Shown piece by piece: positions 1-64,000 of a stretch of 64,000 nucleotides of DNA; position 1 is the stretch's first letter, and each line of letters starts with the position of its first letter. The notes beneath the pieces were generated by a model that saw only the letters and a program-made list of their open reading frames with translations, was not told the origin of the DNA and did no database searches. The stretch is from Bacteroidales bacterium (lineage in GTDB: Bacteria > Bacteroidota > Bacteroidia > Bacteroidales > UBA932). Position numbers and translations under genes: made by a program. The DNA is taken from assembly GCA_017938925.1 (NCBI GenBank), contig JAGBAO010000011.1:1-64000 (forward strand), in the 5' to 3' direction.

Positions 1-181
1 TGAGTTGATAGAAGTTGATTTGAAAATATAAGGTTAGAAACTCGGAGCGCAGCGACCAAGTCCCTTTCTTTGGAAAGGGATTTAGGGAAAGGGTGAAATG
101 AAGATATTTTCATATTTATGCACCCTGTCGGACAAAGTTTCAGAGTTGATTGAAGTTGATTTGAAAATATAAGGTTAGAAA
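1..181. repeat. 39/40-bp direct repeat (1-40 and 142-181) upstream of dapB
   Basis: The stretch at 1-40 recurs at 142-181 with differences only at the first base and one internal base. The second copy ends two bases before the dapB start codon, so its AAGGTTAGAAA forms the immediate leader. About 100 bp separate the copies, including a purine-rich piece (CCCTTTCTTTGGAAAGGG). The simplest reading is a tandem duplication of a leader segment. The first bases may also be the end of an upstream gene that lies outside the window. No promoter was recognised here. Confidence 0.8.
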
Positions 182-183
182 AT

Positions 184-870
184 ATGAAAATTTTGATAAG
201 CGGCTACGGCAAAATGGGCAAGATGATCGAGAAGATCGTCCTCTCCCGTGGAATAGAGTATGCCGGCTGGAGCGAGGCAATCACCGAAACGGACCCGGCC
301 CTTGCAAAGGAGTGCGTGTGCATCGATTTCACAACTCCGGCTGCCTTCAGGGCCAATTACAGGTTCCTGGCAGAGAACTTCAAGGCGGTGGTTGTGGGAA
401 CCACCGGCTGGGCAGACATAAAGGACGAGGTCGTGGCATATTTCGAGAAATGCGGCACCCCGATGATCTGGGCTTCGAACTTCTCGATCGGTGTGAACGT
501 GTTCTTTGCCGTGACCGACTATGTCACCAGACTTCTCGGGGAGACCGGCGGCTACAGTCCGTATATGGTCGAGATGCATCACTGCCATAAGCTGGATGCC
601 CCAAGCGGAACCGCCCGCTCGCTGGGAGATATAGTGGACGCGAATATGGGAACGCACACAAACATCCAGTCGGTGCGTTGTGGCGAGATTCCCGGCATCC
701 ACACCATCGGTTTCGAGGGAGCTAATGACCGCATTACGATGACCCACGAGGCATTCTCCCGTGAGGGATTTGCCGCTGGAGCTGTCGAGGCTGCCCTCCG
801 CACGGAAGGCCTGACCGGAGTCCGTGAATTCAAGACGGTTCTGGGGCTGGCTGGTACCGTCAGGCAGTAA
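184..870 (+). CDS. dapB: 4-hydroxy-tetrahydrodipicolinate reductase
   Basis: DapB reduces 4-hydroxy-tetrahydrodipicolinate to tetrahydrodipicolinate with NAD(P)H, in the cytoplasmic diaminopimelate/lysine pathway. The protein (228 aa) opens with a Rossmann nucleotide-binding loop (GYGKMGKMIE), has the VVGTTGW segment and the family signature HHCHKLDAPSGTA, which holds the catalytic His and substrate-binding Lys. It is shorter than the roughly 270-residue E. coli enzyme, as is usual in Bacteroidota. ATG at 184 follows a duplicated leader and is the first start that gives the complete Rossmann motif. It heads a same-strand run dapB-dapA-dapD-aminotransferase-dapF. The assignment is secure. Confidence 0.95.
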   Translation: MKILISGYGKMGKMIEKIVLSRGIEYAGWSEAITETDPALAKECVCIDFTTPAAFRANYRFLAENFKAVVVGTTGWADIKDEVVAYFEKCGTPMIWASNFSIGVNVFFAVTDYVTRLLGETGGYSPYMVEMHHCHKLDAPSGTARSLGDIVDANMGTHTNIQSVRCGEIPGIHTIGFEGANDRITMTHEAFSREGFAAGAVEAALRTEGLTGVREFKTVLGLAGTVRQ

Positions 871-962
871 AATGGTCAAAACTCTGCCTGTCGGTCTCCG
901 AAAATTGGCAAAACAGGCTCTTGGTTAAGAGACATAGACTTAGAAGAAATACAGTTGAGAAT

Positions 963-1844
963 ATGAAACATATAGACCTTTCAGGCTGCGGAACAGCCCT
1001 GATAACACCCTTCAAGGGCGGGGAAGTCGATTATGATGCTTTCGCTTCCCTGGTGGACAGGCAGGTGGCTGCCGGCATAGATGTGCTCGTACCTCTTGGA
1101 ACGACCGGTGAGACTCCATGCCTTGAAGACGATGAGCGCATCAAGGTGCTGCAGGTGGCGAAAGAGCACAGCAACGGGCTCCCGATTGTGGTGGGAGGCG
1201 GAACCAACTCCCTTCAGCACACCATCAGAAGCATGCAGATGCTTCAGCCGCACGGGGTGGATGCCTTCCTCATTGTGGTCCCGTATTATAACAAACCGAC
1301 CCAGGAAGGACAGTATCAGTACTTCAAGGCGGTGGCCGAATCGACTGACAAGCCGATCGTGCTGTATAACGTGCCGGGCCGCACAGGAGTGAACATGACT
1401 GCAGAGACCGCTCTCAGACTTGCGGAGATCGATAATGTGGTTGCAATCAAGGAAGCGTCCGGAAACAAGGAGCAGATCATGGAGATCCTGCGCAATGCGC
1501 CGGAGGGCTTTCAGGTCCTGAGCGGAAACGATGACGACACTCTCTGGATGATGGAGAACGGCGGTGCCGGAATCATCAGCGTGGCATCCAATGTGGCTCC
1601 GGAACTTCTTGCAGAGTTTGTGGGAGCGATCCGAAAGTACGAGTGGGAGAAGGCCCGTGAACTGGAGGCACGTCTGACTCCTCTCTTCGTGAACTGCTTT
1701 GTGGAAAGCAATCCGATCCCGGCGAAGGCGGCGATGGCTGCAATGGGACTGATAGAGAATGAACTCCGTCTGCCTCTCGTGCCGGCTCAGCAGAAGACAT
1801 ATGACCTTATGGCGGCGACTGTCCGCAATCTGGGACTTTTATAG
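963..1844 (+). CDS. dapA: 4-hydroxy-tetrahydrodipicolinate synthase
   Basis: DapA condenses pyruvate with aspartate semialdehyde, the first committed step of the DAP branch. The 293-residue product is a class I aldolase TIM barrel. It shows the GTTGE loop, the tyrosine in YNVPGRTG, and the Schiff-base Lys163 in VAIKEASGN. The start at 963 (MKHIDLSGCG) is preferred over an in-frame TTG at 921, because the extra 14 residues are basic and match no known DapA N-terminus. It lies 92 bp after dapB. In some bacteria this enzyme is feedback-inhibited by lysine; whether that holds here cannot be judged from sequence. Confidence 0.95.
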   Translation: MKHIDLSGCGTALITPFKGGEVDYDAFASLVDRQVAAGIDVLVPLGTTGETPCLEDDERIKVLQVAKEHSNGLPIVVGGGTNSLQHTIRSMQMLQPHGVDAFLIVVPYYNKPTQEGQYQYFKAVAESTDKPIVLYNVPGRTGVNMTAETALRLAEIDNVVAIKEASGNKEQIMEILRNAPEGFQVLSGNDDDTLWMMENGGAGIISVASNVAPELLAEFVGAIRKYEWEKARELEARLTPLFVNCFVESNPIPAKAAMAAMGLIENELRLPLVPAQQKTYDLMAATVRNLGLL

Positions 1845-1854
1845 ATAATTGATT

Positions 1855-2628
1855 ATGATGACAGAAAAAGACAGATTCTATCAGACGATAGCCGACCTTG
1901 AAGCCGGCAGGATAAGGGTTGCCGAGAAGATCGGCGGCGAGTGGAAGGTGAACTCATGGGTCAAGGAGGTCATCCTTTCGGGATTCCGCCTGGGCAAGCT
2001 GGTCGATATGACCCAGGGCCAGTTCTCCTTCTTTGATAAGGATACCATTCCGACCAGGATGTTCAACGAACAGAGCGGAGTGCGTATCGTTCCCGGAGGC
2101 AGCAGTGTGCGTGCCGGAGCATATCTGGCTCCGTCCGTGATCATGATGCCGCCTGCATATGTGAATATCGGTGCGTATGTGGATGAGGGAACCATGATCG
2201 ACTCTCATGCCCTCGTGGGCTCGTGTGCTCAGGTCGGAAAGCATGTTCATCTTTCTGCGGCATCCCAGCTCGGAGGTGTTCTGGAACCGGTGGGTGCCCT
2301 TCCGGTCATCATCGAAGACAACGTCTTTATCGGCGGCAACTGCGGAATCTATGAAGGAACCATCGTGAAGGAGAATGCGGTGATAGGTACTGGCGTGATA
2401 ATCAATGCTTCCACTGCGATATTCGATGCGACGACAGGAGAGTATATACGTGCCAATGAGAACGGACAGATCGTTGTTCCGGCCGGTGCGGTGGTTGTGG
2501 CGGGAAGCCGTCCGATCAGCAAGGGACCTGGAGCGGAGCAGGGGATCCATCTCTATTGCCCGGTCATCGTGAAGTACCGTGACCAGAAGACTGCCGGGTC
2601 CATCACTCTTGAGGACATGCTCCGATAA
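1855..2628 (+). CDS. dapD: Tetrahydrodipicolinate N-succinyltransferase
   Basis: DapD transfers succinyl from succinyl-CoA to tetrahydrodipicolinate, committing the cell to the succinylase branch of DAP synthesis. The protein (about 257 aa) has a helical N-terminal domain followed by left-handed beta-helix hexapeptide repeats, and the family block [13 protein letters not shown] then [14 protein letters not shown] and GGVLEP. Two consecutive ATGs (1855, 1858) are possible starts; an upstream in-frame TTG at 1849 is less likely. The gene follows dapA by 10 bp, so the two are probably co-transcribed. Its presence implies that DapC and DapE activities exist; DapE is not in this window. Confidence 0.93.
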
Positions 2629-2690
2629 AAGATCCTTCGCTGTCTCCCAGGATGACAGGTGAAAGGTTTCTCAGGATGCCATGTCAGGGC

Positions 2691-2729
2691 TGTCATTCTG
2701 AACGGAACGAAGTGTAGTGAAGAATCTTT
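2691..2729. repeat. Intergenic repeat-like sequence (GTCATTCTGAACGGAACGAA type)
   Basis: The 101-bp gap between dapD and the aminotransferase ends in a sequence of the kind TGTCATTCTGA..GAACGAAG..GAAGAATCTT, which resembles dispersed intergenic repeats common in Bacteroidota and other phyla. A degenerate partner (AAGATCCTTCGCTGTCTCCC) begins at 2629, so the whole gap may fold as an imperfect hairpin. This is pattern recognition only; no genome-wide copy count was available. Confidence 0.5.
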
Positions 2730-3923
2730 ATGATGAATATGTACGATAACAAGTTTTCCGAGGACGTCTCCTCCTTCTTCCGCTCCCCGGTGAGGGAGAT
2801 CTTCAAGAGGGTGGATCTCAACTCCATATATTCCTTCGCGGGAGGCTATCCTTCTGCGGAGACCTTCCCTATGGAGGAGATCCGCAGGACAATGTCCGAG
2901 GTCATAGACAAATATGCCGGAAAGGCTTTCCAGTACGGCGCAACCCAGGGTGTTCCCGAGTTGCGGGAGGCTGTGGCGGCAAGGTATGGCGTGCCGGTGG
3001 AGCGTGTCCAGATTACCTCCTCTTCCCAGCAGGGAATCGATGTCTGCACGAGGATCCTCGTGAATCCCGGTGACGTGATCCTGACATCCAACCCTTCGTA
3101 TCTGGGTGCACTTCAGTCCTTCTGCTCATACAGGGCGGACATCAGGGGAATATCACATGATCCTGATCTGGAGACTTTTAAAAAGGCATATGAAACTGTT
3201 CTTTCCCAGGTCGAGGCGGAAGGAAAGCAGGTGAAGTTCCTGTATATGATACCCGATTTCCAGAATCCTTCAGGAGAATCCCTGACCTTGGAAGAGAGGA
3301 AGATGCTGGTGTCGCTTGCTCAGGAACACGGTTTTCTGATTGTCGAGGACAGTCCGTACCGCGAACTCCGCTATGAGGGGGAGCATATTCCGACCATGTA
3401 CTCTCTGGCTCCGGACCATGTCATCCATCTGAGGTCCTTTTCCAAGATATTCGCTCCGGGGTTCCGACTGGGCTGGGCGATAGCACATCCGGATATCCTG
3501 GACAAGATATATGTCTGCAAGCAGTCTCTGGACCTCTGCCCTCCGATATTCGACCAATATGTGGCTGCCGAGTTCCTGACCTCAGGCCGTCTGGACGAGA
3601 ACCTTGCCAGGAGCATAGATTTATACAAGGGCAAGCGTGACCTTCTGCTCTCTCTGCTGGAAAAGCATATGCCGGAAGGGGTGACCTGGACGCATCCGGA
3701 GGGAGGCCTGTTCCTCTTTCTGACCATGCCGGACGGATTTGATGCCGTGAAGTTCTATGACACAGCCCTGGATGCAGGTGTCGCCTATGTGGCAGGAGAG
3801 TTCTTCCATCCGGATAGAAGCGGAAAGAACACCATGCGTCTGAACTTCTCCTTCATGTCTCAGGAGAGAATCACCGAGGGCATCAGACTGCTGGCCGATT
3901 TGCTGCGACACGAAATCGCTTGA
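2730..3923 (+). CDS. PLP-dependent class I/II aminotransferase, candidate N-succinyl-DAP aminotransferase
   Basis: This is a fold-type I aminotransferase of the LysN/MocR-like (2-aminoadipate transaminase) group without the HTH domain, 397 aa. It shows FAGGYPSAETFP near the N-terminus, FQYGATQG, the PDFQNPSGESLT substrate loop, and the PLP lysine in SFSKIFAPGFRLGW (Lys239). Known members use alpha-aminoadipate or branched/aromatic amino acids. It lies between dapD and dapF, so the inferred role is the DapC step, making N-succinyl-LL-DAP from the keto acid and glutamate. It does not resemble DapL. A general aromatic or aminoadipate transaminase remains possible. ATG at 2733 is an equally good start. 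Confidence 0.75.
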   Translation: MMNMYDNKFSEDVSSFFRSPVREIFKRVDLNSIYSFAGGYPSAETFPMEEIRRTMSEVIDKYAGKAFQYGATQGVPELREAVAARYGVPVERVQITSSSQQGIDVCTRILVNPGDVILTSNPSYLGALQSFCSYRADIRGISHDPDLETFKKAYETVLSQVEAEGKQVKFLYMIPDFQNPSGESLTLEERKMLVSLAQEHGFLIVEDSPYRELRYEGEHIPTMYSLAPDHVIHLRSFSKIFAPGFRLGWAIAHPDILDKIYVCKQSLDLCPPIFDQYVAAEFLTSGRLDENLARSIDLYKGKRDLLLSLLEKHMPEGVTWTHPEGGLFLFLTMPDGFDAVKFYDTALDAGVAYVAGEFFHPDRSGKNTMRLNFSFMSQERITEGIRLLADLLRHEIA

Positions 3924-4017
3924 TCCACAATGTTTTACGCGAAGTGCGTGCTCCCCTTTGGCGGCACGCAAAACTTGGAAGTTGCTGATAGCTAATAAGA
4001 TAGGCGCCACCGAAATT

Positions 4018-4980
4018 ATGATGAGATTCTACAAATACCAGGGTGCAGGAAATGATTTCCTGATAGCCGACAACAGAGACGGCCATATTACCGGGAAGGA
4101 CGGAATCCTTACAGCTGTCCTTGAAGACGGAACTGTCTGGTCCAGAGCCATATCCGATCTGTGCGACCGCCGTTACGGGGCTGGTGCAGACGGTCTTATG
4201 CTTCTTGATGCAGGAACCCGGATTGATGCAGGAACCTTGACCTCAGTACCCACTTCAGCAAGCCCGCTCCCGGCAGACAAAGCCACTGATTTCCATATGA
4301 CCTATTTCAACTCCGACGGCTCCGGCGGAATGATGTGCGGCAACGGTGGCAGATGCATCGTGGCATTTGCATATGACTGTGGTGTCCCGGGGGAAAAGGT
4401 TGATGCACAGGGAACTGTCAGATACTCCTTTACAGCTGCGGATGGCCCTCACGAGGCATTTGTTCTGGAGGCGACCCCGTCAGGAAAGACCGTCAGACTC
4501 GGAATGAAGGATGTCGATAAAGTGACGCACTATGATGCTCTCACAGGAACCTCAGTTCCTTCCGATGGCTTTTTCCTGGACACAGGCACACGTCATTATG
4601 TCCGTCTTGTGACAGAGGTAGACTCATATGACGTCGTGGGTGAAGGAAGAGATATAAGGTACAACGCACAGGAACTTCAGCCGATCGGAGCCAATGTGAA
4701 TTTTGTCGAGCCGTCAGACGGAGTCCTGAAAGTCCGCACATACGAGAAAGGTGTCGAGGACGAGACCTTTGCCTGCGGAACAGGAATTGTGGCCTCCGTT
4801 CTTGCTGCATATGTCACAGGATCGTCCCATGACTATATCGGAAGAGATGGAAGACGATACTATAGGGTGCAGGCAAAGAGAGACTGCCTATCAGTCGATT
4901 TCATGCCGACAGAAAATGGTCTTGCAAGCGATGTCCACCTCACGGGACCTGCTGTAAAAGTCTGTGAAATCATCTTCTAA
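4018..4980 (+). CDS. dapF: Diaminopimelate epimerase
   Basis: DapF interconverts LL- and meso-diaminopimelate using two active-site cysteines, giving the precursor of both lysine and peptidoglycan. The 320-aa product has the N-terminal YQGAGNDF motif, the first catalytic cysteine in MMCGNGGRC (Cys107) and the second in FACGTG (Cys253), in two pseudo-symmetric halves. It is longer than the roughly 275-residue E. coli enzyme because of inserts around residues 30-80 and near the end. Start 4018 or 4021 (MMRFYKYQ); an upstream in-frame TTG at 3958 would add residues unlike the family. It is the last gene of the dap cluster. Confidence 0.94.
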   Translation: MMRFYKYQGAGNDFLIADNRDGHITGKDGILTAVLEDGTVWSRAISDLCDRRYGAGADGLMLLDAGTRIDAGTLTSVPTSASPLPADKATDFHMTYFNSDGSGGMMCGNGGRCIVAFAYDCGVPGEKVDAQGTVRYSFTAADGPHEAFVLEATPSGKTVRLGMKDVDKVTHYDALTGTSVPSDGFFLDTGTRHYVRLVTEVDSYDVVGEGRDIRYNAQELQPIGANVNFVEPSDGVLKVRTYEKGVEDETFACGTGIVASVLAAYVTGSSHDYIGRDGRRYYRVQAKRDCLSVDFMPTENGLASDVHLTGPAVKVCEIIF

Positions 4981-5150
4981 GGCCTGGTTTTCCTCTACAA
5001 AAAACTCTACAATAACTCTCAAAACGATGTTACTGCCGGTAATGTGATATTGGCGTAACGTGTTGCTATACAGGCTGGTATGTAGTGTATGCCATACATT
5101 TGGTGCCGATAGTGAAAATCACGGGACTTCCTCTACAATCCGAATTTTAT

Positions 5151-5158
5151 TATATTTG
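5151..5158 (+). promoter_or_regulatory. TAnnTTTG promoter box upstream of the DUF47 gene
   Basis: TATATTTG matches the Bacteroidota sigma-ABfr -7 element TAnnTTTG and sits 23 bp before the ATG at 5182. No good -33 TTTG was found at the expected distance. It marks the likely start of the phosphate-related transcription unit after a 200-bp gap. Confidence 0.6.
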
Positions 5159-5181
5159 TTTTGTTAACAAATGAGAATTAT

Positions 5182-5829
5182 ATGTTCGGACGCAAAAAGG
5201 CTGACAAACTCATAGAGGATATCGACAGGTACTTCGACCTGATGGATCAGGCGGTCCTTGTCTTCAAGGAGGGAGTCAGAAATTATCTATATTCAAACCC
5301 TGCCGGCTTCAATGACAACCTTATGAAGATGTCATCGCTGGACAGTGAGTCTGATGTCTTGAGAAGGGAAATAGAAAACGCTCTCTACACTCAGACTGCA
5401 TTGGTCCGCTCCCGTGCGGATATCATGAGACTTTTCGAAAAGACAAGAAACATCACGGACATTCTGAACGAGAGCCTGCTGCAGTTCGAGATCGAGACAC
5501 CTTTCATTCCGTCTGAACTCAATCAGGAATTCTTCAAGCTCACGGAGTTCTCCACTCTTGCGGTCGAGGCCGTGGTCCCTGCGGCGAAGGCATATTTCAA
5601 GGCTCCGGAAACTGTTCCGGACAAGATCAGCAGGGCATATTTCTATGAAAAGGAGGCGGTGAAGTACTCCCAGACCATCAAGAGGACGGTCTTTCATAAC
5701 ATGCCTTCTCTGAAACTCAGTGAGAAGTTCCATCTGAGATATTTCGCCCTCCATATCGAGAACCTTTCCAAGGCGGCAGAAAATGTTGCTGACCAGTTGG
5801 CTGTGATGGCGATACGCAGAACCTTGTAG
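5182..5829 (+). CDS. DUF47 family (PhoU-like) protein
   Basis: This 215-residue, all-helical, charged protein resembles DUF47/PhoU-related proteins, which usually accompany PiT phosphate transporters and modulate them. It begins MFGRKKADKLIEDIDRYF, followed by long amphipathic helices through the end. The ATG at 5182 is chosen over an in-frame TTG at 5161 that precedes the typical start. The next gene starts 2 bp after the stop, so the two are translationally coupled. A regulatory role for the downstream membrane protein in phosphate handling is inferred from family and context. Confidence 0.7.
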   Translation: MFGRKKADKLIEDIDRYFDLMDQAVLVFKEGVRNYLYSNPAGFNDNLMKMSSLDSESDVLRREIENALYTQTALVRSRADIMRLFEKTRNITDILNESLLQFEIETPFIPSELNQEFFKLTEFSTLAVEAVVPAAKAYFKAPETVPDKISRAYFYEKEAVKYSQTIKRTVFHNMPSLKLSEKFHLRYFALHIENLSKAAENVADQLAVMAIRRTL

Positions 5830-5831
5830 AT

Positions 5832-7466
5832 ATGAAACTCCTGTGCCTCATACTGCTCATGACGGCTGTCGTGCTATGGTTCTATCACTATGAGTTCGAC
5901 AGGTTCTTCGGGGTGTATTACCCGACATGTGCGGTGAGGCGTTCGCGTTTCCCATACCTTTTCTTGACTGCGGTCGTTTGCGGTGTAATCCTTGACTTCT
6001 ATCTGGGGGCAGATTCTCTGGCAGCAGGATCCCATGATGCAAATGTGGACTGTCGGTCTCTTATCATCATCCTTCTGTCGTCCTTCATGGTCCTTGGCGG
6101 AATGAGGCTTTTCTCGCTCAGAGGATCTGTCGTATATGCGACTCTCGGATCTTTGGCAGCCTTTTTTCTATGGACTGGAACAGATTCGTTCAACTGGCTC
6201 CATCTGCTGTCGATCGTAGCTGCTCCGGTGGTGGCTCTTGCCCTCGGGTTTTTCTTGAGACTGCTTCAGAGGGCCATCATAGACCGATACAGTATCCATC
6301 TCATAACTCTGTCTCATTATATGCGGCTTGCCGTGATACTGGGTGTCGTCCTTGCCGCATTTGCACTGGGACTTAACTGGGGCGGCTTTCTTTTAGGTTT
6401 AGGCGGATTGCTGGAGGGAGTGGGGACCTATACGGTTCTTGCCGTAGTACTTGCTGGAATAATCCTGTTCCTGCCGTTGGCAGCCACAACGAGGAATTCG
6501 GATGCGGAGGAGCCTTCCGGAATGTTTGCGGATTTTTCCATATATGCTGTGATTTCTGTGGGATTTTCAGTAGCGCTTACCCTCCTGTTCTTCTCGCTGG
6601 AATCCACGACGTCCCTTGTCGGTCTGGTGCCTGTGCCCCTTTCGGTTTCCGCACTCATGATTGCAGCTGTGGCCGGCACCGAGCTTGCCCAGAAATCCCG
6701 CCTTGTGGATGATGACCAATATTGGATGGAGTCAGCCTCCTTTATCCTTGCACCTGTAGCATCGTTTTTCGTGACATATATACTCCTGTTCGTGATAGAT
6801 ATAGATGAGCAGGACCAGCTTGATGACTTCGCAGTCATGGCAGTGGCAGCCGCGGCGATTGCCGCCATGTTCTTCCTCGGATATATACGACGTCAGCGCA
6901 GCCAGCGTGAAGCCACCGACAGGCTGGTATATACCCAGCAACAGCAGATATACGAGCATAGCAGAGCCCTGAACGACATGGAACTGAAGGTGGTCCTCTC
7001 GGAGAACCAGGCTTTGCACAATGCGGTGGAGATGAAACGCCAGGAGGTCATGAACGTGGCTCTGAGCATCGTGGAGCAGAGGGACTATCTGGAATCGCTG
7101 AGCGAGATGGCGGAGAAGCTGGCCAAGACGGACGATCCGACGGAGAAGGACCGTCTCATCGCGGAGATCAGGTCTTCCCTGAGACAGAGACTCTCTCATG
7201 ACAGGGAGGTGGATTCCCAATATTTCTACTCCCAGGCTGAATCCCTTCACGAGGACTTCAATGCCAAGCTTGCGGAGAACTTCCCGGACCTGACCCAGCA
7301 GGAAAGAAGGCTGGCAGCTCTGCTCAGACTCGGATTCTCCTCAAAATATATAGCAACCCTGATGAACATAACCCCGAAGAGCGTGGAGATAAGCCGCTAT
7401 CGCCTCCGCCAGAAACTGGGACTGTCCAAGGGCACCAATCTTGTAAATTTTATCAAATCCATATAA
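5832..7466 (+). CDS. Polytopic membrane protein with C-terminal LuxR-type HTH (putative membrane-bound regulator)
   Basis: The 544-aa protein has about ten or eleven hydrophobic segments in residues 1-350, a charged coiled-coil linker (about 355-440), and a C-terminal LuxR-type helix-turn-helix (LTQQERRLAALLRLGFSSKYI then ITPKSVEISRYRLRQKLGL). No catalytic domain is visible. The layout suggests a transporter-like or 7TM-like sensor that puts a DNA-binding domain on the cytoplasmic face. Coupling to a DUF47 gene and a downstream phosphate-type porin suggests it senses or carries phosphate or a related anion, but PiT signature residues were not found. The role is inference. Confidence 0.6.
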   Translation: MKLLCLILLMTAVVLWFYHYEFDRFFGVYYPTCAVRRSRFPYLFLTAVVCGVILDFYLGADSLAAGSHDANVDCRSLIIILLSSFMVLGGMRLFSLRGSVVYATLGSLAAFFLWTGTDSFNWLHLLSIVAAPVVALALGFFLRLLQRAIIDRYSIHLITLSHYMRLAVILGVVLAAFALGLNWGGFLLGLGGLLEGVGTYTVLAVVLAGIILFLPLAATTRNSDAEEPSGMFADFSIYAVISVGFSVALTLLFFSLESTTSLVGLVPVPLSVSALMIAAVAGTELAQKSRLVDDDQYWMESASFILAPVASFFVTYILLFVIDIDEQDQLDDFAVMAVAAAAIAAMFFLGYIRRQRSQREATDRLVYTQQQQIYEHSRALNDMELKVVLSENQALHNAVEMKRQEVMNVALSIVEQRDYLESLSEMAEKLAKTDDPTEKDRLIAEIRSSLRQRLSHDREVDSQYFYSQAESLHEDFNAKLAENFPDLTQQERRLAALLRLGFSSKYIATLMNITPKSVEISRYRLRQKLGLSKGTNLVNFIKSI

Positions 7467-7495
7467 AACAATATTAACCACAAACCTTAATAGCA

Positions 7496-8899
7496 ATGAA
7501 AAAGGTATTTTTAATTTCACTTCTGGCCCTTTCGGCATCCTTTGCTGCTGTCGCTCAGCAGGCAGAGACTGCGCAGACTGAGGTCAACCAGTATGGACAG
7601 AAGGTCAATTCCTATCCGGTAGATGCTACTGTACAGGATGGTATCCTTGTGTTCCAGAACAAGAATCAGAACTACAAGATGTGGTTCGACGTACGTGTGC
7701 AGGGTGATGCAGCCGTATTCTTCGGCTACGACAAGAACCTGACACAGATCGGTAACGGCATGAACATCCGTCGTGCGCGTTTTGCTGTAAAGGCGCAGCT
7801 GGACAAGAACTGGTACGGAGAGCTCGACACTGACTGGACCAGCGGTACTCCTGAGATCAAGGACGCCTATATCGGCTTCACTGGAGTAAAGGGTCTCGAG
7901 ATCAAGATCGGTAACTTCAAGGAGAACTTCTCCATTCAGAGAAACACCACTTCGCGCTATCTCCAGTTCATGGAGCGTCCTATGGTGACTTATCTTGCTC
8001 CTTCACGCCATCTTGGTATCAATGTGAAGTACTCTATGCCGGCTCTTTGGGTGAGCGCAGGTGCTTTCGGACCGGCTCTTGAGGATGCTGAGACTCACAC
8101 CGCGATCGAGGATGGAAACAAGGACTATGGCCTGAACTGCGGTATGTCATACACAGGTAAGATCGTTTATCGTCCGCTTCACAAGATGAAGGATGCTTCT
8201 CTCCATATCGGTGGTGCATTCTCTTACAGAAATCCTAAGACTTCTTCAACAGACGGTTACAACGCAGTGCGCTACAGCACCCGTAACACCACATCGGTGA
8301 ACCGCAAGAAGTTCCTTGATACAGATGCGATCAAGTATCTGGATCATGAACTTGCTTGGACTGCGGAACTTGCAGGTCACTGGAAGGGTCTCCGTTGGGA
8401 AGGTGCATACATCGCTCGTCTTCCGTATGTCGACGCATCAAAGAGCCAGATCACAAACATCAAGCCGGCTTGGGGATGGTATGTTCAGGCAGGCTACCTC
8501 CTCTTTGGCGGAAAGCAGAACTATGATGCTGGCGGAGCCAAGTACACTCGCGTGAATGCTGGCAAGGAGTGGGGCGACATCGAACTTTGTGCACGTGTGG
8601 AGTATTGCGACCTTAACATCTCGCAGTACTGCATGGGTGGTTCTGCATATGCCTACTCGATCGGTCTTAACTTCCATGTGACCAGGAACGTGAAGTTCGT
8701 CATCAACTACCAGTATAACGATAACGACATCTTCGCTAACGGAAAGGGCGAGCAGGACGGAACAGACAAGACTGCAAAGGGACCTTACAGAACAGGTTAC
8801 GATGCAACAGGCAACGTAACTTACTATCCGGGAGACATCGTGTCAGGCTCAGGTATCGACTACCATATGCTTGCATGCCGTTTCCAGGTAGCATTCTAA
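7496..8899 (+). CDS. OprO/OprP-like outer-membrane porin
   Basis: This 467-residue beta-barrel protein begins with a clear signal peptide (MKKVFLISLLALSASFAAVAQ, cleavage after AVA). The mature part matches the phosphate/polyphosphate-selective porin O/P group: FDVRVQGDAAVFFGYDKN, RRARFAVKAQLDKNWYGELD, KIGNFKENFSIQ, and a terminal Phe. In Pseudomonas, OprP and OprO take up phosphate and polyphosphate under starvation. In Bacteroidota the family is broad, so substrate is inferred from neighbours. It starts 29 bp after the regulator gene. Confidence 0.8.
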   Translation: MKKVFLISLLALSASFAAVAQQAETAQTEVNQYGQKVNSYPVDATVQDGILVFQNKNQNYKMWFDVRVQGDAAVFFGYDKNLTQIGNGMNIRRARFAVKAQLDKNWYGELDTDWTSGTPEIKDAYIGFTGVKGLEIKIGNFKENFSIQRNTTSRYLQFMERPMVTYLAPSRHLGINVKYSMPALWVSAGAFGPALEDAETHTAIEDGNKDYGLNCGMSYTGKIVYRPLHKMKDASLHIGGAFSYRNPKTSSTDGYNAVRYSTRNTTSVNRKKFLDTDAIKYLDHELAWTAELAGHWKGLRWEGAYIARLPYVDASKSQITNIKPAWGWYVQAGYLLFGGKQNYDAGGAKYTRVNAGKEWGDIELCARVEYCDLNISQYCMGGSAYAYSIGLNFHVTRNVKFVINYQYNDNDIFANGKGEQDGTDKTAKGPYRTGYDATGNVTYYPGDIVSGSGIDYHMLACRFQVAF

Positions 8900-8948
8900 A
8901 ATCATAAACACAACAACCAATAACATTAACACTTTAATTTTTTAGATC

Positions 8949-9575
8949 ATGAAAAAGTTTTTTGTAATCGCAGCAGCTGCTGCCATCTCATTCTGTGCTT
9001 GTACTAAGGATGATACCAACAAGGTTCAGGGAAGCGGAAACAACGATACATACAAGGGTTCTGCAGGTCTTGTTCTCAACGAGCTTTCAGGTGCTGACAA
9101 GTTCATTGAACTTTACAACACAACCGATGCAGAGATTTCACTCGAGGGATGCTATCTCGTGAAGTATGACAGCTCAAAGGAGGGTGGCAAGAGCACAACA
9201 TGGACAGGAAAGGCAGGCATGAAGATCGCTGCCAAGGGTTATGTAGTGCTTGAGAGCTCTGACCTTGCTGATGAGGCTGAAGGTGGAGATCCTAACTATA
9301 AATATGAGAGCGCAGACCATGTGTTCAAGGGTGGTCTCTCTGGCAAGAAGAACGTATTCATCGAGCTCTATAGCGCAAAGGATGAGCTGCTCAGCGAGTT
9401 CAAGCGTGGTGAGGAAGGTGCCGGCTGGAACCAGGTATCTGGCTTCAACAACGACAAGAAGCACACATTCTCACGCGTTCCGGATGGAACAGGTGCATTC
9501 GTTTACGCAGATCCTACAAAGGGTAAGGCAAACGGTGCCAAGGTTGCTGACATCGAGCAGGCTCCTGAAATGTAA
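8949..9575 (+). CDS. Lamin-tail-domain lipoprotein
   Basis: The 208-residue protein has a lipoprotein signal ending at Cys18 (SFCACTKDD). A lamin-tail (LTD) beta-sandwich follows: LVLNELSGADKFIELYN, EISLEGCYL, GYVVLES and FSRVPDGTGAF are typical strands. Secreted LTD modules are common in Bacteroidota surface proteins, often next to nucleases or phosphatases, but no enzyme is fused here. It is anchored in the envelope. Between the porin and the CYTH genes it could bind a polymeric substrate; that is a guess. Confidence 0.7.
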   Translation: MKKFFVIAAAAAISFCACTKDDTNKVQGSGNNDTYKGSAGLVLNELSGADKFIELYNTTDAEISLEGCYLVKYDSSKEGGKSTTWTGKAGMKIAAKGYVVLESSDLADEAEGGDPNYKYESADHVFKGGLSGKKNVFIELYSAKDELLSEFKRGEEGAGWNQVSGFNNDKKHTFSRVPDGTGAFVYADPTKGKANGAKVADIEQAPEM

Positions 9576-9598
9576 TTAAAGCATATAGTAAACGAACT

Positions 9599-10237
9599 AT
9601 GGCAGAATTGAAAATCGGCGAGATCTCGAAGCCACGCTTCGAGTTCCGCTCTTTCGGACAGTGCTTCTGTGAGGCACACAAGAGAATGGCCCGTCTTTCC
9701 GTTCCTGTACCTGAAAAGGTATGGGAGCGCGAAAGCGACGAGATCTACATCATCTCACGCAAGAACGACATCAACAACACCAAGATCCGCAACGGAAAGA
9801 TGGACATCAAGACATATGTCCAGACTGTTGACGGTCTCGAGCAGTGGAATCCTCTCATGAAGGGTGAGTTCCCTATCTCCCGCACAGTTCTCGAGAACGA
9901 GGTCTTCCCTGCGTTCATGGTGGAGATGCCGGCTCTTGACAAGGATGAGTACACCTACGACGAGTTCATCGCTATGGTGAAGGCTAACCCTGACCTTGCG
10001 GCTGTACGTGTGCACAAGCAGCGTTTCGGCTATATGGTGAATGACACCATCTGCGAGGTGGGCAACGTTCTCATCAACGGTGCGAAGGTAGTTACCATCA
10101 ACTCTGAGTCTACTGAAATCGAGGATATCAAGAAGACCATCGCTGACTGCGGTCTCGAGGGTGTTGAGAACATCAACTACCTCCAGGCTATCAAACGCGT
10201 GATCGGAATGTCTGACAAACCACTTGCAAACGAATAG
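9599..10237 (+). CDS. Divergent CYTH-like protein
   Basis: The protein (212 aa) is not firmly recognised, but several segments read like a CYTH (triphosphate tunnel) fold: FEFRSFGQ at the start in place of the usual EIERK, NTKIRNGKMDIKT resembling the l-iR..l-iK strands, QWNPLMKGEFP, and VHKQRFGYMV in the second half. The very next gene is a canonical CYTH protein 4 bp downstream, which supports an ancient duplication. Several charged tunnel residues are replaced, so it may bind rather than hydrolyse a triphosphate. Cytoplasmic; no signal peptide. Confidence 0.5.
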   Translation: MAELKIGEISKPRFEFRSFGQCFCEAHKRMARLSVPVPEKVWERESDEIYIISRKNDINNTKIRNGKMDIKTYVQTVDGLEQWNPLMKGEFPISRTVLENEVFPAFMVEMPALDKDEYTYDEFIAMVKANPDLAAVRVHKQRFGYMVNDTICEVGNVLINGAKVVTINSESTEIEDIKKTIADCGLEGVENINYLQAIKRVIGMSDKPLANE

Positions 10238-10241
10238 TACC

Positions 10242-10715
10242 ATGGCACAGGAAATCGAAAGAAAATTCTTGGTTGCAGGCGACTTCAAGCCGTTTGCAAA
10301 GAAGGCTACCCGCATCACTCAGGGTTACCTCAGCTCAGTTCCTGAGCGCACCGTCCGCGTCCGCGTGAAGGGCGAGAAGGGATTCATCACCATCAAGGGT
10401 ATCGGTTCTGAGAGCGGTGCAAGCCGTTTCGAGTGGGAGAAGGAGATTCCTGTAGCTGAAGTTCAGGAACTTCTCAAGATCTGCGAGCCAGGCGTGATCG
10501 ACAAGACACGCTACCTCGTTGAGGCTGGCGAGCACACTTATGAGGTGGATGAATTCTACGGTGACAACGAAGGCCTCACAGTGGCTGAGGTCGAGCTTTC
10601 TTCCGAGGACGAGGCTTTTGCAAAGCCTGAGTGGCTCGGCGAGGAGGTTACCGGAGATGTGAAGTACTACAACTCCATGCTTATGAAGAACCCATATAAG
10701 AACTGGGCTAAATAA
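10242..10715 (+). CDS. CYTH domain protein (candidate inorganic triphosphatase)
   Basis: The 157-residue protein begins MAQEIERKFLV, the hallmark ExExK strand of CYTH/triphosphate tunnel enzymes. It continues with TQGYLS, TVRVRVKGEKGFITIKG, KTRYLVE, YEVDEFYGD and VAEVELSSEDEAF. Together these give the acidic and basic residues that line the tunnel. Family members hydrolyse inorganic tripolyphosphate or act on thiamine triphosphate; a few are adenylate cyclases. Beside an OprO/P-like porin and an anion transporter, tripolyphosphatase activity is the most natural inference. Confidence 0.85.
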   Translation: MAQEIERKFLVAGDFKPFAKKATRITQGYLSSVPERTVRVRVKGEKGFITIKGIGSESGASRFEWEKEIPVAEVQELLKICEPGVIDKTRYLVEAGEHTYEVDEFYGDNEGLTVAEVELSSEDEAFAKPEWLGEEVTGDVKYYNSMLMKNPYKNWAK

Positions 10716-10734
10716 TTTGAGATTGCCGATCAAG

Positions 10735-10800
10735 CCGGCAATGACGTCTGTCGTAACCGGCAATGACGTCTGTCGTAACCGGCAATGACGTCTGTCATAA
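10735..10800. repeat. Three tandem 22-bp repeats followed by a REP-like palindrome
   Basis: CCGGCAATGACGTCTGTCGT plus AA is repeated three times head to tail (10735, 10757, 10779; the last has CATAA). Directly after, at 10821-10846, is a palindrome CATCCCCGGCTTGACCGGGG. A close relative of that palindrome occurs at 28502-28527. The array separates the CYTH gene from the SLC13 gene and probably limits read-through or is a dispersed repeat. Confidence 0.85.
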
Positions 10801-10862
10801 GCCGACAGGGGATGGCTCCACGTCATCCCCGGCTTGACCGGGGATCTTTAAAACCAACAACC

Positions 10863-12473
10863 ATGACCGACAAGAACACTGAACTGAACCAGGAGCAGGT
10901 CTTTGACCCGCTGGATATGAACAACTATAAGGTGGAGAAGCTTCCGAAGATGGAGAAATCCGGCTTCGAGAAGTGGATGGCACGCCTTGGCGGACCTATA
11001 GCGGCCCTTGTCTTCATCCTCATCTACTGGGTGGTGGACATTCCGCTCTTCGACAACATGGACTTTTCCGGACTGTCGGGCAAGGCTCAGGCAAGGCTGA
11101 ACGTCATCGGTGAAGCAGCCTTCATAAGGGCCTGCTATGCCATGCTCGCCATATTCTGCGCCTCGATAGTATTGTGGATAACAGAGGCCGTCCAGAGCTA
11201 CCTGACCTCACTTATGGTGATCATGGCCGTGATCCTATGCGGCGTGACCACCCAGAAGGATGCCTTCGCACAGCTGGGACATCCGGTGATGTGGCTCAAC
11301 ATCCTGTCTTTCGTTCTTGCCAGCATGCTTGTCAAGACAAGGGTGGCCAAGAGATTCGCCCTGTGGTTCGTGCTCAAGTTCGGAAAGAGCGCGAGCGGCA
11401 TCTTCTTCAGCTTCCTTGTCATAAACGTTGTCCTTTCAATGTTCATCTCGGCTACCACCGTGAAGGCTACAATCCTTCTTCCTATATTCATGGTAGTGGC
11501 GGCCATCTTCGGAGCAAGCCAGGGCAACCGTAACAATTTCGGACGCAACCTTGTGCTCCAGAACCTTTTCCAGATCAATGTCGGAGCAAGCGCCTTCATG
11601 ACCGGCTCGGGCGCGAACCTCCTTGCAATATCCCTTCTTACAGGTGCCTACAGCTCAGTCACGATGATTTACTCTGACTGGCTTGTGGCTGCTTTCCCTC
11701 TTGCCATGATCCTGCTCCTTATCGGCTGGTTCATCGGTGTGAAGGTGATATTCCCTCTCAAGCCGGAGGAAAAGAAGCCTCAGATCGAAGGCGGTATGGA
11801 ACGCCTACGTCAGGAACTCGTCACCATGGGAAAGATGACCAGAGAGGAATATAAGTCGATTGCCATATTCGTGGGTGTGCTCGTGATGTGGGTGACCGAG
11901 AACTGGCATGGCGTATCTGCTGAGGTGGTGGTTCTTATCGGTGCCATCATCGCCCTCATGCCTGGAATCGGTGTCGTGAAATGGAACGACGTCGATATTC
12001 CTTGGCACCTGATGATCTTCTCGGCTGGTGCCTATGTGATCGGATCCGGCCTTAATGCCACCGACCTTCCTGCCATGATGGTCGGAGCAGGAATGGATGC
12101 CCTCGGCATCACTGCGCAGACTCCTTTCATAGTTCTGTATATTCTCCTAACTGGACTTATGCTTTTTAGCGCTCTGATCTTCCAGTCGAAGAACATGAGG
12201 ACGCTGGTATTCGTCCCTATCGCCATAGGTGTCGAGCAGCAGTTCGGCCTTCCGCCGCTCAGCCTCTCGTTCCCTGTGTCACTTTTGATTGAACACGTTT
12301 ACGTGCTGCCGTTCAACAGCAAGCCGGCAGCGCTGCTATATACGACAAACCATTACAGCTGGAGCGATACCTTCAAATTCGGTATCACCATGATGGTCAT
12401 AGCATGGATTATGATAATGGTTTGGGGTGAAACCGTACTGCACTGGTTAGGTTATACTCCTGGGCTATTCTGA
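10863..12473 (+). CDS. SLC13/DASS family sodium-anion symporter
   Basis: This 536-residue inner-membrane transporter of the divalent-anion:Na+ symporter family has a hydrophilic N-terminal tail (about 35 residues) and about eleven membrane segments. It shows the paired re-entrant signatures expected of the family (SATTVKATILLPIF in the first half, SLSFPVSLLIEHVYVLPF in the second). Homologues carry dicarboxylates, sulfate or phosphate. Selectivity cannot be read from sequence; the operon suggests phosphate or a similar anion. The ATG at 10863 follows a short leader after the repeat array. The stop overlaps the next start codon by one base. Confidence 0.85.
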   Translation: MTDKNTELNQEQVFDPLDMNNYKVEKLPKMEKSGFEKWMARLGGPIAALVFILIYWVVDIPLFDNMDFSGLSGKAQARLNVIGEAAFIRACYAMLAIFCASIVLWITEAVQSYLTSLMVIMAVILCGVTTQKDAFAQLGHPVMWLNILSFVLASMLVKTRVAKRFALWFVLKFGKSASGIFFSFLVINVVLSMFISATTVKATILLPIFMVVAAIFGASQGNRNNFGRNLVLQNLFQINVGASAFMTGSGANLLAISLLTGAYSSVTMIYSDWLVAAFPLAMILLLIGWFIGVKVIFPLKPEEKKPQIEGGMERLRQELVTMGKMTREEYKSIAIFVGVLVMWVTENWHGVSAEVVVLIGAIIALMPGIGVVKWNDVDIPWHLMIFSAGAYVIGSGLNATDLPAMMVGAGMDALGITAQTPFIVLYILLTGLMLFSALIFQSKNMRTLVFVPIAIGVEQQFGLPPLSLSFPVSLLIEHVYVLPFNSKPAALLYTTNHYSWSDTFKFGITMMVIAWIMIMVWGETVLHWLGYTPGLF

Positions 12474-13933
12474 TGATATCGATACAGGCAAAGAAACACG
12501 ATAACTTCTCGGTCGAGTTCAAGTTCGGATTCAACTGCAGGGAGGACGGCGTCAAGGATGACTTCTCCGTGAACGCCTGGATGTTCGTGCCCAACAGTCT
12601 GGACATAAATCCGGAAAACTACGGCAAGAAGCAGTTCTACCGCGACATCAAGTCCAATGTCCGCCTGATCACGCCTGTGTATCTGCTTCGCGACATCGCG
12701 CAGGACACTTCCATGCCGCTGACCTCTCTGAAAAAGGCTCTGGAAAGGGTGGTGAACAATCCTCAGCAGAGTGACCTGGACTCATACGAGTACCATCTCA
12801 AGATGTTTGCGGCGATATTCAAGAGCGCTCTCCGAGACCATGCCTCCCATCTGAGGTCGGTGCGGTCGCTGGAGTCAGCGGAATATCTTGTCGATGACTA
12901 TGTCGGCAACGCAAAGCTGGTCCTGGTGAAATTCCGTTCCTTATATAAGATAATAGACGTTCCTACTGTCTCAGACAAGACCCGCAGCTATTTCCGGCTC
13001 TGCGACGAGTTCATGAGCCATATGGTGGAGCTCAGGACCATCCGCCTGATCAAGGTCGTGGATGCATCAGCCGTATCTGCCTCCCTCGCGCGCATAAGGT
13101 CGGCATTTGCGGGACTGCTGGCAGAGGAAAGGGAATATATGGCCCGGATGGGATATGGGCGTCTGAACGGCAGACCGGACCATGACAGAGATCTGGTCTA
13201 CCACCATGGAATGTTGAAGAAATTCATCGAAAGCGAGCTCTACATCAGTCTGGACAAGAAGAAGGACGGTGTTGCGGTAGAGCAGATATACTACAGCATA
13301 GCCGCCGGTGTGGCTATGATATTTGCGACAGCGGTCGCATGGCATACGCAGGTCAGATATGGAAACATCACGTGGCCGCTTTTCGTCGTCCTGGTCGTCA
13401 GCTACATGCTCAAGGACCGTATCAAGGACCTTCTGCGCTACTATTTCGCCCATCGTCTGGGAGACAAGTATTTCGACAAGAAGGCGACAGTGACCATAGG
13501 AAACAATCGGGTGGGTGTGATCAAGGAAGGATTCGACTTCATTTCGAAGTCCCGTACCCCTTCCGAGGTCATGAACATGCGTGACAAGGCTTCCACAGTC
13601 GAGGACGAGTCGAGGATATTCGAAGAAAAGGTCATGCTGTACCGCAAGCATGTGATCATAGACGACAGGGCCATGGCGAAAAATGCAGATTATCCTATGC
13701 GGGGGATCAACGAGATCATGCGTCTGCACCTGACCCGTTTCACCCAGAAGATGGACAATGCCGAGGTGCCGATAGACACTGTGGATGCAGACGGAAACCT
13801 CACCACATATTCGATACAGAAGATATATCATGTGCATGTGATATTCCAGCTTCAGCATGACGGGGAGGTCGAATACCACCAGTTCCGGATATCCATGACA
13901 CGCAACGGAGTCCAGACAATAGATGAAATTTGA
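12473..13933 (+). CDS. Conserved hypothetical membrane-anchored protein
   Basis: I do not recognise a named family. The 486-residue protein has a mainly soluble first half rich in helices, two adjacent hydrophobic segments at about residues 275-315 (SIAAGVAMIFATAVAWHTQ and WPLFVVLVVSYML), and a charged C-terminal half with beta strands. No catalytic motif was found. Its start overlaps the SLC13 stop by one base (TGATG-type junction), so it is translationally coupled to the transporter and probably a partner of it. It is the last gene of the operon; a new promoter follows. Confidence 0.6.
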   Translation: MISIQAKKHDNFSVEFKFGFNCREDGVKDDFSVNAWMFVPNSLDINPENYGKKQFYRDIKSNVRLITPVYLLRDIAQDTSMPLTSLKKALERVVNNPQQSDLDSYEYHLKMFAAIFKSALRDHASHLRSVRSLESAEYLVDDYVGNAKLVLVKFRSLYKIIDVPTVSDKTRSYFRLCDEFMSHMVELRTIRLIKVVDASAVSASLARIRSAFAGLLAEEREYMARMGYGRLNGRPDHDRDLVYHHGMLKKFIESELYISLDKKKDGVAVEQIYYSIAAGVAMIFATAVAWHTQVRYGNITWPLFVVLVVSYMLKDRIKDLLRYYFAHRLGDKYFDKKATVTIGNNRVGVIKEGFDFISKSRTPSEVMNMRDKASTVEDESRIFEEKVMLYRKHVIIDDRAMAKNADYPMRGINEIMRLHLTRFTQKMDNAEVPIDTVDADGNLTTYSIQKIYHVHVIFQLQHDGEVEYHQFRISMTRNGVQTIDEI

Positions 13934-13964
13934 TTTGCTTCTTCGGGAAAACTATGTATTTTTG
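13934..13964 (+). promoter_or_regulatory. Bacteroidota promoter TTTG-N19-TATTTTTG
   Basis: TTTG at 13934-13937 is followed after 19 bp by TATTTTTG at 13957-13964, an exact match to the Bacteroidota sigma-ABfr consensus. It lies 23 bp before the ATG at 13988 and explains why the lipoprotein gene is a separate unit. Confidence 0.8.
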
Positions 13965-13987
13965 CGTCCGTTAATTCAATAGTATAG

Positions 13988-14767
13988 ATGAAGAAGACAT
14001 TATTTATTTTTATTGCACTTTTTTCTTTGGCCTCGTGCCTGAAGGACGGCGGTTTTACGGACACAAGGCCGGTCTATGCCACCTTCGAATATTCCGGGAT
14101 GGATTACACAAAACTTTTTGGCAAGGACAGTCTCTTCTTTGAGTCGGATGCTGGATATGGTCTCGGCTGGGAGTATATGGCTTTCCTGCATAAGGTGGAC
14201 ACATCCGTTACTGACAACTGGATTTTTCAGGGAGGTGTGATGCTGTCATATCTGAAAGGAAAGACCTTTGACCCGACTGACAGCCTTTCAATGGCTCAGA
14301 GCGACAGCCTTATGTATGCAGACAACAGGTTCCGGGCGAATTCGGGTGCAGATCCTCTGTTTGGCAGAACCTATCTCGTGTATCATCAGAACCCTGATCC
14401 GACTCTGATGCCGAAGCATGATGTGGAGTTTCTTGCAGCCAATGTGGGTACTTGCCAGCCGCTCGGGTGCTATGTGAACAATACTAATTATGTGGCATAT
14501 AAGGTGGCGCAGACTTTTGAAGACGGAGACCGTCTTACCCTCAAGGCCACAGGATATCTCAAAGGGGTGAAGACAGGAGAGGCTTCGATGGAACTGGCGG
14601 ATTTTTCCGCTAAGAAGGATTCGATCGTATCGACATGGACCAAGTTCGACCTCAACAATCTGGCAAATGTGGATTTTGTGGATTTTGAAGTGATTTCCAC
14701 CAGGGAGGATGTCCCTGCGGATTTCTGCCTGGACTATTTTGTGACCTCAGTGACAATCAGTTATTAA
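13988..14767 (+). CDS. DUF4465-like lipoprotein
   Basis: The protein is a 259-residue envelope lipoprotein with signal MKKTLFIFIALFSLASCLKD (lipid Cys at 17). The body is beta-rich and contains the segment GCYVNNTNYVAYKV then DRLTLKATGYLKG, which resembles DUF4465 proteins, a Bacteroidota family of unknown function often near TonB systems. No TonB receptor is nearby here. It is transcribed from its own promoter. Confidence 0.6.
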   Translation: MKKTLFIFIALFSLASCLKDGGFTDTRPVYATFEYSGMDYTKLFGKDSLFFESDAGYGLGWEYMAFLHKVDTSVTDNWIFQGGVMLSYLKGKTFDPTDSLSMAQSDSLMYADNRFRANSGADPLFGRTYLVYHQNPDPTLMPKHDVEFLAANVGTCQPLGCYVNNTNYVAYKVAQTFEDGDRLTLKATGYLKGVKTGEASMELADFSAKKDSIVSTWTKFDLNNLANVDFVDFEVISTREDVPADFCLDYFVTSVTISY

Positions 14768-14778
14768 ACCTAAAGAAT

Positions 14779-14955
14779 ATGATTACATTTATTGTCTGGC
14801 TCGTAGGAGTCATCTGCTGCATCTGGTGCATCAAGGATGTATGGAGCAAGTCCCACGTGGACACACTTATCAAGGTCCTCATCACTTTAGGACTGCTTTG
14901 TTTCAGCTGGATCGGTCTTGCGGTTTATTATTTTATCGTAAAGGACAGGATCTAA
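14779..14955 (+). CDS. Small two-helix membrane protein (PLDc_N-like)
   Basis: A 58-codon reading frame begins 11 bp after the lipoprotein gene and encodes two hydrophobic helices (MITFIVWLVGVICCIWC and LITLGLLCFSWIGLAVYYF) ending in IVKDRI. The second helix plus the basic end resembles the small PLDc_N/SHOCT-type membrane proteins that end YxxxGR. It overlaps the last four bases of the converging rimM gene. Function unknown; translation is likely because of the clean membrane-protein pattern. Confidence 0.6.
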   Translation: MITFIVWLVGVICCIWCIKDVWSKSHVDTLIKVLITLGLLCFSWIGLAVYYFIVKDRI

Positions 14956-15488
14956 AGCAGACCCTCTGGAACTTCCATGATGAGTTCCCTGTTTTCGGGA
15001 TCGACAGAAAGTATCAGATCTTCATGGAGCGGTATCATTACTGCTCCATTTTCTGTTTCCACCTCTATGCACGGATTGTTCGGGATGTCGATGAAGTCGG
15101 TGATCTCTCCCACTTCGTATAGTTCCATCTCCTCTTCCTCCCCGACCTGATCGGGGATCCCCGCCGGAGTCAGCAGCACCCATCCCACAAGCGCTGCAAA
15201 TCCGTCCTCTTCAAGGGACATTTCAGGAAGACAGTCTTCCTCTATATATACCGCCTTTCCTGCAATTTCCTCGACATCTTCCTGAGAGCAGATGTCTGTC
15301 AGGCGGACAAGGGCCTTGGTGTTGCCCCTCTTCTGGAATGATTCGATATAAAAAGGAACCGGAAGTCCATCGAATATGATGAACACCGGTTCCTGTAGGT
15401 TGATATCTTCAGGAGCGATTTCGCGGAAACCCAATACGAGTTCCCCGTCGGTACCGTTAGATTTCAGAACCTGAGCTACCTGCAGCAT
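14952..15488 (-). CDS. rimM: 16S rRNA processing protein RimM
   Basis: RimM binds S19 and assists maturation of the 30S head domain. The 178-residue product begins MLQVAQVLKSNGTDGELVLG, the usual beta-barrel start, and has a C-terminal PRC-barrel-type region (LVGWVLLTPAG, ITDFIDIPNNPCIEVE, IPLHEDLILSVDPENRELIMEV). An in-frame upstream extension to 15581 overlaps rpsP and is Leu/Arg-rich, so the ATG at 15488 is preferred. It lies 7 bp downstream of rpsP in the same transcript, matching the common rpsP-rimM order. Confidence 0.9.
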   Translation of the reverse strand: MLQVAQVLKSNGTDGELVLGFREIAPEDINLQEPVFIIFDGLPVPFYIESFQKRGNTKALVRLTDICSQEDVEEIAGKAVYIEEDCLPEMSLEEDGFAALVGWVLLTPAGIPDQVGEEEEMELYEVGEITDFIDIPNNPCIEVETENGAVMIPLHEDLILSVDPENRELIMEVPEGLL

Positions 15489-15495
15489 GGCAGAA

Positions 15496-16056
15496 TTACT
15501 CAGCGCTTTCAGCTGGTGCTTCCTCAGCTGCAGCAGCTTCCTGTGCAGCCTTCTCGGCAGCGGCAGCCTCGGCAGCTGCACGAGCAGCCTCCTCAGCCTC
15601 AGCCTTTCTCTTGGCGATAGCCTCAGCTCTCTCCTGATTTACCTTAGCCTCAGCCTCAACTGCAGCCTTGTAAGCAGCAGCAGCGTCCTTGCTAAGTCCC
15701 TCTTTCTTTGCGTTGATCTTTGCAGCCTTCTCTGCCTTCCATGCAGCAAGCTTGGCATCAGCCTGCTCCTGAGTGAGAGCGCCCTTCTTTACACCACCCT
15801 CAAGGTGCTTTGCAAGGAGTACACCCTCGTAAGAGAGGAGACGCTTTGCAGTGAGGGTAGGCTGAGCACCTACGTTAAGCCATGCAAGAGCACGCTCGTG
15901 GTTGAGCATGATGGTTGCAGGGTTTGTGTTAGGGTTGTAAGAGCCGAGCTGCTCGATGAAACGACCATCGCGAGGTGCGCGTGAATCAGCCACTACAATG
16001 TGGAAGAATGCGAAATTCTTCTTTCCGTGGCGCTGGAGACGAATTTTAACAGCCAT
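15496..16056 (-). CDS. rpsP: 30S ribosomal protein S16 with long Ala/Glu-rich tail
   Basis: S16 is a primary binding protein of the 30S body. Residues 1-85 are canonical ([34 protein letters not shown]). Residues 90-186 form a Lys/Ala/Glu-rich helical extension, ending in near-homopolymeric [19 protein letters not shown]. Such a tail is common in Bacteroidota S16 but absent in E. coli (82 aa). A strong promoter lies just upstream, and rimM follows. Confidence 0.95.
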
Positions 16057-16119
16057 TGTGAATCTGTTTTAAATGTTTAATAATATTACCTACACTTCTC
16101 CTACCCGAGGAAAAGCGCG

Positions 16120-16149
16120 CAAAGATACGAATAAATCTTTAATTTCCAA
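16120..16149 (-). promoter_or_regulatory. rpsP promoter TTG-N19-TATCTTTG
   Basis: Read on the minus strand, TTG (16147-16149) is followed after 19 bp by TATCTTTG (16127-16120). This is a consensus Bacteroidota promoter. It leaves a leader of about 55 nt before the S16 start at 16056. Confidence 0.8.
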
Positions 16150-16231
16150 TAACATTTGCAGACCTGCGGCAGATGGAGCAGGTTTGTCATCGAAGAAATC
16201 GGTTGAAAATTTCAAAAAATGTTCAAAAAAG

Positions 16232-16262
16232 TTTGCAGGTTTAATTTTTTATCGTACCTTTG
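16232..16262 (+). promoter_or_regulatory. tRNA-Leu promoter TTTG-N19-TACCTTTG
   Basis: TTTG at 16232-16235 and TACCTTTG at 16255-16262 are separated by 19 bp, an exact consensus match. The tRNA starts 16 bp after the -7 box. Confidence 0.85.
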
Positions 16263-16277
16263 CAATCCCAAAACAAA

Positions 16278-16360
16278 GCGGTGGTGGTGAAATGGTAGAC
16301 ACGCTACTTTGAGGGGGTAGTGGGAGTAATCCTGTGCGAGTTCGAGTCTCGCCCACCGCA
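16278..16360 (+). tRNA. tRNA-Leu(GAG)
   Basis: The acceptor stem GCGGTGG (16278-16284) pairs with CCACCGC (16353-16359), with discriminator A at 16360. The T arm is GCGAG-TTCGAGT-CTCGC. The anticodon stem CTACT/GGTAG holds the loop TTGAGGG, giving anticodon GAG. A class II extra arm (TGGGAGTAATCCT) confirms leucine. CCA is not encoded. Confidence 0.95.
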
Positions 16361-16370
16361 CCCCGATACG

Positions 16371-16409
16371 ACAGAGGAAAAATCGAAAGGTTTTTCCTCT
16401 GTTTCTTTT
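16371..16409 (+). terminator. Intrinsic terminator after tRNA-Leu
   Basis: ACAGAGGAAAAA (16371-16382) pairs with TTTTTCCTCTGT (16391-16402) and is followed by TTCTTTT. It is placed 10 bp after the tRNA, as expected for a monocistronic tRNA unit. Confidence 0.85.
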
Positions 16410-17160
16410 ATACAACCTGCTGTAAATCTGTCGATTATATCGAAGAATGTGTTTCGGGATCAATGTAAAATCCCGGTTGTTTTGGATTTTCTTCATCACC
16501 GGCACAAAGCATGTATAGCGAGCGGTAGGCAAATGGTCCGGTGGACCTTTGCTGCGAGCGGGAGCCCTTTGGCGTAGCTCGCGCAGCTTGCTTTGAGCAG
16601 CTGGCTGTCGTATCTGCCAGCTCCGGTGCCCTGCACTCTGCAAAATATCTTTTCAAGCCGGAAGAAATGGTCCTACGATCAAAATATCCGCCTATTTTTT
16701 GATCCAGACTCTGTGAATCATGCAAAATCGCATATTTTCGACAGTTTCCGTGAGTTTCAATCAAAAAATCGTCGTGTTTTTTGATTGAAAATGCTGTGGC
16801 ATGGTGCTCTGTTGCCCATTCATCCGAAAAACGGTCTCTAATAAAGTCCTGGTTACCATGCCCTCAAGGTAATAGAGTTAAATTACCAGCCTGCTTTTTC
16901 CGTTGATCCCTTGTTGTGAATCTCGAATATGCCAGTTTCCGCAGACAAAAGGCACCGACAGGCAGCTTTTCAGTCAAAACTTTGCCTGTCGGTCCTGAAT
17001 ATCATGGCTTTGGCATCTCAAACGGCACCATCAGGCAGACTTTTGAACAAAACAGCGCCTGTCGGTCCAGCGACTGATTTTACCAACCGACTTTTTCCTT
17101 TGATCCGAAATTCCGGCAGACCGCATCATTGTGAAGGTGGAGAAAATTTTCAGCGGTGTA
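16410..17160. repeat. Gene-free stretch with palindromic repeat elements
   Basis: I see no convincing gene in this 750-bp stretch. It contains a perfect 14-bp hairpin (TTTCAATCAAAAAA at 16755-16768 with its complement at 16777-16790, 8-nt loop). It also holds two related 45-bp elements at about 16953-16994 and 17025-17068, each built as CAGGCAG...CAAAAC...GCCTGTCGGTCC. In the first, CCGACAGGCA (16955-16964) is complementary to TGCCTGTCGG (16983-16992). A fragment with the same GCCTGTCGGTC core lies at about 887-897 downstream of dapB, so the element appears to be dispersed. Confidence 0.6.
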
Positions 17161-17190
17161 TTGCGGATTTCAGAAATGTTCGTACCTTTG
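17161..17190 (+). promoter_or_regulatory. Promoter TTG-N19-TACCTTTG in gene-free region
   Basis: TTG at 17161-17163 is followed after 19 bp by TACCTTTG at 17183-17190. No start codon with a credible protein follows, so the expected product is an RNA starting near 17196. Confidence 0.75.
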
Positions 17191-17195
17191 CAGTA

Positions 17196-17550
17196 CAAGT
17201 CATCAGGGTTATACAGCAACCCATTAGATTAGACATCACCCCAATGATGTCTTTTCTTTTACCCATAACCTAACAGAGGGGGCATATCGTAACACCTCGG
17301 GGACTGTCCCAACAACCTCTTTCAAATCGTTCTTTACGCTGTATAACCTGATGACCAAAAGAACAGATTGCTTAGAGGTCAGGGTGACTGTCAAGATGGT
17401 TTACCCTGTGCTTATCAAGGTGAGGGCGTACACGCGTTTTCGCCTCGGTAAGATAGAGAAAGTCCGCAGTCATTATAGAAGATATTGGGGTATCTGATAC
17501 GATGACAAAGACTGAGCCGAAAGGCTGACTATCTCACCCCTCTGTTTTTT
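17196..17550 (+). ncRNA. Candidate structured non-coding RNA (about 355 nt)
   Basis: From the predicted start the sequence folds readily. TCATCAGGGTTATACAGC (17200-17217) is complementary to GCTGTATAACCTGATGA (17338-17354) with one bulged G. AGACATCA (17231-17238) pairs with TGATGTCT (17245-17252) and is followed by TTTTCTTTT, an internal terminator-like hairpin. CAGAGGGG (17274-17281) can pair with CCCCTCTG (17537-17544), directly before six Ts. CAGGGTGA..TTACCCTG and a GAGGCG/CGCCTC helix lie between. I could not match it to tmRNA, RNase P, SRP or 6S by conserved motifs. The ends are estimates. Confidence 0.55.
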
Positions 17551-17674
17551 CTTTCAACCACCTTACAAACTCCGCGCATTTGCGGAAATCCTCCCTGAAA
17601 GTTCGATAATCTGTAATACCACCGCACTCCATTTCACACGAGGAAGTTTCGAAAGAAATTTCCTCTTTTTTTTG

Positions 17675-17956
17675 TTATTTACCGCGGCGGTCGATCCAGA
17701 CCCACAGACGCCACATGAGCCATCCCCAGGCCAGGAAGAGGATTATGTGCAGCCAGAGAGGTACGGAGGTCTTATAGGCGTCGTCGTTGATGATCTTCTC
17801 GAATCCAGGTATGTCTGCGTAGTAATATGCTCCGGCTCCGAAATCGTAGCCTTCGACCACTCCCAGCCCTTTTGCTGCGATCACTATCGCGCAAATGACT
17901 ACGGCCACGACCATTATGGCCGTGACCGCAGGCAGAATCTTGTCTTTATGTTTCAT
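17675..17956 (-). CDS. Small membrane protein next to YeiH-type exporter
   Basis: This 93-residue protein has two hydrophobic segments (ILPAVTAIMVVAVVICAIVIAA and LWLHIILFLAWGWLMWRLWVW) separated by a loop of about 35 residues with GAGAYYYADIPGFEKI. Its start overlaps the stop of the upstream exporter gene by one base, so it is translated with it and may be an accessory subunit. Family unknown. Confidence 0.65.
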   Translation of the reverse strand: MKHKDKILPAVTAIMVVAVVICAIVIAAKGLGVVEGYDFGAGAYYYADIPGFEKIINDDAYKTSVPLWLHIILFLAWGWLMWRLWVWIDRRGK

Positions 17957-19296
17957 TATTTGTACAGTTCAAGCACAGGGATTTCGAAGATGACGCCCGA
18001 AAGCAGAAGCCATACGGCTAAGAATGTCAGAGCTATGTTGAACAGCTGGCCGACTATGTAGAGCCAGAGAACCTTGCCGCCGTGGAGCTGCTTTGCTATT
18101 TCACGGAAGTTGGTGTCCAGTCCGATGCTGGTGAACGCCAGGACAAACGCCCAGTTCTTGTACTGGTCGAGCACGGAGTTGATGGCCTTGACATCTGCAC
18201 TTCCTGCGAGCGGCTGGATCACGAATGACGCAACGAGAGAAGCGACAAAGAATCCTATGATGAACTTAGGGAAGCGTGTCCAGATCTCTCCTGCGCCGAC
18301 CTTCCTGTCAGAGTTCTTCTCGACCTTGGTTGCGAAGAATAGGGCCACGAAGAAGGCGATGAATCCGATCAGGATGTTCTGGATGCTCTTCACGAGTACT
18401 GCAGCCTGTTCTCCTTCTGGTCCGAGGGCGTTTCCTGCAAGCACGACTGCTCCGGTCGAATCCACGGTACCTCCGATCAGCGCTCCTCCCATGAGCGGAC
18501 TCATTCCAACAGCCTTGATGATCATAGGCTCGAAGACCATCATCAGGATGGTGAAGATGATGGAGATGGAAATGGCGATTCCCAGATCATTCTTCTTTGC
18601 ACCTGCTGCAGCTCCTGTGGCGATCGCTGCACTTGTTCCGCATACGGATGTTGCGGACGCGACTGTGATGACGAGAGGCTTGTTGTCGATCTTCAACACC
18701 TTTGTTCCGAACCACCACATGAAGATTATCACGATCGGCGTGACGACCCATGCGATTCCGAGGCCGTAGAGACCGAACTTTGCGATATTGCTGAAAAGGA
18801 CGCTGAAGCCCATCACCACAAGACCGGTCTTGATGTAGAATTCTGTGCGGATAGCAGGGCGGAGCCATGCCGGCACTCCCACGGTGTTGGATATCAGAAG
18901 TCCCACTATAAGTGCCCAGAATGCCCACTCAAGATATCTGTTGAGGGTGAATTCGGCGCTGATAAGGCGTACGGCAACGGCAAGCACGAACAACGCGGCG
19001 AATGCAGGAAGATATTCCCTGATCTTTCCTCCCTGAAGCTTTACGCCGGCTGTGAACAGCACACCCAGCACAAGGAAGGTGCGTGCAAACTTGATCCAGA
19101 AAGGAGCGGTGAACTGATCGAAAAGGGACTTCTTCTCCGCCACGTTCTCCCACAGATGCCAGGTTGAAAATTTAGCAGCACTGAAGTCAAATGCTCCTGT
19201 CAGTACGGAGATGATACCTGCGGAAATTATGATGAAACCGAGCCAGACGGCCAGCCAATCTTCTGTTTTCCAGAGTTTTGATAATGATGTTTTCAT
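17956..19296 (-). CDS. YeiH/UPF0324 family putative sulfate/sulfite exporter
   Basis: The 446-residue polytopic protein has about eleven membrane helices and the YeiH family blocks (ASATSVCGTSAAIATGAAA, GGTVDSTGAVVLAGNALG, WAFVLAFTSIGLDTNF). In enterobacteria, yeiH is linked to sulfite stress, and the family is called putative sulfate exporter. A divergent MarR gene starts 40 bp upstream. About 500 bp further on is an operon that probably consumes sulfite to make cysteate, so export of excess sulfite or sulfate is a reasonable inference. Confidence 0.8.
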   Translation of the reverse strand: MKTSLSKLWKTEDWLAVWLGFIIISAGIISVLTGAFDFSAAKFSTWHLWENVAEKKSLFDQFTAPFWIKFARTFLVLGVLFTAGVKLQGGKIREYLPAFAALFVLAVAVRLISAEFTLNRYLEWAFWALIVGLLISNTVGVPAWLRPAIRTEFYIKTGLVVMGFSVLFSNIAKFGLYGLGIAWVVTPIVIIFMWWFGTKVLKIDNKPLVITVASATSVCGTSAAIATGAAAGAKKNDLGIAISISIIFTILMMVFEPMIIKAVGMSPLMGGALIGGTVDSTGAVVLAGNALGPEGEQAAVLVKSIQNILIGFIAFFVALFFATKVEKNSDRKVGAGEIWTRFPKFIIGFFVASLVASFVIQPLAGSADVKAINSVLDQYKNWAFVLAFTSIGLDTNFREIAKQLHGGKVLWLYIVGQLFNIALTFLAVWLLLSGVIFEIPVLELYK

Positions 19297-19304
19297 TTTT
19301 TTAT

Positions 19305-19312
19305 CTATTTTT
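19305..19312 (+). promoter_or_regulatory. TATTTTTG promoter box for the MarR gene
   Basis: TATTTTTG matches TAnnTTTG and is 24 bp before the ATG at 19337. It sits inside the 40-bp gap shared with the divergent exporter gene, so a regulator bound here could control both directions. Confidence 0.65.
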
Positions 19313-19336
19313 GTAAAAATTCTTTACTGTATACCT

Positions 19337-19774
19337 ATGTTACTATCTAAGGAAGTCACCGTCGAAATCCATCTTACCGGCTGCAGGCTCAGGCAGTATA
19401 TCGCACTCATGCTCAGAAAAGAGGAGATTCCTCTCACGCCGGAGCAGTTCATGCTGATCGACCTTCTGTGGAATCTGGGCGAAATGACCCAGCAGCAGCT
19501 TGCAGACCAGCTTCAGAAAGACAAGAACTCCGTGACGCAGCTGGTTGATGCCTTGGAGCGCAAAGGCTTTGTCGAAAGACGTCGCAATCTCCAGGACCGC
19601 AGGTCGAACACGCTGGTTCTGACCGAAAAGGCCGAGCATCTGAAGATGGAGGCCAAGCGCAAGGGCATACTGATCATGGACAGGATGCTGGAAGGCATCA
19701 CCGAAGAAGAACAGCGCACCCTGCTGACCATATTGCGCAAGATCAGTGACAATATGTATCTTCCTGAGCTTTAG
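19337..19774 (+). CDS. MarR family transcriptional regulator
   Basis: This 145-residue winged-helix dimer has the family core: LTPEQFMLIDLLWNLGEMTQQQLADQLQKDKNSVTQLVDALERKGFVERR then the wing DRRSNTLVLTEKAE. The ATG at 19337 is preferred to an in-frame start at 19211 inside the divergent gene. Such regulators usually control the adjacent divergent gene and respond to small anions or oxidants, so regulation of the YeiH exporter is inferred. Its end overlaps the converging cysteate synthase gene by four bases. Confidence 0.85.
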   Translation: MLLSKEVTVEIHLTGCRLRQYIALMLRKEEIPLTPEQFMLIDLLWNLGEMTQQQLADQLQKDKNSVTQLVDALERKGFVERRRNLQDRRSNTLVLTEKAEHLKMEAKRKGILIMDRMLEGITEEEQRTLLTILRKISDNMYLPEL

Positions 19775-21057
19775 AACAGCTGTTTCACTGCAGCGATGAT
19801 CTCCTCTGCCGGAAGGTCAGGGTCCAGAATCAGTTGAGGACGTGCATATACCACCTTCTGCCCTGATCTGGCCAGTTCCTCGCCGCCTCCTGTTATGTTG
19901 AGCATAATCATCTCGTCTTTCTTCACGGCACCTTCCCTGACCGCCTGTGCAAGTGATGCTACAGCGACTGCCGGTGCGTCGTGGATATCTATGCCCTCAA
20001 GCTCCTGGAATCTCTTCTTCCAGAATCTGAGCTGCTCGTTTGTGACCTTGAACATGTCTCCTCCTGCATCTTCCATGGCATCGAAGAGGCCTCCGGCCAG
20101 CGAATATGGCGGCTTCCTGTTCGAGAGCACCTTGGCGTCGATGTCGGCTGCAGCCTTGCGGGCCTGATCGGGAGTCATCTCCACCAGCTGGCGGGAATGC
20201 TGTTTCCACGAGTCATACATGATGGTGAACGGATCGTTCTGGGATGGATAGAGACGCATCTTATGCGATCCCCAGCGGCCGTCTCCGATCAGTCTGAGGT
20301 TGTTCTCCCACACCGCAATGGTGCCTGTTCCGCTGCCGATGGCCTGGAAATATGCATCAGGAATCCTTCCGGTCTTTTCCACAGCCGACAGCAGGGTAGA
20401 GCCCATGCCGTCGCGTCTGGCAGCATTCTTCGCTCCTCCTTCGGCCATAAAAGCCGGATCAGTGCACACCTTGTCGGACAGGGCTATGGCATCGAAATAA
20501 TCTGATCCCTTGGGGGAGGCGATGATCTTCACGCAGTCATTCAACGGCTCGCTGAACCACAGTGCATCCATGTTGTCCTCAGGTATGGAGATGAGAAGAG
20601 GAATGCGGTTGTCCGAGCAGACCTTGGCAAATGCCCGGGCCGTATTGCCCGCAGAAGCCACGACGAGGATCCTTTCATTGGCAGGATCACGCCTTCCGCA
20701 TACGGAATAGGCCTCTGTCTCCTTGAATGAGCAGGTCCTCATCCTTGCCCCTTTTTCCGGCCACCATCCAGAGAATGTTATGTACAGATTGCTGAGCCCG
20801 AGTTCGGCAGCGAGAGCTTCGCTTTTATATGTTACCGGAGCGCAGGACCCTTTCAGCGTCCTCTTCACGGGAAGCCAGTCTGCATATCTGTAAAGTCCGT
20901 CCAGGTCTTCGCGAGGAGTGAACCGGCGGTTTTCATAGACCGCACGCACGAGAGACGGGGACTCCGCCTGAGGATCGGCAAGAGTCCATCCCTTGTCTTC
21001 GAATTCGTGGCCGTCGGCCACATTCATAAGGTTATATCTTGTTCCTTCGAATCCCAT
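19771..21057 (-). CDS. Cysteate synthase (threonine synthase-like, PLP-dependent)
   Basis: This 428-residue fold-type II PLP enzyme resembles threonine synthase and methanogen-type cysteate synthase. Visible are the PLP lysine in SFKETEA (Lys112), the phosphate/PLP loop SAGNTARAF, a Gly-rich GSGTG loop and NITGGGEE near the C-terminus. Cysteate synthase makes L-cysteate from O-phosphoserine and sulfite. It lies 5 bp downstream of a cysteate-acyltransferase-like gene, which supports a role in sulfonolipid (capnine) synthesis. Threonine synthase is the alternative, but the context argues against it. Confidence 0.8.
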   Translation of the reverse strand: MGFEGTRYNLMNVADGHEFEDKGWTLADPQAESPSLVRAVYENRRFTPREDLDGLYRYADWLPVKRTLKGSCAPVTYKSEALAAELGLSNLYITFSGWWPEKGARMRTCSFKETEAYSVCGRRDPANERILVVASAGNTARAFAKVCSDNRIPLLISIPEDNMDALWFSEPLNDCVKIIASPKGSDYFDAIALSDKVCTDPAFMAEGGAKNAARRDGMGSTLLSAVEKTGRIPDAYFQAIGSGTGTIAVWENNLRLIGDGRWGSHKMRLYPSQNDPFTIMYDSWKQHSRQLVEMTPDQARKAAADIDAKVLSNRKPPYSLAGGLFDAMEDAGGDMFKVTNEQLRFWKKRFQELEGIDIHDAPAVAVASLAQAVREGAVKKDEMIMLNITGGGEELARSGQKVVYARPQLILDPDLPAEEIIAAVKQLF

Positions 21058-21062
21058 GGCAG

Positions 21063-22328
21063 TTATCTCAGCAGAGCCATGTTTGGCATTTCCTTGTCGA
21101 ACTCTCCGCGGTCGAGTCTCTCCTTCATGTCCTTGAATGCGGCAAGTGTCCTTTCGACATCCTCCATGCTGTGTGCCGCAGTCGGAATGACGCGGAATAT
21201 CACCATTCCCGGAGGAATCACAGGGTAGATCACCACAGAGCAGAAGATATGGTATTCCTCGCGAAGGGCGACTGCGATATTCGCAGCCTGGTTCACTCCT
21301 GCCTTCACATGAACAGGTGTCACGCAGGCTTCTGCCGGACCGATTTCGAGTCCAAGCTCGCGGAATCCTTCCTGAAGTCGTCTTGTGACCTTCCAGAGCT
21401 GGGCGCGGAGGGCGTCTCCCTCAGGGCTGTCGATGATGTCGAGCCTCTTGAGACATCCTTCCACGATAGGCATAGGAAGCGACTTTGCATATATCTGAGA
21501 ACGCATGTTGTATTTCAGGTAGTCGATGATGTCCTTGTCCGCTGCGACGAAGCCTCCGATGATCGCCATGGACTTGGCATATGCACCTATATAGATGTCG
21601 ATCTCATCCATCACGCCGAAATGCTCCGACGTTCCGCGGCCATGCTCTCCCATTACGCCGAATCCGTGGGCGTCGTCGATCATGATACGGAACTGGTACT
21701 TCTTCTTGAGGGCGGCAATCTGGTCGAGGATTCCGAGTGCTCCGGTCATGCCGAATACTCCCTCTGTGATAAGAAGTACTCCACCGCCCTTCTTCTCCGC
21801 CTCTTCGCATGCTTTTGCAATGACTCTCTCGCAATCCTTGATGTCGTTGTGGCGGAATTTGTATTTGCTTCCGATGTGCAGCCTTATACCGTCCAGCAGA
21901 CATGCGTGGTCTTCTGCATCATAGACGATCACGTCGTGACGGCTCACGAGGGCATCGATGGTAGAGACGATTCCCTGATATCCGAAGTTGAACTCGAAAG
22001 CGGCCTCCTTCTTCTCGAAAGCGGCAAGACGTCGCTCAAGTTCTTCATGGAGATGGGTCTGGCCTGTCATCATTCGGCTTCCCATAGGATATGCAAGACC
22101 CCAGCGGGCTGCTGCCTCTGCGTCAGCCTTGCGGATTTCAGGATGGTTTGCCAGGCCGAGGTAGTTGTTGAGGCTCCAGCACAGCACGTCCTGTCCGTTG
22201 AATCTCATGTGCGGACCGAGTTCGCCTTCCAGACGGGGGAATGCGAAATATCCTTCTGCCTTCTCGCGGTACTGGCCGATAGGGCCTCCGGTCGATTTCC
22301 TTATTCTGTCAAAAATGTCTGTGTACAT
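21063..22328 (-). CDS. Alpha-oxoamine synthase, likely cysteate acyltransferase for sulfonolipids
   Basis: The 421-residue protein belongs to the serine-palmitoyltransferase / KBL / BioF family. PLP contacts are seen as His141 (DAEDHACLLDG), the DDAHGFGVMG motif (Asp219, His221) and the lysine in AYAKSMAIIGGF (Lys252). In Bacteroidota a close group condenses cysteate with acyl-ACP or acyl-CoA to 3-ketocapnine, the first step of sulfonolipid synthesis. Another group makes sphingolipids from serine. Coupling to a cysteate synthase gene favours cysteate as substrate. The gene starts with MYTDIFDRIRKSTGGPIGQY. Confidence 0.85.
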   Translation of the reverse strand: MYTDIFDRIRKSTGGPIGQYREKAEGYFAFPRLEGELGPHMRFNGQDVLCWSLNNYLGLANHPEIRKADAEAAARWGLAYPMGSRMMTGQTHLHEELERRLAAFEKKEAAFEFNFGYQGIVSTIDALVSRHDVIVYDAEDHACLLDGIRLHIGSKYKFRHNDIKDCERVIAKACEEAEKKGGGVLLITEGVFGMTGALGILDQIAALKKKYQFRIMIDDAHGFGVMGEHGRGTSEHFGVMDEIDIYIGAYAKSMAIIGGFVAADKDIIDYLKYNMRSQIYAKSLPMPIVEGCLKRLDIIDSPEGDALRAQLWKVTRRLQEGFRELGLEIGPAEACVTPVHVKAGVNQAANIAVALREEYHIFCSVVIYPVIPPGMVIFRVIPTAAHSMEDVERTLAAFKDMKERLDRGEFDKEMPNMALLR

Positions 22329-22348
22329 GTCGGTTTATGTTTTAATGG

Positions 22349-23416
22349 TTATTTACGTTGTCTTGATACGAGTCCCATGAGTCTGAACAGGAACTTTGGA
22401 AGAGGCTTTTCCGGATTGCGGCTGCTCATGTCTATGAACCAGCCCAGCTTCTTGACCACCGGCACCTTATGCGTCTCCACGAATTCTATAAGAGTGCCGT
22501 CCGGATCTTCGATATATGTGAAATGGCCGGAAGCGTCTCCCATGTCGAACTTTCTTCCGTCAGGGCAGCTGTCCACCGTGAACGGATGGCCGTGCTCCCT
22601 GCAGAATTCTCCCAGGGCAGTCATGTTCGTGACGTCGAAGCAGACCTGGATGAATCCCGGGTCTCCCCAGTAGCGTCCTTCATATATCTTTCGCGGGGTC
22701 AGTTCCAGAGCCTGGACAAGCTCGATGGTCGAATCGCCGAAGAGTTCGGCAAACGCTCCCTTGCGTTTTGGAGAGGCAAGGATCACGCGGCGGCACTTCC
22801 TGTTTGCTCCAGGCATGATGTCATGCTCGCTGAAAATTCCGGTGGAGTCGCTCCTGACGATGCTGTATCCGAGGACCTCGCTGTAGAACTTCACGGAGGC
22901 CTCCATATCGGAGACTCCTATCACGGCACCGGCCATTCCTCCCGTAAGACGGCCCTGGTTGATGAATACATTCTTGTTCTCCACAATCTGGAATATGTTT
23001 CCGTAGAGATCCTTGACGTAGAAGCATGGAGTGCCGTCCGGAAGGACTTCCGGGCTGGTGCAGTGCTCCCACTTGACGGACAGTTCGCGGTGGAAGGCAG
23101 CGACGTCGCAGCAGTTGAGCTTAGCTGCGAATATTCCCAGGTCTCCCACCGATATGGTGAACGGGCAGGCGACAGGCTTGCGCTTGGAATACTGCCAGAT
23201 CTCGAATCCGCCGCCGCCCTGAAGGCTTACGGCGATGCACGCGTGCCTCTGCTGAGGCTTTCCGCCGGTATATGGCAGCATCCTTTCCGCCACCGTGTCG
23301 TCTTCCAGAATCTTCACGTCGATGCCGAACATGTCGATATACCAGTCCCAGGACTTTCTGAAGTCTTCCGTGCCGACTCCGATCTGCTGGATTCCGGAAA
23401 TCATGAAATTATCCAT
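22349..23416 (-). CDS. Two-domain VOC (glyoxalase-fold) protein
   Basis: The 355-residue protein has two VOC modules: residues about 5-150 (ISGIQQIGVGTEDFRKSWDW ... FYVKDLYGNIFQIVE) and 160-330 (GAVIGVSDMEASVKFYSEVLG ... YIEDPDGTLIEFVE). The terminal Glu of each module fits metal binding. VOC proteins include lyases, isomerases and dioxygenases. It is the first gene of the operon with the acyltransferase and cysteate synthase, 20 bp upstream, so a step in sulfonolipid or sulfonate metabolism is inferred; the reaction is unknown. Confidence 0.75.
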   Translation of the reverse strand: MDNFMISGIQQIGVGTEDFRKSWDWYIDMFGIDVKILEDDTVAERMLPYTGGKPQQRHACIAVSLQGGGGFEIWQYSKRKPVACPFTISVGDLGIFAAKLNCCDVAAFHRELSVKWEHCTSPEVLPDGTPCFYVKDLYGNIFQIVENKNVFINQGRLTGGMAGAVIGVSDMEASVKFYSEVLGYSIVRSDSTGIFSEHDIMPGANRKCRRVILASPKRKGAFAELFGDSTIELVQALELTPRKIYEGRYWGDPGFIQVCFDVTNMTALGEFCREHGHPFTVDSCPDGRKFDMGDASGHFTYIEDPDGTLIEFVETHKVPVVKKLGWFIDMSSRNPEKPLPKFLFRLMGLVSRQRK

Positions 23417-23493
23417 AAGTGCAATTCTCTTTTAATATGGTAAATCAATATATTGTATCTTAATATATAGTAAGTGTATTTACTATCGGGGTG

Positions 23494-23501
23494 CAAAGGT
23501 A
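23494..23501 (-). promoter_or_regulatory. TACCTTTG promoter box for the sulfonolipid operon
   Basis: On the minus strand TACCTTTG is an exact -7 box, 78 bp before the VOC start codon at 23416. A strong -33 element was not found at N19. Confidence 0.6.
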
Positions 23502-23558
23502 TTAAAAAAATTGGAATTCCTTCGAATTTTGTATCTTCGCATGCAAAACAGCGGTAAT

Positions 23559-24191
23559 ATGGACAGAATGATTTCAGCCGGACTGGAACAGTGCATTGCC
23601 GACATGAGGGAGGCCGTGCATAATGGAAAAATGACTCTGGATGCTCAGACAAGGGCATATGATATTCTGGAATATCTTCTGGAAGTACTTGCTGGCGAGG
23701 TGGTTACGGACGGTTGTGGCACAGCCTCCGAAGATGATGCCCGGGCTGGCATGACAGCCTCAGCTGAGGCATTCCTGTCTGCATATTCCGAATGCTCGGA
23801 CAAGTTGTCGGCAGCATATGACGGGAATCAGCTGAGGGAGGAGTCGGATGTACAGCTCAAGCCGTTCATAAAGGCTTTGAAGGAGGCTGAGGACCGTCTC
23901 GGGACTATGACGGATCTCCACGACTGCGCAAAAAGGACCTATGAAATCTGGACGGGTGCCGGTTTCTTTGCCCGTCAGAAGGCTCTTCGCATTCTGCGTC
24001 AGAAGGCAGGATTCCGCCTTGAGTCCAAGCGTATAGGGAATTATGTGGCCAAGACCTTCGACCTAATGAATGAGTCAGCAGCTGCATATGCACGTGCCCA
24101 GCAGGCCCTCTTTGCCGCAGACCGTTCCTATAAGATCAGGCCCGGCATATATGGCGAGATCGCCGCTGCACTTAAACCCAAACGTTCTTAA
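23559..24191 (+). CDS. Hypothetical helical cytoplasmic protein
   Basis: I do not recognise the family. The 210-residue protein is highly helical and charged, without signal peptide or membrane segment. A promoter-like TATCTTCG at 23532-23539 with TTGG 17 bp upstream suggests the ATG at 23559 (MDRMISAGLEQ); starts at 23541 (MQNSG) or 23511 (TTG) are less likely. The next gene begins 11 bp after its stop. Confidence 0.6.
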   Translation: MDRMISAGLEQCIADMREAVHNGKMTLDAQTRAYDILEYLLEVLAGEVVTDGCGTASEDDARAGMTASAEAFLSAYSECSDKLSAAYDGNQLREESDVQLKPFIKALKEAEDRLGTMTDLHDCAKRTYEIWTGAGFFARQKALRILRQKAGFRLESKRIGNYVAKTFDLMNESAAAYARAQQALFAADRSYKIRPGIYGEIAAALKPKRS

Positions 24192-24202
24192 CATCGGTGA
24201 AC

Positions 24203-24493
24203 ATGAATTTTTCAGGCATAATCATAGGTTTCGCGACCTTCCTCATAATAGGTCTCTTCCATCCGATAGTGATCAAGGCTGAGTACCATTTCGGCAAGCG
24301 TTGCTGGTGGCTCTTCGCCCTTGCCGGCGTGCTCTTCGGAGCCTTGTCGCTGTTCCTTGACAGCACCCTGTGGGCAAGCATTTCAGGAGTGACCGCCTTC
24401 TCCAGCTTCTGGTCCATCCACGAACTCTTCGAGCAGGAAAACAGGGTGAAGAAAGGCTGGTTCCCGGCCAATCCCAAGCGTCGTAAGTCCTGA
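24203..24493 (+). CDS. DUF4491-like small membrane protein
   Basis: This 96-residue protein has three hydrophobic stretches (IIIGFATFLIIGLFHPIVI, WWLFALAGVLFGALSLFL, SISGVTAFSSFWSIHELFEQ) and ends in basic PNPKRRKS. It resembles DUF4491 proteins: GFATFLIIGLFHPIVIKAEYH is the typical start, and HELFEQ with a following Arg/Lys tail is the typical end. Function is unknown. It is co-directional with, and 11 bp after, the preceding gene. Confidence 0.7.
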   Translation: MNFSGIIIGFATFLIIGLFHPIVIKAEYHFGKRCWWLFALAGVLFGALSLFLDSTLWASISGVTAFSSFWSIHELFEQENRVKKGWFPANPKRRKS

Positions 24494-24527
24494 GGTCCTG
24501 ATCTGCTGATTATTCAAAATGTTCTTG

Positions 24528-24617
24528 AAATCTCGGGGAAACCGGGGATTTTGATAGAAAAAATCTCGGGGGAATCGGGGATTTGGGTGTATAAAATCTC
24601 GGGGGAATCGGGAAATA
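24528..24617 (+). promoter_or_regulatory. Three 24-bp operator-like repeats at exact 33-bp spacing
   Basis: Copies begin at 24528, 24561 and 24594. Each starts AAATCTCGGGGGAATCGGGG (or close to it); the first two end GATTT, while the third is weaker at its end. The 33-bp period equals three helical turns, so bound proteins would line up on one DNA face. The array lies just upstream of the ATPase promoter and is probably its regulatory site. Confidence 0.75.
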
Positions 24618-24652
24618 TTTTTGTTAGTTGTTGATTATCTGTAATTTATCAC

Positions 24653-24660
24653 TATATTTG
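24653..24660 (+). promoter_or_regulatory. TATATTTG promoter box for the DUF4143 ATPase
   Basis: An exact TAnnTTTG box lies 10 bp before the ATG at 24671, giving a very short leader. Three phased repeats sit 36-125 bp upstream. Confidence 0.7.
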
Positions 24661-24670
24661 CTGATAAATT

Positions 24671-26014
24671 ATGAGCGATATGGGAAAAAGAGTCTTTAAA
24701 CGTAAGATTTATAATGCCATCGGAGAGTGGAAACGCAAGAGCAATGGCCAGACTGCGCTTCTGATTGAAGGCGCTCGTCGTATTGGTAAATCTACTATAG
24801 TTGAAAAGTTTGCGCAGGAAGAATATCGCTCATATATCCTGATTGACTTTAACAAGGCAAGCCAGGAGGTGAAGTCTTTGTTCAATGACTTGATGGATCT
24901 GGATTTCATCTTCCTTCGTTTGCAGCAAATCTATTCCAAGATTCTTTATGACAGGCAGTCTGTAATCATATTTGATGAAGTGCAGACTTGTCCTAAGGCG
25001 CGACAGGCGATCAAGTATCTGGTTCAAGACGGAAGATATGACTATATCGAGACAGGATCTTTAATAAGCATCAAGAAGAATACGGAGGGCATAACAATTC
25101 CGAGCGAAGAAGATCGTATTCAGATGTACCCGATGGACTACGAGGAGTTCAGGTGGGCTTTGGGAGATACTGCGACCTTCCCTTTATTGCAGATATTTTG
25201 GGATAAGAAGATGCCTTTGGGTGCAGCCCATAGAGAGGCTCAGAAGAATCTGAGGCTTTATATGCTTGTCGGAGGAATGCCACAGGCAGTAAACGCCTAT
25301 CTTGATACCAATAACCTGCAGGCGGTAGATGAGGCAAAGAGGAGAATCATAAGGCTGTATGAGGAAGATTTCATCAAAATAGATCCAACCGAGAGAGTCT
25401 CAAAGTTGTTTATGTCAATACCGTCTATCTTGGCTCGTAATGTTTCTCGTTATGTCCCGTCATCTGTAATAGGCGAGGTGGAAGAAAATAAGAAGATGGA
25501 ACTTCTGAAGAGTCTGGAAGATAGCAAGACCGTAAATATGTCTCATCATGCTGATGATCCGAATGTCGGTCTGCCTACAACAGCCAATTATGATAAGTTC
25601 AAACTTTATGTGGGCGATACAGGTCTTTTCATCACTCTTGCTTTCTGGGATAAGGACTTTACCGAGAACGTCATATATGACAAGTTGCTGACAGATAAGC
25701 TTCCGGTGAATTTGGGATATGTATATGAGAATCTTGTCGCCCAGATGTTGGTGGCTTCAGGAAACAAGCTCTTCTACCATACATGGCCAAAGGATGAAAA
25801 GCATTATTACGAAGTGGATTTTCTCCTTTCAAGAGGAGCGAAACTCTGCCCGGTTGAAGTCAAGTCATCAGGATATAAGGCTCATGCATCTTTGGACGCA
25901 TTTAGTGCGAAGTACTCCAGCCGAATAAAGGATAGATATCTGATCTATACTAAGGACTTTGCCCGCGAAGAGGAAACACTTTATGTTCCTGCCTATATGA
26001 CGCCTCTCTTGTAA
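24671..26014 (+). CDS. AAA-family ATPase with DUF4143 C-terminal domain
   Basis: The 447-residue protein has an N-terminal AAA_14-type ATPase: Walker A GARRIGKST (Lys40) and Walker B SVIIFDEVQ (about residue 100), with sensor segment YIETGSLISI. The C-terminal DUF4143 half ends in a nuclease-like fold segment (YYEVDFLLSRGAKLCPVEVKSS) that resembles PD-(D/E)xK but lacks proof of activity. These proteins are very numerous in Bacteroidales and their role is unsettled. Expression is probably governed by the phased repeats upstream. Confidence 0.85.
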   Translation: MSDMGKRVFKRKIYNAIGEWKRKSNGQTALLIEGARRIGKSTIVEKFAQEEYRSYILIDFNKASQEVKSLFNDLMDLDFIFLRLQQIYSKILYDRQSVIIFDEVQTCPKARQAIKYLVQDGRYDYIETGSLISIKKNTEGITIPSEEDRIQMYPMDYEEFRWALGDTATFPLLQIFWDKKMPLGAAHREAQKNLRLYMLVGGMPQAVNAYLDTNNLQAVDEAKRRIIRLYEEDFIKIDPTERVSKLFMSIPSILARNVSRYVPSSVIGEVEENKKMELLKSLEDSKTVNMSHHADDPNVGLPTTANYDKFKLYVGDTGLFITLAFWDKDFTENVIYDKLLTDKLPVNLGYVYENLVAQMLVASGNKLFYHTWPKDEKHYYEVDFLLSRGAKLCPVEVKSSGYKAHASLDAFSAKYSSRIKDRYLIYTKDFAREEETLYVPAYMTPLL

Positions 26015-26046
26015 AAAGGTCAGAATAAACTCGGCAAAGTACTCGT

Positions 26047-26108
26047 AAAATTTTGCGCTTCCAAAACAACCTGTTTAATTTGCCATGTCAGTTCTCGGAT
26101 TGACATGG
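26047..26108 (+). repeat. 62-bp direct repeat, copy 1, upstream of the RhuM-Fic pair
   Basis: Bases 26047-26108 are identical to 28294-28355. The unit starts AAAATTTTGCGCTTCC and ends in a dyad CCATGTCA-N10-TGACATGG. The two copies bracket exactly the RhuM and BRO-Fic genes. Confidence 0.95.
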
Positions 26109-26171
26109 TGTATCAGATAATTCACTACTTTTGCATATAATACGTTTAGAGGTGGGCAAAAGAAACCGGAT

Positions 26172-27152
26172 ATGGACCAGAACAAAATCATACTATATCA
26201 GGACGACAACGAGATCACTCGTGTGGCTGTGAGATTTGCGGATGAAGATTTGTGGCTGACACAGAATCAGTTGGCGGAGATTTATGATACCACGAAGCAG
26301 AATATCAGCCTGCATATTGAGAATATCCTCAAGGATGGGGAGTTGGATCCGAATCGAACTGTCAAGGATTTCTTGACGGTTCGCCAGGAAGGAAACCGTC
26401 AAGTGCAGAGAAATATTGTCCACTATAATCTCGACATGATCATCGCTCTTGGCTATCGTGTTCAGTCACAGGTGGCTGTGCGTTTCCGTAGGTGGGCTAC
26501 GCAGAGGCTTCATGAGTATATCCAGAAGGGTTTTGCGATGGATGATGAGAGGCTGAAGCAGGGCGGAAACCGGTATTTCCGTGAGCTTTTGCAGCGTATC
26601 AGGGACATCCGCAGTAGTGAGCGTAACTTCTATCAGCAGGTGACGGATATATATGCGACCGCAGTCGACTATGATCCTCGCAGTGATATGACTAAGACTT
26701 TCTTCGCGACTGTACAAAATAAATTGCATTATGCGGTCCATGAGAATACCGCAGCGGAGGTTATTTATAATCGTGTGGATAATGAAAAGCCGTTCGTTGG
26801 TATGACTAACTTCAAGGGTAACTATGTTACCAAGGACGATGTGAAGATTGCCAAGAATTATCTTTCAGAATTGGAGTTGCAGAGGCTGAATCTTCTCGTA
26901 TCCGGATTCTTGGACTTTGCGGAGTTCCAGGCTTTGGAGATGAATCCGATGACTATGAAGGATTGGATTGAGGCTCTGGATAGTCAAATAACCGCTCACA
27001 AGAGAAAGGTTTTGATAGGAAAGGGGATGGTCTCGCACGCTCAAGCGATCAAAAAAGCAGAGCAGGAGTTTGAGATTTATCGCCAGAGGGAAATGGAGAT
27101 GCTTGAAAGTGACTTTGACCGGGAGATCAAGAAACTTAAAGAGAAGAATTGA
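26172..27152 (+). CDS. RhuM family protein
   Basis: This 326-residue protein has the RhuM signature from the start (EDLWLTQNQLAEIYDTTKQNISLHIENI), an N-terminal winged-helix-like DNA-binding region, VHYNLDMIIALGYRVQSQVAVRFRRWATQ, and a C-terminal helical part. RhuM was named in Salmonella pathogenicity island 3, and relatives occur on mobile elements, often beside Fic/Doc-like genes. A TACTTTTG promoter box lies at 26126-26133. The next gene begins 6 bp after its stop, so they form a pair; a regulator or antitoxin-like role is inferred. Confidence 0.85.
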   Translation: MDQNKIILYQDDNEITRVAVRFADEDLWLTQNQLAEIYDTTKQNISLHIENILKDGELDPNRTVKDFLTVRQEGNRQVQRNIVHYNLDMIIALGYRVQSQVAVRFRRWATQRLHEYIQKGFAMDDERLKQGGNRYFRELLQRIRDIRSSERNFYQQVTDIYATAVDYDPRSDMTKTFFATVQNKLHYAVHENTAAEVIYNRVDNEKPFVGMTNFKGNYVTKDDVKIAKNYLSELELQRLNLLVSGFLDFAEFQALEMNPMTMKDWIEALDSQITAHKRKVLIGKGMVSHAQAIKKAEQEFEIYRQREMEMLESDFDREIKKLKEKN

Positions 27153-27158
27153 TTATTT

Positions 27159-28034
27159 ATGAGTAGGATTTCCATCAGATTCTTCAATGACCGGGAGGTC
27201 AGGGCCGTTTGGGATGAGGAGAATTCCAAGTGGTGGTTCTCTGTGCTTGATGTTGTGGGAGTTCTCAATGCTCAGGATGACTATACGAAGAACAGGAACT
27301 ACTGGAAGTATCTCAAGACCAAATTAAAGAAAGAAGGAAGTCAGTTGGTTAGTGCCACTAACCAACTCAAAATGACAGCTGCTGATGGGAAACGTTACCT
27401 TACCGATGTACTGGACTATAATGGTGTCATATTGTTAGCAAAGAGTTTCCCTAACGCGCGGGCTTCGCGCTTCGTGGAATGGTTTACCTATAGCGATGAG
27501 ACGATAGATGGAAGGAGTAAGTCGAAAGCATATGCCCTGTTTGAAAGCAGTCTTATAGACAATATTGAGGTCGGCACGGTGAAAGGACTTCAGCAGATTC
27601 ACGGCTATCTTTTCGGCGGTCTTTACGATTTTGCCGGTCAGATTCGCACTAAAACCATCAGTAAAGGCGATTTTACATTCTGTCTTGCTGAGTATCTTGG
27701 TCGTGAACTTCAGAAGATTGAGTCAATGCCGGAGGATACTTTCGACAAGATTGTGGCAAAGTATGTTGAAATGAACGTCGCTCATCCATTTATGGAAGGT
27801 AATGGCCGTTCTACTCGTATCTGGCTTGATCTTATTTTCAAGAAGCGCCTTCGGAAATGCGTTGACTGGAGCCGGATCAATAAGAAGGAATATCTCCAGG
27901 CGATGCAGGATAGCGTTGTCAATACAGCTCCAGTTCAAAGACTCCTGGCATCAGCCCTCACAGATAAGATCAACGATCGTGAGACATTTATGAAGGGTAT
28001 CGACTACTCATATTATTATGAGCAGGAGGATTAG
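27159..28034 (+). CDS. BRO-N domain fused to class III Fic domain
   Basis: The 291-residue protein has two parts. Residues 1-110 resemble the BRO-N/KilA-N type DNA-binding domain ([42 protein letters not shown]). Residues 120-291 are a Fic domain with [20 protein letters not shown] and the catalytic [12 protein letters not shown] (His209). The C-terminus has SYYYEQ (Ser284, Glu288), matching the SxxxE(G/N) auto-inhibitory motif of class III Fic proteins except for Gln in place of Gly. Fic enzymes AMP-ylate targets; a gyrase-type target is possible. It is paired with RhuM. Confidence 0.85.
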
Positions 28035-28137
28035 GCTCTTCAATGATGTGTTGAATGTTGCTGAAAAGGTTGTATGCTTATAACCATTTTGGCAACATTT
28101 TATTTCATAAGATTGAAACTTGCCCTTTGTGGGAAAT

Positions 28138-28303
28138 TAATCGACAAAATTTTGCAAAAACATCCAGTTAATCGACAAAATTTTGCAATTTTGCAAAAGA
28201 ACGTAATTTAAATGACGAAAAACTAATGAATGTGCATCCAAGGATTGGGCTGTTTTAGAGGAGGATGAATGATAGGATGAGGTTTAAATCGACAAAATTT
28301 TGC
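28138..28303 (+). repeat. Three copies of AATCGACAAAATTTTGC downstream of BRO-Fic
   Basis: TAATCGACAAAATTTTGCAA occurs at 28138-28157 and 28169-28188 (31 bp apart), and AATCGACAAAATTTTGC recurs at 28287-28303, leading straight into the second 62-bp repeat. The core CAAAATTTTG is palindromic. These may be operator or recombination sites; no protein is known to bind them. Confidence 0.8.
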
Positions 28304-28355
28304 GCTTCCAAAACAACCTGTTTAATTTGCCATGTCAGTTCTCGGATTGACATGG
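28294..28355 (+). repeat. 62-bp direct repeat, copy 2
   Basis: Identical to 26047-26108. Here the terminal dyad CCATGTCA/TGACATGG is followed by CTTTTATTA, so it may also act as a terminator. The 2,247-bp step between copies holds only the RhuM and BRO-Fic genes and the small repeats. Confidence 0.95.
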
Positions 28356-28529
28356 CTTTTATTATGTGAAATTTATTGAAATCAGTGATTATGAGAAGGT
28401 AGGAATGTGGAAGCAATGCGATGGTGACAGTGCAGATGACAGTAGAGGAATACCTTGAAATGAAGTCGAGGCAGGAAACGAAGTCGCGTCTCCACTTCTG
28501 CCGTCATCCCCGACTTGATCGGGGATCCC

Positions 28530-28724
28530 TCACTCACAGAACTTCTCGACGAACTCCTTCGCCTCCGGATATTTCTTGTAATACACCCTCATCATCTCCT
28601 GGATCGTATCATTCATATTCTCCTGTTTTGCCTTTGCGATACTCTTTACCAGGATCTCTCCCTCACTGCTCACCGCCGAATCCTTCCTCTTCAAAGATGC
28701 TCGAAAATCCTCTAACTGTCCCAT
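28530..28724 (-). CDS. Small hypothetical protein
   Basis: A 64-residue frame encodes a charged helical peptide (MGQLEDFRASLKRKDSAVSS then KQENMNDTIQEMMRVYYKKYPE). No family was recognised. It is bordered on its 3' side by a REP-like palindrome (28502-28527) that relates to the one at 10821-10846. Codon composition looks protein-like, but it may be a relic. Confidence 0.4.
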   Translation of the reverse strand: MGQLEDFRASLKRKDSAVSSEGEILVKSIAKAKQENMNDTIQEMMRVYYKKYPEAKEFVEKFCE

Positions 28725-29130
28725 GTCTAAATGTGTTTTTGTGTTAATATGAAAATATACTAATGCACTAATGTGCGTGTGTGTCTATGTGTTAATGCAT
28801 GTATGTTCGTGTGTCTTAATGTGTCTGTGTACGTATGTGTTAATGTACGTGACTATGCATGTGCTAATGTGTGAATACGTCAATCTGTCAATGTCCTATT
28901 GTGTTTGTGCGCCAGTATATTAGTGTGTTCAACAAAGTTATCCAAGGCACTTCCTCCCTCCAAATTTTACCGCCTTTTGGGGCCGAAAACGCTCCGGAAT
29001 CACGCCATTTTTCAAGATTTCAAAACAGATCTTCCAGCCGCAGTTTCGTTTGAGCGTTAGTCCGGATTGCAAGATGTGTGTACGTGTCACGAACACGGGG
29101 AAAATGAGACAGTCATATTGTCATATGTTG
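28725..29130. repeat. Degenerate TGTGTTAATG low-complexity tract and gene-free DNA
   Basis: From about 28735 to 28930 the DNA is a string of imperfect units built from TGTG, TTAATG and ATGTGT (for example TGTGTTAATGCATGTATG). It is rich in GT on one strand and lacks a strict period. From 28930 to 29130 I see nothing I can assign. The tract marks the junction between the Fic cassette and the defence-like island. Confidence 0.65.
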
Positions 29131-29200
29131 TATATTTGGTATAAATACTGATAATACTTTTTTTATTGTTCACTGTGCCACATAATAATGATAAAAACAC

Positions 29201-29208
29201 TAAATTTG
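29201..29208 (+). promoter_or_regulatory. TAAATTTG promoter box for the GHKL ATPase operon
   Basis: TAAATTTG fits TAnnTTTG and ends 12 bp before the ATG at 29221. A second box (TATATTTG, 29131-29138) lies further upstream. Confidence 0.55.
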
Positions 29209-29220
29209 TAGAATAAAGTT

Positions 29221-30573
29221 ATGAATATGCTTGGGGATTTAGATAGGGAAGCAAATGCAAGACTGCAGTTTAAAATTTTTAAGCGCCGACGCATTATTAA
29301 GCGTCGACATCATAAATCATCTAATCCTTTACACTCTTTTCGGTATGGTAGTCATATAAGAAGAACATATTCACTGCTGATTAAAGAATTTGATAAGAAT
29401 GGTTATATTCAGCAGAAGTATGTTAGGAAGGTAATAGATATTCCAAAGATATTCTCTTTTAAATCAAATTTTGATGATAGCATATTAGTTTATAAAATGT
29501 TACTGTCGTCGTATATACTAGGTGTAGGACATGTAATACTCAACTTTACATCATGCAAGAAAGCAGATATTGCAAATTTTGAACTGCTAAATGTTTTAGT
29601 GGATGCGCTAGTAGAATTAAAAGAGAGATATAATTATGGATTACACTATCCTACCCATAAGTTTATAAAATGTGTTTGTTCAAAGTATGATGGTAAAACT
29701 AATAAATACTTGCATGCCTTTAAATATCACCAGTTGGAGGAAGAATTCTGTGATGATAGTAAGTTTCTACCTTTAAATCTTTTTAAAGGTAGAAATAGAA
29801 GGTCATACAAAGAAAATATGAAGGCTATAGCTGTATCTCAAATTGTTGATTTTGTGAGAGAATCGGTGAGGGCTATGGATGTAGATTTATCAGTAAATGG
29901 ACAAAACTCATTAGAAGGTTTTACATCCGAGGTCTTGAATAATGCGGAAGATCATAGCTTGGCTAAAAGTGAGTGGTTTGTTAATGGCATTGCTTTTAAT
30001 GAAGTACAAGAAGATGTAAATGTTATAGAATTGAATCTTTCCATTATGAATGTGGGATTATCAATGTATGGAGGATTTGAGGAAACAAAAGAGCAAAATA
30101 TCAGTATATATAATAAACTGGATGATTTATATGAAGAACATGTCCAAAAGTTTCCTTCCAATAAAGTCTTTAGTCGAGAGTCAATGTTTATGCTCTATAT
30201 GTTAAATGAAGGTATCAGCCGATTGAAATATTTGGATGATAGTAGAGGGCATGGAACAATGAATTTTATAGAAGCTTTTATAGAACTGGGATCTTTCGGG
30301 GAAATTAATAATAAGTTTCAGCCAAGGCTAAATATTATTTCCGGACATAGCGTACTTACGTGCGACAATAAGTATAAGCCATATAAAGACGGTACTTTTC
30401 GCAAGATATCTTTAAATAAAGATCGCTCTATTAGAAGTCTACCGGATAAGGATTATTTGCAATATAATCAGGAATATTTTCCTGGTACTATATTGGAATG
30501 TAAAATATATTTGAATAAAGAACATACTCAAAATATACTTAAAGCAAATGGAACAGCAGAAACATACAATTAG
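29221..30573 (+). CDS. GHKL (histidine-kinase-like) ATPase of unknown function
   Basis: The 450-residue protein has a basic N-terminus and a helical middle, then a GHKL-type ATP-binding domain in its second half. The N-box is SEVLNNAEDHS (Glu237, Asn241, His245, matching ExxxNAxxH), and the glycine lid is DSRGHGTMNF (340-348). The usual D-x-G element appears as IMNVGLSMYGG. No receiver, HisKA or membrane segment is seen, so it is not a conventional sensor kinase. The next gene, a STAS-like protein, starts within its last 26 bases. The pairing resembles ATPase plus STAS-like modules, but the function is unknown. Confidence 0.7.
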   Translation: MNMLGDLDREANARLQFKIFKRRRIIKRRHHKSSNPLHSFRYGSHIRRTYSLLIKEFDKNGYIQQKYVRKVIDIPKIFSFKSNFDDSILVYKMLLSSYILGVGHVILNFTSCKKADIANFELLNVLVDALVELKERYNYGLHYPTHKFIKCVCSKYDGKTNKYLHAFKYHQLEEEFCDDSKFLPLNLFKGRNRRSYKENMKAIAVSQIVDFVRESVRAMDVDLSVNGQNSLEGFTSEVLNNAEDHSLAKSEWFVNGIAFNEVQEDVNVIELNLSIMNVGLSMYGGFEETKEQNISIYNKLDDLYEEHVQKFPSNKVFSRESMFMLYMLNEGISRLKYLDDSRGHGTMNFIEAFIELGSFGEINNKFQPRLNIISGHSVLTCDNKYKPYKDGTFRKISLNKDRSIRSLPDKDYLQYNQEYFPGTILECKIYLNKEHTQNILKANGTAETYN

Positions 30574-30913
30574 TTTAACGGAAGCTCATAGAGGAAGTGT
30601 TAAAACAACATCTTTTACTGGACGACCGGAAGGCAAGGCAGTTCGTTCTGAATTAAATTTGGACACATTCGATTTATCAGACAATGAATATAATGTTGTA
30701 CTGCCTTCTGATACAACATCTTTTAATCCTTCTTTTTTCTTGGGTTTGTTTTTCGATAGTATAAAGAAATTAGGGTGGGATAAGTTTTCGCGCAAATACG
30801 TATTTGATTTGTCTAATATGGCCGCAGAGCTAAAAACTGTGATTAAAGAAGACCTCGATGAATGTGAGCGTAAGGCAAAGAATGAGTTAAAAGGTTTGAC
30901 TGGTCTGGATTAA
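30548..30913 (+). CDS. STAS-like DUF4325 protein
   Basis: This 121-residue protein has an unstructured basic start, then a compact alpha/beta region (YNVVLPSDTTSFNPSFFLGLFFDSIKKLG, FSRKYVFDLSN) that resembles the DUF4325 STAS-like family. Such domains are small partners often found with GHKL ATPases, recalling anti-sigma/anti-anti-sigma pairs. Its 26-bp overlap with the ATPase gene implies coupled translation and probably a complex. Confidence 0.65.
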   Translation: MEQQKHTISLTEAHRGSVKTTSFTGRPEGKAVRSELNLDTFDLSDNEYNVVLPSDTTSFNPSFFLGLFFDSIKKLGWDKFSRKYVFDLSNMAAELKTVIKEDLDECERKAKNELKGLTGLD

Positions 30914-30914
30914 T

Positions 30915-31532
30915 ATGGTGGCATTATCTTTATTAATAGATTCTACATTGGTAGAAACTTGTACTCAATGTACCAATGTTGTTAATGATACTACTCATTG
31001 GTTTGATGCAACTGTGTCCATTGGTGACTTGTTATCTTTATTTGGAACTTTACTGGGCTTATGGTTGGCAATACATCAATATAAGAAATCATCAAAAGCT
31101 TCTCGTGATCAAGATCAACAAAATCAAAAAGAAACATGGTTTTTAAATGTTATTGTATTGCCACAACTTGAACCGATAAACTCATTTTATCACGTTCTTT
31201 TCAATAGATTAGAAGAAGATAGGTCCTATATATCTTCTCTGGCGAGCGGGTTGTATGAGGATTATGTGATTAGCCTCGCCAAATTAAAGGCGAGAAGAAA
31301 AAAGGATATAAATGATTTTTTTGATCAGATAATAGCTCTAGTTGAGTCGTATGATGTGACCTTATCATCAAAAGTGGAGCAGCATGTTATGAATTTAGAA
31401 GATATTTATGTTAATATAATAGACAAATATAGTAGTAAGGAGGAGGTAAGCGAGAGAGAGTTAATTCTTGATAATCAAAAAGAATTAATTGCTACACTAA
31501 ATTCTGGAATGAAGAGAGCGTCTGTTGAATAA
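30915..31532 (+). CDS. Single-pass membrane protein, third gene of the ATPase/STAS operon
   Basis: The 205-residue protein has one clear membrane helix (LLSLFGTLLGLWLAIHQY, about residues 39-56) near the N-terminus and a long charged helical cytoplasmic domain. It starts 1 bp after the STAS-like gene. No enzymatic motif was found. By position it could be the membrane target or effector of the ATPase/STAS pair; this is inference. Confidence 0.6.
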   Translation: MVALSLLIDSTLVETCTQCTNVVNDTTHWFDATVSIGDLLSLFGTLLGLWLAIHQYKKSSKASRDQDQQNQKETWFLNVIVLPQLEPINSFYHVLFNRLEEDRSYISSLASGLYEDYVISLAKLKARRKKDINDFFDQIIALVESYDVTLSSKVEQHVMNLEDIYVNIIDKYSSKEEVSERELILDNQKELIATLNSGMKRASVE

Positions 31533-31602
31533 TAGATGCTTTCAATATTTGATTTATCTGCCTAAAAATATAAATTTGTCATCGCAAGGTAAATCAAGAA
31601 TC

Positions 31603-32856
31603 ATGAATGTTAAATTTATATCGCAGGGCATAGAGTCCGATAGCGATAGTTATGTGCCCGCCGGTAATTATATCAATGCTTCGTTAAAGGAAGATTATAC
31701 TAGATTTTCTGCTTTTGTTGCATTTGTAAGTGCAGGGGGTATTGAGAATATTAAAGAATCTCTATTGTCATTTAGAGGTAATGGTGGAGACATACGATTG
31801 TATGTCGGAGTAGATATGCATGGAACGTCAAAAGAGGCTTTACAACTATTATTGGACTTAGGCATACCGACATATATAGTATACTCTTCAAACCGAATAG
31901 TGTATCATCCCAAGATATATGCGTTTGAAAGTGCTAATAGGTAGAAACTTTTAATAGGATCGTCGAATCTTACAGTATCTGGACTGTATCAGAATGTAGA
32001 GGCTTCTGTAGTGCTATCCGGTGATAATGATGACGCGGATGAGATGCGTTCGTTTATATCTGATGTGTATGAAAGTTTCAATTTAGTTCTCCAAGAGAAT
32101 TCGACAATTTGTAGGATGTTAAATGCTGAGTTGCTAGAACTTTTGGTAGATGGAGGTCTTGTTATAAGCGAAAAAGCGAATATCGCTATTTCTAATGAAA
32201 TTTCTAAAAAGCACCATAAAGCATCGTTGTCTTCTAAAACGAAGTTGGAGGAGCAATTCTCAAAGCTGAAGGTAGTTCGTCCGCAAAAAGGGTATAAACG
32301 AGTTTTGAGTGCAGAGATAATAAGCGGTGCACTTCTAGAAGAACGACAAGTCGTTTATGAAAGATCTCCAATTCGCTCTAATACAATGTGGGTGTGTACA
32401 GGTAAAATGACAGGAGGTTCTCGTAATATATTGGATTTGTCTAAAAACGGAAAGAGGGCAGGTCAGTTGATATCTGGTAGCGTTAGCTTTTTTGTAGATG
32501 ATCCTAACTTGAAGGATTATAAAAATGAAAATATAGTCATTGTTTATAATGGCAAAGCGTATTACGGTAATTCGCTATTATATGCAATAGGAAATAGTAA
32601 TTGGAGACTTCAGCTTAAAGGAGAAGCGTTAGATGGATCTAAGTTGACAGATATTTCCAGGCCTTATCTTGGATTTGATGGTGGATTCGCTTACAAAATA
32701 TTGCTTTTTCACAAACTAGATCAGCCTGACACATATGAGTTGTCTATTGCGTCAATGGATGAACTCAATATGTTGATTGAGGCCTCTTCGGAATGGGGAG
32801 GAAGTGGCACTGCAGGAATAGGTAGAGAATATGGATTTATTAATCCTCAAGCATAG
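31603..32856 (+). pseudogene. PLD-family (NgoFVII-like) restriction nuclease gene with in-frame TAG
   Basis: The frame from ATG 31603 (MNVKFISQGIESDSD) runs to 32856 but is broken by TAG at 31942-31944. Before the stop is a phospholipase-D-type fold with HPKIYAF (the HxK catalytic motif). Directly after it, in the same frame, is KLLIGSSNLTVSGL, the GSxN half of the same motif. So one PLD nuclease of about 417 residues, like NgoFVII-type restriction enzymes, is split at one codon. A 5' start at 31525, overlapping the previous gene, is also possible. It is either a recent nonsense mutation or an expression switch; a sequencing error is a third option. Confidence 0.8.
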
Positions 32857-32867
32857 AAATGACATGA

Positions 32868-32897
32868 CCCCCGAAAGTTTTGTATATCTTTCGGGGG
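32868..32897. terminator. Bidirectional hairpin between converging genes
   Basis: CCCCCGAAAG (32868-32877) is perfectly complementary to CTTTCGGGGG (32888-32897) with a 10-nt AT-rich loop. It sits between the end of the PLD gene and the end of the methyltransferase operon, a natural place for a shared terminator. Confidence 0.7.
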
Positions 32898-32948
32898 CGT
32901 GTCACAATATCGTATTTTATTCCAATCTAAGTTAACCTTTTAATAATG

Positions 32949-35237
32949 TTATACCGTCCAATTTTTAAGGGCTACATCAAAATTTGACCTGAGGATTTGA
33001 GTGATATTTTTTGATTCACTATCATTTGAAAGTAGCTTTCTCGTCAAATGTTGGCATTCGGTCATGTCGTATAGTTTCATAATCGCAATATCTATTAAGG
33101 CTAACAACTCGTTGTGATTAAATTTATCTATTAAGTTGTCCTTCCCTAAATACTTGTCTGTTAAACTTGTAAGCCGTGGGTCTTTTTTCAGTAGATTGGA
33201 AACTGAAATCATTACTAGCTCTACTGCTTTAAGTTTGCTGTCCCCCAAATTAATGTAAGTGTTTAGCATACGTTCTCTACTAGGGATAGGTGTTTGCTCA
33301 ATTACGGGTCGTGTTAAATCAATTCCGTTGAGTTTGTTTTTGAGAACAAAGTCGAAAATCTCGGAATTAAACAAGCCGGTTAAATATAGTAGCTCAGATT
33401 CATCTGTATTTATCAAGAATTGAATTGACTGAGAGGTTGGCATGAATGGCAATATAGTAGCGACGCATGTTTTGTTATTTGTAGCAGAAGTAAGGCTATG
33501 CCATGCCAGCATATAGCACGCATTATAGTTTTTAGATATTTCTAGCCATTTTTTCTCTGCAATAAAGTACCTAGACTCAGGTATGATACCTTTTGCCTTA
33601 TCTGCATCGCTGAGCCGTTTAGAGGATGCTTTGTTTTTGTATCGATCTTGAATAGGTACATTATTAAAGCCGGAGTACATTGCGTCAAAATTAGATATGA
33701 ACTTCCCTTCGTAAATAGGAAGATATCCACTAAGGTACTCTTTTATGATATCTTTTTTGTGGCTTGTAAAGTGTACGAGTCTCCCAAATTTTATATCTGG
33801 AAACACTGTGTAAAAACAAGGGTTGTTCCTATGAAGTCGCAATAAGTCAGAAAATTCTCGAGCGGTATATATGTTTGGTAATGTGTGCGTTATAGGATTG
33901 ATGACAGATAAATCATCATGCTTAATGACAAAAGACTTGTTATATATTCCCTCAACATTGGTAATATTCATGGCAACCTTAATGTCCTTGCTTTTCTGTC
34001 CATTAAATATTAATAGGCAGAAGCGTTCTCTATTGTCAATGTTAAAGATGTTTTCTTTGTTTGTGAAATCGTATATGGATACTATATTCTTCATTAATTT
34101 GTTGAAGAATGAAGAGTATACAGATGATGTTACTAAGGAACTTTTAACTATAAGTCCAGAAACGCCAGTTGTGCTTAATAGATTCTGTGCTGCTTTGGTA
34201 AACAATGCATAGGTATTCAATTCACCATAGTTTCCGTCTTCAAAGAAAGGTGAACTCTTGATTTGTTTCTTTGCGTTCTCTATTTCATGAGAATACTCTA
34301 CAACATATTTCTTGAACGCATCAGAGCCTTGTATGTTTTCAAAAATCTGATAGAATTTTTTCTCTTCAAATCGAATCTTCTCCCACGGAGGATTTCCCAG
34401 AATTATATCAAAATTCTGTAAAGACTTTGTACTTACTGCTAGGTTTGTGTGGTATACAAACCCAGAAGCATTTGCCGAGACAGATAAATCAGCGTCTATT
34501 TCTTCATCTGATTGAAGTAAGAAGTTACAATGCGTAAAATTTGGTTTAAGCTCATCATATGAGCATTGATTGTCACAATGCTCAATAATATTAAGAATAG
34601 CAAGATCTAATACTATACAGTCGACGTCGAATCCGTGAAGATTTTTTGCAATGCGAATTTTATCTGACGTGCTTATATCTTTGATGGAATCAATATAGTT
34701 TAACGTCTCAGTTAAAAATATGCCGGCTCCACAAGCAAAGTCTGCAATTTTAGCTGAGAACAGGCTTTCTAGTCCATTGTCATTAATATAGTGATTCAAG
34801 CATTCCGTAGTCAGAGAATGAGCCAAAATACGAGGCGTATAATAGCTCCCTAACTCTTTTCGATGCAAATTATTTAATTGAGTGCAATCATAGGCAACGT
34901 GCTCAAGTAACTCTTGATACAGGTCTCCGATATTGACGGTAGATTGAGGAATAGAGGTGGAGTCGAAAATGTTACAAATATTTGCCGGAACCTCTGAAAT
35001 AACCTTAGCTAGTGTACAGTGCCTGCTGATATTTGTGCAGATGTATGAATGCAACTCTTTTACGGTTAGAGTGGTGTTATGATAGTGAGAGTATGCATAT
35101 ATAAATGATATATATAGTGCACGAGTATAAAAGCATGCCTTAATGATTTGTGCAGGATCGGTCTTTTCACAATCATTAAGAGATGCAATTACCCTATTTT
35201 GAATGTCTATATATGTGTTAATATGGGTATTCATCAT
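32949..35237 (-). CDS. N6-adenine DNA methyltransferase (second gene)
   Basis: The 762-residue class I SAM-dependent methyltransferase has the SAM-binding motif DFACGAGIF (166-174), preceded by GSYYTP, and the catalytic motif GNPPW (281-285), typical of N6-adenine enzymes. The remaining 450 residues are a probable target-recognition and helical region. No nuclease motif (PD-ExK, HNH) was seen. It starts 1 bp after the upstream methyltransferase gene, so two different modification proteins are co-expressed. Confidence 0.85.
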   Translation of the reverse strand: MMNTHINTYIDIQNRVIASLNDCEKTDPAQIIKACFYTRALYISFIYAYSHYHNTTLTVKELHSYICTNISRHCTLAKVISEVPANICNIFDSTSIPQSTVNIGDLYQELLEHVAYDCTQLNNLHRKELGSYYTPRILAHSLTTECLNHYINDNGLESLFSAKIADFACGAGIFLTETLNYIDSIKDISTSDKIRIAKNLHGFDVDCIVLDLAILNIIEHCDNQCSYDELKPNFTHCNFLLQSDEEIDADLSVSANASGFVYHTNLAVSTKSLQNFDIILGNPPWEKIRFEEKKFYQIFENIQGSDAFKKYVVEYSHEIENAKKQIKSSPFFEDGNYGELNTYALFTKAAQNLLSTTGVSGLIVKSSLVTSSVYSSFFNKLMKNIVSIYDFTNKENIFNIDNRERFCLLIFNGQKSKDIKVAMNITNVEGIYNKSFVIKHDDLSVINPITHTLPNIYTAREFSDLLRLHRNNPCFYTVFPDIKFGRLVHFTSHKKDIIKEYLSGYLPIYEGKFISNFDAMYSGFNNVPIQDRYKNKASSKRLSDADKAKGIIPESRYFIAEKKWLEISKNYNACYMLAWHSLTSATNNKTCVATILPFMPTSQSIQFLINTDESELLYLTGLFNSEIFDFVLKNKLNGIDLTRPVIEQTPIPSRERMLNTYINLGDSKLKAVELVMISVSNLLKKDPRLTSLTDKYLGKDNLIDKFNHNELLALIDIAIMKLYDMTECQHLTRKLLSNDSESKNITQILRSNFDVALKNWTV

Positions 35238-35238
35238 A

Positions 35239-37773
35239 TTAAAGTGTTATAATCTTATTTCCTAAACAGCTAAGCAATGGCCTATTGTAAAAAGACTTAC
35301 TATGATGTTTTATTATTATATCTAACACAAGCCTTTCGATATTTGTAGTTTGTTTGCATAGCAAATTGCTGTACTCCTTTTTTAGTATATCGCATAGCTG
35401 CTTTAGGCTTATTTTGTTATCAACTGGCTTTTGCTTTATGTCGTTAATGCCCATAAGGTTAAGTATGATTTTATGTATAATATCCAATCTGTACTTCTCT
35501 ATGGTTTTAGAGAACAGCGTGCAGTTTTCTTCTATATAACTATATAAGGTACGAGGTGAGATGTTTACCTCATATGCGATAATTTCTAGTATATTGCTGC
35601 TGCCAATCGGTAATCCTTTAAGTTTTTTAGAAATGGTGAAACAATTGCAGTCTGTGTATTTGCATATTAACTCGTCGATCATGTGTGGTGTTACGCTGTC
35701 ATCAATTTTTGTGTTGAGATCGTTACCGATTGCATGGTTTAATGCCGGGAATGTCAGAGTGTCAATTTTCAAACTCTTTATAATCTCATGTTCTATTGCC
35801 ATCTCGGAATCGTATATGACCCTCCAATTTTTAAATTCGCTTTTGATGCTACGTGTGATGAAATCTTCCCAATCCTCATTGGTAGGGAGTGTGTAATAGT
35901 ATTCAAAATTTGGAAGTTTGTGCTCAATTATATTTCTTTTGCTTTCTAAACATTTCTGCACGTGTGCTGATATTGTATCCGAGCAGAGAATTTCTGGACT
36001 TGTCGGTATTCCTTCTATATACCCAGCGCTAATAGTTAGTTTTGGACAAGTGTTTTTAATCCATAATGATGCAAACCTCGAGTTTAGAAATCCAAGGTGA
36101 CATAAAGCGTTTCCATTTTTAATGCGTATACCTGGACCAGATGCAATAAATACTTGATCGTTTAATCTTATTCGTGCATTAAGTCCTAAAGTTCCAGTGT
36201 CGCTATATACGATGTCGGAATATGGTATGTGTTCGATGTTTCTCAGTGCACTTCCTTTGTTTCCTTTAATCAGTGATCCATTTTCTCCCCACTTTACTAT
36301 GTGGTAATTTAGTCCAATCCATTTGCTAAAACCGCCACCCTTGCTTACGAGTCTCCATTCTGTTGAATTCGGCAGTTCCCAAATAAACTTTACAAAATCC
36401 TTATTGTTTCCAGTGGAGGTTCCTTGCATACAAGATGCAAATACTCCATACTTTGAACTTGTATATAATTGTTTTGCAGGTGAACTTAGCGCATAGTTGA
36501 ATTCGTATGTGGCATTTTGTAAAAAAGTATCACAATTGATTTGAATGCCATTGTATGCTTTATTTTCAATAGCATTTACCTTGTCTGGGTAAGTTGTGTC
36601 TTTGAGATTGATAAATTCGCATGTAGGAGGGTAGACTCCATTTTTAGCTCCTATGATTAGGAGCACTACATTCGCTTTCTCGCCGTTGATTCTTTCAAAA
36701 GCTTTACTACCCAAATCAACACATTGAATTAAATGGTATTTTTTAAGGAATGAATATCTAAAATCTTTATATGATTTTAAATGTAACCAACTATTTTGAG
36801 ACACTATACCTATTCTGTCAGAGTTTCGAATCTCTGACAGGAGTTTGCTTAAGAAGCTAATACAAAGGTCTCCTTTTGCATTTGGATAGATTGCAGATAT
36901 GTATTCTTTCAGATCTATGTTCATATCTCTTCTTCCCATAAATGGGGGGTTGGTAACATAAATTATCCTACTTTCTTTCTTTGCCCATTTGAGTTTACTT
37001 TGGAATGTGCTCTGACTCTTTTTTGTCGAAATGACCTCAGATGCCAAATATCCATATTTGTCATTTTCAACCCCACCGAATATATTTATTCTAGCGTCTG
37101 GGGTTTCATATTGTGATGCATGTATGTATAATGATAACGCAGCAATTTCTCCTAATGTGGAGTCTAGATCATATCCGATGATATTATGCTTAATTATCCG
37201 TTCAACTATTTCTTTGCGCGTGTAATTTGTGTTTTTGGAGTACCAATTAAATAGATAGTCAAATGCTTTTGTTAAAAAGTTTCCTCCTCCGCATGCCGGG
37301 TCGACGAAGCAAGTGTTCGTGATGTCGCTTCCACTCCAATCGATAATATTTTTAACAAGATGGTCAACCATATAGCTGTCGGTGAAGAATTGCGTAGCGG
37401 CTAATCCTTCTAACCCATCTAACTTGACTCCTTCCTTGAGCGCTTTATTAAATGCAATGCGTTCGAGGTCGCCCTTTAATCCCTGATATATCCAAGATAC
37501 CTCGTTAGAGTATGAATTAATACTTTGGCAGTATTGAAATATTGCATCTTTTATTAAGAGCAACTCATTACCTCCAATTCTCTCCAATGTTTTTTCATAT
37601 CTATGATATAGGGTGCGAAATTGAGATATCCCGTCAATGCAACCTCTATTTGTTTTGCTTGCAAAAGTTGCAGCAAAACATACGGAAACGAAAATGCTGG
37701 CCTCGCTATGAGTAAGTTGTGTGCTGTTTGAAAAGGCCAGTTTTAGTTTATTTATAAGTGTGCTAATTTTCAT
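35239..37773 (-). CDS. N6-adenine DNA methyltransferase, TaqI/Eco57I-like
   Basis: This 844-residue protein has SAM motif I DPACGGGNF (158-166) and catalytic motif TNPPFMGRRD (274-283), as in N6-adenine methyltransferases. The region GISCQ-like is absent, but a TaqI-type specificity region is suggested around SKGGGFSKWIGL and RIRLNDQVFIASGPGIRIKN. No nuclease domain was recognised. The start overlaps the DUF6471 gene by 11 bp. Together with the downstream methyltransferase and the nearby PLD nuclease it forms a restriction-modification-like locus. Confidence 0.85.
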   Translation of the reverse strand: MKISTLINKLKLAFSNSTQLTHSEASIFVSVCFAATFASKTNRGCIDGISQFRTLYHRYEKTLERIGGNELLLIKDAIFQYCQSINSYSNEVSWIYQGLKGDLERIAFNKALKEGVKLDGLEGLAATQFFTDSYMVDHLVKNIIDWSGSDITNTCFVDPACGGGNFLTKAFDYLFNWYSKNTNYTRKEIVERIIKHNIIGYDLDSTLGEIAALSLYIHASQYETPDARINIFGGVENDKYGYLASEVISTKKSQSTFQSKLKWAKKESRIIYVTNPPFMGRRDMNIDLKEYISAIYPNAKGDLCISFLSKLLSEIRNSDRIGIVSQNSWLHLKSYKDFRYSFLKKYHLIQCVDLGSKAFERINGEKANVVLLIIGAKNGVYPPTCEFINLKDTTYPDKVNAIENKAYNGIQINCDTFLQNATYEFNYALSSPAKQLYTSSKYGVFASCMQGTSTGNNKDFVKFIWELPNSTEWRLVSKGGGFSKWIGLNYHIVKWGENGSLIKGNKGSALRNIEHIPYSDIVYSDTGTLGLNARIRLNDQVFIASGPGIRIKNGNALCHLGFLNSRFASLWIKNTCPKLTISAGYIEGIPTSPEILCSDTISAHVQKCLESKRNIIEHKLPNFEYYYTLPTNEDWEDFITRSIKSEFKNWRVIYDSEMAIEHEIIKSLKIDTLTFPALNHAIGNDLNTKIDDSVTPHMIDELICKYTDCNCFTISKKLKGLPIGSSNILEIIAYEVNISPRTLYSYIEENCTLFSKTIEKYRLDIIHKIILNLMGINDIKQKPVDNKISLKQLCDILKKEYSNLLCKQTTNIERLVLDIIIKHHSKSFYNRPLLSCLGNKIITL

Positions 37774-38020
37774 TGTCTTGAACTAATTCTGCAATGTTTT
37801 TTATGTCAATTGATTTGCAGTTCATGGCCCAGAGACACTGAACAAAGAATACTGCGCTGAATTTCCCTCTACAAATCTTAGTTTCAACACTTGATTTTGT
37901 ATAGGTAAACCCTTTGTTTGATAATTTGACCTGTAGTTCTTCGCAAGAAATACCCCTTTTGATCATCTCTGATTTTAGGTACCTTTTTAATTGAGGACTC
38001 CAGTTGTTATATTCTTTCAT
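37763..38020 (-). CDS. DUF6471-like small regulator
   Basis: The 85-residue protein (MKEYNNWSPQLKRYLKSEMI) resembles DUF6471, small helix-turn-helix-like proteins in defence loci. It shows LKRYLKSEMIKRGISCEELQ (lambda-repressor-like helices) and TKICRGKFSAVFFVQCLWAM. The start at 38020 is favoured over 38092 because a promoter box lies at 38039-38046. It is probably an autoregulator of the two methyltransferase genes downstream. Confidence 0.7.
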   Translation of the reverse strand: MKEYNNWSPQLKRYLKSEMIKRGISCEELQVKLSNKGFTYTKSSVETKICRGKFSAVFFVQCLWAMNCKSIDIKNIAELVQDNEN

Positions 38021-38038
38021 TTTTGTATATTTAATATG

Positions 38039-38046
38039 CAAATATA
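38039..38046 (-). promoter_or_regulatory. TATATTTG promoter box for the methyltransferase operon
   Basis: On the minus strand TATATTTG lies 18 bp before the ATG at 38020, the right place for the regulator-methyltransferase operon. Confidence 0.6.
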
Positions 38047-38171
38047 TCATTAAAATTGCATATATGAAATTATGTGGCATAAAATTCTGCACCTTAATTT
38101 AGGGGACTTGTTACCGTGAGTGCTAAATTGGATCAATATTTGAAAATGTCCGGATTCAAAGTTCTAGAAAT

Positions 38172-38768
38172 ATGGAAAACTACCGTTTAATTATCGCAGG
38201 AACTATCGGCTCAGTAATTACTCTATTTTTCACAGCAGTTTTCGATTATCTTAAAGAGGTGTATCGTGCCAAGAGGGATGATCGTAAAATTGCATTTCAA
38301 AGAAGAATCGAGATAGCTGAGTATGCTGTAGCCTGGTTTCAGGAAAGCATTGACTGCTATACAATGATGCAAATTGCATGTGAAGAGATGAGTGAAGAGA
38401 ACAACCCAGTTGTTTGGGATAAATTCATGAAATCTTCTATTCAGGCCTATAATCTCTATTTGGATACGCCTAAAAAACTTAATCGTTTATATTTGTACTT
38501 TGACACGCTAGATATAGAGAAAAAACATAACTTGGTAAGTTCAGCTGAGCAAATTAATCATGCGACAACAGAGCTTGGTAAGCTTGATCAAGAAGCAGTG
38601 AGACTTCAAGGCCAGGGACTTACAGAAGATAACAAAGAGATAAAGCATTTGAAGCAGAACGCAATCGGTTTGTTTAGGCAATTATCGAAATCACTGGACT
38701 CGCAAATTGAAGCTCTTTCGGAAATGATCAGTACACTTAGGTCAGAGTATCGTAAATATTTCAAATAA
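38172..38768 (+). CDS. Single-pass membrane protein with coiled coil
   Basis: The 198-residue protein has an N-terminal membrane helix (LIIAGTIGSVITLFFTAVFDYL) and a long charged helical cytoplasmic part, including a probable coiled coil near the C-terminus (KSLDSQIEALSEMISTLR). No family was recognised. It stands alone between the divergent methyltransferase operon and the tRNA scars, so it may be a defence accessory or an older island remnant. Confidence 0.55.
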   Translation: MENYRLIIAGTIGSVITLFFTAVFDYLKEVYRAKRDDRKIAFQRRIEIAEYAVAWFQESIDCYTMMQIACEEMSEENNPVVWDKFMKSSIQAYNLYLDTPKKLNRLYLYFDTLDIEKKHNLVSSAEQINHATTELGKLDQEAVRLQGQGLTEDNKEIKHLKQNAIGLFRQLSKSLDSQIEALSEMISTLRSEYRKYFK

Positions 38769-38894
38769 TATTTGATGATTGGCGTGATAGACTTCAGTAT
38801 GTAAAATAACAGCTCTGGAACACCCTCTAACGCACCTATGGAAATAATGAAAATTAAATGAAATAAATAGATTCGGTGTTCACGGGCAAGAAAA

Positions 38895-38948
38895 AAGCAC
38901 TCACGAAAACTTCGTAAGTGCTTGATTTTAAGTAGCGGGACGCAGGAT
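38895..38948 (-). repeat. Oldest tRNA-Met scar: 17-bp tRNA 3' fragment plus terminator
   Basis: GTAGCGGGACGCAGGAT at 38932-38948 is identical to the tRNA-Met 3' end at 63844-63860. Next to it, in the tRNA direction, AAGCACTTACGAA (38923-38911) pairs with TTCGTGAGTGCTT (38907-38895), followed by Ts: an intrinsic terminator for minus-strand reading. The terminator resembles the one after the intact tRNA in shape and flanks (CGTAAGT, TTGATTTT). The arrangement fits a leftover junction from an earlier insertion. Confidence 0.7.
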
Positions 38949-39186
38949 GTTTCAGTCGCCCAGGGGCTCCTTCTAATCCTTTCTGTCCGGTCGCATGGTA
39001 CCCAAGAAAGCCGTGTGGGGAATCCCTGTGATGTTTCTGGTTACGGAACCGTCAGGCCACCGGTCGCTTCGCTCCCTGTCTGTCCACCGTCGTTTCCGTC
39101 GCTTTGAAAGCAAGCTTTCAGCGCCCGAAACGCCAATGTCCTGCCCCTTCGGGGCGTGGCCTGCCGGGTATATAAACGAAAAAAAA

Positions 39187-39203
39187 CACAGCGTTTTGCT
39201 GTG
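39187..39203 (-). terminator. Terminator next to the left tRNA copy
   Basis: CACAGC (39187-39192) pairs with GCTGTG (39198-39203), followed on the minus strand by a run of Ts (39186-39179). It stands 7 bp from the 44-bp tRNA copy, in the position where the tRNA transcript would have ended before the present element inserted. Confidence 0.65.
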
Positions 39204-39210
39204 CTTTCTT

Positions 39211-39254
39211 GTAGCGGGACGCAGGATTGAACTGCGGACCTCATGATTATGAAT
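39211..39254 (-). other. attL: Left attachment site: 44-bp copy of tRNA-Met 3' half
   Basis: Bases 39211-39254 are identical to 63844-63887, which lie within the intact tRNA-Met. The copy covers the acceptor 3' strand, T arm and part of the anticodon arm, and stops at the anticodon. The tyrosine integrase gene begins 190 bp away. This marks the left end of a roughly 24.6-kb integrated element. Confidence 0.92.
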
Positions 39255-39360
39255 AGGGGTCGCCTTGTTCGGGTTTGTTCTTAAGAGTGCTTATAAGTGC
39301 CTGTAAATAAATATTATATTATTTTCTATTCGGGTTCTTTCTGGTGCGTTCAGGATAAAT

Positions 39361-39385
39361 GTTAGTCGTTTTGTTAGTCGTTTGA
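39361..39385 (+). other. Left inner direct repeat, probable integrase arm site
   Basis: GTTAGTCGTTTTGTTAGTCG followed by TTTGA occurs at 39361-39385 and again, with one mismatch, at 63768-63792. Each unit itself contains GTTAGTCG twice, 12 bp apart. Tandem short repeats inside both ends of an element are typical arm-type binding sites for tyrosine integrases. Confidence 0.75.
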
Positions 39386-39409
39386 TTTTATAATACCGGT
39401 TATTTGTTG

Positions 39410-39417
39410 TATATTTG
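39410..39417 (+). promoter_or_regulatory. TATATTTG promoter box for the integrase gene
   Basis: An exact TAnnTTTG box lies 30 bp before the integrase ATG and 24 bp after the inner repeat, so integrase binding there could repress its own gene. Confidence 0.6.
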
Positions 39418-39447
39418 CATATACTTTAAAACTAAGGTATAAATGAA

Positions 39448-40683
39448 ATGCAGAATAATGCAACTGTAAAAATCGTATGGGACTCTCAGAGTAAGTCAGA
39501 GAAAAGAGCAGTCCGTCTTAGAATTACTTTCAACCGCGTTCCAAGGTATAAGGCAATACCATGTGATACGCTTCTGACAAAAGAAGAATTTAACAATACA
39601 AATCTAAAGAAAACCAAGGAAGTTCTTAAGGAAGCCAAGCGGGCGGAAGAGTGCGCTATGCAGATTTGTGAAGAGTTGGGAGCAAATTTCACAATGCCCG
39701 AGTTTAATCGTCTCTATGACGAGAGAATTTGGAATAAGATGCACGAACCCGAAGTATGGGACTGGGATGCGCTTTTAGATGCTTACTTTAAAAGGAAAGA
39801 GTTAAAACCGAATACCTGTGACAGTTGTAGAGCTGCGGTAAGATGGGTGCTTAGGTATCAGCCTTCTGCAAGAATTTCCGATATGTCGGAAGGTTTCATT
39901 GAAGGTCTTAAAGCCTATATGAAAAGGACCCATATGAAGAAGTGTGGAGAGGAGATGTCAGTCAATACCATAGCTATGTATTTTCGTGCATTGAAGGCAA
40001 TCTGTAACTACGCCATAACACTTGGCCAGTTGACTGAAAACCCGTTCAAGAAGCCGATCCCTACGGCACTTCGTCAGAAACGGGCAATCCCATTGGACGA
40101 ATGGTTGCGTTTTGTGCATTTTGTTCCGGAGGAAGGAAGTAGAATGGAGTTTGCGCATAAGTTTGCTTTGCTATCGTTTGCCATGAGTGGAGCAAATATG
40201 GCTGATATTCTAGCTCTGAAAAACCGGAATATATTAAAGGACAGGATTTCATTTACGCGTCAGAAAACAGAACGTGTTGACTCTAATGTAGCCATTCCTA
40301 TAGCAGATTCCACAAGGGAATTGATAGTCGGCAATGGCGGGGTGTTGAATCCGGATAAACCTAATGCTTATGTGTTCCCGTTTTATAGAGCAGACATGTC
40401 TGAAAAGACCCTCAAGAATACGCGATCACGTATTTTGAAGAAAATCAACAAGGGTATTCATGAGATATGTGACTCTTTGGGCATGGAGCCATTTACGACA
40501 TATAACATCAGGCATACTTATGTGTCTTTGATGATTTCTAAAGGTGCTACAGCAGAGCAGATGATGTCATTGCTCGGTCATAAGAATGTGGAAACAACCA
40601 AGATATATTTCAACACGGTGACAAATCAAGTGTTGGATGTGGCATCTAATCTTATTGATGATGTCCTCGGACGTACCGAATGA
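39448..40683 (+). CDS. int: Tyrosine site-specific integrase (Bacteroidota element type)
   Basis: The 411-residue integrase has an Arm-DNA-binding N-terminal domain (VKIVWDSQSKSEKRAVRLR), a SAM-like core-binding domain, and a C-terminal catalytic domain with RHTY (Arg355, His356), LLGHKN (His378) and the nucleophile Tyr387 (IYFN). The first catalytic arginine is replaced: the segment reads SGANMADILAL with Asn250 where Arg is expected. IntDOT of CTnDOT is known to lack Arg I in the same way. It directs insertion into the tRNA-Met 3' end. Confidence 0.9.
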   Translation: MQNNATVKIVWDSQSKSEKRAVRLRITFNRVPRYKAIPCDTLLTKEEFNNTNLKKTKEVLKEAKRAEECAMQICEELGANFTMPEFNRLYDERIWNKMHEPEVWDWDALLDAYFKRKELKPNTCDSCRAAVRWVLRYQPSARISDMSEGFIEGLKAYMKRTHMKKCGEEMSVNTIAMYFRALKAICNYAITLGQLTENPFKKPIPTALRQKRAIPLDEWLRFVHFVPEEGSRMEFAHKFALLSFAMSGANMADILALKNRNILKDRISFTRQKTERVDSNVAIPIADSTRELIVGNGGVLNPDKPNAYVFPFYRADMSEKTLKNTRSRILKKINKGIHEICDSLGMEPFTTYNIRHTYVSLMISKGATAEQMMSLLGHKNVETTKIYFNTVTNQVLDVASNLIDDVLGRTE

Positions 40684-40783
40684 TAATGAAACAGAGACGA
40701 TACCGTCAGGCATCATCTCTGCTATGAACACCGAGGGGAAGGAGACACCGCCAGAAAACGGTCATTGTTCATTCAAAATCACC

Positions 40784-40930
40784 TTACGCTCCCAAAATGC
40801 GACGGTAATGCGAACGAACTTTCACGGTCTTGCCATTGACAATGCGCTTGTGTGCCTTGACTTTGACAAGCTTCTCTGTAGCGTCTGCTTCGATACGAAG
40901 CTTCAGCATAATCGAAAGTCTTGTTTTCAT
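40784..40930 (-). CDS. Basic 48-residue protein with sequestered start codon
   Basis: A 48-codon gene encodes MKTRLSIMLKLRIEADATEK then LVKVKAHKRIVNGKTVKV and RSHYRRILGA. It is strongly basic and soluble, with a probable all-beta fold, and has no named family that I recognise. A perfect promoter lies at 41137-41107 and the intervening leader of about 170 nt folds back on the start codon. The position beside the integrase suggests a small DNA- or RNA-binding factor of the element; this is inference. Confidence 0.6.
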   Translation of the reverse strand: MKTRLSIMLKLRIEADATEKLVKVKAHKRIVNGKTVKVRSHYRRILGA

Positions 40931-41103
40931 ACTTGAATAAATTTGGGCATCATAGCCGTTTTGTTAGGATTTGTAAAACAAGCTTTGGATTTGAAAGTAC
41001 GTCCCTCGGCTTTAGGGTCTTATTTTAAAGAAAAAGGTATTCAGTTTGGGGCTGAACACCTATTTCGTTTCCTAACAAGGCATGTTGCCTTTATTCAAGT
41101 ATG
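40928..41103 (-). promoter_or_regulatory. Leader RNA with long inverted repeat enclosing the start codon
   Basis: CATACTTGAATAAA (40928-40941) is the exact complement of TTTATTCAAGTATG (41090-41103), and TTGTTAGGA (40961-40969) pairs with TCCTAACAA (41070-41078). In the minus-strand transcript the 5' end would therefore pair with the sequence ending in the ATG of the 48-residue gene. A decayed insertion element with terminal repeats is the alternative. Confidence 0.65.
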
Positions 41104-41106
41104 TTG

Positions 41107-41137
41107 CAAAGGTAAGGATTTTTTCTTTATCACCAAA
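41107..41137 (-). promoter_or_regulatory. Promoter TTTG-N19-TACCTTTG for the 48-aa gene
   Basis: On the minus strand TTTG (41137-41134), 19 bp, then TACCTTTG (41114-41107): a perfect consensus. The transcript would start near 41101, exactly at the outer edge of the inverted repeat. Confidence 0.8.
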
Positions 41138-41151
41138 TCTTTGCCTTAAGA

Positions 41152-41778
41152 TTACAGTGCGAATTCTCTCTTGACTCTCTGGACCGTACTAATGCTGACA
41201 TCACAGAGTTTTGCTGTGTCGCGGATGGATTTACCCTTCTTCAGTGAACGTATGACAGGGGCATATTCTTCTGCTTTTTTCTCTTTGGACTTAACAGAAC
41301 CGACTTTTCTGCCCATTTTAACGCCCTTTGCCTTGGCAAGTTCCCGTCCGCTGTTGAGACGATACTTGATATTGTCCCGTTCGATTTCTGCGAAGGATGA
41401 GAGTACCGCGGTAATCATCTTTGCAATCGGGTTCGGTTGCCCGTCCTCATTAAGGGTGCAGAGCGGCAGGTTCTGTATATACACATTCACTCCTGCCTTT
41501 GTCAGCTTGTCAAGAGTATTCACAACAATCTTGGTCGAACGCCCTAAACGACTGATTTCGCTGACGCATAGTGTATGAACTCTATTGGCGATGCAGAACT
41601 CAATACATTCCGTCAAAACGGGACGATTCTCCTTTGCTCCGCTCATCTTTTCCTCAAAGACTTTTGTTAACTCCATTTCGTTGATGGCTATGTACTTCGT
41701 TAAGTCTGTAACCTGTCTTTCTGTTGTCTGTCTATCTCCAGTAGAGGAGACTCTTGCGTATATTACTGCTGTCTTCAT
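41152..41778 (-). CDS. Serine recombinase (resolvase/invertase family)
   Basis: The 208-residue protein begins MKTAVIYARVSSTGDRQT with the catalytic serine at about residue 11. It has the resolvase core (EMELTKVFEEKMSGAKENRP, VSEISRLGRS, SFAEIERDNI) and a C-terminal helix-turn-helix (KGKSIRDTAKLCDVSISTVQRV). Small serine recombinases resolve cointegrates or invert segments. It lies inside the left end of the island, converging away from the integrase. No obvious invertible site pair was seen nearby. Confidence 0.88.
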   Translation of the reverse strand: MKTAVIYARVSSTGDRQTTERQVTDLTKYIAINEMELTKVFEEKMSGAKENRPVLTECIEFCIANRVHTLCVSEISRLGRSTKIVVNTLDKLTKAGVNVYIQNLPLCTLNEDGQPNPIAKMITAVLSSFAEIERDNIKYRLNSGRELAKAKGVKMGRKVGSVKSKEKKAEEYAPVIRSLKKGKSIRDTAKLCDVSISTVQRVKREFAL

Positions 41779-42043
41779 CTTGATGTGTTTTACTGATCTA
41801 ATATACTGAAAATCCGGCAATTATGCAAATAATTCTTTGATAAATCTGACCACACTTCTGATTTAATAGAGTGCACCGCAAAAGTGAATACAATCATTTT
41901 TTGAATACAGTACATTTTTGAATACGGTTAAGCTGGGGCCTTGGATTTTGACTCTTCTGAAGATGGCAAGGTAAAATATTCTAACTTAAAATGTTTTGTG
42001 GATCAGGATGGTGGTGAGTGTTGCTCGGAAAAGAGAAAAGACT

Positions 42044-42051
42044 TACTTTTG
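42044..42051 (+). promoter_or_regulatory. TACTTTTG promoter box immediately before the kinase gene
   Basis: TACTTTTG ends only 4 bp before the ATG at 42056. With the usual start distance the transcript would begin at or next to the start codon, implying a leaderless or near-leaderless mRNA. Confidence 0.6.
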
Positions 42052-42055
42052 CACC

Positions 42056-43483
42056 ATGCAGACATCCGGACCGATAAGACAAGATTTGGGATTTCACCAT
42101 GCCGAAGGGTTTGGTGATGTAAAGCCGTTTGCGAAGAATCTGTACGAAGCGACTTGTGACGGGAAGAAATGTCTGCTCAAGACTCCTGGGGACCTGACCT
42201 CTCTGCTCAGAAGGGAGTACGACATATCCTGCAATCTTCAGCATCCCTATATCCTTACTCCTCTCCGGTATTCAGAAGATACGCCAGTCGGTCCTGCCAT
42301 TGTGATGGAATATGTCGAAGGGTGTACTCTGACGGAGTTTGTCGCCAAGGGACAGTCACACGAAGTCCTCAGGAGACTCCTCGCGGAGATCCTGGATGCG
42401 GTGGATTATCTGCACAAGAAAGGGCTGATCCATAACGACCTGAAGCCGGATAACATTCTGGTTAGCAATATTGGAAACCATATCAGAATCATTGACTTTG
42501 GTCTGTCAGACAAAGATGCGGAATATCTGATCAAGCGTCTTGGGGGTACGGACGGAAGTTCTGCTCCGGAAGTGATTGAAGACAATCCTGATGTCCCTTT
42601 CACGGCATCTTCCGATGTGTGGTCGTTGGGGTATATCATCCGGATAATGTTCCCTAGCAGATACAGGGGCATTGTAAGGAAATGTCGCAGGCAGAATCCT
42701 AAGGACCGATACCCTGACATTGTTTCTCTTGAAAAGGCTCTGCGTAATGCAGACCATCTGCGCAGATTCCTGATTTCGCTTCCGTTTGTGTTCTGTGCGG
42801 TTGCGATTATTGCGATGTCGGCATATTCATATCACCAGAAGAGATTGCAGGAAGAGGAGTCCTTGAAACATCGGCTCGATTCCCTCAGGAATGAAATCCA
42901 GCATGAAGTCATATACGACACTCTGCTGACCACTCAGAACGTCGTTCAGACCATCTACCAGACGGTCTATGATACATTAGTGACAACCAAGCACGAAGTT
43001 ACCCATGAAACCATCTATGACACCCTGCTGACCACGAAACATGAGGTGACATACGAGACCGTCGTTGATACCGTGATTGTGGAATCGTCCCCGCAAGTGG
43101 AAGAACTTAAAAGACGGTTGGAGCAGTTACAGAAGGATTCTGCTTATGTTGCCAAAATCGAGAAGGATATAAGGAAAATGTATCTTGAGACAAAGAAGAT
43201 TCTGGAGGATCCTGACAAGGTGCCGTACAAGGATTTCGGGTACAATTATGGTTTGGCGTGGTATAGGCGCGTGGAAAAATGGACGAGAGAGTCCGTCCCT
43301 GAAAAATATCATCCGGAATGTCGGACTTTCTTGGAAAAGTATTATAACCAGCTTTTAGAGATATGGATGGCAAAACCATCAATAGTAGATGCTTTCAGCA
43401 AGGGAGAAATCTCCGAAGAGGAAAGAGAATATTATTCGAGTCAGACAATCTATAAGCCTTTCAAACCCGTTTCACGCAAGTAA
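42056..43483 (+). CDS. Membrane-anchored serine/threonine protein kinase with repeat-containing extracytoplasmic part
   Basis: The 475-residue protein has a Hanks-type kinase domain (about 15-230): LLKTPGD with the ATP-binding lysine, catalytic loop HNDLKPDN (126-133, HND in place of HRD), DFG (147-149) and SAPEV. The glycine-rich loop is poorly conserved. A membrane helix follows (about 240-260, LISLPFVFCAVAIIAMSAY). Outside it are at least three repeats of the form YDTLxTTxxxVxxExVYDT (about 300-355), then a coiled coil and a helical C-terminus. It opens the signalling cluster; a convergent partner gene overlaps its end by 23 bp. Confidence 0.8.
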   Translation: MQTSGPIRQDLGFHHAEGFGDVKPFAKNLYEATCDGKKCLLKTPGDLTSLLRREYDISCNLQHPYILTPLRYSEDTPVGPAIVMEYVEGCTLTEFVAKGQSHEVLRRLLAEILDAVDYLHKKGLIHNDLKPDNILVSNIGNHIRIIDFGLSDKDAEYLIKRLGGTDGSSAPEVIEDNPDVPFTASSDVWSLGYIIRIMFPSRYRGIVRKCRRQNPKDRYPDIVSLEKALRNADHLRRFLISLPFVFCAVAIIAMSAYSYHQKRLQEEESLKHRLDSLRNEIQHEVIYDTLLTTQNVVQTIYQTVYDTLVTTKHEVTHETIYDTLLTTKHEVTYETVVDTVIVESSPQVEELKRRLEQLQKDSAYVAKIEKDIRKMYLETKKILEDPDKVPYKDFGYNYGLAWYRRVEKWTRESVPEKYHPECRTFLEKYYNQLLEIWMAKPSIVDAFSKGEISEEEREYYSSQTIYKPFKPVSRK

Positions 43484-44039
43484 GCCCATTGCATTTTCCC
43501 ATGGTATAACTTGCGATGCGTTTTCCCTCGTGTTCCAGATCATCCACCAGAAGGCACCTTCCCTGAATGAAACACCTGCATGAGAAAGTATCTCCCTTCA
43601 CTATGCTCGCATTGACCACCTCGTCCACCTCAAAACGATAGTTCCCAAGATACTTCAGAGAACACTCCCTGTCAGGAAGCCATGCGATATAAATCCTGTC
43701 TCCGACAGCGAGGTCGTCAGCCTTGATATGATGCTCCCCACAGGACAGCTCCGAATCCTTGATGCCCGACGAACTCAGATAGTCACAGAAGTCCTGAAAG
43801 TGCTTGTAGCCGATGGCTTTTGAGAGAATATTCAGAATGTCGTCAGAGACATGTTTATATTTTTTTGTTTCTACATATAACCGCCTGAACGTACTATCTG
43901 AAATCATATCTTTTGTCTTTTCAAATACAAACGAAGAGGCATCCGTAAAGTTCTTTGGAGTTCTTATCGGCGTTCCGAATGCTTTTTCAAATTTCAGCTT
44001 CAGAAGTGCAATGCGTGGTGAGTCAGATGGTATAGCCAT
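43461..44039 (-). CDS. Hypothetical protein converging on the kinase gene
   Basis: The protein (192 aa from ATG 44039) has an N-terminal helical region (KLKFEKAFGTPIRTPKNFTD, SDSTFRRLYVETKKYKHVSD) that looks like a DNA- or protein-binding helix bundle. Residues 105-192 form a small beta domain (HIKADDLAVGDRIYIAWLPD, LGNYRFEVDEV). I recognise no family with confidence. Its 3' end overlaps the kinase gene by 23 bp, so antisense interference between the two is possible. Confidence 0.55.
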   Translation of the reverse strand: MAIPSDSPRIALLKLKFEKAFGTPIRTPKNFTDASSFVFEKTKDMISDSTFRRLYVETKKYKHVSDDILNILSKAIGYKHFQDFCDYLSSSGIKDSELSCGEHHIKADDLAVGDRIYIAWLPDRECSLKYLGNYRFEVDEVVNASIVKGDTFSCRCFIQGRCLLVDDLEHEGKRIASYTMGKCNGLTCVKRV

Positions 44040-44123
44040 GATAGATGCTTGTTTGAACGATGGGCACAAAAGTGGTGATTTTTTATCTGATTAGCAATAT
44101 CCGCATGCCCCACTGCTTATAGA

Positions 44124-44172
44124 AGACCTAAAAAGACTTAGACGAAATTCATCAACCTTACCTACATTTGTG
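44124..44172 (+). promoter_or_regulatory. Island promoter module, copy 1
   Basis: The 49-bp stretch AGACCTAAAAAGACTTAGAC then GAAATTCATCAACCTTACC and TACATTTGTG recurs at 44623-44671 almost unchanged. TACATTTG (44163-44170) is a TAnnTTTG box. A shorter form (AGACCCAAAAAGACTTAGG) starts at 51437 before the kinase of the TerY triad. The shared module suggests one regulator for several units of the island. Confidence 0.7.
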
Positions 44173-44301
44173 TTGACATATTAAAAAGTGTTCCGCAAGC
44201 GGATAACTCCACACTTTTCGTGTTTTCAACCTATGTAGTTGTTCTGCCTTGGAGTTGGGTGGACTAAAAGTTGTGCGCGACACGAATCAGCGTTTCTTGT
44301 C
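44173..44301 (+). ncRNA. Structured leader (copy 1) of the small-protein unit
   Basis: After the promoter, AAAAGTGT (44184-44191) can pair with ACACTTTT (44211-44218), enclosing CCGC-AA-GCGG. The pieces GCGGATAACTCCACACTTTT, TTGGAGTTGGG and GTTGTGCGCG recur in the leader before the first BspA gene (44894-44982). Conservation of the parts in noncoding DNA suggests a functional leader RNA. Confidence 0.5.
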
Positions 44302-44526
44302 ATGGCATTCGATGCAAAATTCAGGAATTTCGGGGTCATTAAGATTTCCGATGATTGTGCCAATGTCCGTCTTTATTGTGATAAAGTCAACCAAACTCCT
44401 ATCTTTGTCGGTTCCAGTGGCGGTGGTGCAGCATCTGCGATGTGGGCTGGTGAAGCAGTGGTAGTCACGTTGAAAGATGGAAGAGTGCGCAGATATAGGG
44501 ATTTCACTAACTGGGACTCGATTTAA
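44302..44526 (+). CDS. Small hypothetical beta-rich protein
   Basis: This 74-residue protein starts MAFDAKFRNFGVIKISDDCA. Its strands are short (VRLYCDKVNQTPIFVGSSGG, AVVVTLKDGRVRRYRDF) and suggest a small beta-sheet module. An in-frame start at 44239 would extend into the leader and is less likely. Family not recognised. It follows promoter module copy 1 and a structured leader. Confidence 0.5.
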   Translation: MAFDAKFRNFGVIKISDDCANVRLYCDKVNQTPIFVGSSGGGAASAMWAGEAVVVTLKDGRVRRYRDFTNWDSI

Positions 44527-44622
44527 TACGATTTATGACCTTTGTTGTGAACAAAGTGTTTGAAGATGGGCGGGAATTGGACATTTTGTCTGATTCCCGC
44601 CCGATTTCGAATATACTTTACA

Positions 44623-44671
44623 AGACCCAAAAAGACTTAGGCGAAATTCATCAACCTTACCTACATTTGTG
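44623..44671 (+). promoter_or_regulatory. Island promoter module, copy 2
   Basis: Near-identical to 44124-44172, with TACATTTG at 44662-44669. A second TAnnTTTG box (TATATTTG) lies at 44721-44728. Both precede the BspA-type genes. Confidence 0.7.
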
Positions 44672-44734
44672 CAAGCAAATATTTGAGTATAAAGGGGCCT
44701 GGTTTTGAACTTATTTCTTTATATTTGCACTTGA

Positions 44735-45016
44735 CATATTGAAAAGTGTTTCGTGCCTGAGTCGAAAACTGGTAATTTTTAATTTCCGGGGCGAATACAC
44801 TCTTATTCTCGTATGCTATATCGTGTTCTCGATATACGTTCGGGTGTGGAGTGCATATTCGGAAATAGGTTTACCAGGCCTCGACTCAAATATGCGGACA
44901 ACTCCACACTTTTCGTGTTTTATAACCACAAATATTATGCTGTTCGCTTGGGGTTGGGCAAACATGGTAGTTGTGCGCGTCCTAGGCATTCATCCAAGAA
45001 ATTTAAACCCAAACTT
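44735..45016 (+). ncRNA. Structured leader (copy 2) of the BspA unit
   Basis: GACATATTGAAAAGTGTTTCG at its start and GCGGACAACTCCACACTTTT at 44894 match the two halves of leader copy 1, but about 120 bp of unrelated sequence separates them here. It ends with TTGGGGTTGGGC and GTTGTGCGCG before the ATG at 45017. An open frame through this stretch is probably not translated, because the conserved pieces ignore the reading frame. Confidence 0.45.
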
Positions 45017-46108
45017 ATGAATAACCAATGGCTAATCATAGAACAAATCGGAGAGGATGTTGTTCTAAAAAAATGCTCACAGGAAGCAGAAGGGACTATT
45101 GTGGTTCCGGAAAATGTTACTCGCATTGAGAAATATGCATTTTGTCTATGCGAAAAGGTGACATCTGTATGTCTGCCAAAATTGATACCAGGAATATGTG
45201 CAGGTAGTTTTATGGGTAGTAGCCTGAAAACCTTGGTTGTAAATGGTGTCGAATTTGAACAATCCGAACTCCAAGGAGATGAGTATAGTAGTTATTATAA
45301 TGAAAGACATCGTGACATCTGCAAGAAATATTTTCCTAAGAACGGAGAAGTAAATTCAAATATAGATACCGCATTCTGCGATATATACAATAATTTTCTT
45401 TCTTTCAAAGAACATATTGTGTCAATCCTGCGCAATGAAGTCTATCGGATAAAAGCAGAAAATGCCTTCTTTTATTTAGAAGGATTTTTGTATGAGCATT
45501 TTGCTGAGTTGTCTGAAGAAAACAAAGAACTTGCCTTATGTTTCTTAGAACACTCTAGTAAATGTTATATGGCAGAAGCTGCGTATGCCCATAATATTCT
45601 TGAAGGAAACATAAAACTAGAATCAGAAGAGCAAGGTTTGAATATCGCTAAGCAACGGTTGGCTTCTGCCGTATATAATGGGGCGTCATTGCTGAAGTTA
45701 CGAAATATAGCTTGTCTTGCAGACTTGCTTCTGAACCACATGCCGGAATTGTCTCCACGTGAGCGTAAGATAAAAGCGGCTCAAGCATTGCTTAAGAGTT
45801 GGGATTCCTATGAGGGAAGAGTTACAAGTATGTCTTCAATGACCCTACCTCTGAATGGATTTGGTCCTAATCAGAGTAACGGAACAACTTCCATTCAGGA
45901 CATGTGTAAGGAGATAGGGATTGATGTAAAGGATATTGTGGGAGACGGAAATGAAGATTTAGAAGTATTAGATGAATGTCGTAGGTGGAATATCGCAAAT
46001 GAACTTTGCGAGTCACTCGTGAATGATGAAGATTTACAGATGACACCGTTCATTGAATCCCTAATCGAATACTTTGTCTCTATAGAAAGCAGAGAAAATC
46101 AACGGTAG
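45017..46108 (+). CDS. Protein with one BspA-type repeat and helical C-terminal domain
   Basis: The 363-residue protein starts MNNQWLIIEQIGEDVVLKKC, shared nearly letter for letter with the next gene. One or two LRR_5 units follow (VPENVTRIEKYAFCLCEKVT). Residues 120-363 form a helical domain without repeats (ENKELALCFLEHSSKCYMAE, ELSPRERKIKAAQALLKSWD). No signal peptide is seen, so it is probably cytoplasmic. The shared N-terminus suggests duplication followed by domain exchange. Confidence 0.65.
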   Translation: MNNQWLIIEQIGEDVVLKKCSQEAEGTIVVPENVTRIEKYAFCLCEKVTSVCLPKLIPGICAGSFMGSSLKTLVVNGVEFEQSELQGDEYSSYYNERHRDICKKYFPKNGEVNSNIDTAFCDIYNNFLSFKEHIVSILRNEVYRIKAENAFFYLEGFLYEHFAELSEENKELALCFLEHSSKCYMAEAAYAHNILEGNIKLESEEQGLNIAKQRLASAVYNGASLLKLRNIACLADLLLNHMPELSPRERKIKAAQALLKSWDSYEGRVTSMSSMTLPLNGFGPNQSNGTTSIQDMCKEIGIDVKDIVGDGNEDLEVLDECRRWNIANELCESLVNDEDLQMTPFIESLIEYFVSIESRENQR

Positions 46109-46146
46109 CAACCAAGACATATTATAACCTTCTAAAACAGGAACTA

Positions 46147-48066
46147 ATGAATAACCAATGGCTAACCATAGAACAAATTGGAGAGGATGTTGTTCTAAAG
46201 AAGTGCTCGCAGGAAGCAGTGGGAGTAATAGAAATACCAGGAAATGTTACTCACATCGCAGATGGTGCATTCGGTGAATCAAATGTCACTATTAAAAATT
46301 TACCGGAAGGATTAAAAGCAATAGGCAAAAATGCTTTTGCTAGTTGCTCGTTTTATAGGCCATTAGTCAACCTCCCTGAGTCTTTAGAAAAGATTGGTGA
46401 GGGTGCCTTCGCTCGGACTAATATAAAAGGCTTGTACATACCAGCATCAGTGACACAGATTGACGGAAGAATTTTACCGGGAACATGTAAATTGGTAATC
46501 GTTGATGAGGATAATTCGATATATGATTCTAGAGACAATTGCAATGCAATTATCGAAACGGCAACAGGTAAACTGATTGAAGGATGTGATTATGGTTATA
46601 TTCCTAAAGGTGTGGAAGAAATCTGTGAATATGCGTTTGCTCATAGAACACTTATGAAAGCTGACTTGCCGCACACATTGGAAAAAATAGGACGCGAAGC
46701 CTTTGCAGAGGTAATTTGGCTTGTTAATACTGTCGTAGATGATGATATTGAAGTAGAAATAGGAATACCATCAAGTGTTAGAGAAATTGGCGACTGTGCG
46801 TTCAATACATTTGATGATTGGTATCATGGTGTAAAGATTATAATTGATGGCAAAACAGATATAAAATTAGGGTCTGAAATAACTTGTTCTCCTGATGATG
46901 TTGAAGTTGACAATGAGGAGATAAAGTGGATCTTAGAAAATTACAATATCTATTACGACTACGAATTCCCTTTTGAAAAGATTGAGGAAATTCCTTCAAA
47001 TTGTCTTAGATATTCAATCCACCAAGATGATACTTTTCAACATATTCCGGCTAACGTAAAACATATTTGCAAAGACGCATTTGAAGGTTGTACTCATCTA
47101 GAGGAAGTGGAAATTTATAATTCCGATGTTAAAATTGATTTGAGTGCATTCAAAGGTTGCTCGTCATTAGTCAGTATAGTAATGCCGGATGGTGATGGGA
47201 ACCTAATCGAATGGAATGCAGAAGAGAGGGATGCTGTGTTCTTTTATGCAAATGCATCTAAATTTATCGTTGACGGTAAACCTAATGTCCCAAATGGGGT
47301 TGAGATTATTCCAAATTCAGCATTTAAGAATTGTTTGGAACTAACAGAAGTGATTATTCCTGAGTCGGTGCATACAATAGAGGATGAGGCGTTTAGCGGA
47401 TGTGTAAATCTCAAGAAAATAATTGTACCAGAATCTGTATCCAGTGTGGCTAATAATGCGTTTGAAGGTTGTAATTCAGTTGTTGACATAATCGCCTCTG
47501 ATGTTATTAAATGGAAAATTGCTCCCCATACTTTTGTTGTAAATGGTAAACTTAATGTTCCAGAAGGAGCTAATGCTATTCCAAATTCTGCATTTAAAGA
47601 TTGCTTGGAACTGAATGAAGTTGCGATCCCAAAATCTGTGAGCACGATTGGATACGGAGCTTTTGAAGGATGTATAAATCTTCAAAAAATTACAATTGCT
47701 GAGAAGTATGGGGAGTCTTTGCAAACGCTTGAACGTCACAGGGTGCGTCGAGATGCATTTAAAGGATGTAGTTCCGTGACTGAGGTGGAAGTGCCATATA
47801 TAATAAAATGGGAGCATTTTACCAAGTTCGTACTTCGTAAACATACCAAAGAGGGTAAATGTATAATTCCAGAGTATATTGTTCATAAAATAAGGACTAT
47901 ACGTTTGGAGGGCTGCAATGAAATTGAAGAACTTGAAATACCTAAAGGACTAAGTTCTGCGACAATTGTAGGTTGTCAAAATCTGAAAAAGGTTATTTGC
48001 CCAGAGGATGTTAGGCTATTAGTTAATGACTGTCCAAACTTTCAAGGAAGGATACAAAAGATATAA
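46147..48066 (+). CDS. BspA-type leucine-rich-repeat protein
   Basis: The 639-residue protein is mostly LRR_5 (BspA-type) repeats: AFxNCxxLxxVxIPxSVxxI occurs many times (for example AFKNCLELTEVIIPESVHTI). The repeats with Asn/Cys at fixed places form a solenoid for protein binding. It has no secretion signal, unlike surface BspA proteins, so it is likely an intracellular recognition component. It begins with the same 26 residues as the preceding gene, and the DUF2130 gene follows 2 bp after its stop. Confidence 0.8.
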   Translation: MNNQWLTIEQIGEDVVLKKCSQEAVGVIEIPGNVTHIADGAFGESNVTIKNLPEGLKAIGKNAFASCSFYRPLVNLPESLEKIGEGAFARTNIKGLYIPASVTQIDGRILPGTCKLVIVDEDNSIYDSRDNCNAIIETATGKLIEGCDYGYIPKGVEEICEYAFAHRTLMKADLPHTLEKIGREAFAEVIWLVNTVVDDDIEVEIGIPSSVREIGDCAFNTFDDWYHGVKIIIDGKTDIKLGSEITCSPDDVEVDNEEIKWILENYNIYYDYEFPFEKIEEIPSNCLRYSIHQDDTFQHIPANVKHICKDAFEGCTHLEEVEIYNSDVKIDLSAFKGCSSLVSIVMPDGDGNLIEWNAEERDAVFFYANASKFIVDGKPNVPNGVEIIPNSAFKNCLELTEVIIPESVHTIEDEAFSGCVNLKKIIVPESVSSVANNAFEGCNSVVDIIASDVIKWKIAPHTFVVNGKLNVPEGANAIPNSAFKDCLELNEVAIPKSVSTIGYGAFEGCINLQKITIAEKYGESLQTLERHRVRRDAFKGCSSVTEVEVPYIIKWEHFTKFVLRKHTKEGKCIIPEYIVHKIRTIRLEGCNEIEELEIPKGLSSATIVGCQNLKKVICPEDVRLLVNDCPNFQGRIQKI

Positions 48067-48068
48067 TT

Positions 48069-49379
48069 ATGAAAGAACTGAAATGTCCCAAGTGCGGGAG
48101 TGTATTTACGGTAGATGAGGCTGATTACGCGTCTATTGTAAGCCAGGTGAAGAATCAGGAGTTTGAGAACGAACTGAAGAAGAGGATGCAGGATGTCGAT
48201 GCCTTGTATAAGGAGAAGATGAAGGTTGAAGAAGCTAAGGCTGAGGCTGAGTTCACGGATAAGTTAAGAGAAAAAGATGAGCAACTTAAACAAAACGAGT
48301 TGGTCTTGGCGGAGTTAAGGAAGGATTTGGCAGGAATAGAAGAGAAGAAGGATGCGGAGAGGAGAGAGGCAATGGCCCAGAAGGAGATTGAGATTAAGGA
48401 GCTTCAGGGTCGTATAGATAATAGTGCGTCGGCAACAGAAAATGCTATCCTGAAAGTACGTGAGGAGATGTTGAAGCATGTTCAAGAAAAGGAGATGCGT
48501 ATTGCCGAACTAGAGAAACAGCAGGAATTGTCATGCAAAGAGGCTGAACTTGAGAAGAATGCACTGGTGCAGAAGCATGATGCCAAGGTGAAGGATCTGG
48601 AGCTTGAGATAAGTCGCTATAAGGATTTGAAGGCAAGGTTGTCAACCAAGATGGTTGGTGAAACATTGGAGGAGCATTGTCGCGTTTTATATGAAACGAC
48701 TCTTAGACCATTGATGCCGACAGCAACTTTTGGTAAAGATAACGATGCTTCAGACGGCACGAAAGGCGATTTTATTTTCAGGGATTATGACAACGGGCTT
48801 GAGTATATTTCCATAATGTTTGAAATGAAGAACGAAATGGATGAAACAGGTGCAAAAACCAAAAATGAAAAGCACTTCCCTAAGTTGGATTCTGATAGAA
48901 AGAAAAAGAAATGCGAATATGCCGTGCTGGTGTCTTTGTTGGAATCAGATAGTGAACTATATAATAGCGGTATTGTAGATGTGTCTCATTGCTATCCTAA
49001 GATGTACGTTATTCGTCCTCAGTTCTTTATTCCACTTATTACTCTACTTGTAAACGCGTCAAAAAAGAGTATCCAGTATCAGAGGGAGTTGGTAGAGGCA
49101 AAGAGCAGATCTGTTGATATCAATAATTTTCAGAATCATCTGGATGAGTTTAAGCGGATATTCTCGGGGCATTACAAGAATGCCAGCAATAGGTTTCAGG
49201 AGGCGGTTAAAGGTATTGACAAGACAATAGGAGAACTGGAAAAAATCAAGAAGGCTCTTCTTTTGTCTGAAGATCACCTGAGACTGGCCAATAAGAATGC
49301 CGAGGAGCTCAACCTAAAAGAGCTTACGGCTGATAGCCCTGGTTTGCGCGCTCAATGGGAAGAACTTCAGAAACAGTGA
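48069..49379 (+). CDS. DUF2130 protein with N-terminal zinc ribbon and coiled coil
   Basis: The 436-residue protein has CPKCGSVF at residues 5-12 (half of a zinc ribbon), a long coiled coil (about 25-185), and a C-terminal DUF2130 domain (ARLSTKMVGETLEEHCRVLY, GDFIFRD, MFEMKNEMDETGAKTKNEKH), which resembles restriction-endonuclease-like folds with D/E-x-K. Such proteins are linked to DNA processing. It is 1 bp upstream of the DUF2779 gene, so the two are coupled. Confidence 0.75.
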   Translation: MKELKCPKCGSVFTVDEADYASIVSQVKNQEFENELKKRMQDVDALYKEKMKVEEAKAEAEFTDKLREKDEQLKQNELVLAELRKDLAGIEEKKDAERREAMAQKEIEIKELQGRIDNSASATENAILKVREEMLKHVQEKEMRIAELEKQQELSCKEAELEKNALVQKHDAKVKDLELEISRYKDLKARLSTKMVGETLEEHCRVLYETTLRPLMPTATFGKDNDASDGTKGDFIFRDYDNGLEYISIMFEMKNEMDETGAKTKNEKHFPKLDSDRKKKKCEYAVLVSLLESDSELYNSGIVDVSHCYPKMYVIRPQFFIPLITLLVNASKKSIQYQRELVEAKSRSVDINNFQNHLDEFKRIFSGHYKNASNRFQEAVKGIDKTIGELEKIKKALLLSEDHLRLANKNAEELNLKELTADSPGLRAQWEELQKQ

Positions 49380-49380
49380 G

Positions 49381-51435
49381 ATGAAGCAAAAACTATTTAC
49401 CAAGTCTGCATTCAAGATCGCTTTGGAGTGCCCAAGGCGATTGTTTTATGCTTATGATAGTAATTTGTATGCCAATCAGGAACTTAATGATGATTTCCTG
49501 AAATCTTTGGCAGAGGGTGGTTTTCAGGTGGGTGAACTGGCAAAGATTTATTGCGGAGTTACGTCTGAAACTGACATAAAGACCCTTGATTATGATCAGG
49601 CAGTGGAAGAAACAAAACTCCTTTTTGAAAGGGAGAATGTCACTATTGCAGAGTCAGCCTTCAGGTATGGTAATCTTTTCGTTCGTGCTGATATTCTTGA
49701 AAAGAGAGGGAATGAAATTACCTTAATTGAGGTCAAGGCAAAGTCCTGGAATCCTCAGGAGGATAGTTTTGTTGATAAAAAGAATAAGGTGCGCAGTGCC
49801 ATCCGTCCTTATGTGTATGATGTTGCTTTTCAAAAGTATGTCATTGTCAAGGCTCTTCAGGAACTCTATCCGCAACAGGAGTTTGTCGTCAAGGCTCGTC
49901 TTATGATGGCTGATAAGTCGCGTATCGCTACGTTAGACGGATTGAATCAGCTGTTTCGTATCTGTAGGGCGGATAATGGCAGGACTTTCATTGATGTAGA
50001 TGCCCAGGCATGGGATATGGCTGGAGCAACCCCAGCAAACGATAGGGTTTTGCGTGCATTTGATGTCGATGAATTGTGCGACAGAATCATTTCTGGAGAT
50101 GTGGCAGAACAGGGTGCACCTGATTGGATGGAGGGTATGACTTTCGAGCCTTTTGTGGCTAAGATGTCCGCTCTTTACTGCGACAGAGTGAAGGCTTCGG
50201 ATTTCAGGCTTGGTTCAAAGTGTTTCAGTTGTCCGTTCTACAAGACAGCATCAGATGCTCCCGAAAAGCGTGATGGTTACATGGAGTGCTGGAAAGAGAA
50301 GGCTCATTTCTCAGAACTGGATTTTACAAGACCTCTTTTGAAGGACCTTTCAGGACAATATATCCGTAAGGACAAGATGGTTGGGTCGGGGAAATATTTT
50401 ATGGAGGAACTTACCACAGACGATATTCCTCGATCAACGGGGAAATGCCCTGATGGACTGGATCATCTCCAAAGAAAGTGGCTTCAGATTGCGGTGGCAA
50501 CCCGGAATACAAGTCTGCAAAAAGGGTTCGGGAGTTTCTTGAATGATGGGATATATCTTGATACGGATGGTCTGAAGGATACAATGGCGGAATGGAAGTT
50601 CCCTCTTCATTTCATAGACTTTGAGACGAGCGGTGTGGCTCTTCCTTTCTATAAAGGAATGAAACCATATGAACAGGTGGCATTCCAGTTCTCTCATCAT
50701 AAAGTGGAGTTGACCGAAGGGAACGGGTATAGCGTCAGTCATGCCAACCAGTATATCAACACGGAGAAGGGCTTCTTTCCAAACTTTCAGTTTGTCCGCG
50801 AATTGAAGAATGCTCTTGAAGGTGATGAAGGAACGATTTTCCGCTACTCCAACCATGAAAATACCATCCTGTGCAAAATTCATGAGCAGTTGGGTCAAAG
50901 TGAAGAGCCAGACAAAACAGAGCTTATGAGTTTCATAGAACATATAACCAAGGGAGGTGAACGTGAAATGGTGGACTTGGCGGATGTGGTTCTAAAGTAC
51001 TATTATCATCCGTTGATGAAGGGAAGTTATTCAATAAAGGTAGTACTGCCTTCTGTCCTCAATTCATCGGACTTCATCAAGGATAAATATTCACGCCCAG
51101 TGTATGGTTCTGCTGATATGCCGAGTCTCAATCTGAAGGATAAGGTGTGGATCCAGATGGATTCCGATGGGATTACTGTCAAAAACCCGTACAAACTTCT
51201 TCCTCCGATTGCTTCGTATATAGATGTCTCGGAGGAAACCATTGAACGTATGGAGTTAGATGAAGGGGAAGCCATAGCAAATGGAGGCGCTGCGCTCACA
51301 GCTTATGCAAAGTTACAGTTCAGTGATTCCGTAATGACAGATGCACTTAAACAGGCTCTGCTTTGTTATTGCGAACTTGATACATTGGCAATGGTCTTCA
51401 TCTGGGAGTATTTCTGGCATCAGACCCATTCTTAG
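49381..51435 (+). CDS. DUF2779 family putative nuclease
   Basis: This 684-residue protein has a Cas4/PD-(D/E)xK-like start (ALECPRRLFYAYD, RADILEKRGNEITLIEVKAKS with catalytic-type D...ExK). A Cys cluster follows (SKCFSCPFYKTA...YMECW) that could hold an Fe-S or zinc site. The C-terminal DUF2779 domain contains FIDFETSGVALPFYKG, an RNase-H/DnaQ-like exonuclease motif. Partner DUF2130 may be a second nuclease. Its role in the island (DNA processing or defence) is inference. Confidence 0.75.
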   Translation: MKQKLFTKSAFKIALECPRRLFYAYDSNLYANQELNDDFLKSLAEGGFQVGELAKIYCGVTSETDIKTLDYDQAVEETKLLFERENVTIAESAFRYGNLFVRADILEKRGNEITLIEVKAKSWNPQEDSFVDKKNKVRSAIRPYVYDVAFQKYVIVKALQELYPQQEFVVKARLMMADKSRIATLDGLNQLFRICRADNGRTFIDVDAQAWDMAGATPANDRVLRAFDVDELCDRIISGDVAEQGAPDWMEGMTFEPFVAKMSALYCDRVKASDFRLGSKCFSCPFYKTASDAPEKRDGYMECWKEKAHFSELDFTRPLLKDLSGQYIRKDKMVGSGKYFMEELTTDDIPRSTGKCPDGLDHLQRKWLQIAVATRNTSLQKGFGSFLNDGIYLDTDGLKDTMAEWKFPLHFIDFETSGVALPFYKGMKPYEQVAFQFSHHKVELTEGNGYSVSHANQYINTEKGFFPNFQFVRELKNALEGDEGTIFRYSNHENTILCKIHEQLGQSEEPDKTELMSFIEHITKGGEREMVDLADVVLKYYYHPLMKGSYSIKVVLPSVLNSSDFIKDKYSRPVYGSADMPSLNLKDKVWIQMDSDGITVKNPYKLLPPIASYIDVSEETIERMELDEGEAIANGGAALTAYAKLQFSDSVMTDALKQALLCYCELDTLAMVFIWEYFWHQTHS

Positions 51436-51436
51436 A

Positions 51437-51505
51437 AGACCCAAAAAGACTTAGGATGAATTTCCGGTTTATATCTACTTTCGCGGTGGATATAAACCGG
51501 AAATT
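51437..51505 (+). promoter_or_regulatory. Promoter module copy 3 with perfect 17-bp dyad
   Basis: After AGACCCAAAAAGACTTAGG, AATTTCCGGTTTATATC (51459-51475) is repeated in inverted form at 51489-51505. The 13-bp spacer holds TACTTTCG (51476-51483), a near-consensus -7 box. A dyad centred on the promoter box is an ideal repressor site for the kinase-TerY-PP2C operon, whose ATG is at 51508. Confidence 0.75.
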
Positions 51506-51507
51506 TT

Positions 51508-52785
51508 ATGAGTGAACTTAAGATCGGGACAATTGTAAAGTTGTCGACTGGCACGAGTGCCAAAGTTAAACAGGAACTGGGTAAGGGCGGACAGGGCGTT
51601 GTCTATCTTGTCGAGGTGTCTGGAAAGAAAATGGCCTTGAAGTGGTATCACAAGCACCCGGGAGAGGCCTTCCACAAAAATCTTCTGAACAATGTTCATG
51701 CAGGGGCTCCCGCATCGAACTTCATATGGCCACTTGCCGTCACAGAGGAGATGAACGGCTCGGTGGGCTATGTGATGGAACTGCGCCCAAAGGAGTACCA
51801 GGATATGAGCAAGTTCATCCTGACCCATGCGAAGTTTGCTGATGTGCATGCCCAGCTGAACGCCTGCCTTCAGATATGCACAGCCTTTCAGAAACTCCAT
51901 ATCCGTGGCCTGAGCTATCAGGATATGAACGATGGCAACTTCTTCATCAATCCCAAGACGGGCGATGTGCTCATCTGCGATAACGATAACGTTGCACCCG
52001 ACAAGACCAGCATGGGCATCCTCGGCAAAGCGGGATATATGGCACCGGAGGTGGTCGAAGGAACAACGATGCCGAACAGATATACGGACTATTATTCTCT
52101 TGCCGTATGCCTTTTCATCCTCATATATATGAACAGACCTTTCGAGGGAGCATGGCATCTTGCCTGCCCTTGCGATAACAATCCCGAGATGGCCAAAAAA
52201 CTGTTCGGATTCGAGTCTGTCTTTATCATGGACCCTACAAACACAAAGAACAGACCTGTGCCGGGAGTTCACAACAATGTGATACGTCGATGGGGTGTGT
52301 ATCCATCATTCCTTGGCAAGGCCTTCTGCAAGACATTCTCGTCAGGAGCAATCAAGGACCCGACCCAGAGGCTCATGGACAAGCAGTGGTACAACATTCT
52401 GCTCCAGATCCGTTCTATGTATGCAAGGTGTCCTCACTGCGGAAAGGAAACTTTCATAGATGTGATGGCCGGTAATCCGCACTGCATATTCTGTCAGAAG
52501 GGTATAGCCGTTCCGTCTCTGAAGGTGGGACGCTTCACAATCCCTCTTGTGGAAAAGCAGACCATACATTCATGTCTTATTTCTGATGAACAGGATAGGG
52601 ATGCAAAGGCCGGAGAGGTTGTCATGAAAGGTGGTGCGACAGGCCTGAAGAATACTTCGGACACACCTTGGACCGCGATGCTTCCTGATGGTAGCGTGCG
52701 CGTCATAAACAAGGGCGAAGGTATGCCGGCAAAGCCAGGGCTGAAGGTGCGTTTCGGCCAGGGAGAAACAGGAGAATTTATTTAA
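51508..52785 (+). CDS. Protein kinase of the TerY-phosphatase triad
   Basis: The 425-residue kinase has a glycine-rich loop (LGKGGQGVVYLV), ATP lysine in MALKWYHK, an unusual catalytic loop YQDMNDGNF (137-145) and DND instead of DFG (158-160), followed by the APE segment MAPEVV. After the kinase core are two Cys pairs (CPHC about 308, CIFC about 326) that look like a zinc ribbon, and a small beta domain near the C-terminus (GLKNTSDTPWTAMLPDGSVR, FGQGETGEF) with FHA-like spacing. This is the kinase of TerY-P triads, linked to tellurite/phage stress systems. Confidence 0.8.
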   Translation: MSELKIGTIVKLSTGTSAKVKQELGKGGQGVVYLVEVSGKKMALKWYHKHPGEAFHKNLLNNVHAGAPASNFIWPLAVTEEMNGSVGYVMELRPKEYQDMSKFILTHAKFADVHAQLNACLQICTAFQKLHIRGLSYQDMNDGNFFINPKTGDVLICDNDNVAPDKTSMGILGKAGYMAPEVVEGTTMPNRYTDYYSLAVCLFILIYMNRPFEGAWHLACPCDNNPEMAKKLFGFESVFIMDPTNTKNRPVPGVHNNVIRRWGVYPSFLGKAFCKTFSSGAIKDPTQRLMDKQWYNILLQIRSMYARCPHCGKETFIDVMAGNPHCIFCQKGIAVPSLKVGRFTIPLVEKQTIHSCLISDEQDRDAKAGEVVMKGGATGLKNTSDTPWTAMLPDGSVRVINKGEGMPAKPGLKVRFGQGETGEFI

Positions 52786-52809
52786 TAATAACTTTATAAT
52801 CACATCATT

Positions 52810-53598
52810 ATGGAAAAGAACAATCCTTTTGAACTCGATGCAGTTCCAAGACGTGTAATGCCTCTGATCTTCTTGGTTGACACTTCAGGAAGTATGGATG
52901 GAGCAAAGATTGCCTCGCTCAATGTGGCCGTACAGGAGTCCCTCAAGGACGTGGGAGAAATCTCGAAGAATAACAGCGATGCACAGATCAAGGTGGCAGT
53001 CCTTGAGTTTTCAAGCGGAACTCAGTGGATGTATCCTCAGCCTATCGAATCGGAGTCCTTCAAATGGCAGGACCTTCAGGCAAGCGGTCTGACAAGCCTT
53101 GGAGCCGCTTACAGCGAATTGAACGAAAAACTGTCAAAGTCGCATGGATTCATGGCTGAGCCTACAGGTTCGAGGGCCCCTGCAATCATCCTTCTTACAG
53201 ACGGTCAGCCTACCGATGACTACAAGCATCCGCTTGAGAAGCTCAAAGGAAATCCTTGGTTCAAGGCAGGAGTGAAGGTTGCCATCGCAATCGGAGATGC
53301 CGATACCAATGTGAATATTCTTGCTGAGTTTACAGGCAACAAGGAGGCAGTGCTTACGGTTCATAATGTCGATCAGCTCAAGAAGATCATAAAGACAGTC
53401 AGCGTTACTGCGTCTCAGGTGGCATCTCAGTCGGCTTCAGTCGGTGTGTCTGGCAATGGCTCGACAACTCCTGCGGATGCTCAAAGTCAGGTGGTCAGCA
53501 GTGTTACCAATGCCGTTGATACGGATGACGCGTTGAAGAATGTGGATCAGGGAGACAGTACCGCAAACTCAGGCACAGACGACTGGGAAAACTGGTAA
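52810..53598 (+). CDS. terY: TerY-like von Willebrand A protein
   Basis: This 262-residue protein has a VWA domain (about 15-200) with the metal-ion adhesion site DTSGSMDG, the second-loop Thr region SGLTSLGAAY and the acidic loop LLTDGQPTDD. It ends in an Ala/Ser/Thr-rich tail without signal. TerY proteins are cytoplasmic and pair with a kinase and a PP2C phosphatase, as here on both sides (24 bp and 12 bp gaps). It likely acts as the substrate or scaffold of the triad. Confidence 0.85.
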   Translation: MEKNNPFELDAVPRRVMPLIFLVDTSGSMDGAKIASLNVAVQESLKDVGEISKNNSDAQIKVAVLEFSSGTQWMYPQPIESESFKWQDLQASGLTSLGAAYSELNEKLSKSHGFMAEPTGSRAPAIILLTDGQPTDDYKHPLEKLKGNPWFKAGVKVAIAIGDADTNVNILAEFTGNKEAVLTVHNVDQLKKIIKTVSVTASQVASQSASVGVSGNGSTTPADAQSQVVSSVTNAVDTDDALKNVDQGDSTANSGTDDWENW

Positions 53599-53610
53599 AA
53601 TGTTGAGATT

Positions 53611-54618
53611 ATGGTGTTTAATACCAGCATATTAGGTGCAAGCCATGTTAAGGACAATAAACCGTGTCAGGACTATTCTGTTGCCTGGCAGTCGGAAGAG
53701 GATGGCGCGGTTGTCCTTGTGGTGTGCGATGGTCATGGAAGCGATACCTATGTCAGAAGTGATGTGGGTTCCCGTCTGGCAGGCGAGATAGCATTGGAAG
53801 CTGTGAAGAGGTTCATCCTTCCGGTCGGTGATATCAGGCCTGACTCTGACTGGATAGAGGGTGTGCAGGGTGCTGTGACTGCCCGTGAGAGCGATGTTCT
53901 GACCAGATATAGCGAAGCCCTGCCTAGGGCGGAAGAAGACATGACTGATACTGATTGGATGAGGTACCGTCAAAGGCTTGAGTTTCGCGGGCAGGTCAAA
54001 GGTATATACGAACAGGATGCCATATTTCAGGCTTTGTTTTCTTCGATATATGAGAAGTGGCTGGAAGCGATCCATCAGGATGCCAGGCAGAACCCTTTTA
54101 CTGAAGAGGAACTCTCTCGTCTGGGCAGACATAAGTTGGTGAAGGCGTATGGAACAACGCTTATGACCTATGTACAGACAAAGGACTTCTGGTTTGCATT
54201 CCATATTGGTGACGGAAGGATGCTCTCTCTTGACGAAAATCAGGAGTGGAGACAGATAGTTCCATGGGACTGCAACTGCTTTCAGAATCAGACTACCTCA
54301 CTGTGCAATACAGACCCCGTTCCGATGTTCCGTTATGCCTTTGATGGCACAGGCACATTCCCGAAGGCTGTGTTCTGTTGCAGTGACGGCATAGAGGACT
54401 CATACGGAGATTATGATGTTGCTCCAGAGCGCCTGCACAACTACTTTTCCGGTCTGCTGAATGTCTTTGTTCAGGAAGGTAAAGAAAGTACAATGTCTAA
54501 GCTGGAGGAGTTTCTGCCGAAACTAAGTGCAGTGGCAAGCAAGGATGATATGTCTATTGCGGGAGTTATCAATGAGGGAGATTATCATCAAAACATAGAT
54601 GAAGATGAACTTACATGA
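53611..54618 (+). CDS. PP2C family serine/threonine phosphatase of the triad
   Basis: The 335-residue protein has the PP2C motifs NKPCQDY, VVCDGHGSD (metal ligands Asp, Gly), AYGTTLMT (Gly-Thr motif), IGDGRM and VASKDDMSIA near the end. PP2C enzymes are Mn/Mg-dependent and here would reverse the triad kinase. The gene is 12 bp after terY, and the next gene begins before its stop. It is cytoplasmic. Confidence 0.85.
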   Translation: MVFNTSILGASHVKDNKPCQDYSVAWQSEEDGAVVLVVCDGHGSDTYVRSDVGSRLAGEIALEAVKRFILPVGDIRPDSDWIEGVQGAVTARESDVLTRYSEALPRAEEDMTDTDWMRYRQRLEFRGQVKGIYEQDAIFQALFSSIYEKWLEAIHQDARQNPFTEEELSRLGRHKLVKAYGTTLMTYVQTKDFWFAFHIGDGRMLSLDENQEWRQIVPWDCNCFQNQTTSLCNTDPVPMFRYAFDGTGTFPKAVFCCSDGIEDSYGDYDVAPERLHNYFSGLLNVFVQEGKESTMSKLEEFLPKLSAVASKDDMSIAGVINEGDYHQNIDEDELT

Positions 54619-55276
54619 GACGATCAGGTTGCTGATAAAGGAGCAAGGGAAGAATGTAGTCGGTAGCCCTACCTTTATGGGAATGCTGGATGATTATGGC
54701 GCATTTCGCGAAGAAGAGCCTGCGACCAAGACAATCGTCCGGGAACTTGTAAGGACAGGTCAGATGCAAAGGTTTATCGACTCCCCGAATAAGGGCAGAA
54801 ATCTGCATTTTGAAATTCGGACTATTGTCTCAGAGACTGCACGTTCCGGTGGATTTCGGGAAGATCTTGTTTCCGATACATTAAAGAGGATAGCCCTTGG
54901 GATTGGCAAAATACAGAAGGAACTGGATTGGCCGACTCTCAATGAGGAAAAGCCGTCGGCAAAGGCTAGTCTTCAGCCAGCAGTAACAGCGGGGACGAAG
55001 ATAAAAGCCAAGGCAGGACCTTCAATGTGGCAGAGGATTAAACGAGGAATATACTACTATGCTGATTTATGGTGCATGATTCCTGTCGTAATCTGTTTCA
55101 TCGGTGCCGTAATAACGTTATTTCTGTCTGTCTTTGCGTTCTTCGCTGGCTCTCCGGAAGCAGGATATTGGGCAAAATGGCTTTTGGTGTGCGTTGTGAC
55201 GGGCGTTTTTGTCTTTATAACATATTGTATAGTGGATAATCACGAGGAGTGGTTTGTTGATAAAAAAAGAAGATGA
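54599..55276 (+). CDS. Membrane protein with N-terminal helical adaptor domain
   Basis: The 225-residue protein has an N-terminal helical domain (LHETIRLLIKEQGKNVVGSP, FMGMLDDYGAFREEEPATKT) of the kind seen on bacterial kinases and chaperone-linked proteins as an adaptor, a linker, then two membrane helices (WCMIPVVICFIGAVITLFLS and WLLVCVVTGVFVFITY). Its start overlaps the PP2C gene by 20 bp. It may carry the TerY-P triad to the membrane. Confidence 0.6.
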   Translation: MKMNLHETIRLLIKEQGKNVVGSPTFMGMLDDYGAFREEEPATKTIVRELVRTGQMQRFIDSPNKGRNLHFEIRTIVSETARSGGFREDLVSDTLKRIALGIGKIQKELDWPTLNEEKPSAKASLQPAVTAGTKIKAKAGPSMWQRIKRGIYYYADLWCMIPVVICFIGAVITLFLSVFAFFAGSPEAGYWAKWLLVCVVTGVFVFITYCIVDNHEEWFVDKKRR

Positions 55277-55572
55277 TGACTATCATAAAATTACTATCTT
55301 TATTGTTCAATATTGTGGGGTGGCTTGCATTGGATATATATCTGTGGACAGTCTCATGGTGCCCCGGAGTGGGCGGACTGCTGGGGCTTATAGGCTTCTT
55401 CGTCGGCTACTCTATCAGCGGAGGTATGACCGTCGCCCCTCGTGACTACTGGAGACTGCCCGATTATGAGGTGTTCAGAAAGAAAATGCGTTATGGCAAC
55501 TCGATAGCCGGTGCAGTCACAGCAATATCAGCGTTTGTTTTATTTGTCATCAAGACTATTATTGAATCATGA
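55273..55572 (+). CDS. Small membrane protein
   Basis: This 99-residue protein has three hydrophobic stretches (IIKLLSLLFNIVGWLALDIY, GGLLGLIGFFVGYSIS, AGAVTAISAFVLFVI). It overlaps its upstream neighbour by four bases (ATGATGA-type junction) and its downstream neighbour by four. The family is unknown; it is coupled to the triad's membrane partner. Confidence 0.55.
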   Translation: MMTIIKLLSLLFNIVGWLALDIYLWTVSWCPGVGGLLGLIGFFVGYSISGGMTVAPRDYWRLPDYEVFRKKMRYGNSIAGAVTAISAFVLFVIKTIIES

Positions 55573-55958
55573 TCAGATTTATACTGTTGCTTTGTGTCGT
55601 GATGTTGGCCTCATGCAACTGCCATATTAATGAAGAAGTGTCCGTAAAGGTCCATAAGGATTCCGTAAAGACAATCACTCTCGTGCATATCCTTTCATAC
55701 CCCGATGAGCCCCTCGTTCGACTCTTGCAGGATGCCTCAAACAAGTCCGTATGCTATTCCTATATTGAGAAGGAAGGCTCGGACTCGCTGATTCTTCTTC
55801 CTTCCTGTGGAGAATTTTTGGGCGTGTCCCATGATGATGGCCTGATAATCATGGACTCGTATTACTATGATGATAAAGGCAGGCATGGCGTTGTTCAGGG
55901 CTATACGTTTGACGGAGAAAAAGTATGCGAAATGAAGACAAAAATTAATGAGAAATGA
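55569..55958 (+). CDS. Small lipoprotein
   Basis: This 129-residue protein has a lipoprotein signal (MIRFILLLCVVMLASCN, Cys16) and a beta-rich body (VSVKVHKDSVKTITLVHILS, LIIMDSYYYDDKGRHGVVQG). It is the only exported member of the triad operon apart from membrane proteins, and overlaps its neighbours by four bases on each side. Function unknown. Confidence 0.6.
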   Translation: MIRFILLLCVVMLASCNCHINEEVSVKVHKDSVKTITLVHILSYPDEPLVRLLQDASNKSVCYSYIEKEGSDSLILLPSCGEFLGVSHDDGLIIMDSYYYDDKGRHGVVQGYTFDGEKVCEMKTKINEK

Positions 55959-56509
55959 AATCATATTTTCCTCATTATTACGAGTTCCATCAAGACGATT
56001 GGGAGACCTTTGAAGAACTCGCTAGGACCGTATCTGTTGATGTAAAGACAGGAAGAAAGACCGTTGAATTCAATCCTGAAAAGTTCAGACAGGAAGGTGA
56101 TTTTATCATTTCCAATGACGAGGGTAGGCTGCATTTATGTTTTTCGGATGATGAGGTGGTTCGTGTCCCAGAGGGTGTAAAAGCGATTGCACCCAGTGCA
56201 TTTCATAAGGATTTATGTCCGAATGTCAGGCACATAATTCTTTCAGATACCGTGGTGGGAATAGCACAGTACGCTATCTGTGGGTGTTCTGTGGAAGAAC
56301 TGACGATTAATAACAAGTATATCTATATCAGCGACAGCGCTTTTGACTGGTGCTCCTCTTTACGGGTAATACATCACATCTCGGAGCGAGTCACGATACA
56401 CGTTAAAGAAGATGAGGGTAGATGTGCCCGACCTGTAAGATTTGAAAGAATGGAGTCATCCGGAATAGAAGATGATAGCGATTTTGACCCTGATGACCTG
56501 CCTTTCTGA
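55955..56509 (+). CDS. Small BspA-type repeat protein ending at an in-frame TGA
   Basis: The 184-residue protein has two or three LRR_5 units (VPEGVKAIAPSAF, VGIAQYAICGCSVEELTINN, SDSAFDWCSSLRVI). Its C-terminus is acidic (DDSDFDPDDLPF). The frame stays open for 105 further codons beyond the TGA, as far as 56827, so this may be the N-terminal part of a longer protein. It overlaps the lipoprotein gene by four bases. Confidence 0.6.
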   Translation: MKSYFPHYYEFHQDDWETFEELARTVSVDVKTGRKTVEFNPEKFRQEGDFIISNDEGRLHLCFSDDEVVRVPEGVKAIAPSAFHKDLCPNVRHIILSDTVVGIAQYAICGCSVEELTINNKYIYISDSAFDWCSSLRVIHHISERVTIHVKEDEGRCARPVRFERMESSGIEDDSDFDPDDLPF

Positions 56510-56827
56510 GAAGATTTCAAGAATTTTCTTGGAGACATTTTCGAGAAAAAGACCAGAAAAATCCTAAGAAAAGAATGCAAAAAAATCCGAGAAAAGAACG
56601 AGAAAAATATAGCAAAAAAGATTTTCAAACCGGGAGATGAAATTACCATTGAGGAGGTTAACGATGTTTTTCGTAAGGTAAAAGAAAACGGAAGACGATT
56701 CGCTATAAACGAGAACAGTGATATAAAAACAGAAGTTATAGACGGGCACCTAATTTTTGACACTTTGGATGATATGAAAAAATATTATGGTGGTTTATAC
56801 ACTATTGAGGAGGTGTTCAAATGGTAA
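56510..56827 (+). pseudogene. In-frame continuation after TGA, lacking a conventional start
   Basis: The 105 codons after the TGA at 56507-56509 are in the same frame as the BspA-type gene and encode a very basic helical stretch (EDFKNFLGDIFEKKTRKILR) followed by a compact acidic module (KPGDEITIEEVNDVFRKVKE ... DGHLIFDTLDDMKKYYGGLY). No ATG, GTG or TTG in frame precedes the module, so it cannot begin independently. Readthrough, a recent nonsense mutation, or an unusual start are all possible. The TGG-TAA end overlaps an ATG at 56821. Confidence 0.5.
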
Positions 56828-56856
56828 TGCTGCCATCACAGAAGAAAGATTATAAG

Positions 56857-57270
56857 ATGAAAACAAATTGCTTAAAGTGCATTGAGATTGACCCTAAGAT
56901 CATAGAAGAAAAGCTTAGGGCGGAATTTGGCCCATCATATCTGGAGCGCGTGAAACCTTCAGAAGATATTTCTCATATCAATATTAAAGAAGGAGCAGAC
57001 TCAATTTTTCCAAGCGACAAGTTTGATGTTTATGTAAGACGTGGAGATATATGCAATCCTCGTTTTCATGTCGCAAGTGATGGGTGGGATGTCGCATTCT
57101 TTATCAATAACGGGAAGGTACATAACATCTGCAAGCGGGGAGCCGATATGGGGGTTCTAAACAAGATGCGGGAGGATGCTATTAAGTGGCTACCTTGTCA
57201 GAATGCTTATGAGCCTGACAAAACCAATCGCAAAGTCATCGAAATCATGTGGGCGAGAATGCACGGGTAG
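56857..57270 (+). CDS. Small hypothetical protein
   Basis: This 137-residue protein starts MKTNCLKCIEIDPKIIEEKL; an in-frame ATG at 56821, overlapping the previous frame, would add 12 residues. It contains FDVYVRRGDICNPRFHVASD and GWDVAFFINNG, recalling DUF4160-like proteins (PHFHV...), which are small and often in toxin-antitoxin-like pairs. Cytoplasmic. It is the last gene of the signalling cluster. Confidence 0.5.
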   Translation: MKTNCLKCIEIDPKIIEEKLRAEFGPSYLERVKPSEDISHINIKEGADSIFPSDKFDVYVRRGDICNPRFHVASDGWDVAFFINNGKVHNICKRGADMGVLNKMREDAIKWLPCQNAYEPDKTNRKVIEIMWARMHG

Positions 57271-57883
57271 CCGACACCAGCAGGGTCCTTAGGAAGAGTT
57301 TACAAATATTTTAAGCCAAAATATTCTCCTGGCTGAAGCGTCTGGATACAGTACGTCCGGCCGGAAGGGAAGCAAATATTTCAACTTAAAATATTGAATC
57401 AAAAACACAGAATGGCCCCAGGAACTATTCTGGGCCAGTTTTCTTGTTGGATGACCTACTGGTTTCGAGAGCTCTGAACCGGCGATCTGATGGTAATATT
57501 TCAACTTAAAATATTTCCTGTAGAAATAGCAGATCACCAGAATGATGCGTCGTGGACATTTGTCGATGCTGAGTCTGGATGAGGCGGGAATATTTTAAGC
57601 GAAAATATTTCCTGAAGTAACGACTTTAGCCTGCTTCAAAGATCTGAGGGGATTCTTCAAAAAATTTAGAAAAAAACGATAAAAAGTGCGAAAAGATGAC
57701 GAAAATTTCGTCCAAAATGCAGACAAATTACTGAGTGTCAATCAATTTGGAAGAAGAAAACGATAGCAGAATGTGTTGTGAGGCTCATTCTGCTATTTGT
57801 GAGTTATATCCGGAAGACCAAATCGGAAGTGTGATTTGGAAGATACAGGGATGCAGAGATTAGATACCAGCAATTTACAAGGC
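57271..57883. repeat. Gene-free stretch with four 21-bp AT-rich palindromes
   Basis: AATATTT(T/C)AA(G/C)...AAAATATT occurs at 57305-57325, 57375-57395, 57495-57515 and 57589-57609. A degenerate copy is at 41975-41995, upstream of the first kinase. Steps are 70, 120 and 94 bp; most copies are followed by CCTG. No gene was seen between 57271 and 57883. The repeats may be protein-binding sites of a replication, partition or transfer locus, or boundaries of the signalling module. Confidence 0.7.
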
Positions 57884-59116
57884 TTATTTAATTGCATGTG
57901 GTAATGAGGCAATAACTTTTGGCTGGATCTGGTATTCTTTAAGGAACTCTTCTATATCTTCCTTGTTGGCCTGTGTTAAAATTGTTTCATCTAATTTCCT
58001 TAAATAATCTATAGTGGTAGAGCGCCCTTTGCCCCAGATTTGTTCTTGGCCATCCAATGCGAAGTGGATAATTTTTTTGATTAGGTTGTCATCGATGCAA
58101 TTGGCAGACTTTAACATACATACCAATACTCCAGTTCTGACCTTTTTTTTGTCATATTTCAGTCGCCTTTCGCTTTTTGCAGTTTCTGTAACCTTTGTCT
58201 CTATTTTTTCTTGTTTTTCATAATATGTACTTTCTGTAAAGTATCTCCTATAAGCGGAGATATCTATTTTAGACGTAGCCCCAGCGATATGTTTCCTACA
58301 AATCCTTTCGTTATGTACAATTAAACTAGCTTCAATATTGTTTTCCTTAGATAGATATAATTCAAAATTCTCTAATGCGAGTTCTATGCTACCGATTGTT
58401 TTTATTGAACAAGGGTTTAAAATATCTAATGTTTCAAAATTGCCAGCTTCAATAGATTTGGCAATATCATGTGCGGTGTGGATAAGTTCAAGAACATGTT
58501 TTGCAGGGCAACAATAGTCATTTAAAAATGGGATATAAATCGTCACAAATTTCTTTTCGTATTGCTCAATTCGGGACTTTAGATTTGAAATGACAGAAAG
58601 GAACCCTCTTATGGCGCTACTAATAAAGGCTTTCTTTAAAATGAGATTTGTTGATTTGTTGTAGTATGTTGCAATGACATCATACGGGCTATTGTGTAAA
58701 TAGTCGTTATATATGATGTCGTATACAAGGTTGCAAGATGTCGCAGACATGTCTAGCCACGAAATAATATCGGTGTCTATCAGTCTTATAATGTCGTTAT
58801 CCTTTTCCTTGGTAGGATTGTATTTAACCCTATTGACTTCATATAGCTCTTCTCCAATATTACCAGGCTTTATTGCACCATGTCTAGATTTGCGCTTCAG
58901 TGTGAGAACGTCATTTAAAACATCTATTAAGTTGTTTATACTCTGGATTGTGCAGTATTTAGAATCACATAGTTCATCTACCAATTTGTTCTTCTTTCTC
59001 AATCCAGAGAGCTCTAATATGTCTTTTTCTTTTTTGCACTTTTTAAGTAGCTTAGTGATGTTTTCCAATTCATAGTCAGCAAAACCACGGTCTGTCTTAG
59101 AAATTTTATTCTCCAT
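57884..59116 (-). CDS. Hypothetical helical protein
   Basis: The 410-residue protein begins MENKISKTDRGFADYELENI. It is helical and charged, with a C-terminal helix-rich region (GKGRSTTIDYLRKLDETILT). No family was recognised, and no membrane helix or signal was seen. It stands alone on the minus strand between the palindrome array and the right-hand block. AT-rich codon use suggests separate acquisition. Confidence 0.5.
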   Translation of the reverse strand: MENKISKTDRGFADYELENITKLLKKCKKEKDILELSGLRKKNKLVDELCDSKYCTIQSINNLIDVLNDVLTLKRKSRHGAIKPGNIGEELYEVNRVKYNPTKEKDNDIIRLIDTDIISWLDMSATSCNLVYDIIYNDYLHNSPYDVIATYYNKSTNLILKKAFISSAIRGFLSVISNLKSRIEQYEKKFVTIYIPFLNDYCCPAKHVLELIHTAHDIAKSIEAGNFETLDILNPCSIKTIGSIELALENFELYLSKENNIEASLIVHNERICRKHIAGATSKIDISAYRRYFTESTYYEKQEKIETKVTETAKSERRLKYDKKKVRTGVLVCMLKSANCIDDNLIKKIIHFALDGQEQIWGKGRSTTIDYLRKLDETILTQANKEDIEEFLKEYQIQPKVIASLPHAIK

Positions 59117-59218
59117 TATATACACATATCTTATTGCACAAATATATAATAATTCCATGGGATTTTCTTGGGATTGTTACAGAAATTTGGGATGGGATTA
59201 GAAAGTTGTAAAAACAAA

Positions 59219-59249
59219 TTTGAAACGATGTAAAATCCTCACATATTTG
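59219..59249 (+). promoter_or_regulatory. Promoter TTTG-N19-CATATTTG
   Basis: TTTG at 59219-59222 and CATATTTG at 59242-59249 are 19 bp apart, one mismatch from consensus. It predicts a transcript starting near 59255, so the first gene of the right-hand block would have a leader of about 300 nt. Confidence 0.6.
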
Positions 59250-59254
59250 CATCG

Positions 59255-59553
59255 TGAAACTCAGAAGACGACGAACAATAGTAGTTGTCTGGAGTTTTCC
59301 ACAACTCTCTTTGGGAGCAAAGATGGGTGAGTATGAGTAGCTAACTCGCGAGAAGGTTTGCATGCAACCTTATATGTAGCTACGAATATGAGCCTACAAG
59401 AAGCGAGACTAGTATCGCTTAATCCTATCCCATAGGTTCACCTGTTCATAGTGGACTAGAGAGATAATAGGTAAATTTATTAATCCGTTGAAGGCGTAGG
59501 GCTATACCTATGTCAAGGGGAACCCTACGCCTTTAACATAAAATTTAAAAGGC
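59255..59553 (+). ncRNA. Long structured leader of the right-hand block
   Basis: No reading frame is convincing in this 300-nt stretch, but several helices are. GTAGCT (59337) pairs with AGCTAC (59378-59383) around AAGGTT-TGCATGC-AACCTT, and AAGCGA (59401-59406) pairs with TCGCTT (59415-59420). GTTGAAGGCGTAGGG (59487-59501) pairs with CCCTACGCCTTTAAC (59523-59537). The last hairpin is 16 bp from the start codon. Confidence 0.55.
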
Positions 59554-60495
59554 ATGGCAAATAAAATCATAATTAAATACTTAACAGAAACATTTGAGGA
59601 AATTGGAAACAAAGAACATGAGAATCAGTTTCTTGAAGCAATGGAAACCCTTTCAGAAATGAATTTCGCAATTAAGGAGATGAGTTTCGCTGAGTTGATG
59701 GACCAGTCAACTTGGTTGGCGATGAACTCGCACGAGTGTCAGACCGATATTGAGGACTTTGATGACGACAGCGTTCTGTATGAGACGTGTAGGCATAATC
59801 TCCTTTATTGGCAAACAGATGTGGACCTTTTTTATGAGGAAGTTTGCTCGGCTAATCCGGAATTGGAATGGCTCGATGAATTTTTAGTAGCATACCTCGA
59901 TGAAAGGATATGTTCGATCTACCCATACCTGAAAGATGCTGAAACATTCAATAAGTATTATGAGGAACATGAGAGTGAGTTGTCGTATCAGCATGGCTCA
60001 TTGATGAGAGTTAATGTCTTTGGGGACGATGATGAAGATGTTGTTGAAACCCTCGTAAATGCTTATGAGATCAGAAGACAAGGTTTGCAAGATCTTGAAT
60101 CAGGGGAGCTAGAACAGCTTGATGAACGTTTTCAGGAGATTGTAGAAATTGTTTCTGAAATAGATTTTGAGATTCAGGAGATGACTCTTGGTGATATTCT
60201 GCAAGGTGCGCTTCAAAACTTTTGTTTGTCGTGTGCAAATAAAGAGGAACTTAAAACAAAACATTTCAGTATGGTTGATTTGTATAATCTATGTATTCAG
60301 TATGTTGCAGAAATCATTGCTACTTCAGAATACTTCTGTGAAAATATCGGGGTGAACTATCCAGATTTTGGGTGGGTGGATGATGTGGTAAGCGACTGTT
60401 TACATCAGAAGATGTGTTCTGTGTATCCATATCTCAAGAACGAGGATGCCTTTGTTACCTATGTTGAATCTTTAAAAAATGAGGACTATGAATAA
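59554..60495 (+). CDS. Acidic protein with internal duplication
   Basis: The 313-residue, strongly acidic protein contains two copies of about 150 residues each. MNFAIKEMSFAELMDQSTWL aligns with IDFEIQEMTLGDILQGALQN, and LDERICSIYPYLKDAETFNK aligns with LHQKMCSVYPYLKNEDAFVT. No motif of a known enzyme is visible. The charge and repeats could fit a DNA mimic or a structural partner; unknown. The next gene overlaps its last eight bases. Confidence 0.6.
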   Translation: MANKIIIKYLTETFEEIGNKEHENQFLEAMETLSEMNFAIKEMSFAELMDQSTWLAMNSHECQTDIEDFDDDSVLYETCRHNLLYWQTDVDLFYEEVCSANPELEWLDEFLVAYLDERICSIYPYLKDAETFNKYYEEHESELSYQHGSLMRVNVFGDDDEDVVETLVNAYEIRRQGLQDLESGELEQLDERFQEIVEIVSEIDFEIQEMTLGDILQGALQNFCLSCANKEELKTKHFSMVDLYNLCIQYVAEIIATSEYFCENIGVNYPDFGWVDDVVSDCLHQKMCSVYPYLKNEDAFVTYVESLKNEDYE

Positions 60496-61033
60496 TTATT
60501 CATCCAGAGAACAGGCACTTTATAAGAATTGGTGCCTAGTTGACGAGCAGATCGATATGAGGGAGTCTTTCTGTGGGGTTGGTACACGAAAGATAAAGGT
60601 CTTTTTGAATCAAAAGGTAAAGAGAGGGGATAAGGTCGCAGAACTCCTGCGAGTCGCCCTTGAACTGAATGACGTTAATGTCTCAGCAAAACGGTACTGG
60701 GGTGATTATAAGCGTGATTATTACAGTAAGAAGGAGGACCTTATACGTGAATTGAACCATTTGTATCGTGAAAATGGCGAGTTGGACTATGGTTATCATT
60801 ATGAGCCTGGCAGACTTACGACCCACATCATGTACTATGAACTGCCCAACGGTCAACAAATCAGTTTTCATTGCAAACTGTGGGACACAACAAAAATTCC
60901 TTTGTATGGAAAGGAATGGGATAGACTTGAGAATTCAACATATCAAAAGTTGGAGTGTGCTATCATGGAAATTTATGGAAACGAAATAAACACTAAGTAT
61001 AATAATTTAACCAAGAAACATTATGAGAATTAA
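60488..61033 (+). CDS. Hypothetical protein, paralogue of the next gene
   Basis: The protein (181 aa from MNNYSSREQ) has KIKVFLNQKVKRGDKVAELL, an alpha-helical basic unit, and a C-terminal module ELPNGQQISFHCKLWDTTKI ... KLECAIMEIYGNEI. The following gene shows the same order with similar residues, so they are tandem paralogues. No family recognised. The start overlaps the preceding stop by eight bases. Confidence 0.5.
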   Translation: MNNYSSREQALYKNWCLVDEQIDMRESFCGVGTRKIKVFLNQKVKRGDKVAELLRVALELNDVNVSAKRYWGDYKRDYYSKKEDLIRELNHLYRENGELDYGYHYEPGRLTTHIMYYELPNGQQISFHCKLWDTTKIPLYGKEWDRLENSTYQKLECAIMEIYGNEINTKYNNLTKKHYEN

Positions 61034-61499
61034 TAATAGAACAATTACTCAGCAGAAAGTCAAACACTTTCTCAATAAGTTATCAGCAAATGGTGACTCA
61101 ATAGCCACTATACTTAGATCCGCTCTCGAAGTAGAGACTTATCAAGATTGTGTAAACAAGCATCCAGAGGACTCAAGGGTTGGGAATAATATGGAAGCAA
61201 AATGTAAAGAGTATCTGGATGTGTTGAAGGCAAATGGGTTGTGTTATGGCAAAATAGAATCTAGACGCAAAACTCTTCCTGTGACCATAATTGGTGCCCT
61301 TCCAGATGGAAACACCATTGCCTACCGTTGTAGTAAGGATACAAAGTGGAATGATGTGCCAAATTATGTTGAGATGTGGGATGGAGATTTTAAGGCTAAC
61401 AGGGCCAAGATTGAACAAAACATCCTTGCTATATATGGCGAAGCGCTCTATGATGTCGCGGATCCAGGTGATGAGTTGAGAGAACAGCCTTTATTTTAA
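61023..61499 (+). CDS. Hypothetical protein, paralogue of the preceding gene
   Basis: This 158-residue protein shares KVKHFLNKLSANGDSIATIL and ALPDGNTIAYRCSKDTKWND ... KIEQNILAIYGEAL with its upstream neighbour, whose last 11 bases it overlaps. The C-terminal tail ends QPLF. Function unknown. Together the two may form a heteromeric pair working with the polymerase-like protein downstream. Confidence 0.5.
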   Translation: MRINNRTITQQKVKHFLNKLSANGDSIATILRSALEVETYQDCVNKHPEDSRVGNNMEAKCKEYLDVLKANGLCYGKIESRRKTLPVTIIGALPDGNTIAYRCSKDTKWNDVPNYVEMWDGDFKANRAKIEQNILAIYGEALYDVADPGDELREQPLF

Positions 61500-61500
61500 G

Positions 61501-61535
61501 TATTAATCCGGCCCTAGGGTCGTTGCTCTAGGGCC
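61501..61535 (+). promoter_or_regulatory. Leader hairpin before the polymerase-like gene
   Basis: TATTAATCCG (61501-61510) is identical to 59478-59487. It is followed by a hairpin GGCCCTAG (61510-61517) / CTAGGGCC (61528-61535), then ATAAATTTAAA and the ATG at 61551. The earlier leader has the same order with a different stem sequence, so structure is kept while bases change. Confidence 0.65.
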
Positions 61536-61550
61536 ATAAATTTAAATCAC

Positions 61551-63323
61551 ATGGATAAAGACGATTATACAATCTTTAACCCTGCATTTGTATCTTATCA
61601 CAACAAGTCTATTGTCAAGACTCAATTGGTTGGGAATAAACTGACACTGACTGTTGATGCTGGTGCGTATGAGGAAATTGAAATGATGGCTAAGCGGTAT
61701 CAGATCAGCCCGGAAAATATGAAATGTCTTGAAGAATGTTACCGAAACATTCAAGAAGATGTTAAGCTCCAGAATGCTATAAAAATGGCTGAATATGAGC
61801 GTGATTTGCTAAGGTATAGGAGTTTATCAGCAGAAGGTCGCAATGATGTTCAAAAGCCTAAAAAGCCAGCTTCAAAAGACATTAAACCTGTGTTTAATTT
61901 CTTCTTGACTTCTGACGGAGAAACGAGAGCTTTTATCAAGAGTTATTTTCTGTATGAGTTCCTATTGGAGGAACTTAAGATGAGCGGTTTGTTTTGTGAC
62001 GATGATTTTCAGAGGAGCTTAAAAGGGTGTTCAAAAGAAAATATTTCATGTAAAAGAGGTAGTGTTAAGGCCAGGAATATCTTCGGCTTAGCCGAGAGTG
62101 TTTTGTATGTAGACTCCCTGAAGCATTCAAAGTCTGCGAAGAACTCATCCTCTGCAAAACAGAGATATGAATATGTTTTTCATCCAATATCTTTCCGGAA
62201 GGATTTCGCGAAGCATTCTATAGAATTACAATACCAACTTACAGATCATTTATCTAAAACTGTTCAAATTCATTATGATTTTTACTTGAATCCAGACAAA
62301 ATGCTATCTATTAAAGATATTATTGAGTTGTATCAGAAGCATTCCAAAGGAAAGCATGATAAAGTTCCTTTACATGTTTGGGCACGTACTACTTTACTAA
62401 ATCCTTGTAACGAATTGAATTTCAGCGACGAATGCGAAAATGGAGAGGATGGCTGGAGTCAAGAGCAAGATTTTGGGTTTGAGATATTTAAGCCGAAATA
62501 TTCCGAACTGGAGCTGTCTGCGATACCACAGAAAGACTTGGTCGGCAATGTCAACATTGAGGAGTTGAAGAAGTGGGTGAGGTATTGTATGGATGATGCA
62601 CGGATAACGACGGTGTCGAGGTTATGGCATCCGTTCCACTGCCTGCCAAAGTCATATAGGGAGCATGTTACCTATAACGGCAGTCCTTTGGTAGAGGCTA
62701 TGGATGTGAAAAACTGCTACTATGTGTTAATGGTTAAAGCGTTGCAATTAGCGGATAAAATTGACCCAGATGAACTGAGGCGTTTTGAAGCACTTGTTCG
62801 AGATGGAGATATCTATATGGAAATAGGTAATGACATTCAGTTTATACATGAGGTTAAGGAGGACTATAACGATGACGACTATTTGTCTTTTATCGGAACT
62901 ACCAGGCGTGACAGGGTTAAGGTTGAGATGCAGAGTTTTAGGAATTTTAAGAGATATGGTCAGGCAGAGTCACAACATCCTATGCTGGCGAAGAAGTTTA
63001 AGGAACTATTTCCGTCAATCTGTCATTGGTTGTTTACATATCCGATATATCGCAATAGAAAGGGTAAGAATGCAAAGCGCCTGCAAGCCGATATGAGTAG
63101 GATTGAAACGATGCTTATTAGTAAGGTGTGTTTTCTCCTGAAGGACATGGGATTGAACCCGTTCACCTTACATGATGCGATTTATCTGTCACAAAATGAA
63201 TTTAGCACTGTGGAGAAAGGCTTTGTAGATAAATTGTTCTGGGAAGTGTTCGATGCTACGACGGAGGAAGATGTACGAAGGGCGTTGGAATACAGATGTA
63301 ATAAAGAGGAGGTTAATGTATGA
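61551..63323 (+). CDS. Large protein with polymerase-like palm motifs, possible replication protein
   Basis: The 590-residue protein is not a family I can name. In its C-terminal 220 residues three segments resemble the palm motifs of DNA polymerases. Motif A-like MDVKNCYYVLM has Asp385; motif B-like RRDRVKVEMQSFRNFKRYG has Arg453, Lys457, Tyr469 and Gly470; motif C-like LHDAIYLS has His541 and Asp542. The order and the Lys...YG and HD pairs suit family A, but the spacings are compressed. The N-terminal 350 residues have no exonuclease motif. A role in element replication is a hypothesis. Confidence 0.4.
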   Translation: MDKDDYTIFNPAFVSYHNKSIVKTQLVGNKLTLTVDAGAYEEIEMMAKRYQISPENMKCLEECYRNIQEDVKLQNAIKMAEYERDLLRYRSLSAEGRNDVQKPKKPASKDIKPVFNFFLTSDGETRAFIKSYFLYEFLLEELKMSGLFCDDDFQRSLKGCSKENISCKRGSVKARNIFGLAESVLYVDSLKHSKSAKNSSSAKQRYEYVFHPISFRKDFAKHSIELQYQLTDHLSKTVQIHYDFYLNPDKMLSIKDIIELYQKHSKGKHDKVPLHVWARTTLLNPCNELNFSDECENGEDGWSQEQDFGFEIFKPKYSELELSAIPQKDLVGNVNIEELKKWVRYCMDDARITTVSRLWHPFHCLPKSYREHVTYNGSPLVEAMDVKNCYYVLMVKALQLADKIDPDELRRFEALVRDGDIYMEIGNDIQFIHEVKEDYNDDDYLSFIGTTRRDRVKVEMQSFRNFKRYGQAESQHPMLAKKFKELFPSICHWLFTYPIYRNRKGKNAKRLQADMSRIETMLISKVCFLLKDMGLNPFTLHDAIYLSQNEFSTVEKGFVDKLFWEVFDATTEEDVRRALEYRCNKEEVNV

Positions 63324-63772
63324 GTCTTGTTTTACCGATACAGATGAGAAAGGGTATGGATGAGTTCTTCCGGAGACATCCTGAACTAAAGGACGTTTAT
63401 CCTTGTAGTAATTCTCGTGATGAGGTACTGAAGGTTATGACTGACGAAATCCATCGTTTGACCGAGTATGTAGCCTCACTTCAGACAACAATTTCCAGAC
63501 AAGCATCTGGTTGTGACCAGGGACTTTTGGCCGCCGATGAAGAGGACGATATTGAGAATGAAGTTATAACCTATAAGGAACTGATACAGAAGTATAATTT
63601 CAGAGGCGTGAAGAGTGCCAAGGACCCCAAGTGGAGAAAAAAGCACGGTTTTGATGAATGTGTCAGTCAGAGCTGGAAAGGGTGTTCTGTTGTCTTCGTT
63701 GTGTCTAAAGTTGAAGAGTGGCTGGCCAATAAGAACAAGGGTAGAAATTGGAAACCGAAGCGAAAATGTTAG
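63320..63772 (+). CDS. Hypothetical DNA-binding-like protein at the right end
   Basis: The 150-residue protein overlaps the polymerase-like gene by four bases. Its C-terminus (TYKELIQKYNFRGVKSAKDP ... GCSVVFVVSKVEEWLANKNK) reads like the winged-helix excisionase / MerR-like unit that ends in a Trp-Leu helix. It sits directly beside the right inner repeat at 63768, as excisionases do, so a recombination-directionality factor is possible. The N-terminal half is helical. Confidence 0.45.
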   Translation: MSLVLPIQMRKGMDEFFRRHPELKDVYPCSNSRDEVLKVMTDEIHRLTEYVASLQTTISRQASGCDQGLLAADEEDDIENEVITYKELIQKYNFRGVKSAKDPKWRKKHGFDECVSQSWKGCSVVFVVSKVEEWLANKNKGRNWKPKRKC

Positions 63773-63792
63773 TCGATTTGTTAGTCGTTTGA
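63768..63792 (+). other. Right inner direct repeat, probable integrase arm site
   Basis: GTTAGTCGATTTGTTAGTCG then TTTGA matches the left copy at 39361-39385 in 24 of 25 positions. It is 52 bp inside the right attachment site. Confidence 0.75.
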
Positions 63793-63801
63793 AAAGAAAA
63801 A

Positions 63802-63829
63802 ACGACTTGCGAATGAATTCGTAAGTCGT
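63802..63829 (-). terminator. Terminator after tRNA-Met (minus strand)
   Basis: ACGACTTGCGAA (63802-63813) and TTCGTAAGTCGT (63818-63829) form an imperfect stem (one mismatch). On the minus strand a run TTTTTTCTTTTC follows. It ends the tRNA transcription unit 15 bp beyond the tRNA. Confidence 0.75.
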
Positions 63830-63843
63830 TGATTTTCAATGAA

Positions 63844-63887
63844 GTAGCGGGACGCAGGATTGAACTGCGGACCTCATGATTATGAAT
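63844..63887 (-). other. attR: Right attachment site within tRNA-Met
   Basis: This is the partner of 39211-39254. The identity starts at the tRNA 3' end and ends in the anticodon loop, so insertion rebuilt an intact tRNA at this end. Confidence 0.92.
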
Positions 63888-63918
63888 CATGCGCTCTAAC
63901 CAGCTGAGCTATCCCGCC
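63845..63918 (-). tRNA. tRNA-Met(CAT)
   Basis: The 74-nt gene reads, on the minus strand, GGCGGGA ... TCCCGCT A. The D arm is GCTC-AGCTGGTTA-GAGC, the anticodon stem CATGA/TCATG with loop TTCATAA (anticodon CAT), and the T arm CGCAG-TTCAATC-CTGCG. The first acceptor pair is G-T. A lysidine-modified tRNA-Ile(CAT) cannot be excluded from sequence alone. CCA is not encoded. It is the target of the integrated element. Confidence 0.93.
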
Positions 63919-63940
63919 ATGACCTTTTGTCAATATTTTG

Positions 63941-64000
63941 TTGAGATAGAAGGACTCGAACCCTCACTGACAGAGCCAGAATCTGTAGTGCTACCATTAC
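63941..64000 (-). tRNA. tRNA-Gln(CTG), cut by window edge
   Basis: The 3' part is visible: T arm GAGGG-TTCGAGT-CCTTC, anticodon stem ACAGA/TCTGT with loop TTCTGGC (anticodon CTG), acceptor 3' strand TATCTCA and discriminator A at 63941. The 5' acceptor strand is outside the window. It lies 22 bp upstream of tRNA-Met, so both are probably in one tandem tRNA operon. Confidence 0.88.

Follow-up and report, generated by a model that had tools for sequence, protein, structure and literature searches.

In Escherichia coli, the neighbouring genes yegI, pphC and yegL encode a kinase, a PP2C phosphatase and a VWA protein, together with the Hsp70-like yegD. The triad known as TerY-P (TerY-phosphorylation) was reportedly described by Anantharaman et al. 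in 2012. Excerpts of PMC7699616 and PMC11090510, which cite Gao et al. (2020), report it to be anti-phage and place an adjacent Ser/Thr kinase with a zinc ribbon, a TerY-like VWA protein and a PP2C phosphatase in island and defence-linked settings, with McrBC/CoCoNuT proteins as partners; for the kinase tail they give either a zinc ribbon or else an OB fold. The effector-associated domains (EADs) of the MoxR-vWA and GAP1 conflict systems (Kaur et al., 2020; PMC7159879) are also close: in the excerpted text, a small domain that recurs at protein termini, and that some genomes encode many times, brings diverse effectors or sensors to a common core. A kinase-PP2C-vWA trio appears there solely as an addition to GAP1-N2 systems.

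The window analysed here, 64,000 nucleotides from a Bacteroidales bacterium, was found to contain a 24.7-kb integrative element inserted at a tRNA-Met gene and bounded by a perfect 44-bp repeat. The left copy (39211–39254) is identical to the right one (63844–63887), which is the 3′ part of the tRNA-Met gene (63844–63918, minus strand), and a tyrosine recombinase (integrase) gene lies just inside the left repeat (39448–40683; Phage_integrase, 7.9e-10; plus strand, as all genes below unless stated otherwise). An integrase with direct repeats, one of them in a tRNA 3′ end, is the make-up of a tRNA-targeted integrative element, which confirms the view of a preliminary description that the genes discussed below travel on an integrative element. 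All genes named there were open at the positions given in this paper, and its start at 42056 agrees with the start codon of relatives. At the sibling locus L023, the identical 44 bp were found directly beyond the LRR homologue. The ORFs beyond the right repeat in the window look chromosomal by eye (L157).

The analysis supports the proposal that the kinase/VWA/PP2C triad is of the TerY-P type. The Ser/Thr kinase (51508–52785; Pkinase, 7e-18) carries a C-terminal zinc ribbon (approximately 52429–52494), the TerY-like VWA protein (52810–53598; VWA, 4.3e-11) has an intact DTSGS...T...D metal site as read from its translation, and the PP2C phosphatase gene (53611–54618; PP2C_2, 2.8e-34) is adjacent on the same strand. 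Among 31 kinase tails, three cysteines of the CxxC...CxxC motif are invariant and the fourth nearly so. Behind the ribbon, the C-terminal domain (approximately 52501–52782) has the FHA beta-sandwich fold and is thereby a candidate site for the reading of a partner. FHA domains bind phosphothreonine through an Arg and a Ser/His; by eye, these residues are not conserved among the same 31 tails. Among PADLOC-DB models, none matched the VWA or PP2C protein of the window, and the kinase matched only kinase models of other systems.

Relatives were compared at 83 triad-kinase loci, comprising the best 80 of 182 kinase relatives and three short loci (3.1 to 4.3 kb); these are not all independent, since L004 is part of L067, and L059/L060 and L094/L095 show the same scores or identity within each pair. 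A VWA homologue was found at 77 and a PP2C homologue at 72 of these 83 loci. In a sample of 199 genomes of the same family, 32 matched the kinase and a triad was counted only above 300 bits; the distribution is patchy, with a strong triad kinase in 4 genomes and matches of at most 62.5 bits in the other 28.

From the PP2C gene onwards (53611–56509) the genes overlap head to tail. The first to follow (54599–55276) encodes an adaptor-membrane protein, P0009, with two TM stretches, and its N terminus (residues 9–101; nt 54623–54901) is an all-helical domain of about 95 residues, here called the adaptor, on which the preliminary description did not remark. The predicted structure of the adaptor reached a pLDDT of 91.6 and a pTM of 0.85. 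With a profile grown on the ORFs of the 83 loci and the window, it was found in 78 proteins beyond P0009, at 53 of the 83 loci (best 80 of 182 plus three), the worst accepted match having an E-value of 4.6e-10 and the next ORF one of 0.033; a weak ORF at L084 (E 0.27), possibly a missed member, was left uncounted, and alignment A2 omits one of the 79 adaptor proteins (L099). The adaptor was found fused to LRR, WG, Sel1, RCC1, MORN, FGE, ankyrin, TPR or membrane parts, and TM stretches occur in many adaptor proteins. At L074, L077, L080 and L088, kinase and adaptor were found without a VWA or PP2C match. No NCBIfam model matches the adaptor. No conserved Ser/Thr is visible in it, and the Ser/Thr content of the following linker is raised only mildly (0.148 vs 0.117).

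Downstream of P0009 lie genes for a small membrane protein (55273–55572; apparently two TM stretches, from translation; 52–80% identical in L023, L024 and L025), a putative lipoprotein (55569–55958; from translation; 63–82% identical in L023 and L024) and a 184-aa LRR_5 (BspA-type) protein (55955–56509; 5.9e-10; 45–46% identical in L023 and L024).

Adaptor proteins were shown to lie beside the triad, almost always on the same strand, in several phyla and with many fusion parts. Where the sequence of a locus extends 6 kb to either side, the adaptor was present in 27 of 37 cases; it was undetected at 30 of all 83 loci, many of them on short contigs, and is still absent at 10 of the 37 well-covered ones. 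Of 75 comparable adaptor proteins, 74 are on the strand of the kinase; for the remaining ORFs up to 8 kb away, a set that contains VWA and PP2C, the figure is 635 of 836. Because the profile was grown on the loci's own ORFs, whole-genome and held-out searches, in which a limited number of candidates was scored per genome, provide the fair test. The adaptor was detected in 1/296 genomes of a phylum sample, the window's own, and in 3/199 of the family sample, every one adjoining its triad; the adaptors of G019 and G104 lie outside the fragments used for profile training. Among 95 held-out genomes of the spirochaete order to which the L079 genome belongs, seven had a strong triad-kinase tail, five the adaptor and four both (Fisher P 5.4e-5), weak kinase-tail matches in G615 and G625 (E 4e-4) being excluded from the triad count. 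In all four, none of them from the seed set, the two are adjacent, within about 7 kb, and the fifth adaptor adjoins a PP2C gene, the contig being 4.1 kb long. Over the three samples (590 distinct genomes), nine carried the adaptor, and in each of them one copy or more shares its contig with a triad gene. One stray adaptor match at a contig end in G610 was set apart from these nine. Triads without a detected adaptor include those of G556, G587 and G538.

In 39 triad genomes, the triad kinase is no more than 10 kb away for 55 of 83 adaptor matches (51 of 63 excluding G516), and the other 28 are farther away or on other contigs; some adaptor proteins would therefore act in trans or be unlinked to the switch. 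On plasmids, the triad is followed by two adaptor proteins in Prevotella sp. E2-28 and by five in Methylomonas sp. AM2-LC. The neighbours on the Prevotella plasmid are annotated as 'hypothetical protein'.

Pfam contains EAD models; none of them matched P0009 or any of 10 plasmid proteins, 7 of which carry the adaptor, and none was among the 25 most frequent of the 83 families matched across the 78 adaptor members. The adaptor resembles the EADs of PMC7159879 in being a small domain that would join varied proteins to one core and in its copy number, with 20 matches in G516. It differs in that no Pfam family covers it and that it was not found on the core triad proteins, where homotypic pairing would place it: in BLASTP at 1e-4, 0/79 adaptor proteins matched the triad kinase, VWA or PP2C. 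Compared with TerY-P in the excerpted texts, the triad studied here has repeat, FGE and membrane proteins tagged with the adaptor as its partners instead of McrBC/CoCoNuT. Its kinase tail continues from the zinc ribbon into an FHA fold; those texts name either a zinc ribbon or else an OB fold.

These comparisons suggest that the core, 51508–56509, is probably a TerY-P switch with partners recruited via the shared adaptor domain. The adaptor would dock on a triad component, a stimulus would shift the balance of kinase and PP2C, and output would be switched on or off once the partner, or the linker in it, is phosphorylated. P0009 is anchored by its two TM stretches and made together with the second membrane protein, the lipoprotein and the LRR protein, and sensing or action is therefore expected at the inner membrane; the outcome would most likely be anti-phage or envelope-stress protection. 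More tentatively, and at somewhat less than even odds in our judgement, TerY-P triads may be the hub of a widespread polymorphic receptor/effector platform into which this so-far-unnamed adaptor plugs interchangeable sensors and effectors. If so, solenoids, propellers, FGE, Clp-related domains and membrane proteins would all be parts of a single switch based on phosphorylation, and the platform would be the phospho-signalling equivalent, in bacteria, of immune receptors that work through adaptors. The shared adaptor gives a handle on what TerY-P triads sense and act on: from it one can predict the switch-controlled proteins of each genome, also those whose genes lie elsewhere, and neighbours annotated as 'hypothetical protein' become testable partners.

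It is rather unlikely, though by no means far-fetched, that the switch-and-adaptor unit responds to envelope or protein-quality stress rather than serving in defence, with the triad tuning membrane or chaperone/protease partners. Hsp70-like genes were found at 8/80 loci, the query's own among them, which recalls the kinase/PP2C/VWA genes of E. coli with yegD. We know of no adaptor protein at yegI-pphC-yegL. Adaptor fusions to Clp_N, ClpX zinc-finger and Tim44-like domains on the Methylomonas plasmid, the many TM-bearing adaptor proteins, and the membrane and lipoprotein partners in the window also fit a stress role, whereas the carriage on an integrative element and plasmids, the patchy distribution in the family sample, the adjoining BREX genes (PglZ and BrxL directly upstream of the triad at L170; homologues of both at L042, L051 and L101) and the anti-phage reports on TerY-P triads in the excerpted PMC7699616 and PMC11090510 argue against it. 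That the adaptor is a common mobile-island domain hitch-hiking near triads is the least probable explanation: islands gather unrelated cargo and 28 of 83 matches are not close to a triad kinase, but all nine adaptor genomes among the 590 sampled, the G610 stray apart, have a copy on a contig with a triad gene.

The preliminary description had joined the triad, the BspA solenoids, a membrane kinase and the nuclease-like DUF2130 (48069–49379; 7.3e-78) and DUF2779 (49381–51435; 2e-24) into one system; its reading as a single defence system with the nucleases as effectors is now very improbable. The genes are contiguous on one element, with gaps of 2 bp before DUF2130 and 1 bp before DUF2779, and in L023 a 43-codon DUF2779 remnant is left ahead of the triad; however, this remnant is the only DUF2779 at the 83 triad loci (best 80 of 182 plus three), DUF2130 is found at none, and L024, with an 86% identical kinase, lacks both. 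DUF2130 occurs in 15 and DUF2779 in 7 of the 199 family genomes, and of these carriers only the window's own genome has a strong triad kinase. G079 (L151) contains the pair without a triad, and on two plasmids, whose gene tables are incomplete, DUF2779 has no annotated DUF2130 or triad gene within 5 kb. As linkage to triad loci is lacking, the neighbourhood comparison that had been proposed as a check goes against the nucleases, which occur independently; the single system that includes them is largely refuted, and the pair looks like an independent passenger, a separate cargo.

The case against the membrane kinase is weaker than that against the nucleases. The gene (42056–43483; Pkinase, 1.4e-30) is present as described, its translation showing a single TM stretch and, on the outside, repeats rich in T/YDTL, and the pair it forms with an opposed gene for a 202-aa partner (43461–44069, minus strand) is kept in L022, L023 and L025. 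Relatives of its kinase domain were found in 56/199 family genomes, in 28 of them with a score of at least 100 bits, and the matches are mostly confined to that domain. Kinase and partner are probably a separate travelling module.

P0002 (44813–46108), in which LRR_5 reaches only 5e-6, just under the Pfam cut-off, and P0003 (46147–48066; LRR_5, 4.5e-71 in five stretches) may be partners of the switch; P0003 begins with 75 residues that are similar to residues 69–144 of P0002 (54%). The suggested coupling of BspA-type proteins to triads holds in part: LRR sequences recur beside triads, but P0003-like ones only at a minority of loci (7/83; best 80 of 182 plus three). LRRs are fused to the adaptor in two proteins (L076 and L082), and at L150, in a genome of the spirochaete order, a disrupted triad is flanked by three LRR genes.

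The kinase, VWA and PP2C genes of the triad were found to travel together in near-constant order. A search of 84,980 species genomes gave 182 relatives of the TerY-P-type triad kinase (51508–52785); the 80 best, together with three short family-sample loci, made up 83 seed loci. By tblastn, the TerY-like VWA protein (52810–53598) had a match at 77 of these and PP2C (53611–54618) at 72, and the order was almost without exception kinase, VWA, PP2C, with VWA ahead of the kinase at L075. A VWA match was missing at six loci, four of which still contained the kinase together with the adaptor, a domain of about 95 residues found N-terminally in the window's membrane partner P0009 (54599–55276). At these four (L074, L077, L080, and L088), the adaptor gene lies upstream of a triad-type kinase, with neither a VWA nor a PP2C match. 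The close relatives L023, L024, and L025 retain the triad, an adaptor-TM protein and a small TM protein, and the first two additionally a lipoprotein and a 184-aa LRR protein. A 95-aa ORF upstream of the window's triad (44239–44526, forward strand) showed 82% identity in L022 and 42% in L025.

The adaptor profile was seeded with five N-termini from the membrane-partner family of the window and grown on ORFs from the 83 loci and the window, converging at 79 proteins (worst member E 4.6e-10; next ORF E 0.033), i.e., P0009 and 78 proteins from 53 loci. The shared domain lies toward the N-terminal end in 77 of the 79, and in 18 it is preceded by a stretch whose cysteines are arranged as in a zinc ribbon. 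Among the 78, the parts following it according to Pfam were WG (9), Sel1 (8), RCC1-like (7), MORN (6), FGE (5), Fib_succ_major (4), LRR_5 (3), ankyrin (3) and more, with no family matching more than 9 proteins; TM stretches occur in other adaptor proteins. P0009 had no match in Pfam, nor in PHROGs, where it was the sole member tried, and none of the 79 domain sequences matched NCBIfam. Folds of the parts were obtained as predictions; the AlphaFold2 model of the adaptor is compact and all-helical (pLDDT 91.6, pTM 0.85), and a convincing solved structural relative was not found.

Because the profile was trained on the seed loci, whole genomes provide the proper test of linkage. In the phylum sample of 296 genomes, the adaptor was detected in just one, that of the window, which also had the sole strong kinase tail; six further ones were weak. 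In the family sample it was detected in 3 of 199 genomes and adjoined the triad in all three; in G019 and G104 it lay outside the fragments used for training. The held-out order, that of the L079 genome (labelled Treponema MAG), comprised 96 genomes, with a strong kinase tail in eight, the adaptor in six and both in five; without the seed genome (n = 95) the counts were seven, five and four (Fisher P 5.4e-5). Kinase and adaptor were adjacent in all four non-seed genomes having both, one of which (G610) showed an extra stray adaptor match at another contig's end. Their kinase loci showed only approximately 71–76% DNA identity to seed loci (up to 88% over <100 bp). The fifth adaptor, on a 4.1-kb contig without a seed-locus match, adjoins a PP2C gene. 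Among the 39 seed genomes, 34 had an adaptor match, close to the triad in 31. Of 83 such matches, 55 lay no more than 10 kb from the triad kinase; the remaining 28 were counted against the link, 16 of them from one 20-match genome and three at 11–15 kb on the same contig. That genome (G516, source of L057, a MAG labelled Gammaproteobacteria) carries its twenty matches, part of them fragments, on seven contigs. Three triad genomes (G508, G514, and G532) had the adaptor only away from the triad, which we read as action in trans; in two of them (L153 and L155) it stands beside a gene resembling, by eye, the UvrD-like helicase of L168. A UvrD-like helicase gene adjoins the adaptor gene at L153, L155, L168, and L170, with the triad nearby or not; that of L168, the only one checked in Pfam, contains an exonuclease domain.

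The preliminary description had joined the nuclease-like pair DUF2130 (48069–49379) and DUF2779 (49381–51435) with the triad in one unit, which did not hold. By tblastn, none of the 83 triad-kinase loci had DUF2130, and a single one had DUF2779, reduced to a remnant. Of the 199 genomes of the window's family, 15 had DUF2130 and seven DUF2779; a strong triad kinase was present in just one of these genomes, that of the window. The two stand side by side without the triad in G079 (L151), and two plasmids carry DUF2779 with no DUF2130 or triad gene annotated within 5 kb. Kinase-domain relatives of the membrane kinase (42056–43483) were present in 56 of 199 family genomes and occupied five sites of the window's genome, the membrane kinase itself included. 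We firmly regard the nucleases as passengers, and the membrane kinase is probably one too.

Beyond the seed set, a Prevotella sp. E2-28 plasmid carries TerY-C, kinase, VWA and PP2C along with two adaptor proteins, of which one has FGE. On the unannotated plasmid of Methylomonas sp. AM2-LC (L169, CP157007.1), the triad is accompanied by five adaptor proteins; four of these have Sel1, Tim44-like, Clp_N and ClpX zinc-finger parts, with Clp_N and the ClpX zinc finger each fused ahead of an adaptor.

The genomic setting favours a defence role: PglZ and BrxL (BREX) lie immediately ahead of a short TerY-C-like gene and the kinase at L170, both have homologues upstream of the kinase at L042, L051, and L101, and anti-phage activity of TerY-P is reported in passages of PMC7699616 and PMC11090510. 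Stress or protein-quality roles are likewise favoured by Hsp70 at 8 of 80 loci and by the Clp-related parts, and the two roles need not exclude each other. We infer a switch in which, upon a trigger, the adaptor would dock and its partners would come under phospho-control; in the window's island the output would be at the membrane, and the outcome may be protective.

All genes named in the preliminary description of 42056–57270 were present, and the block does ride on an integrative element as proposed. The element is bounded by a perfect 44-bp repeat (39211–39254 and 63844–63887). The latter copy makes up the 3′ part of a tRNA-Met gene; immediately inside the left copy lies a tyrosine recombinase gene. 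The identical 44 bp were found directly beyond the homologous unit in L023, from another Bacteroidales genome. In the right part of the element (59554–63772, forward strand), five ORFs gave no Pfam match better than E 0.02, and the four of them that were scanned against PADLOC and PHROGs gave none there. Left of the element, a third, partial repeat copy of 19 bp (38930–38948) hints at a tandem or older insertion. Two neighbouring large methyltransferase-like genes (32949–37773, reverse strand) are also located left of the element, and the one at 35239–37773 (reverse strand) resembles PglX/type IIG (2.4e-63).
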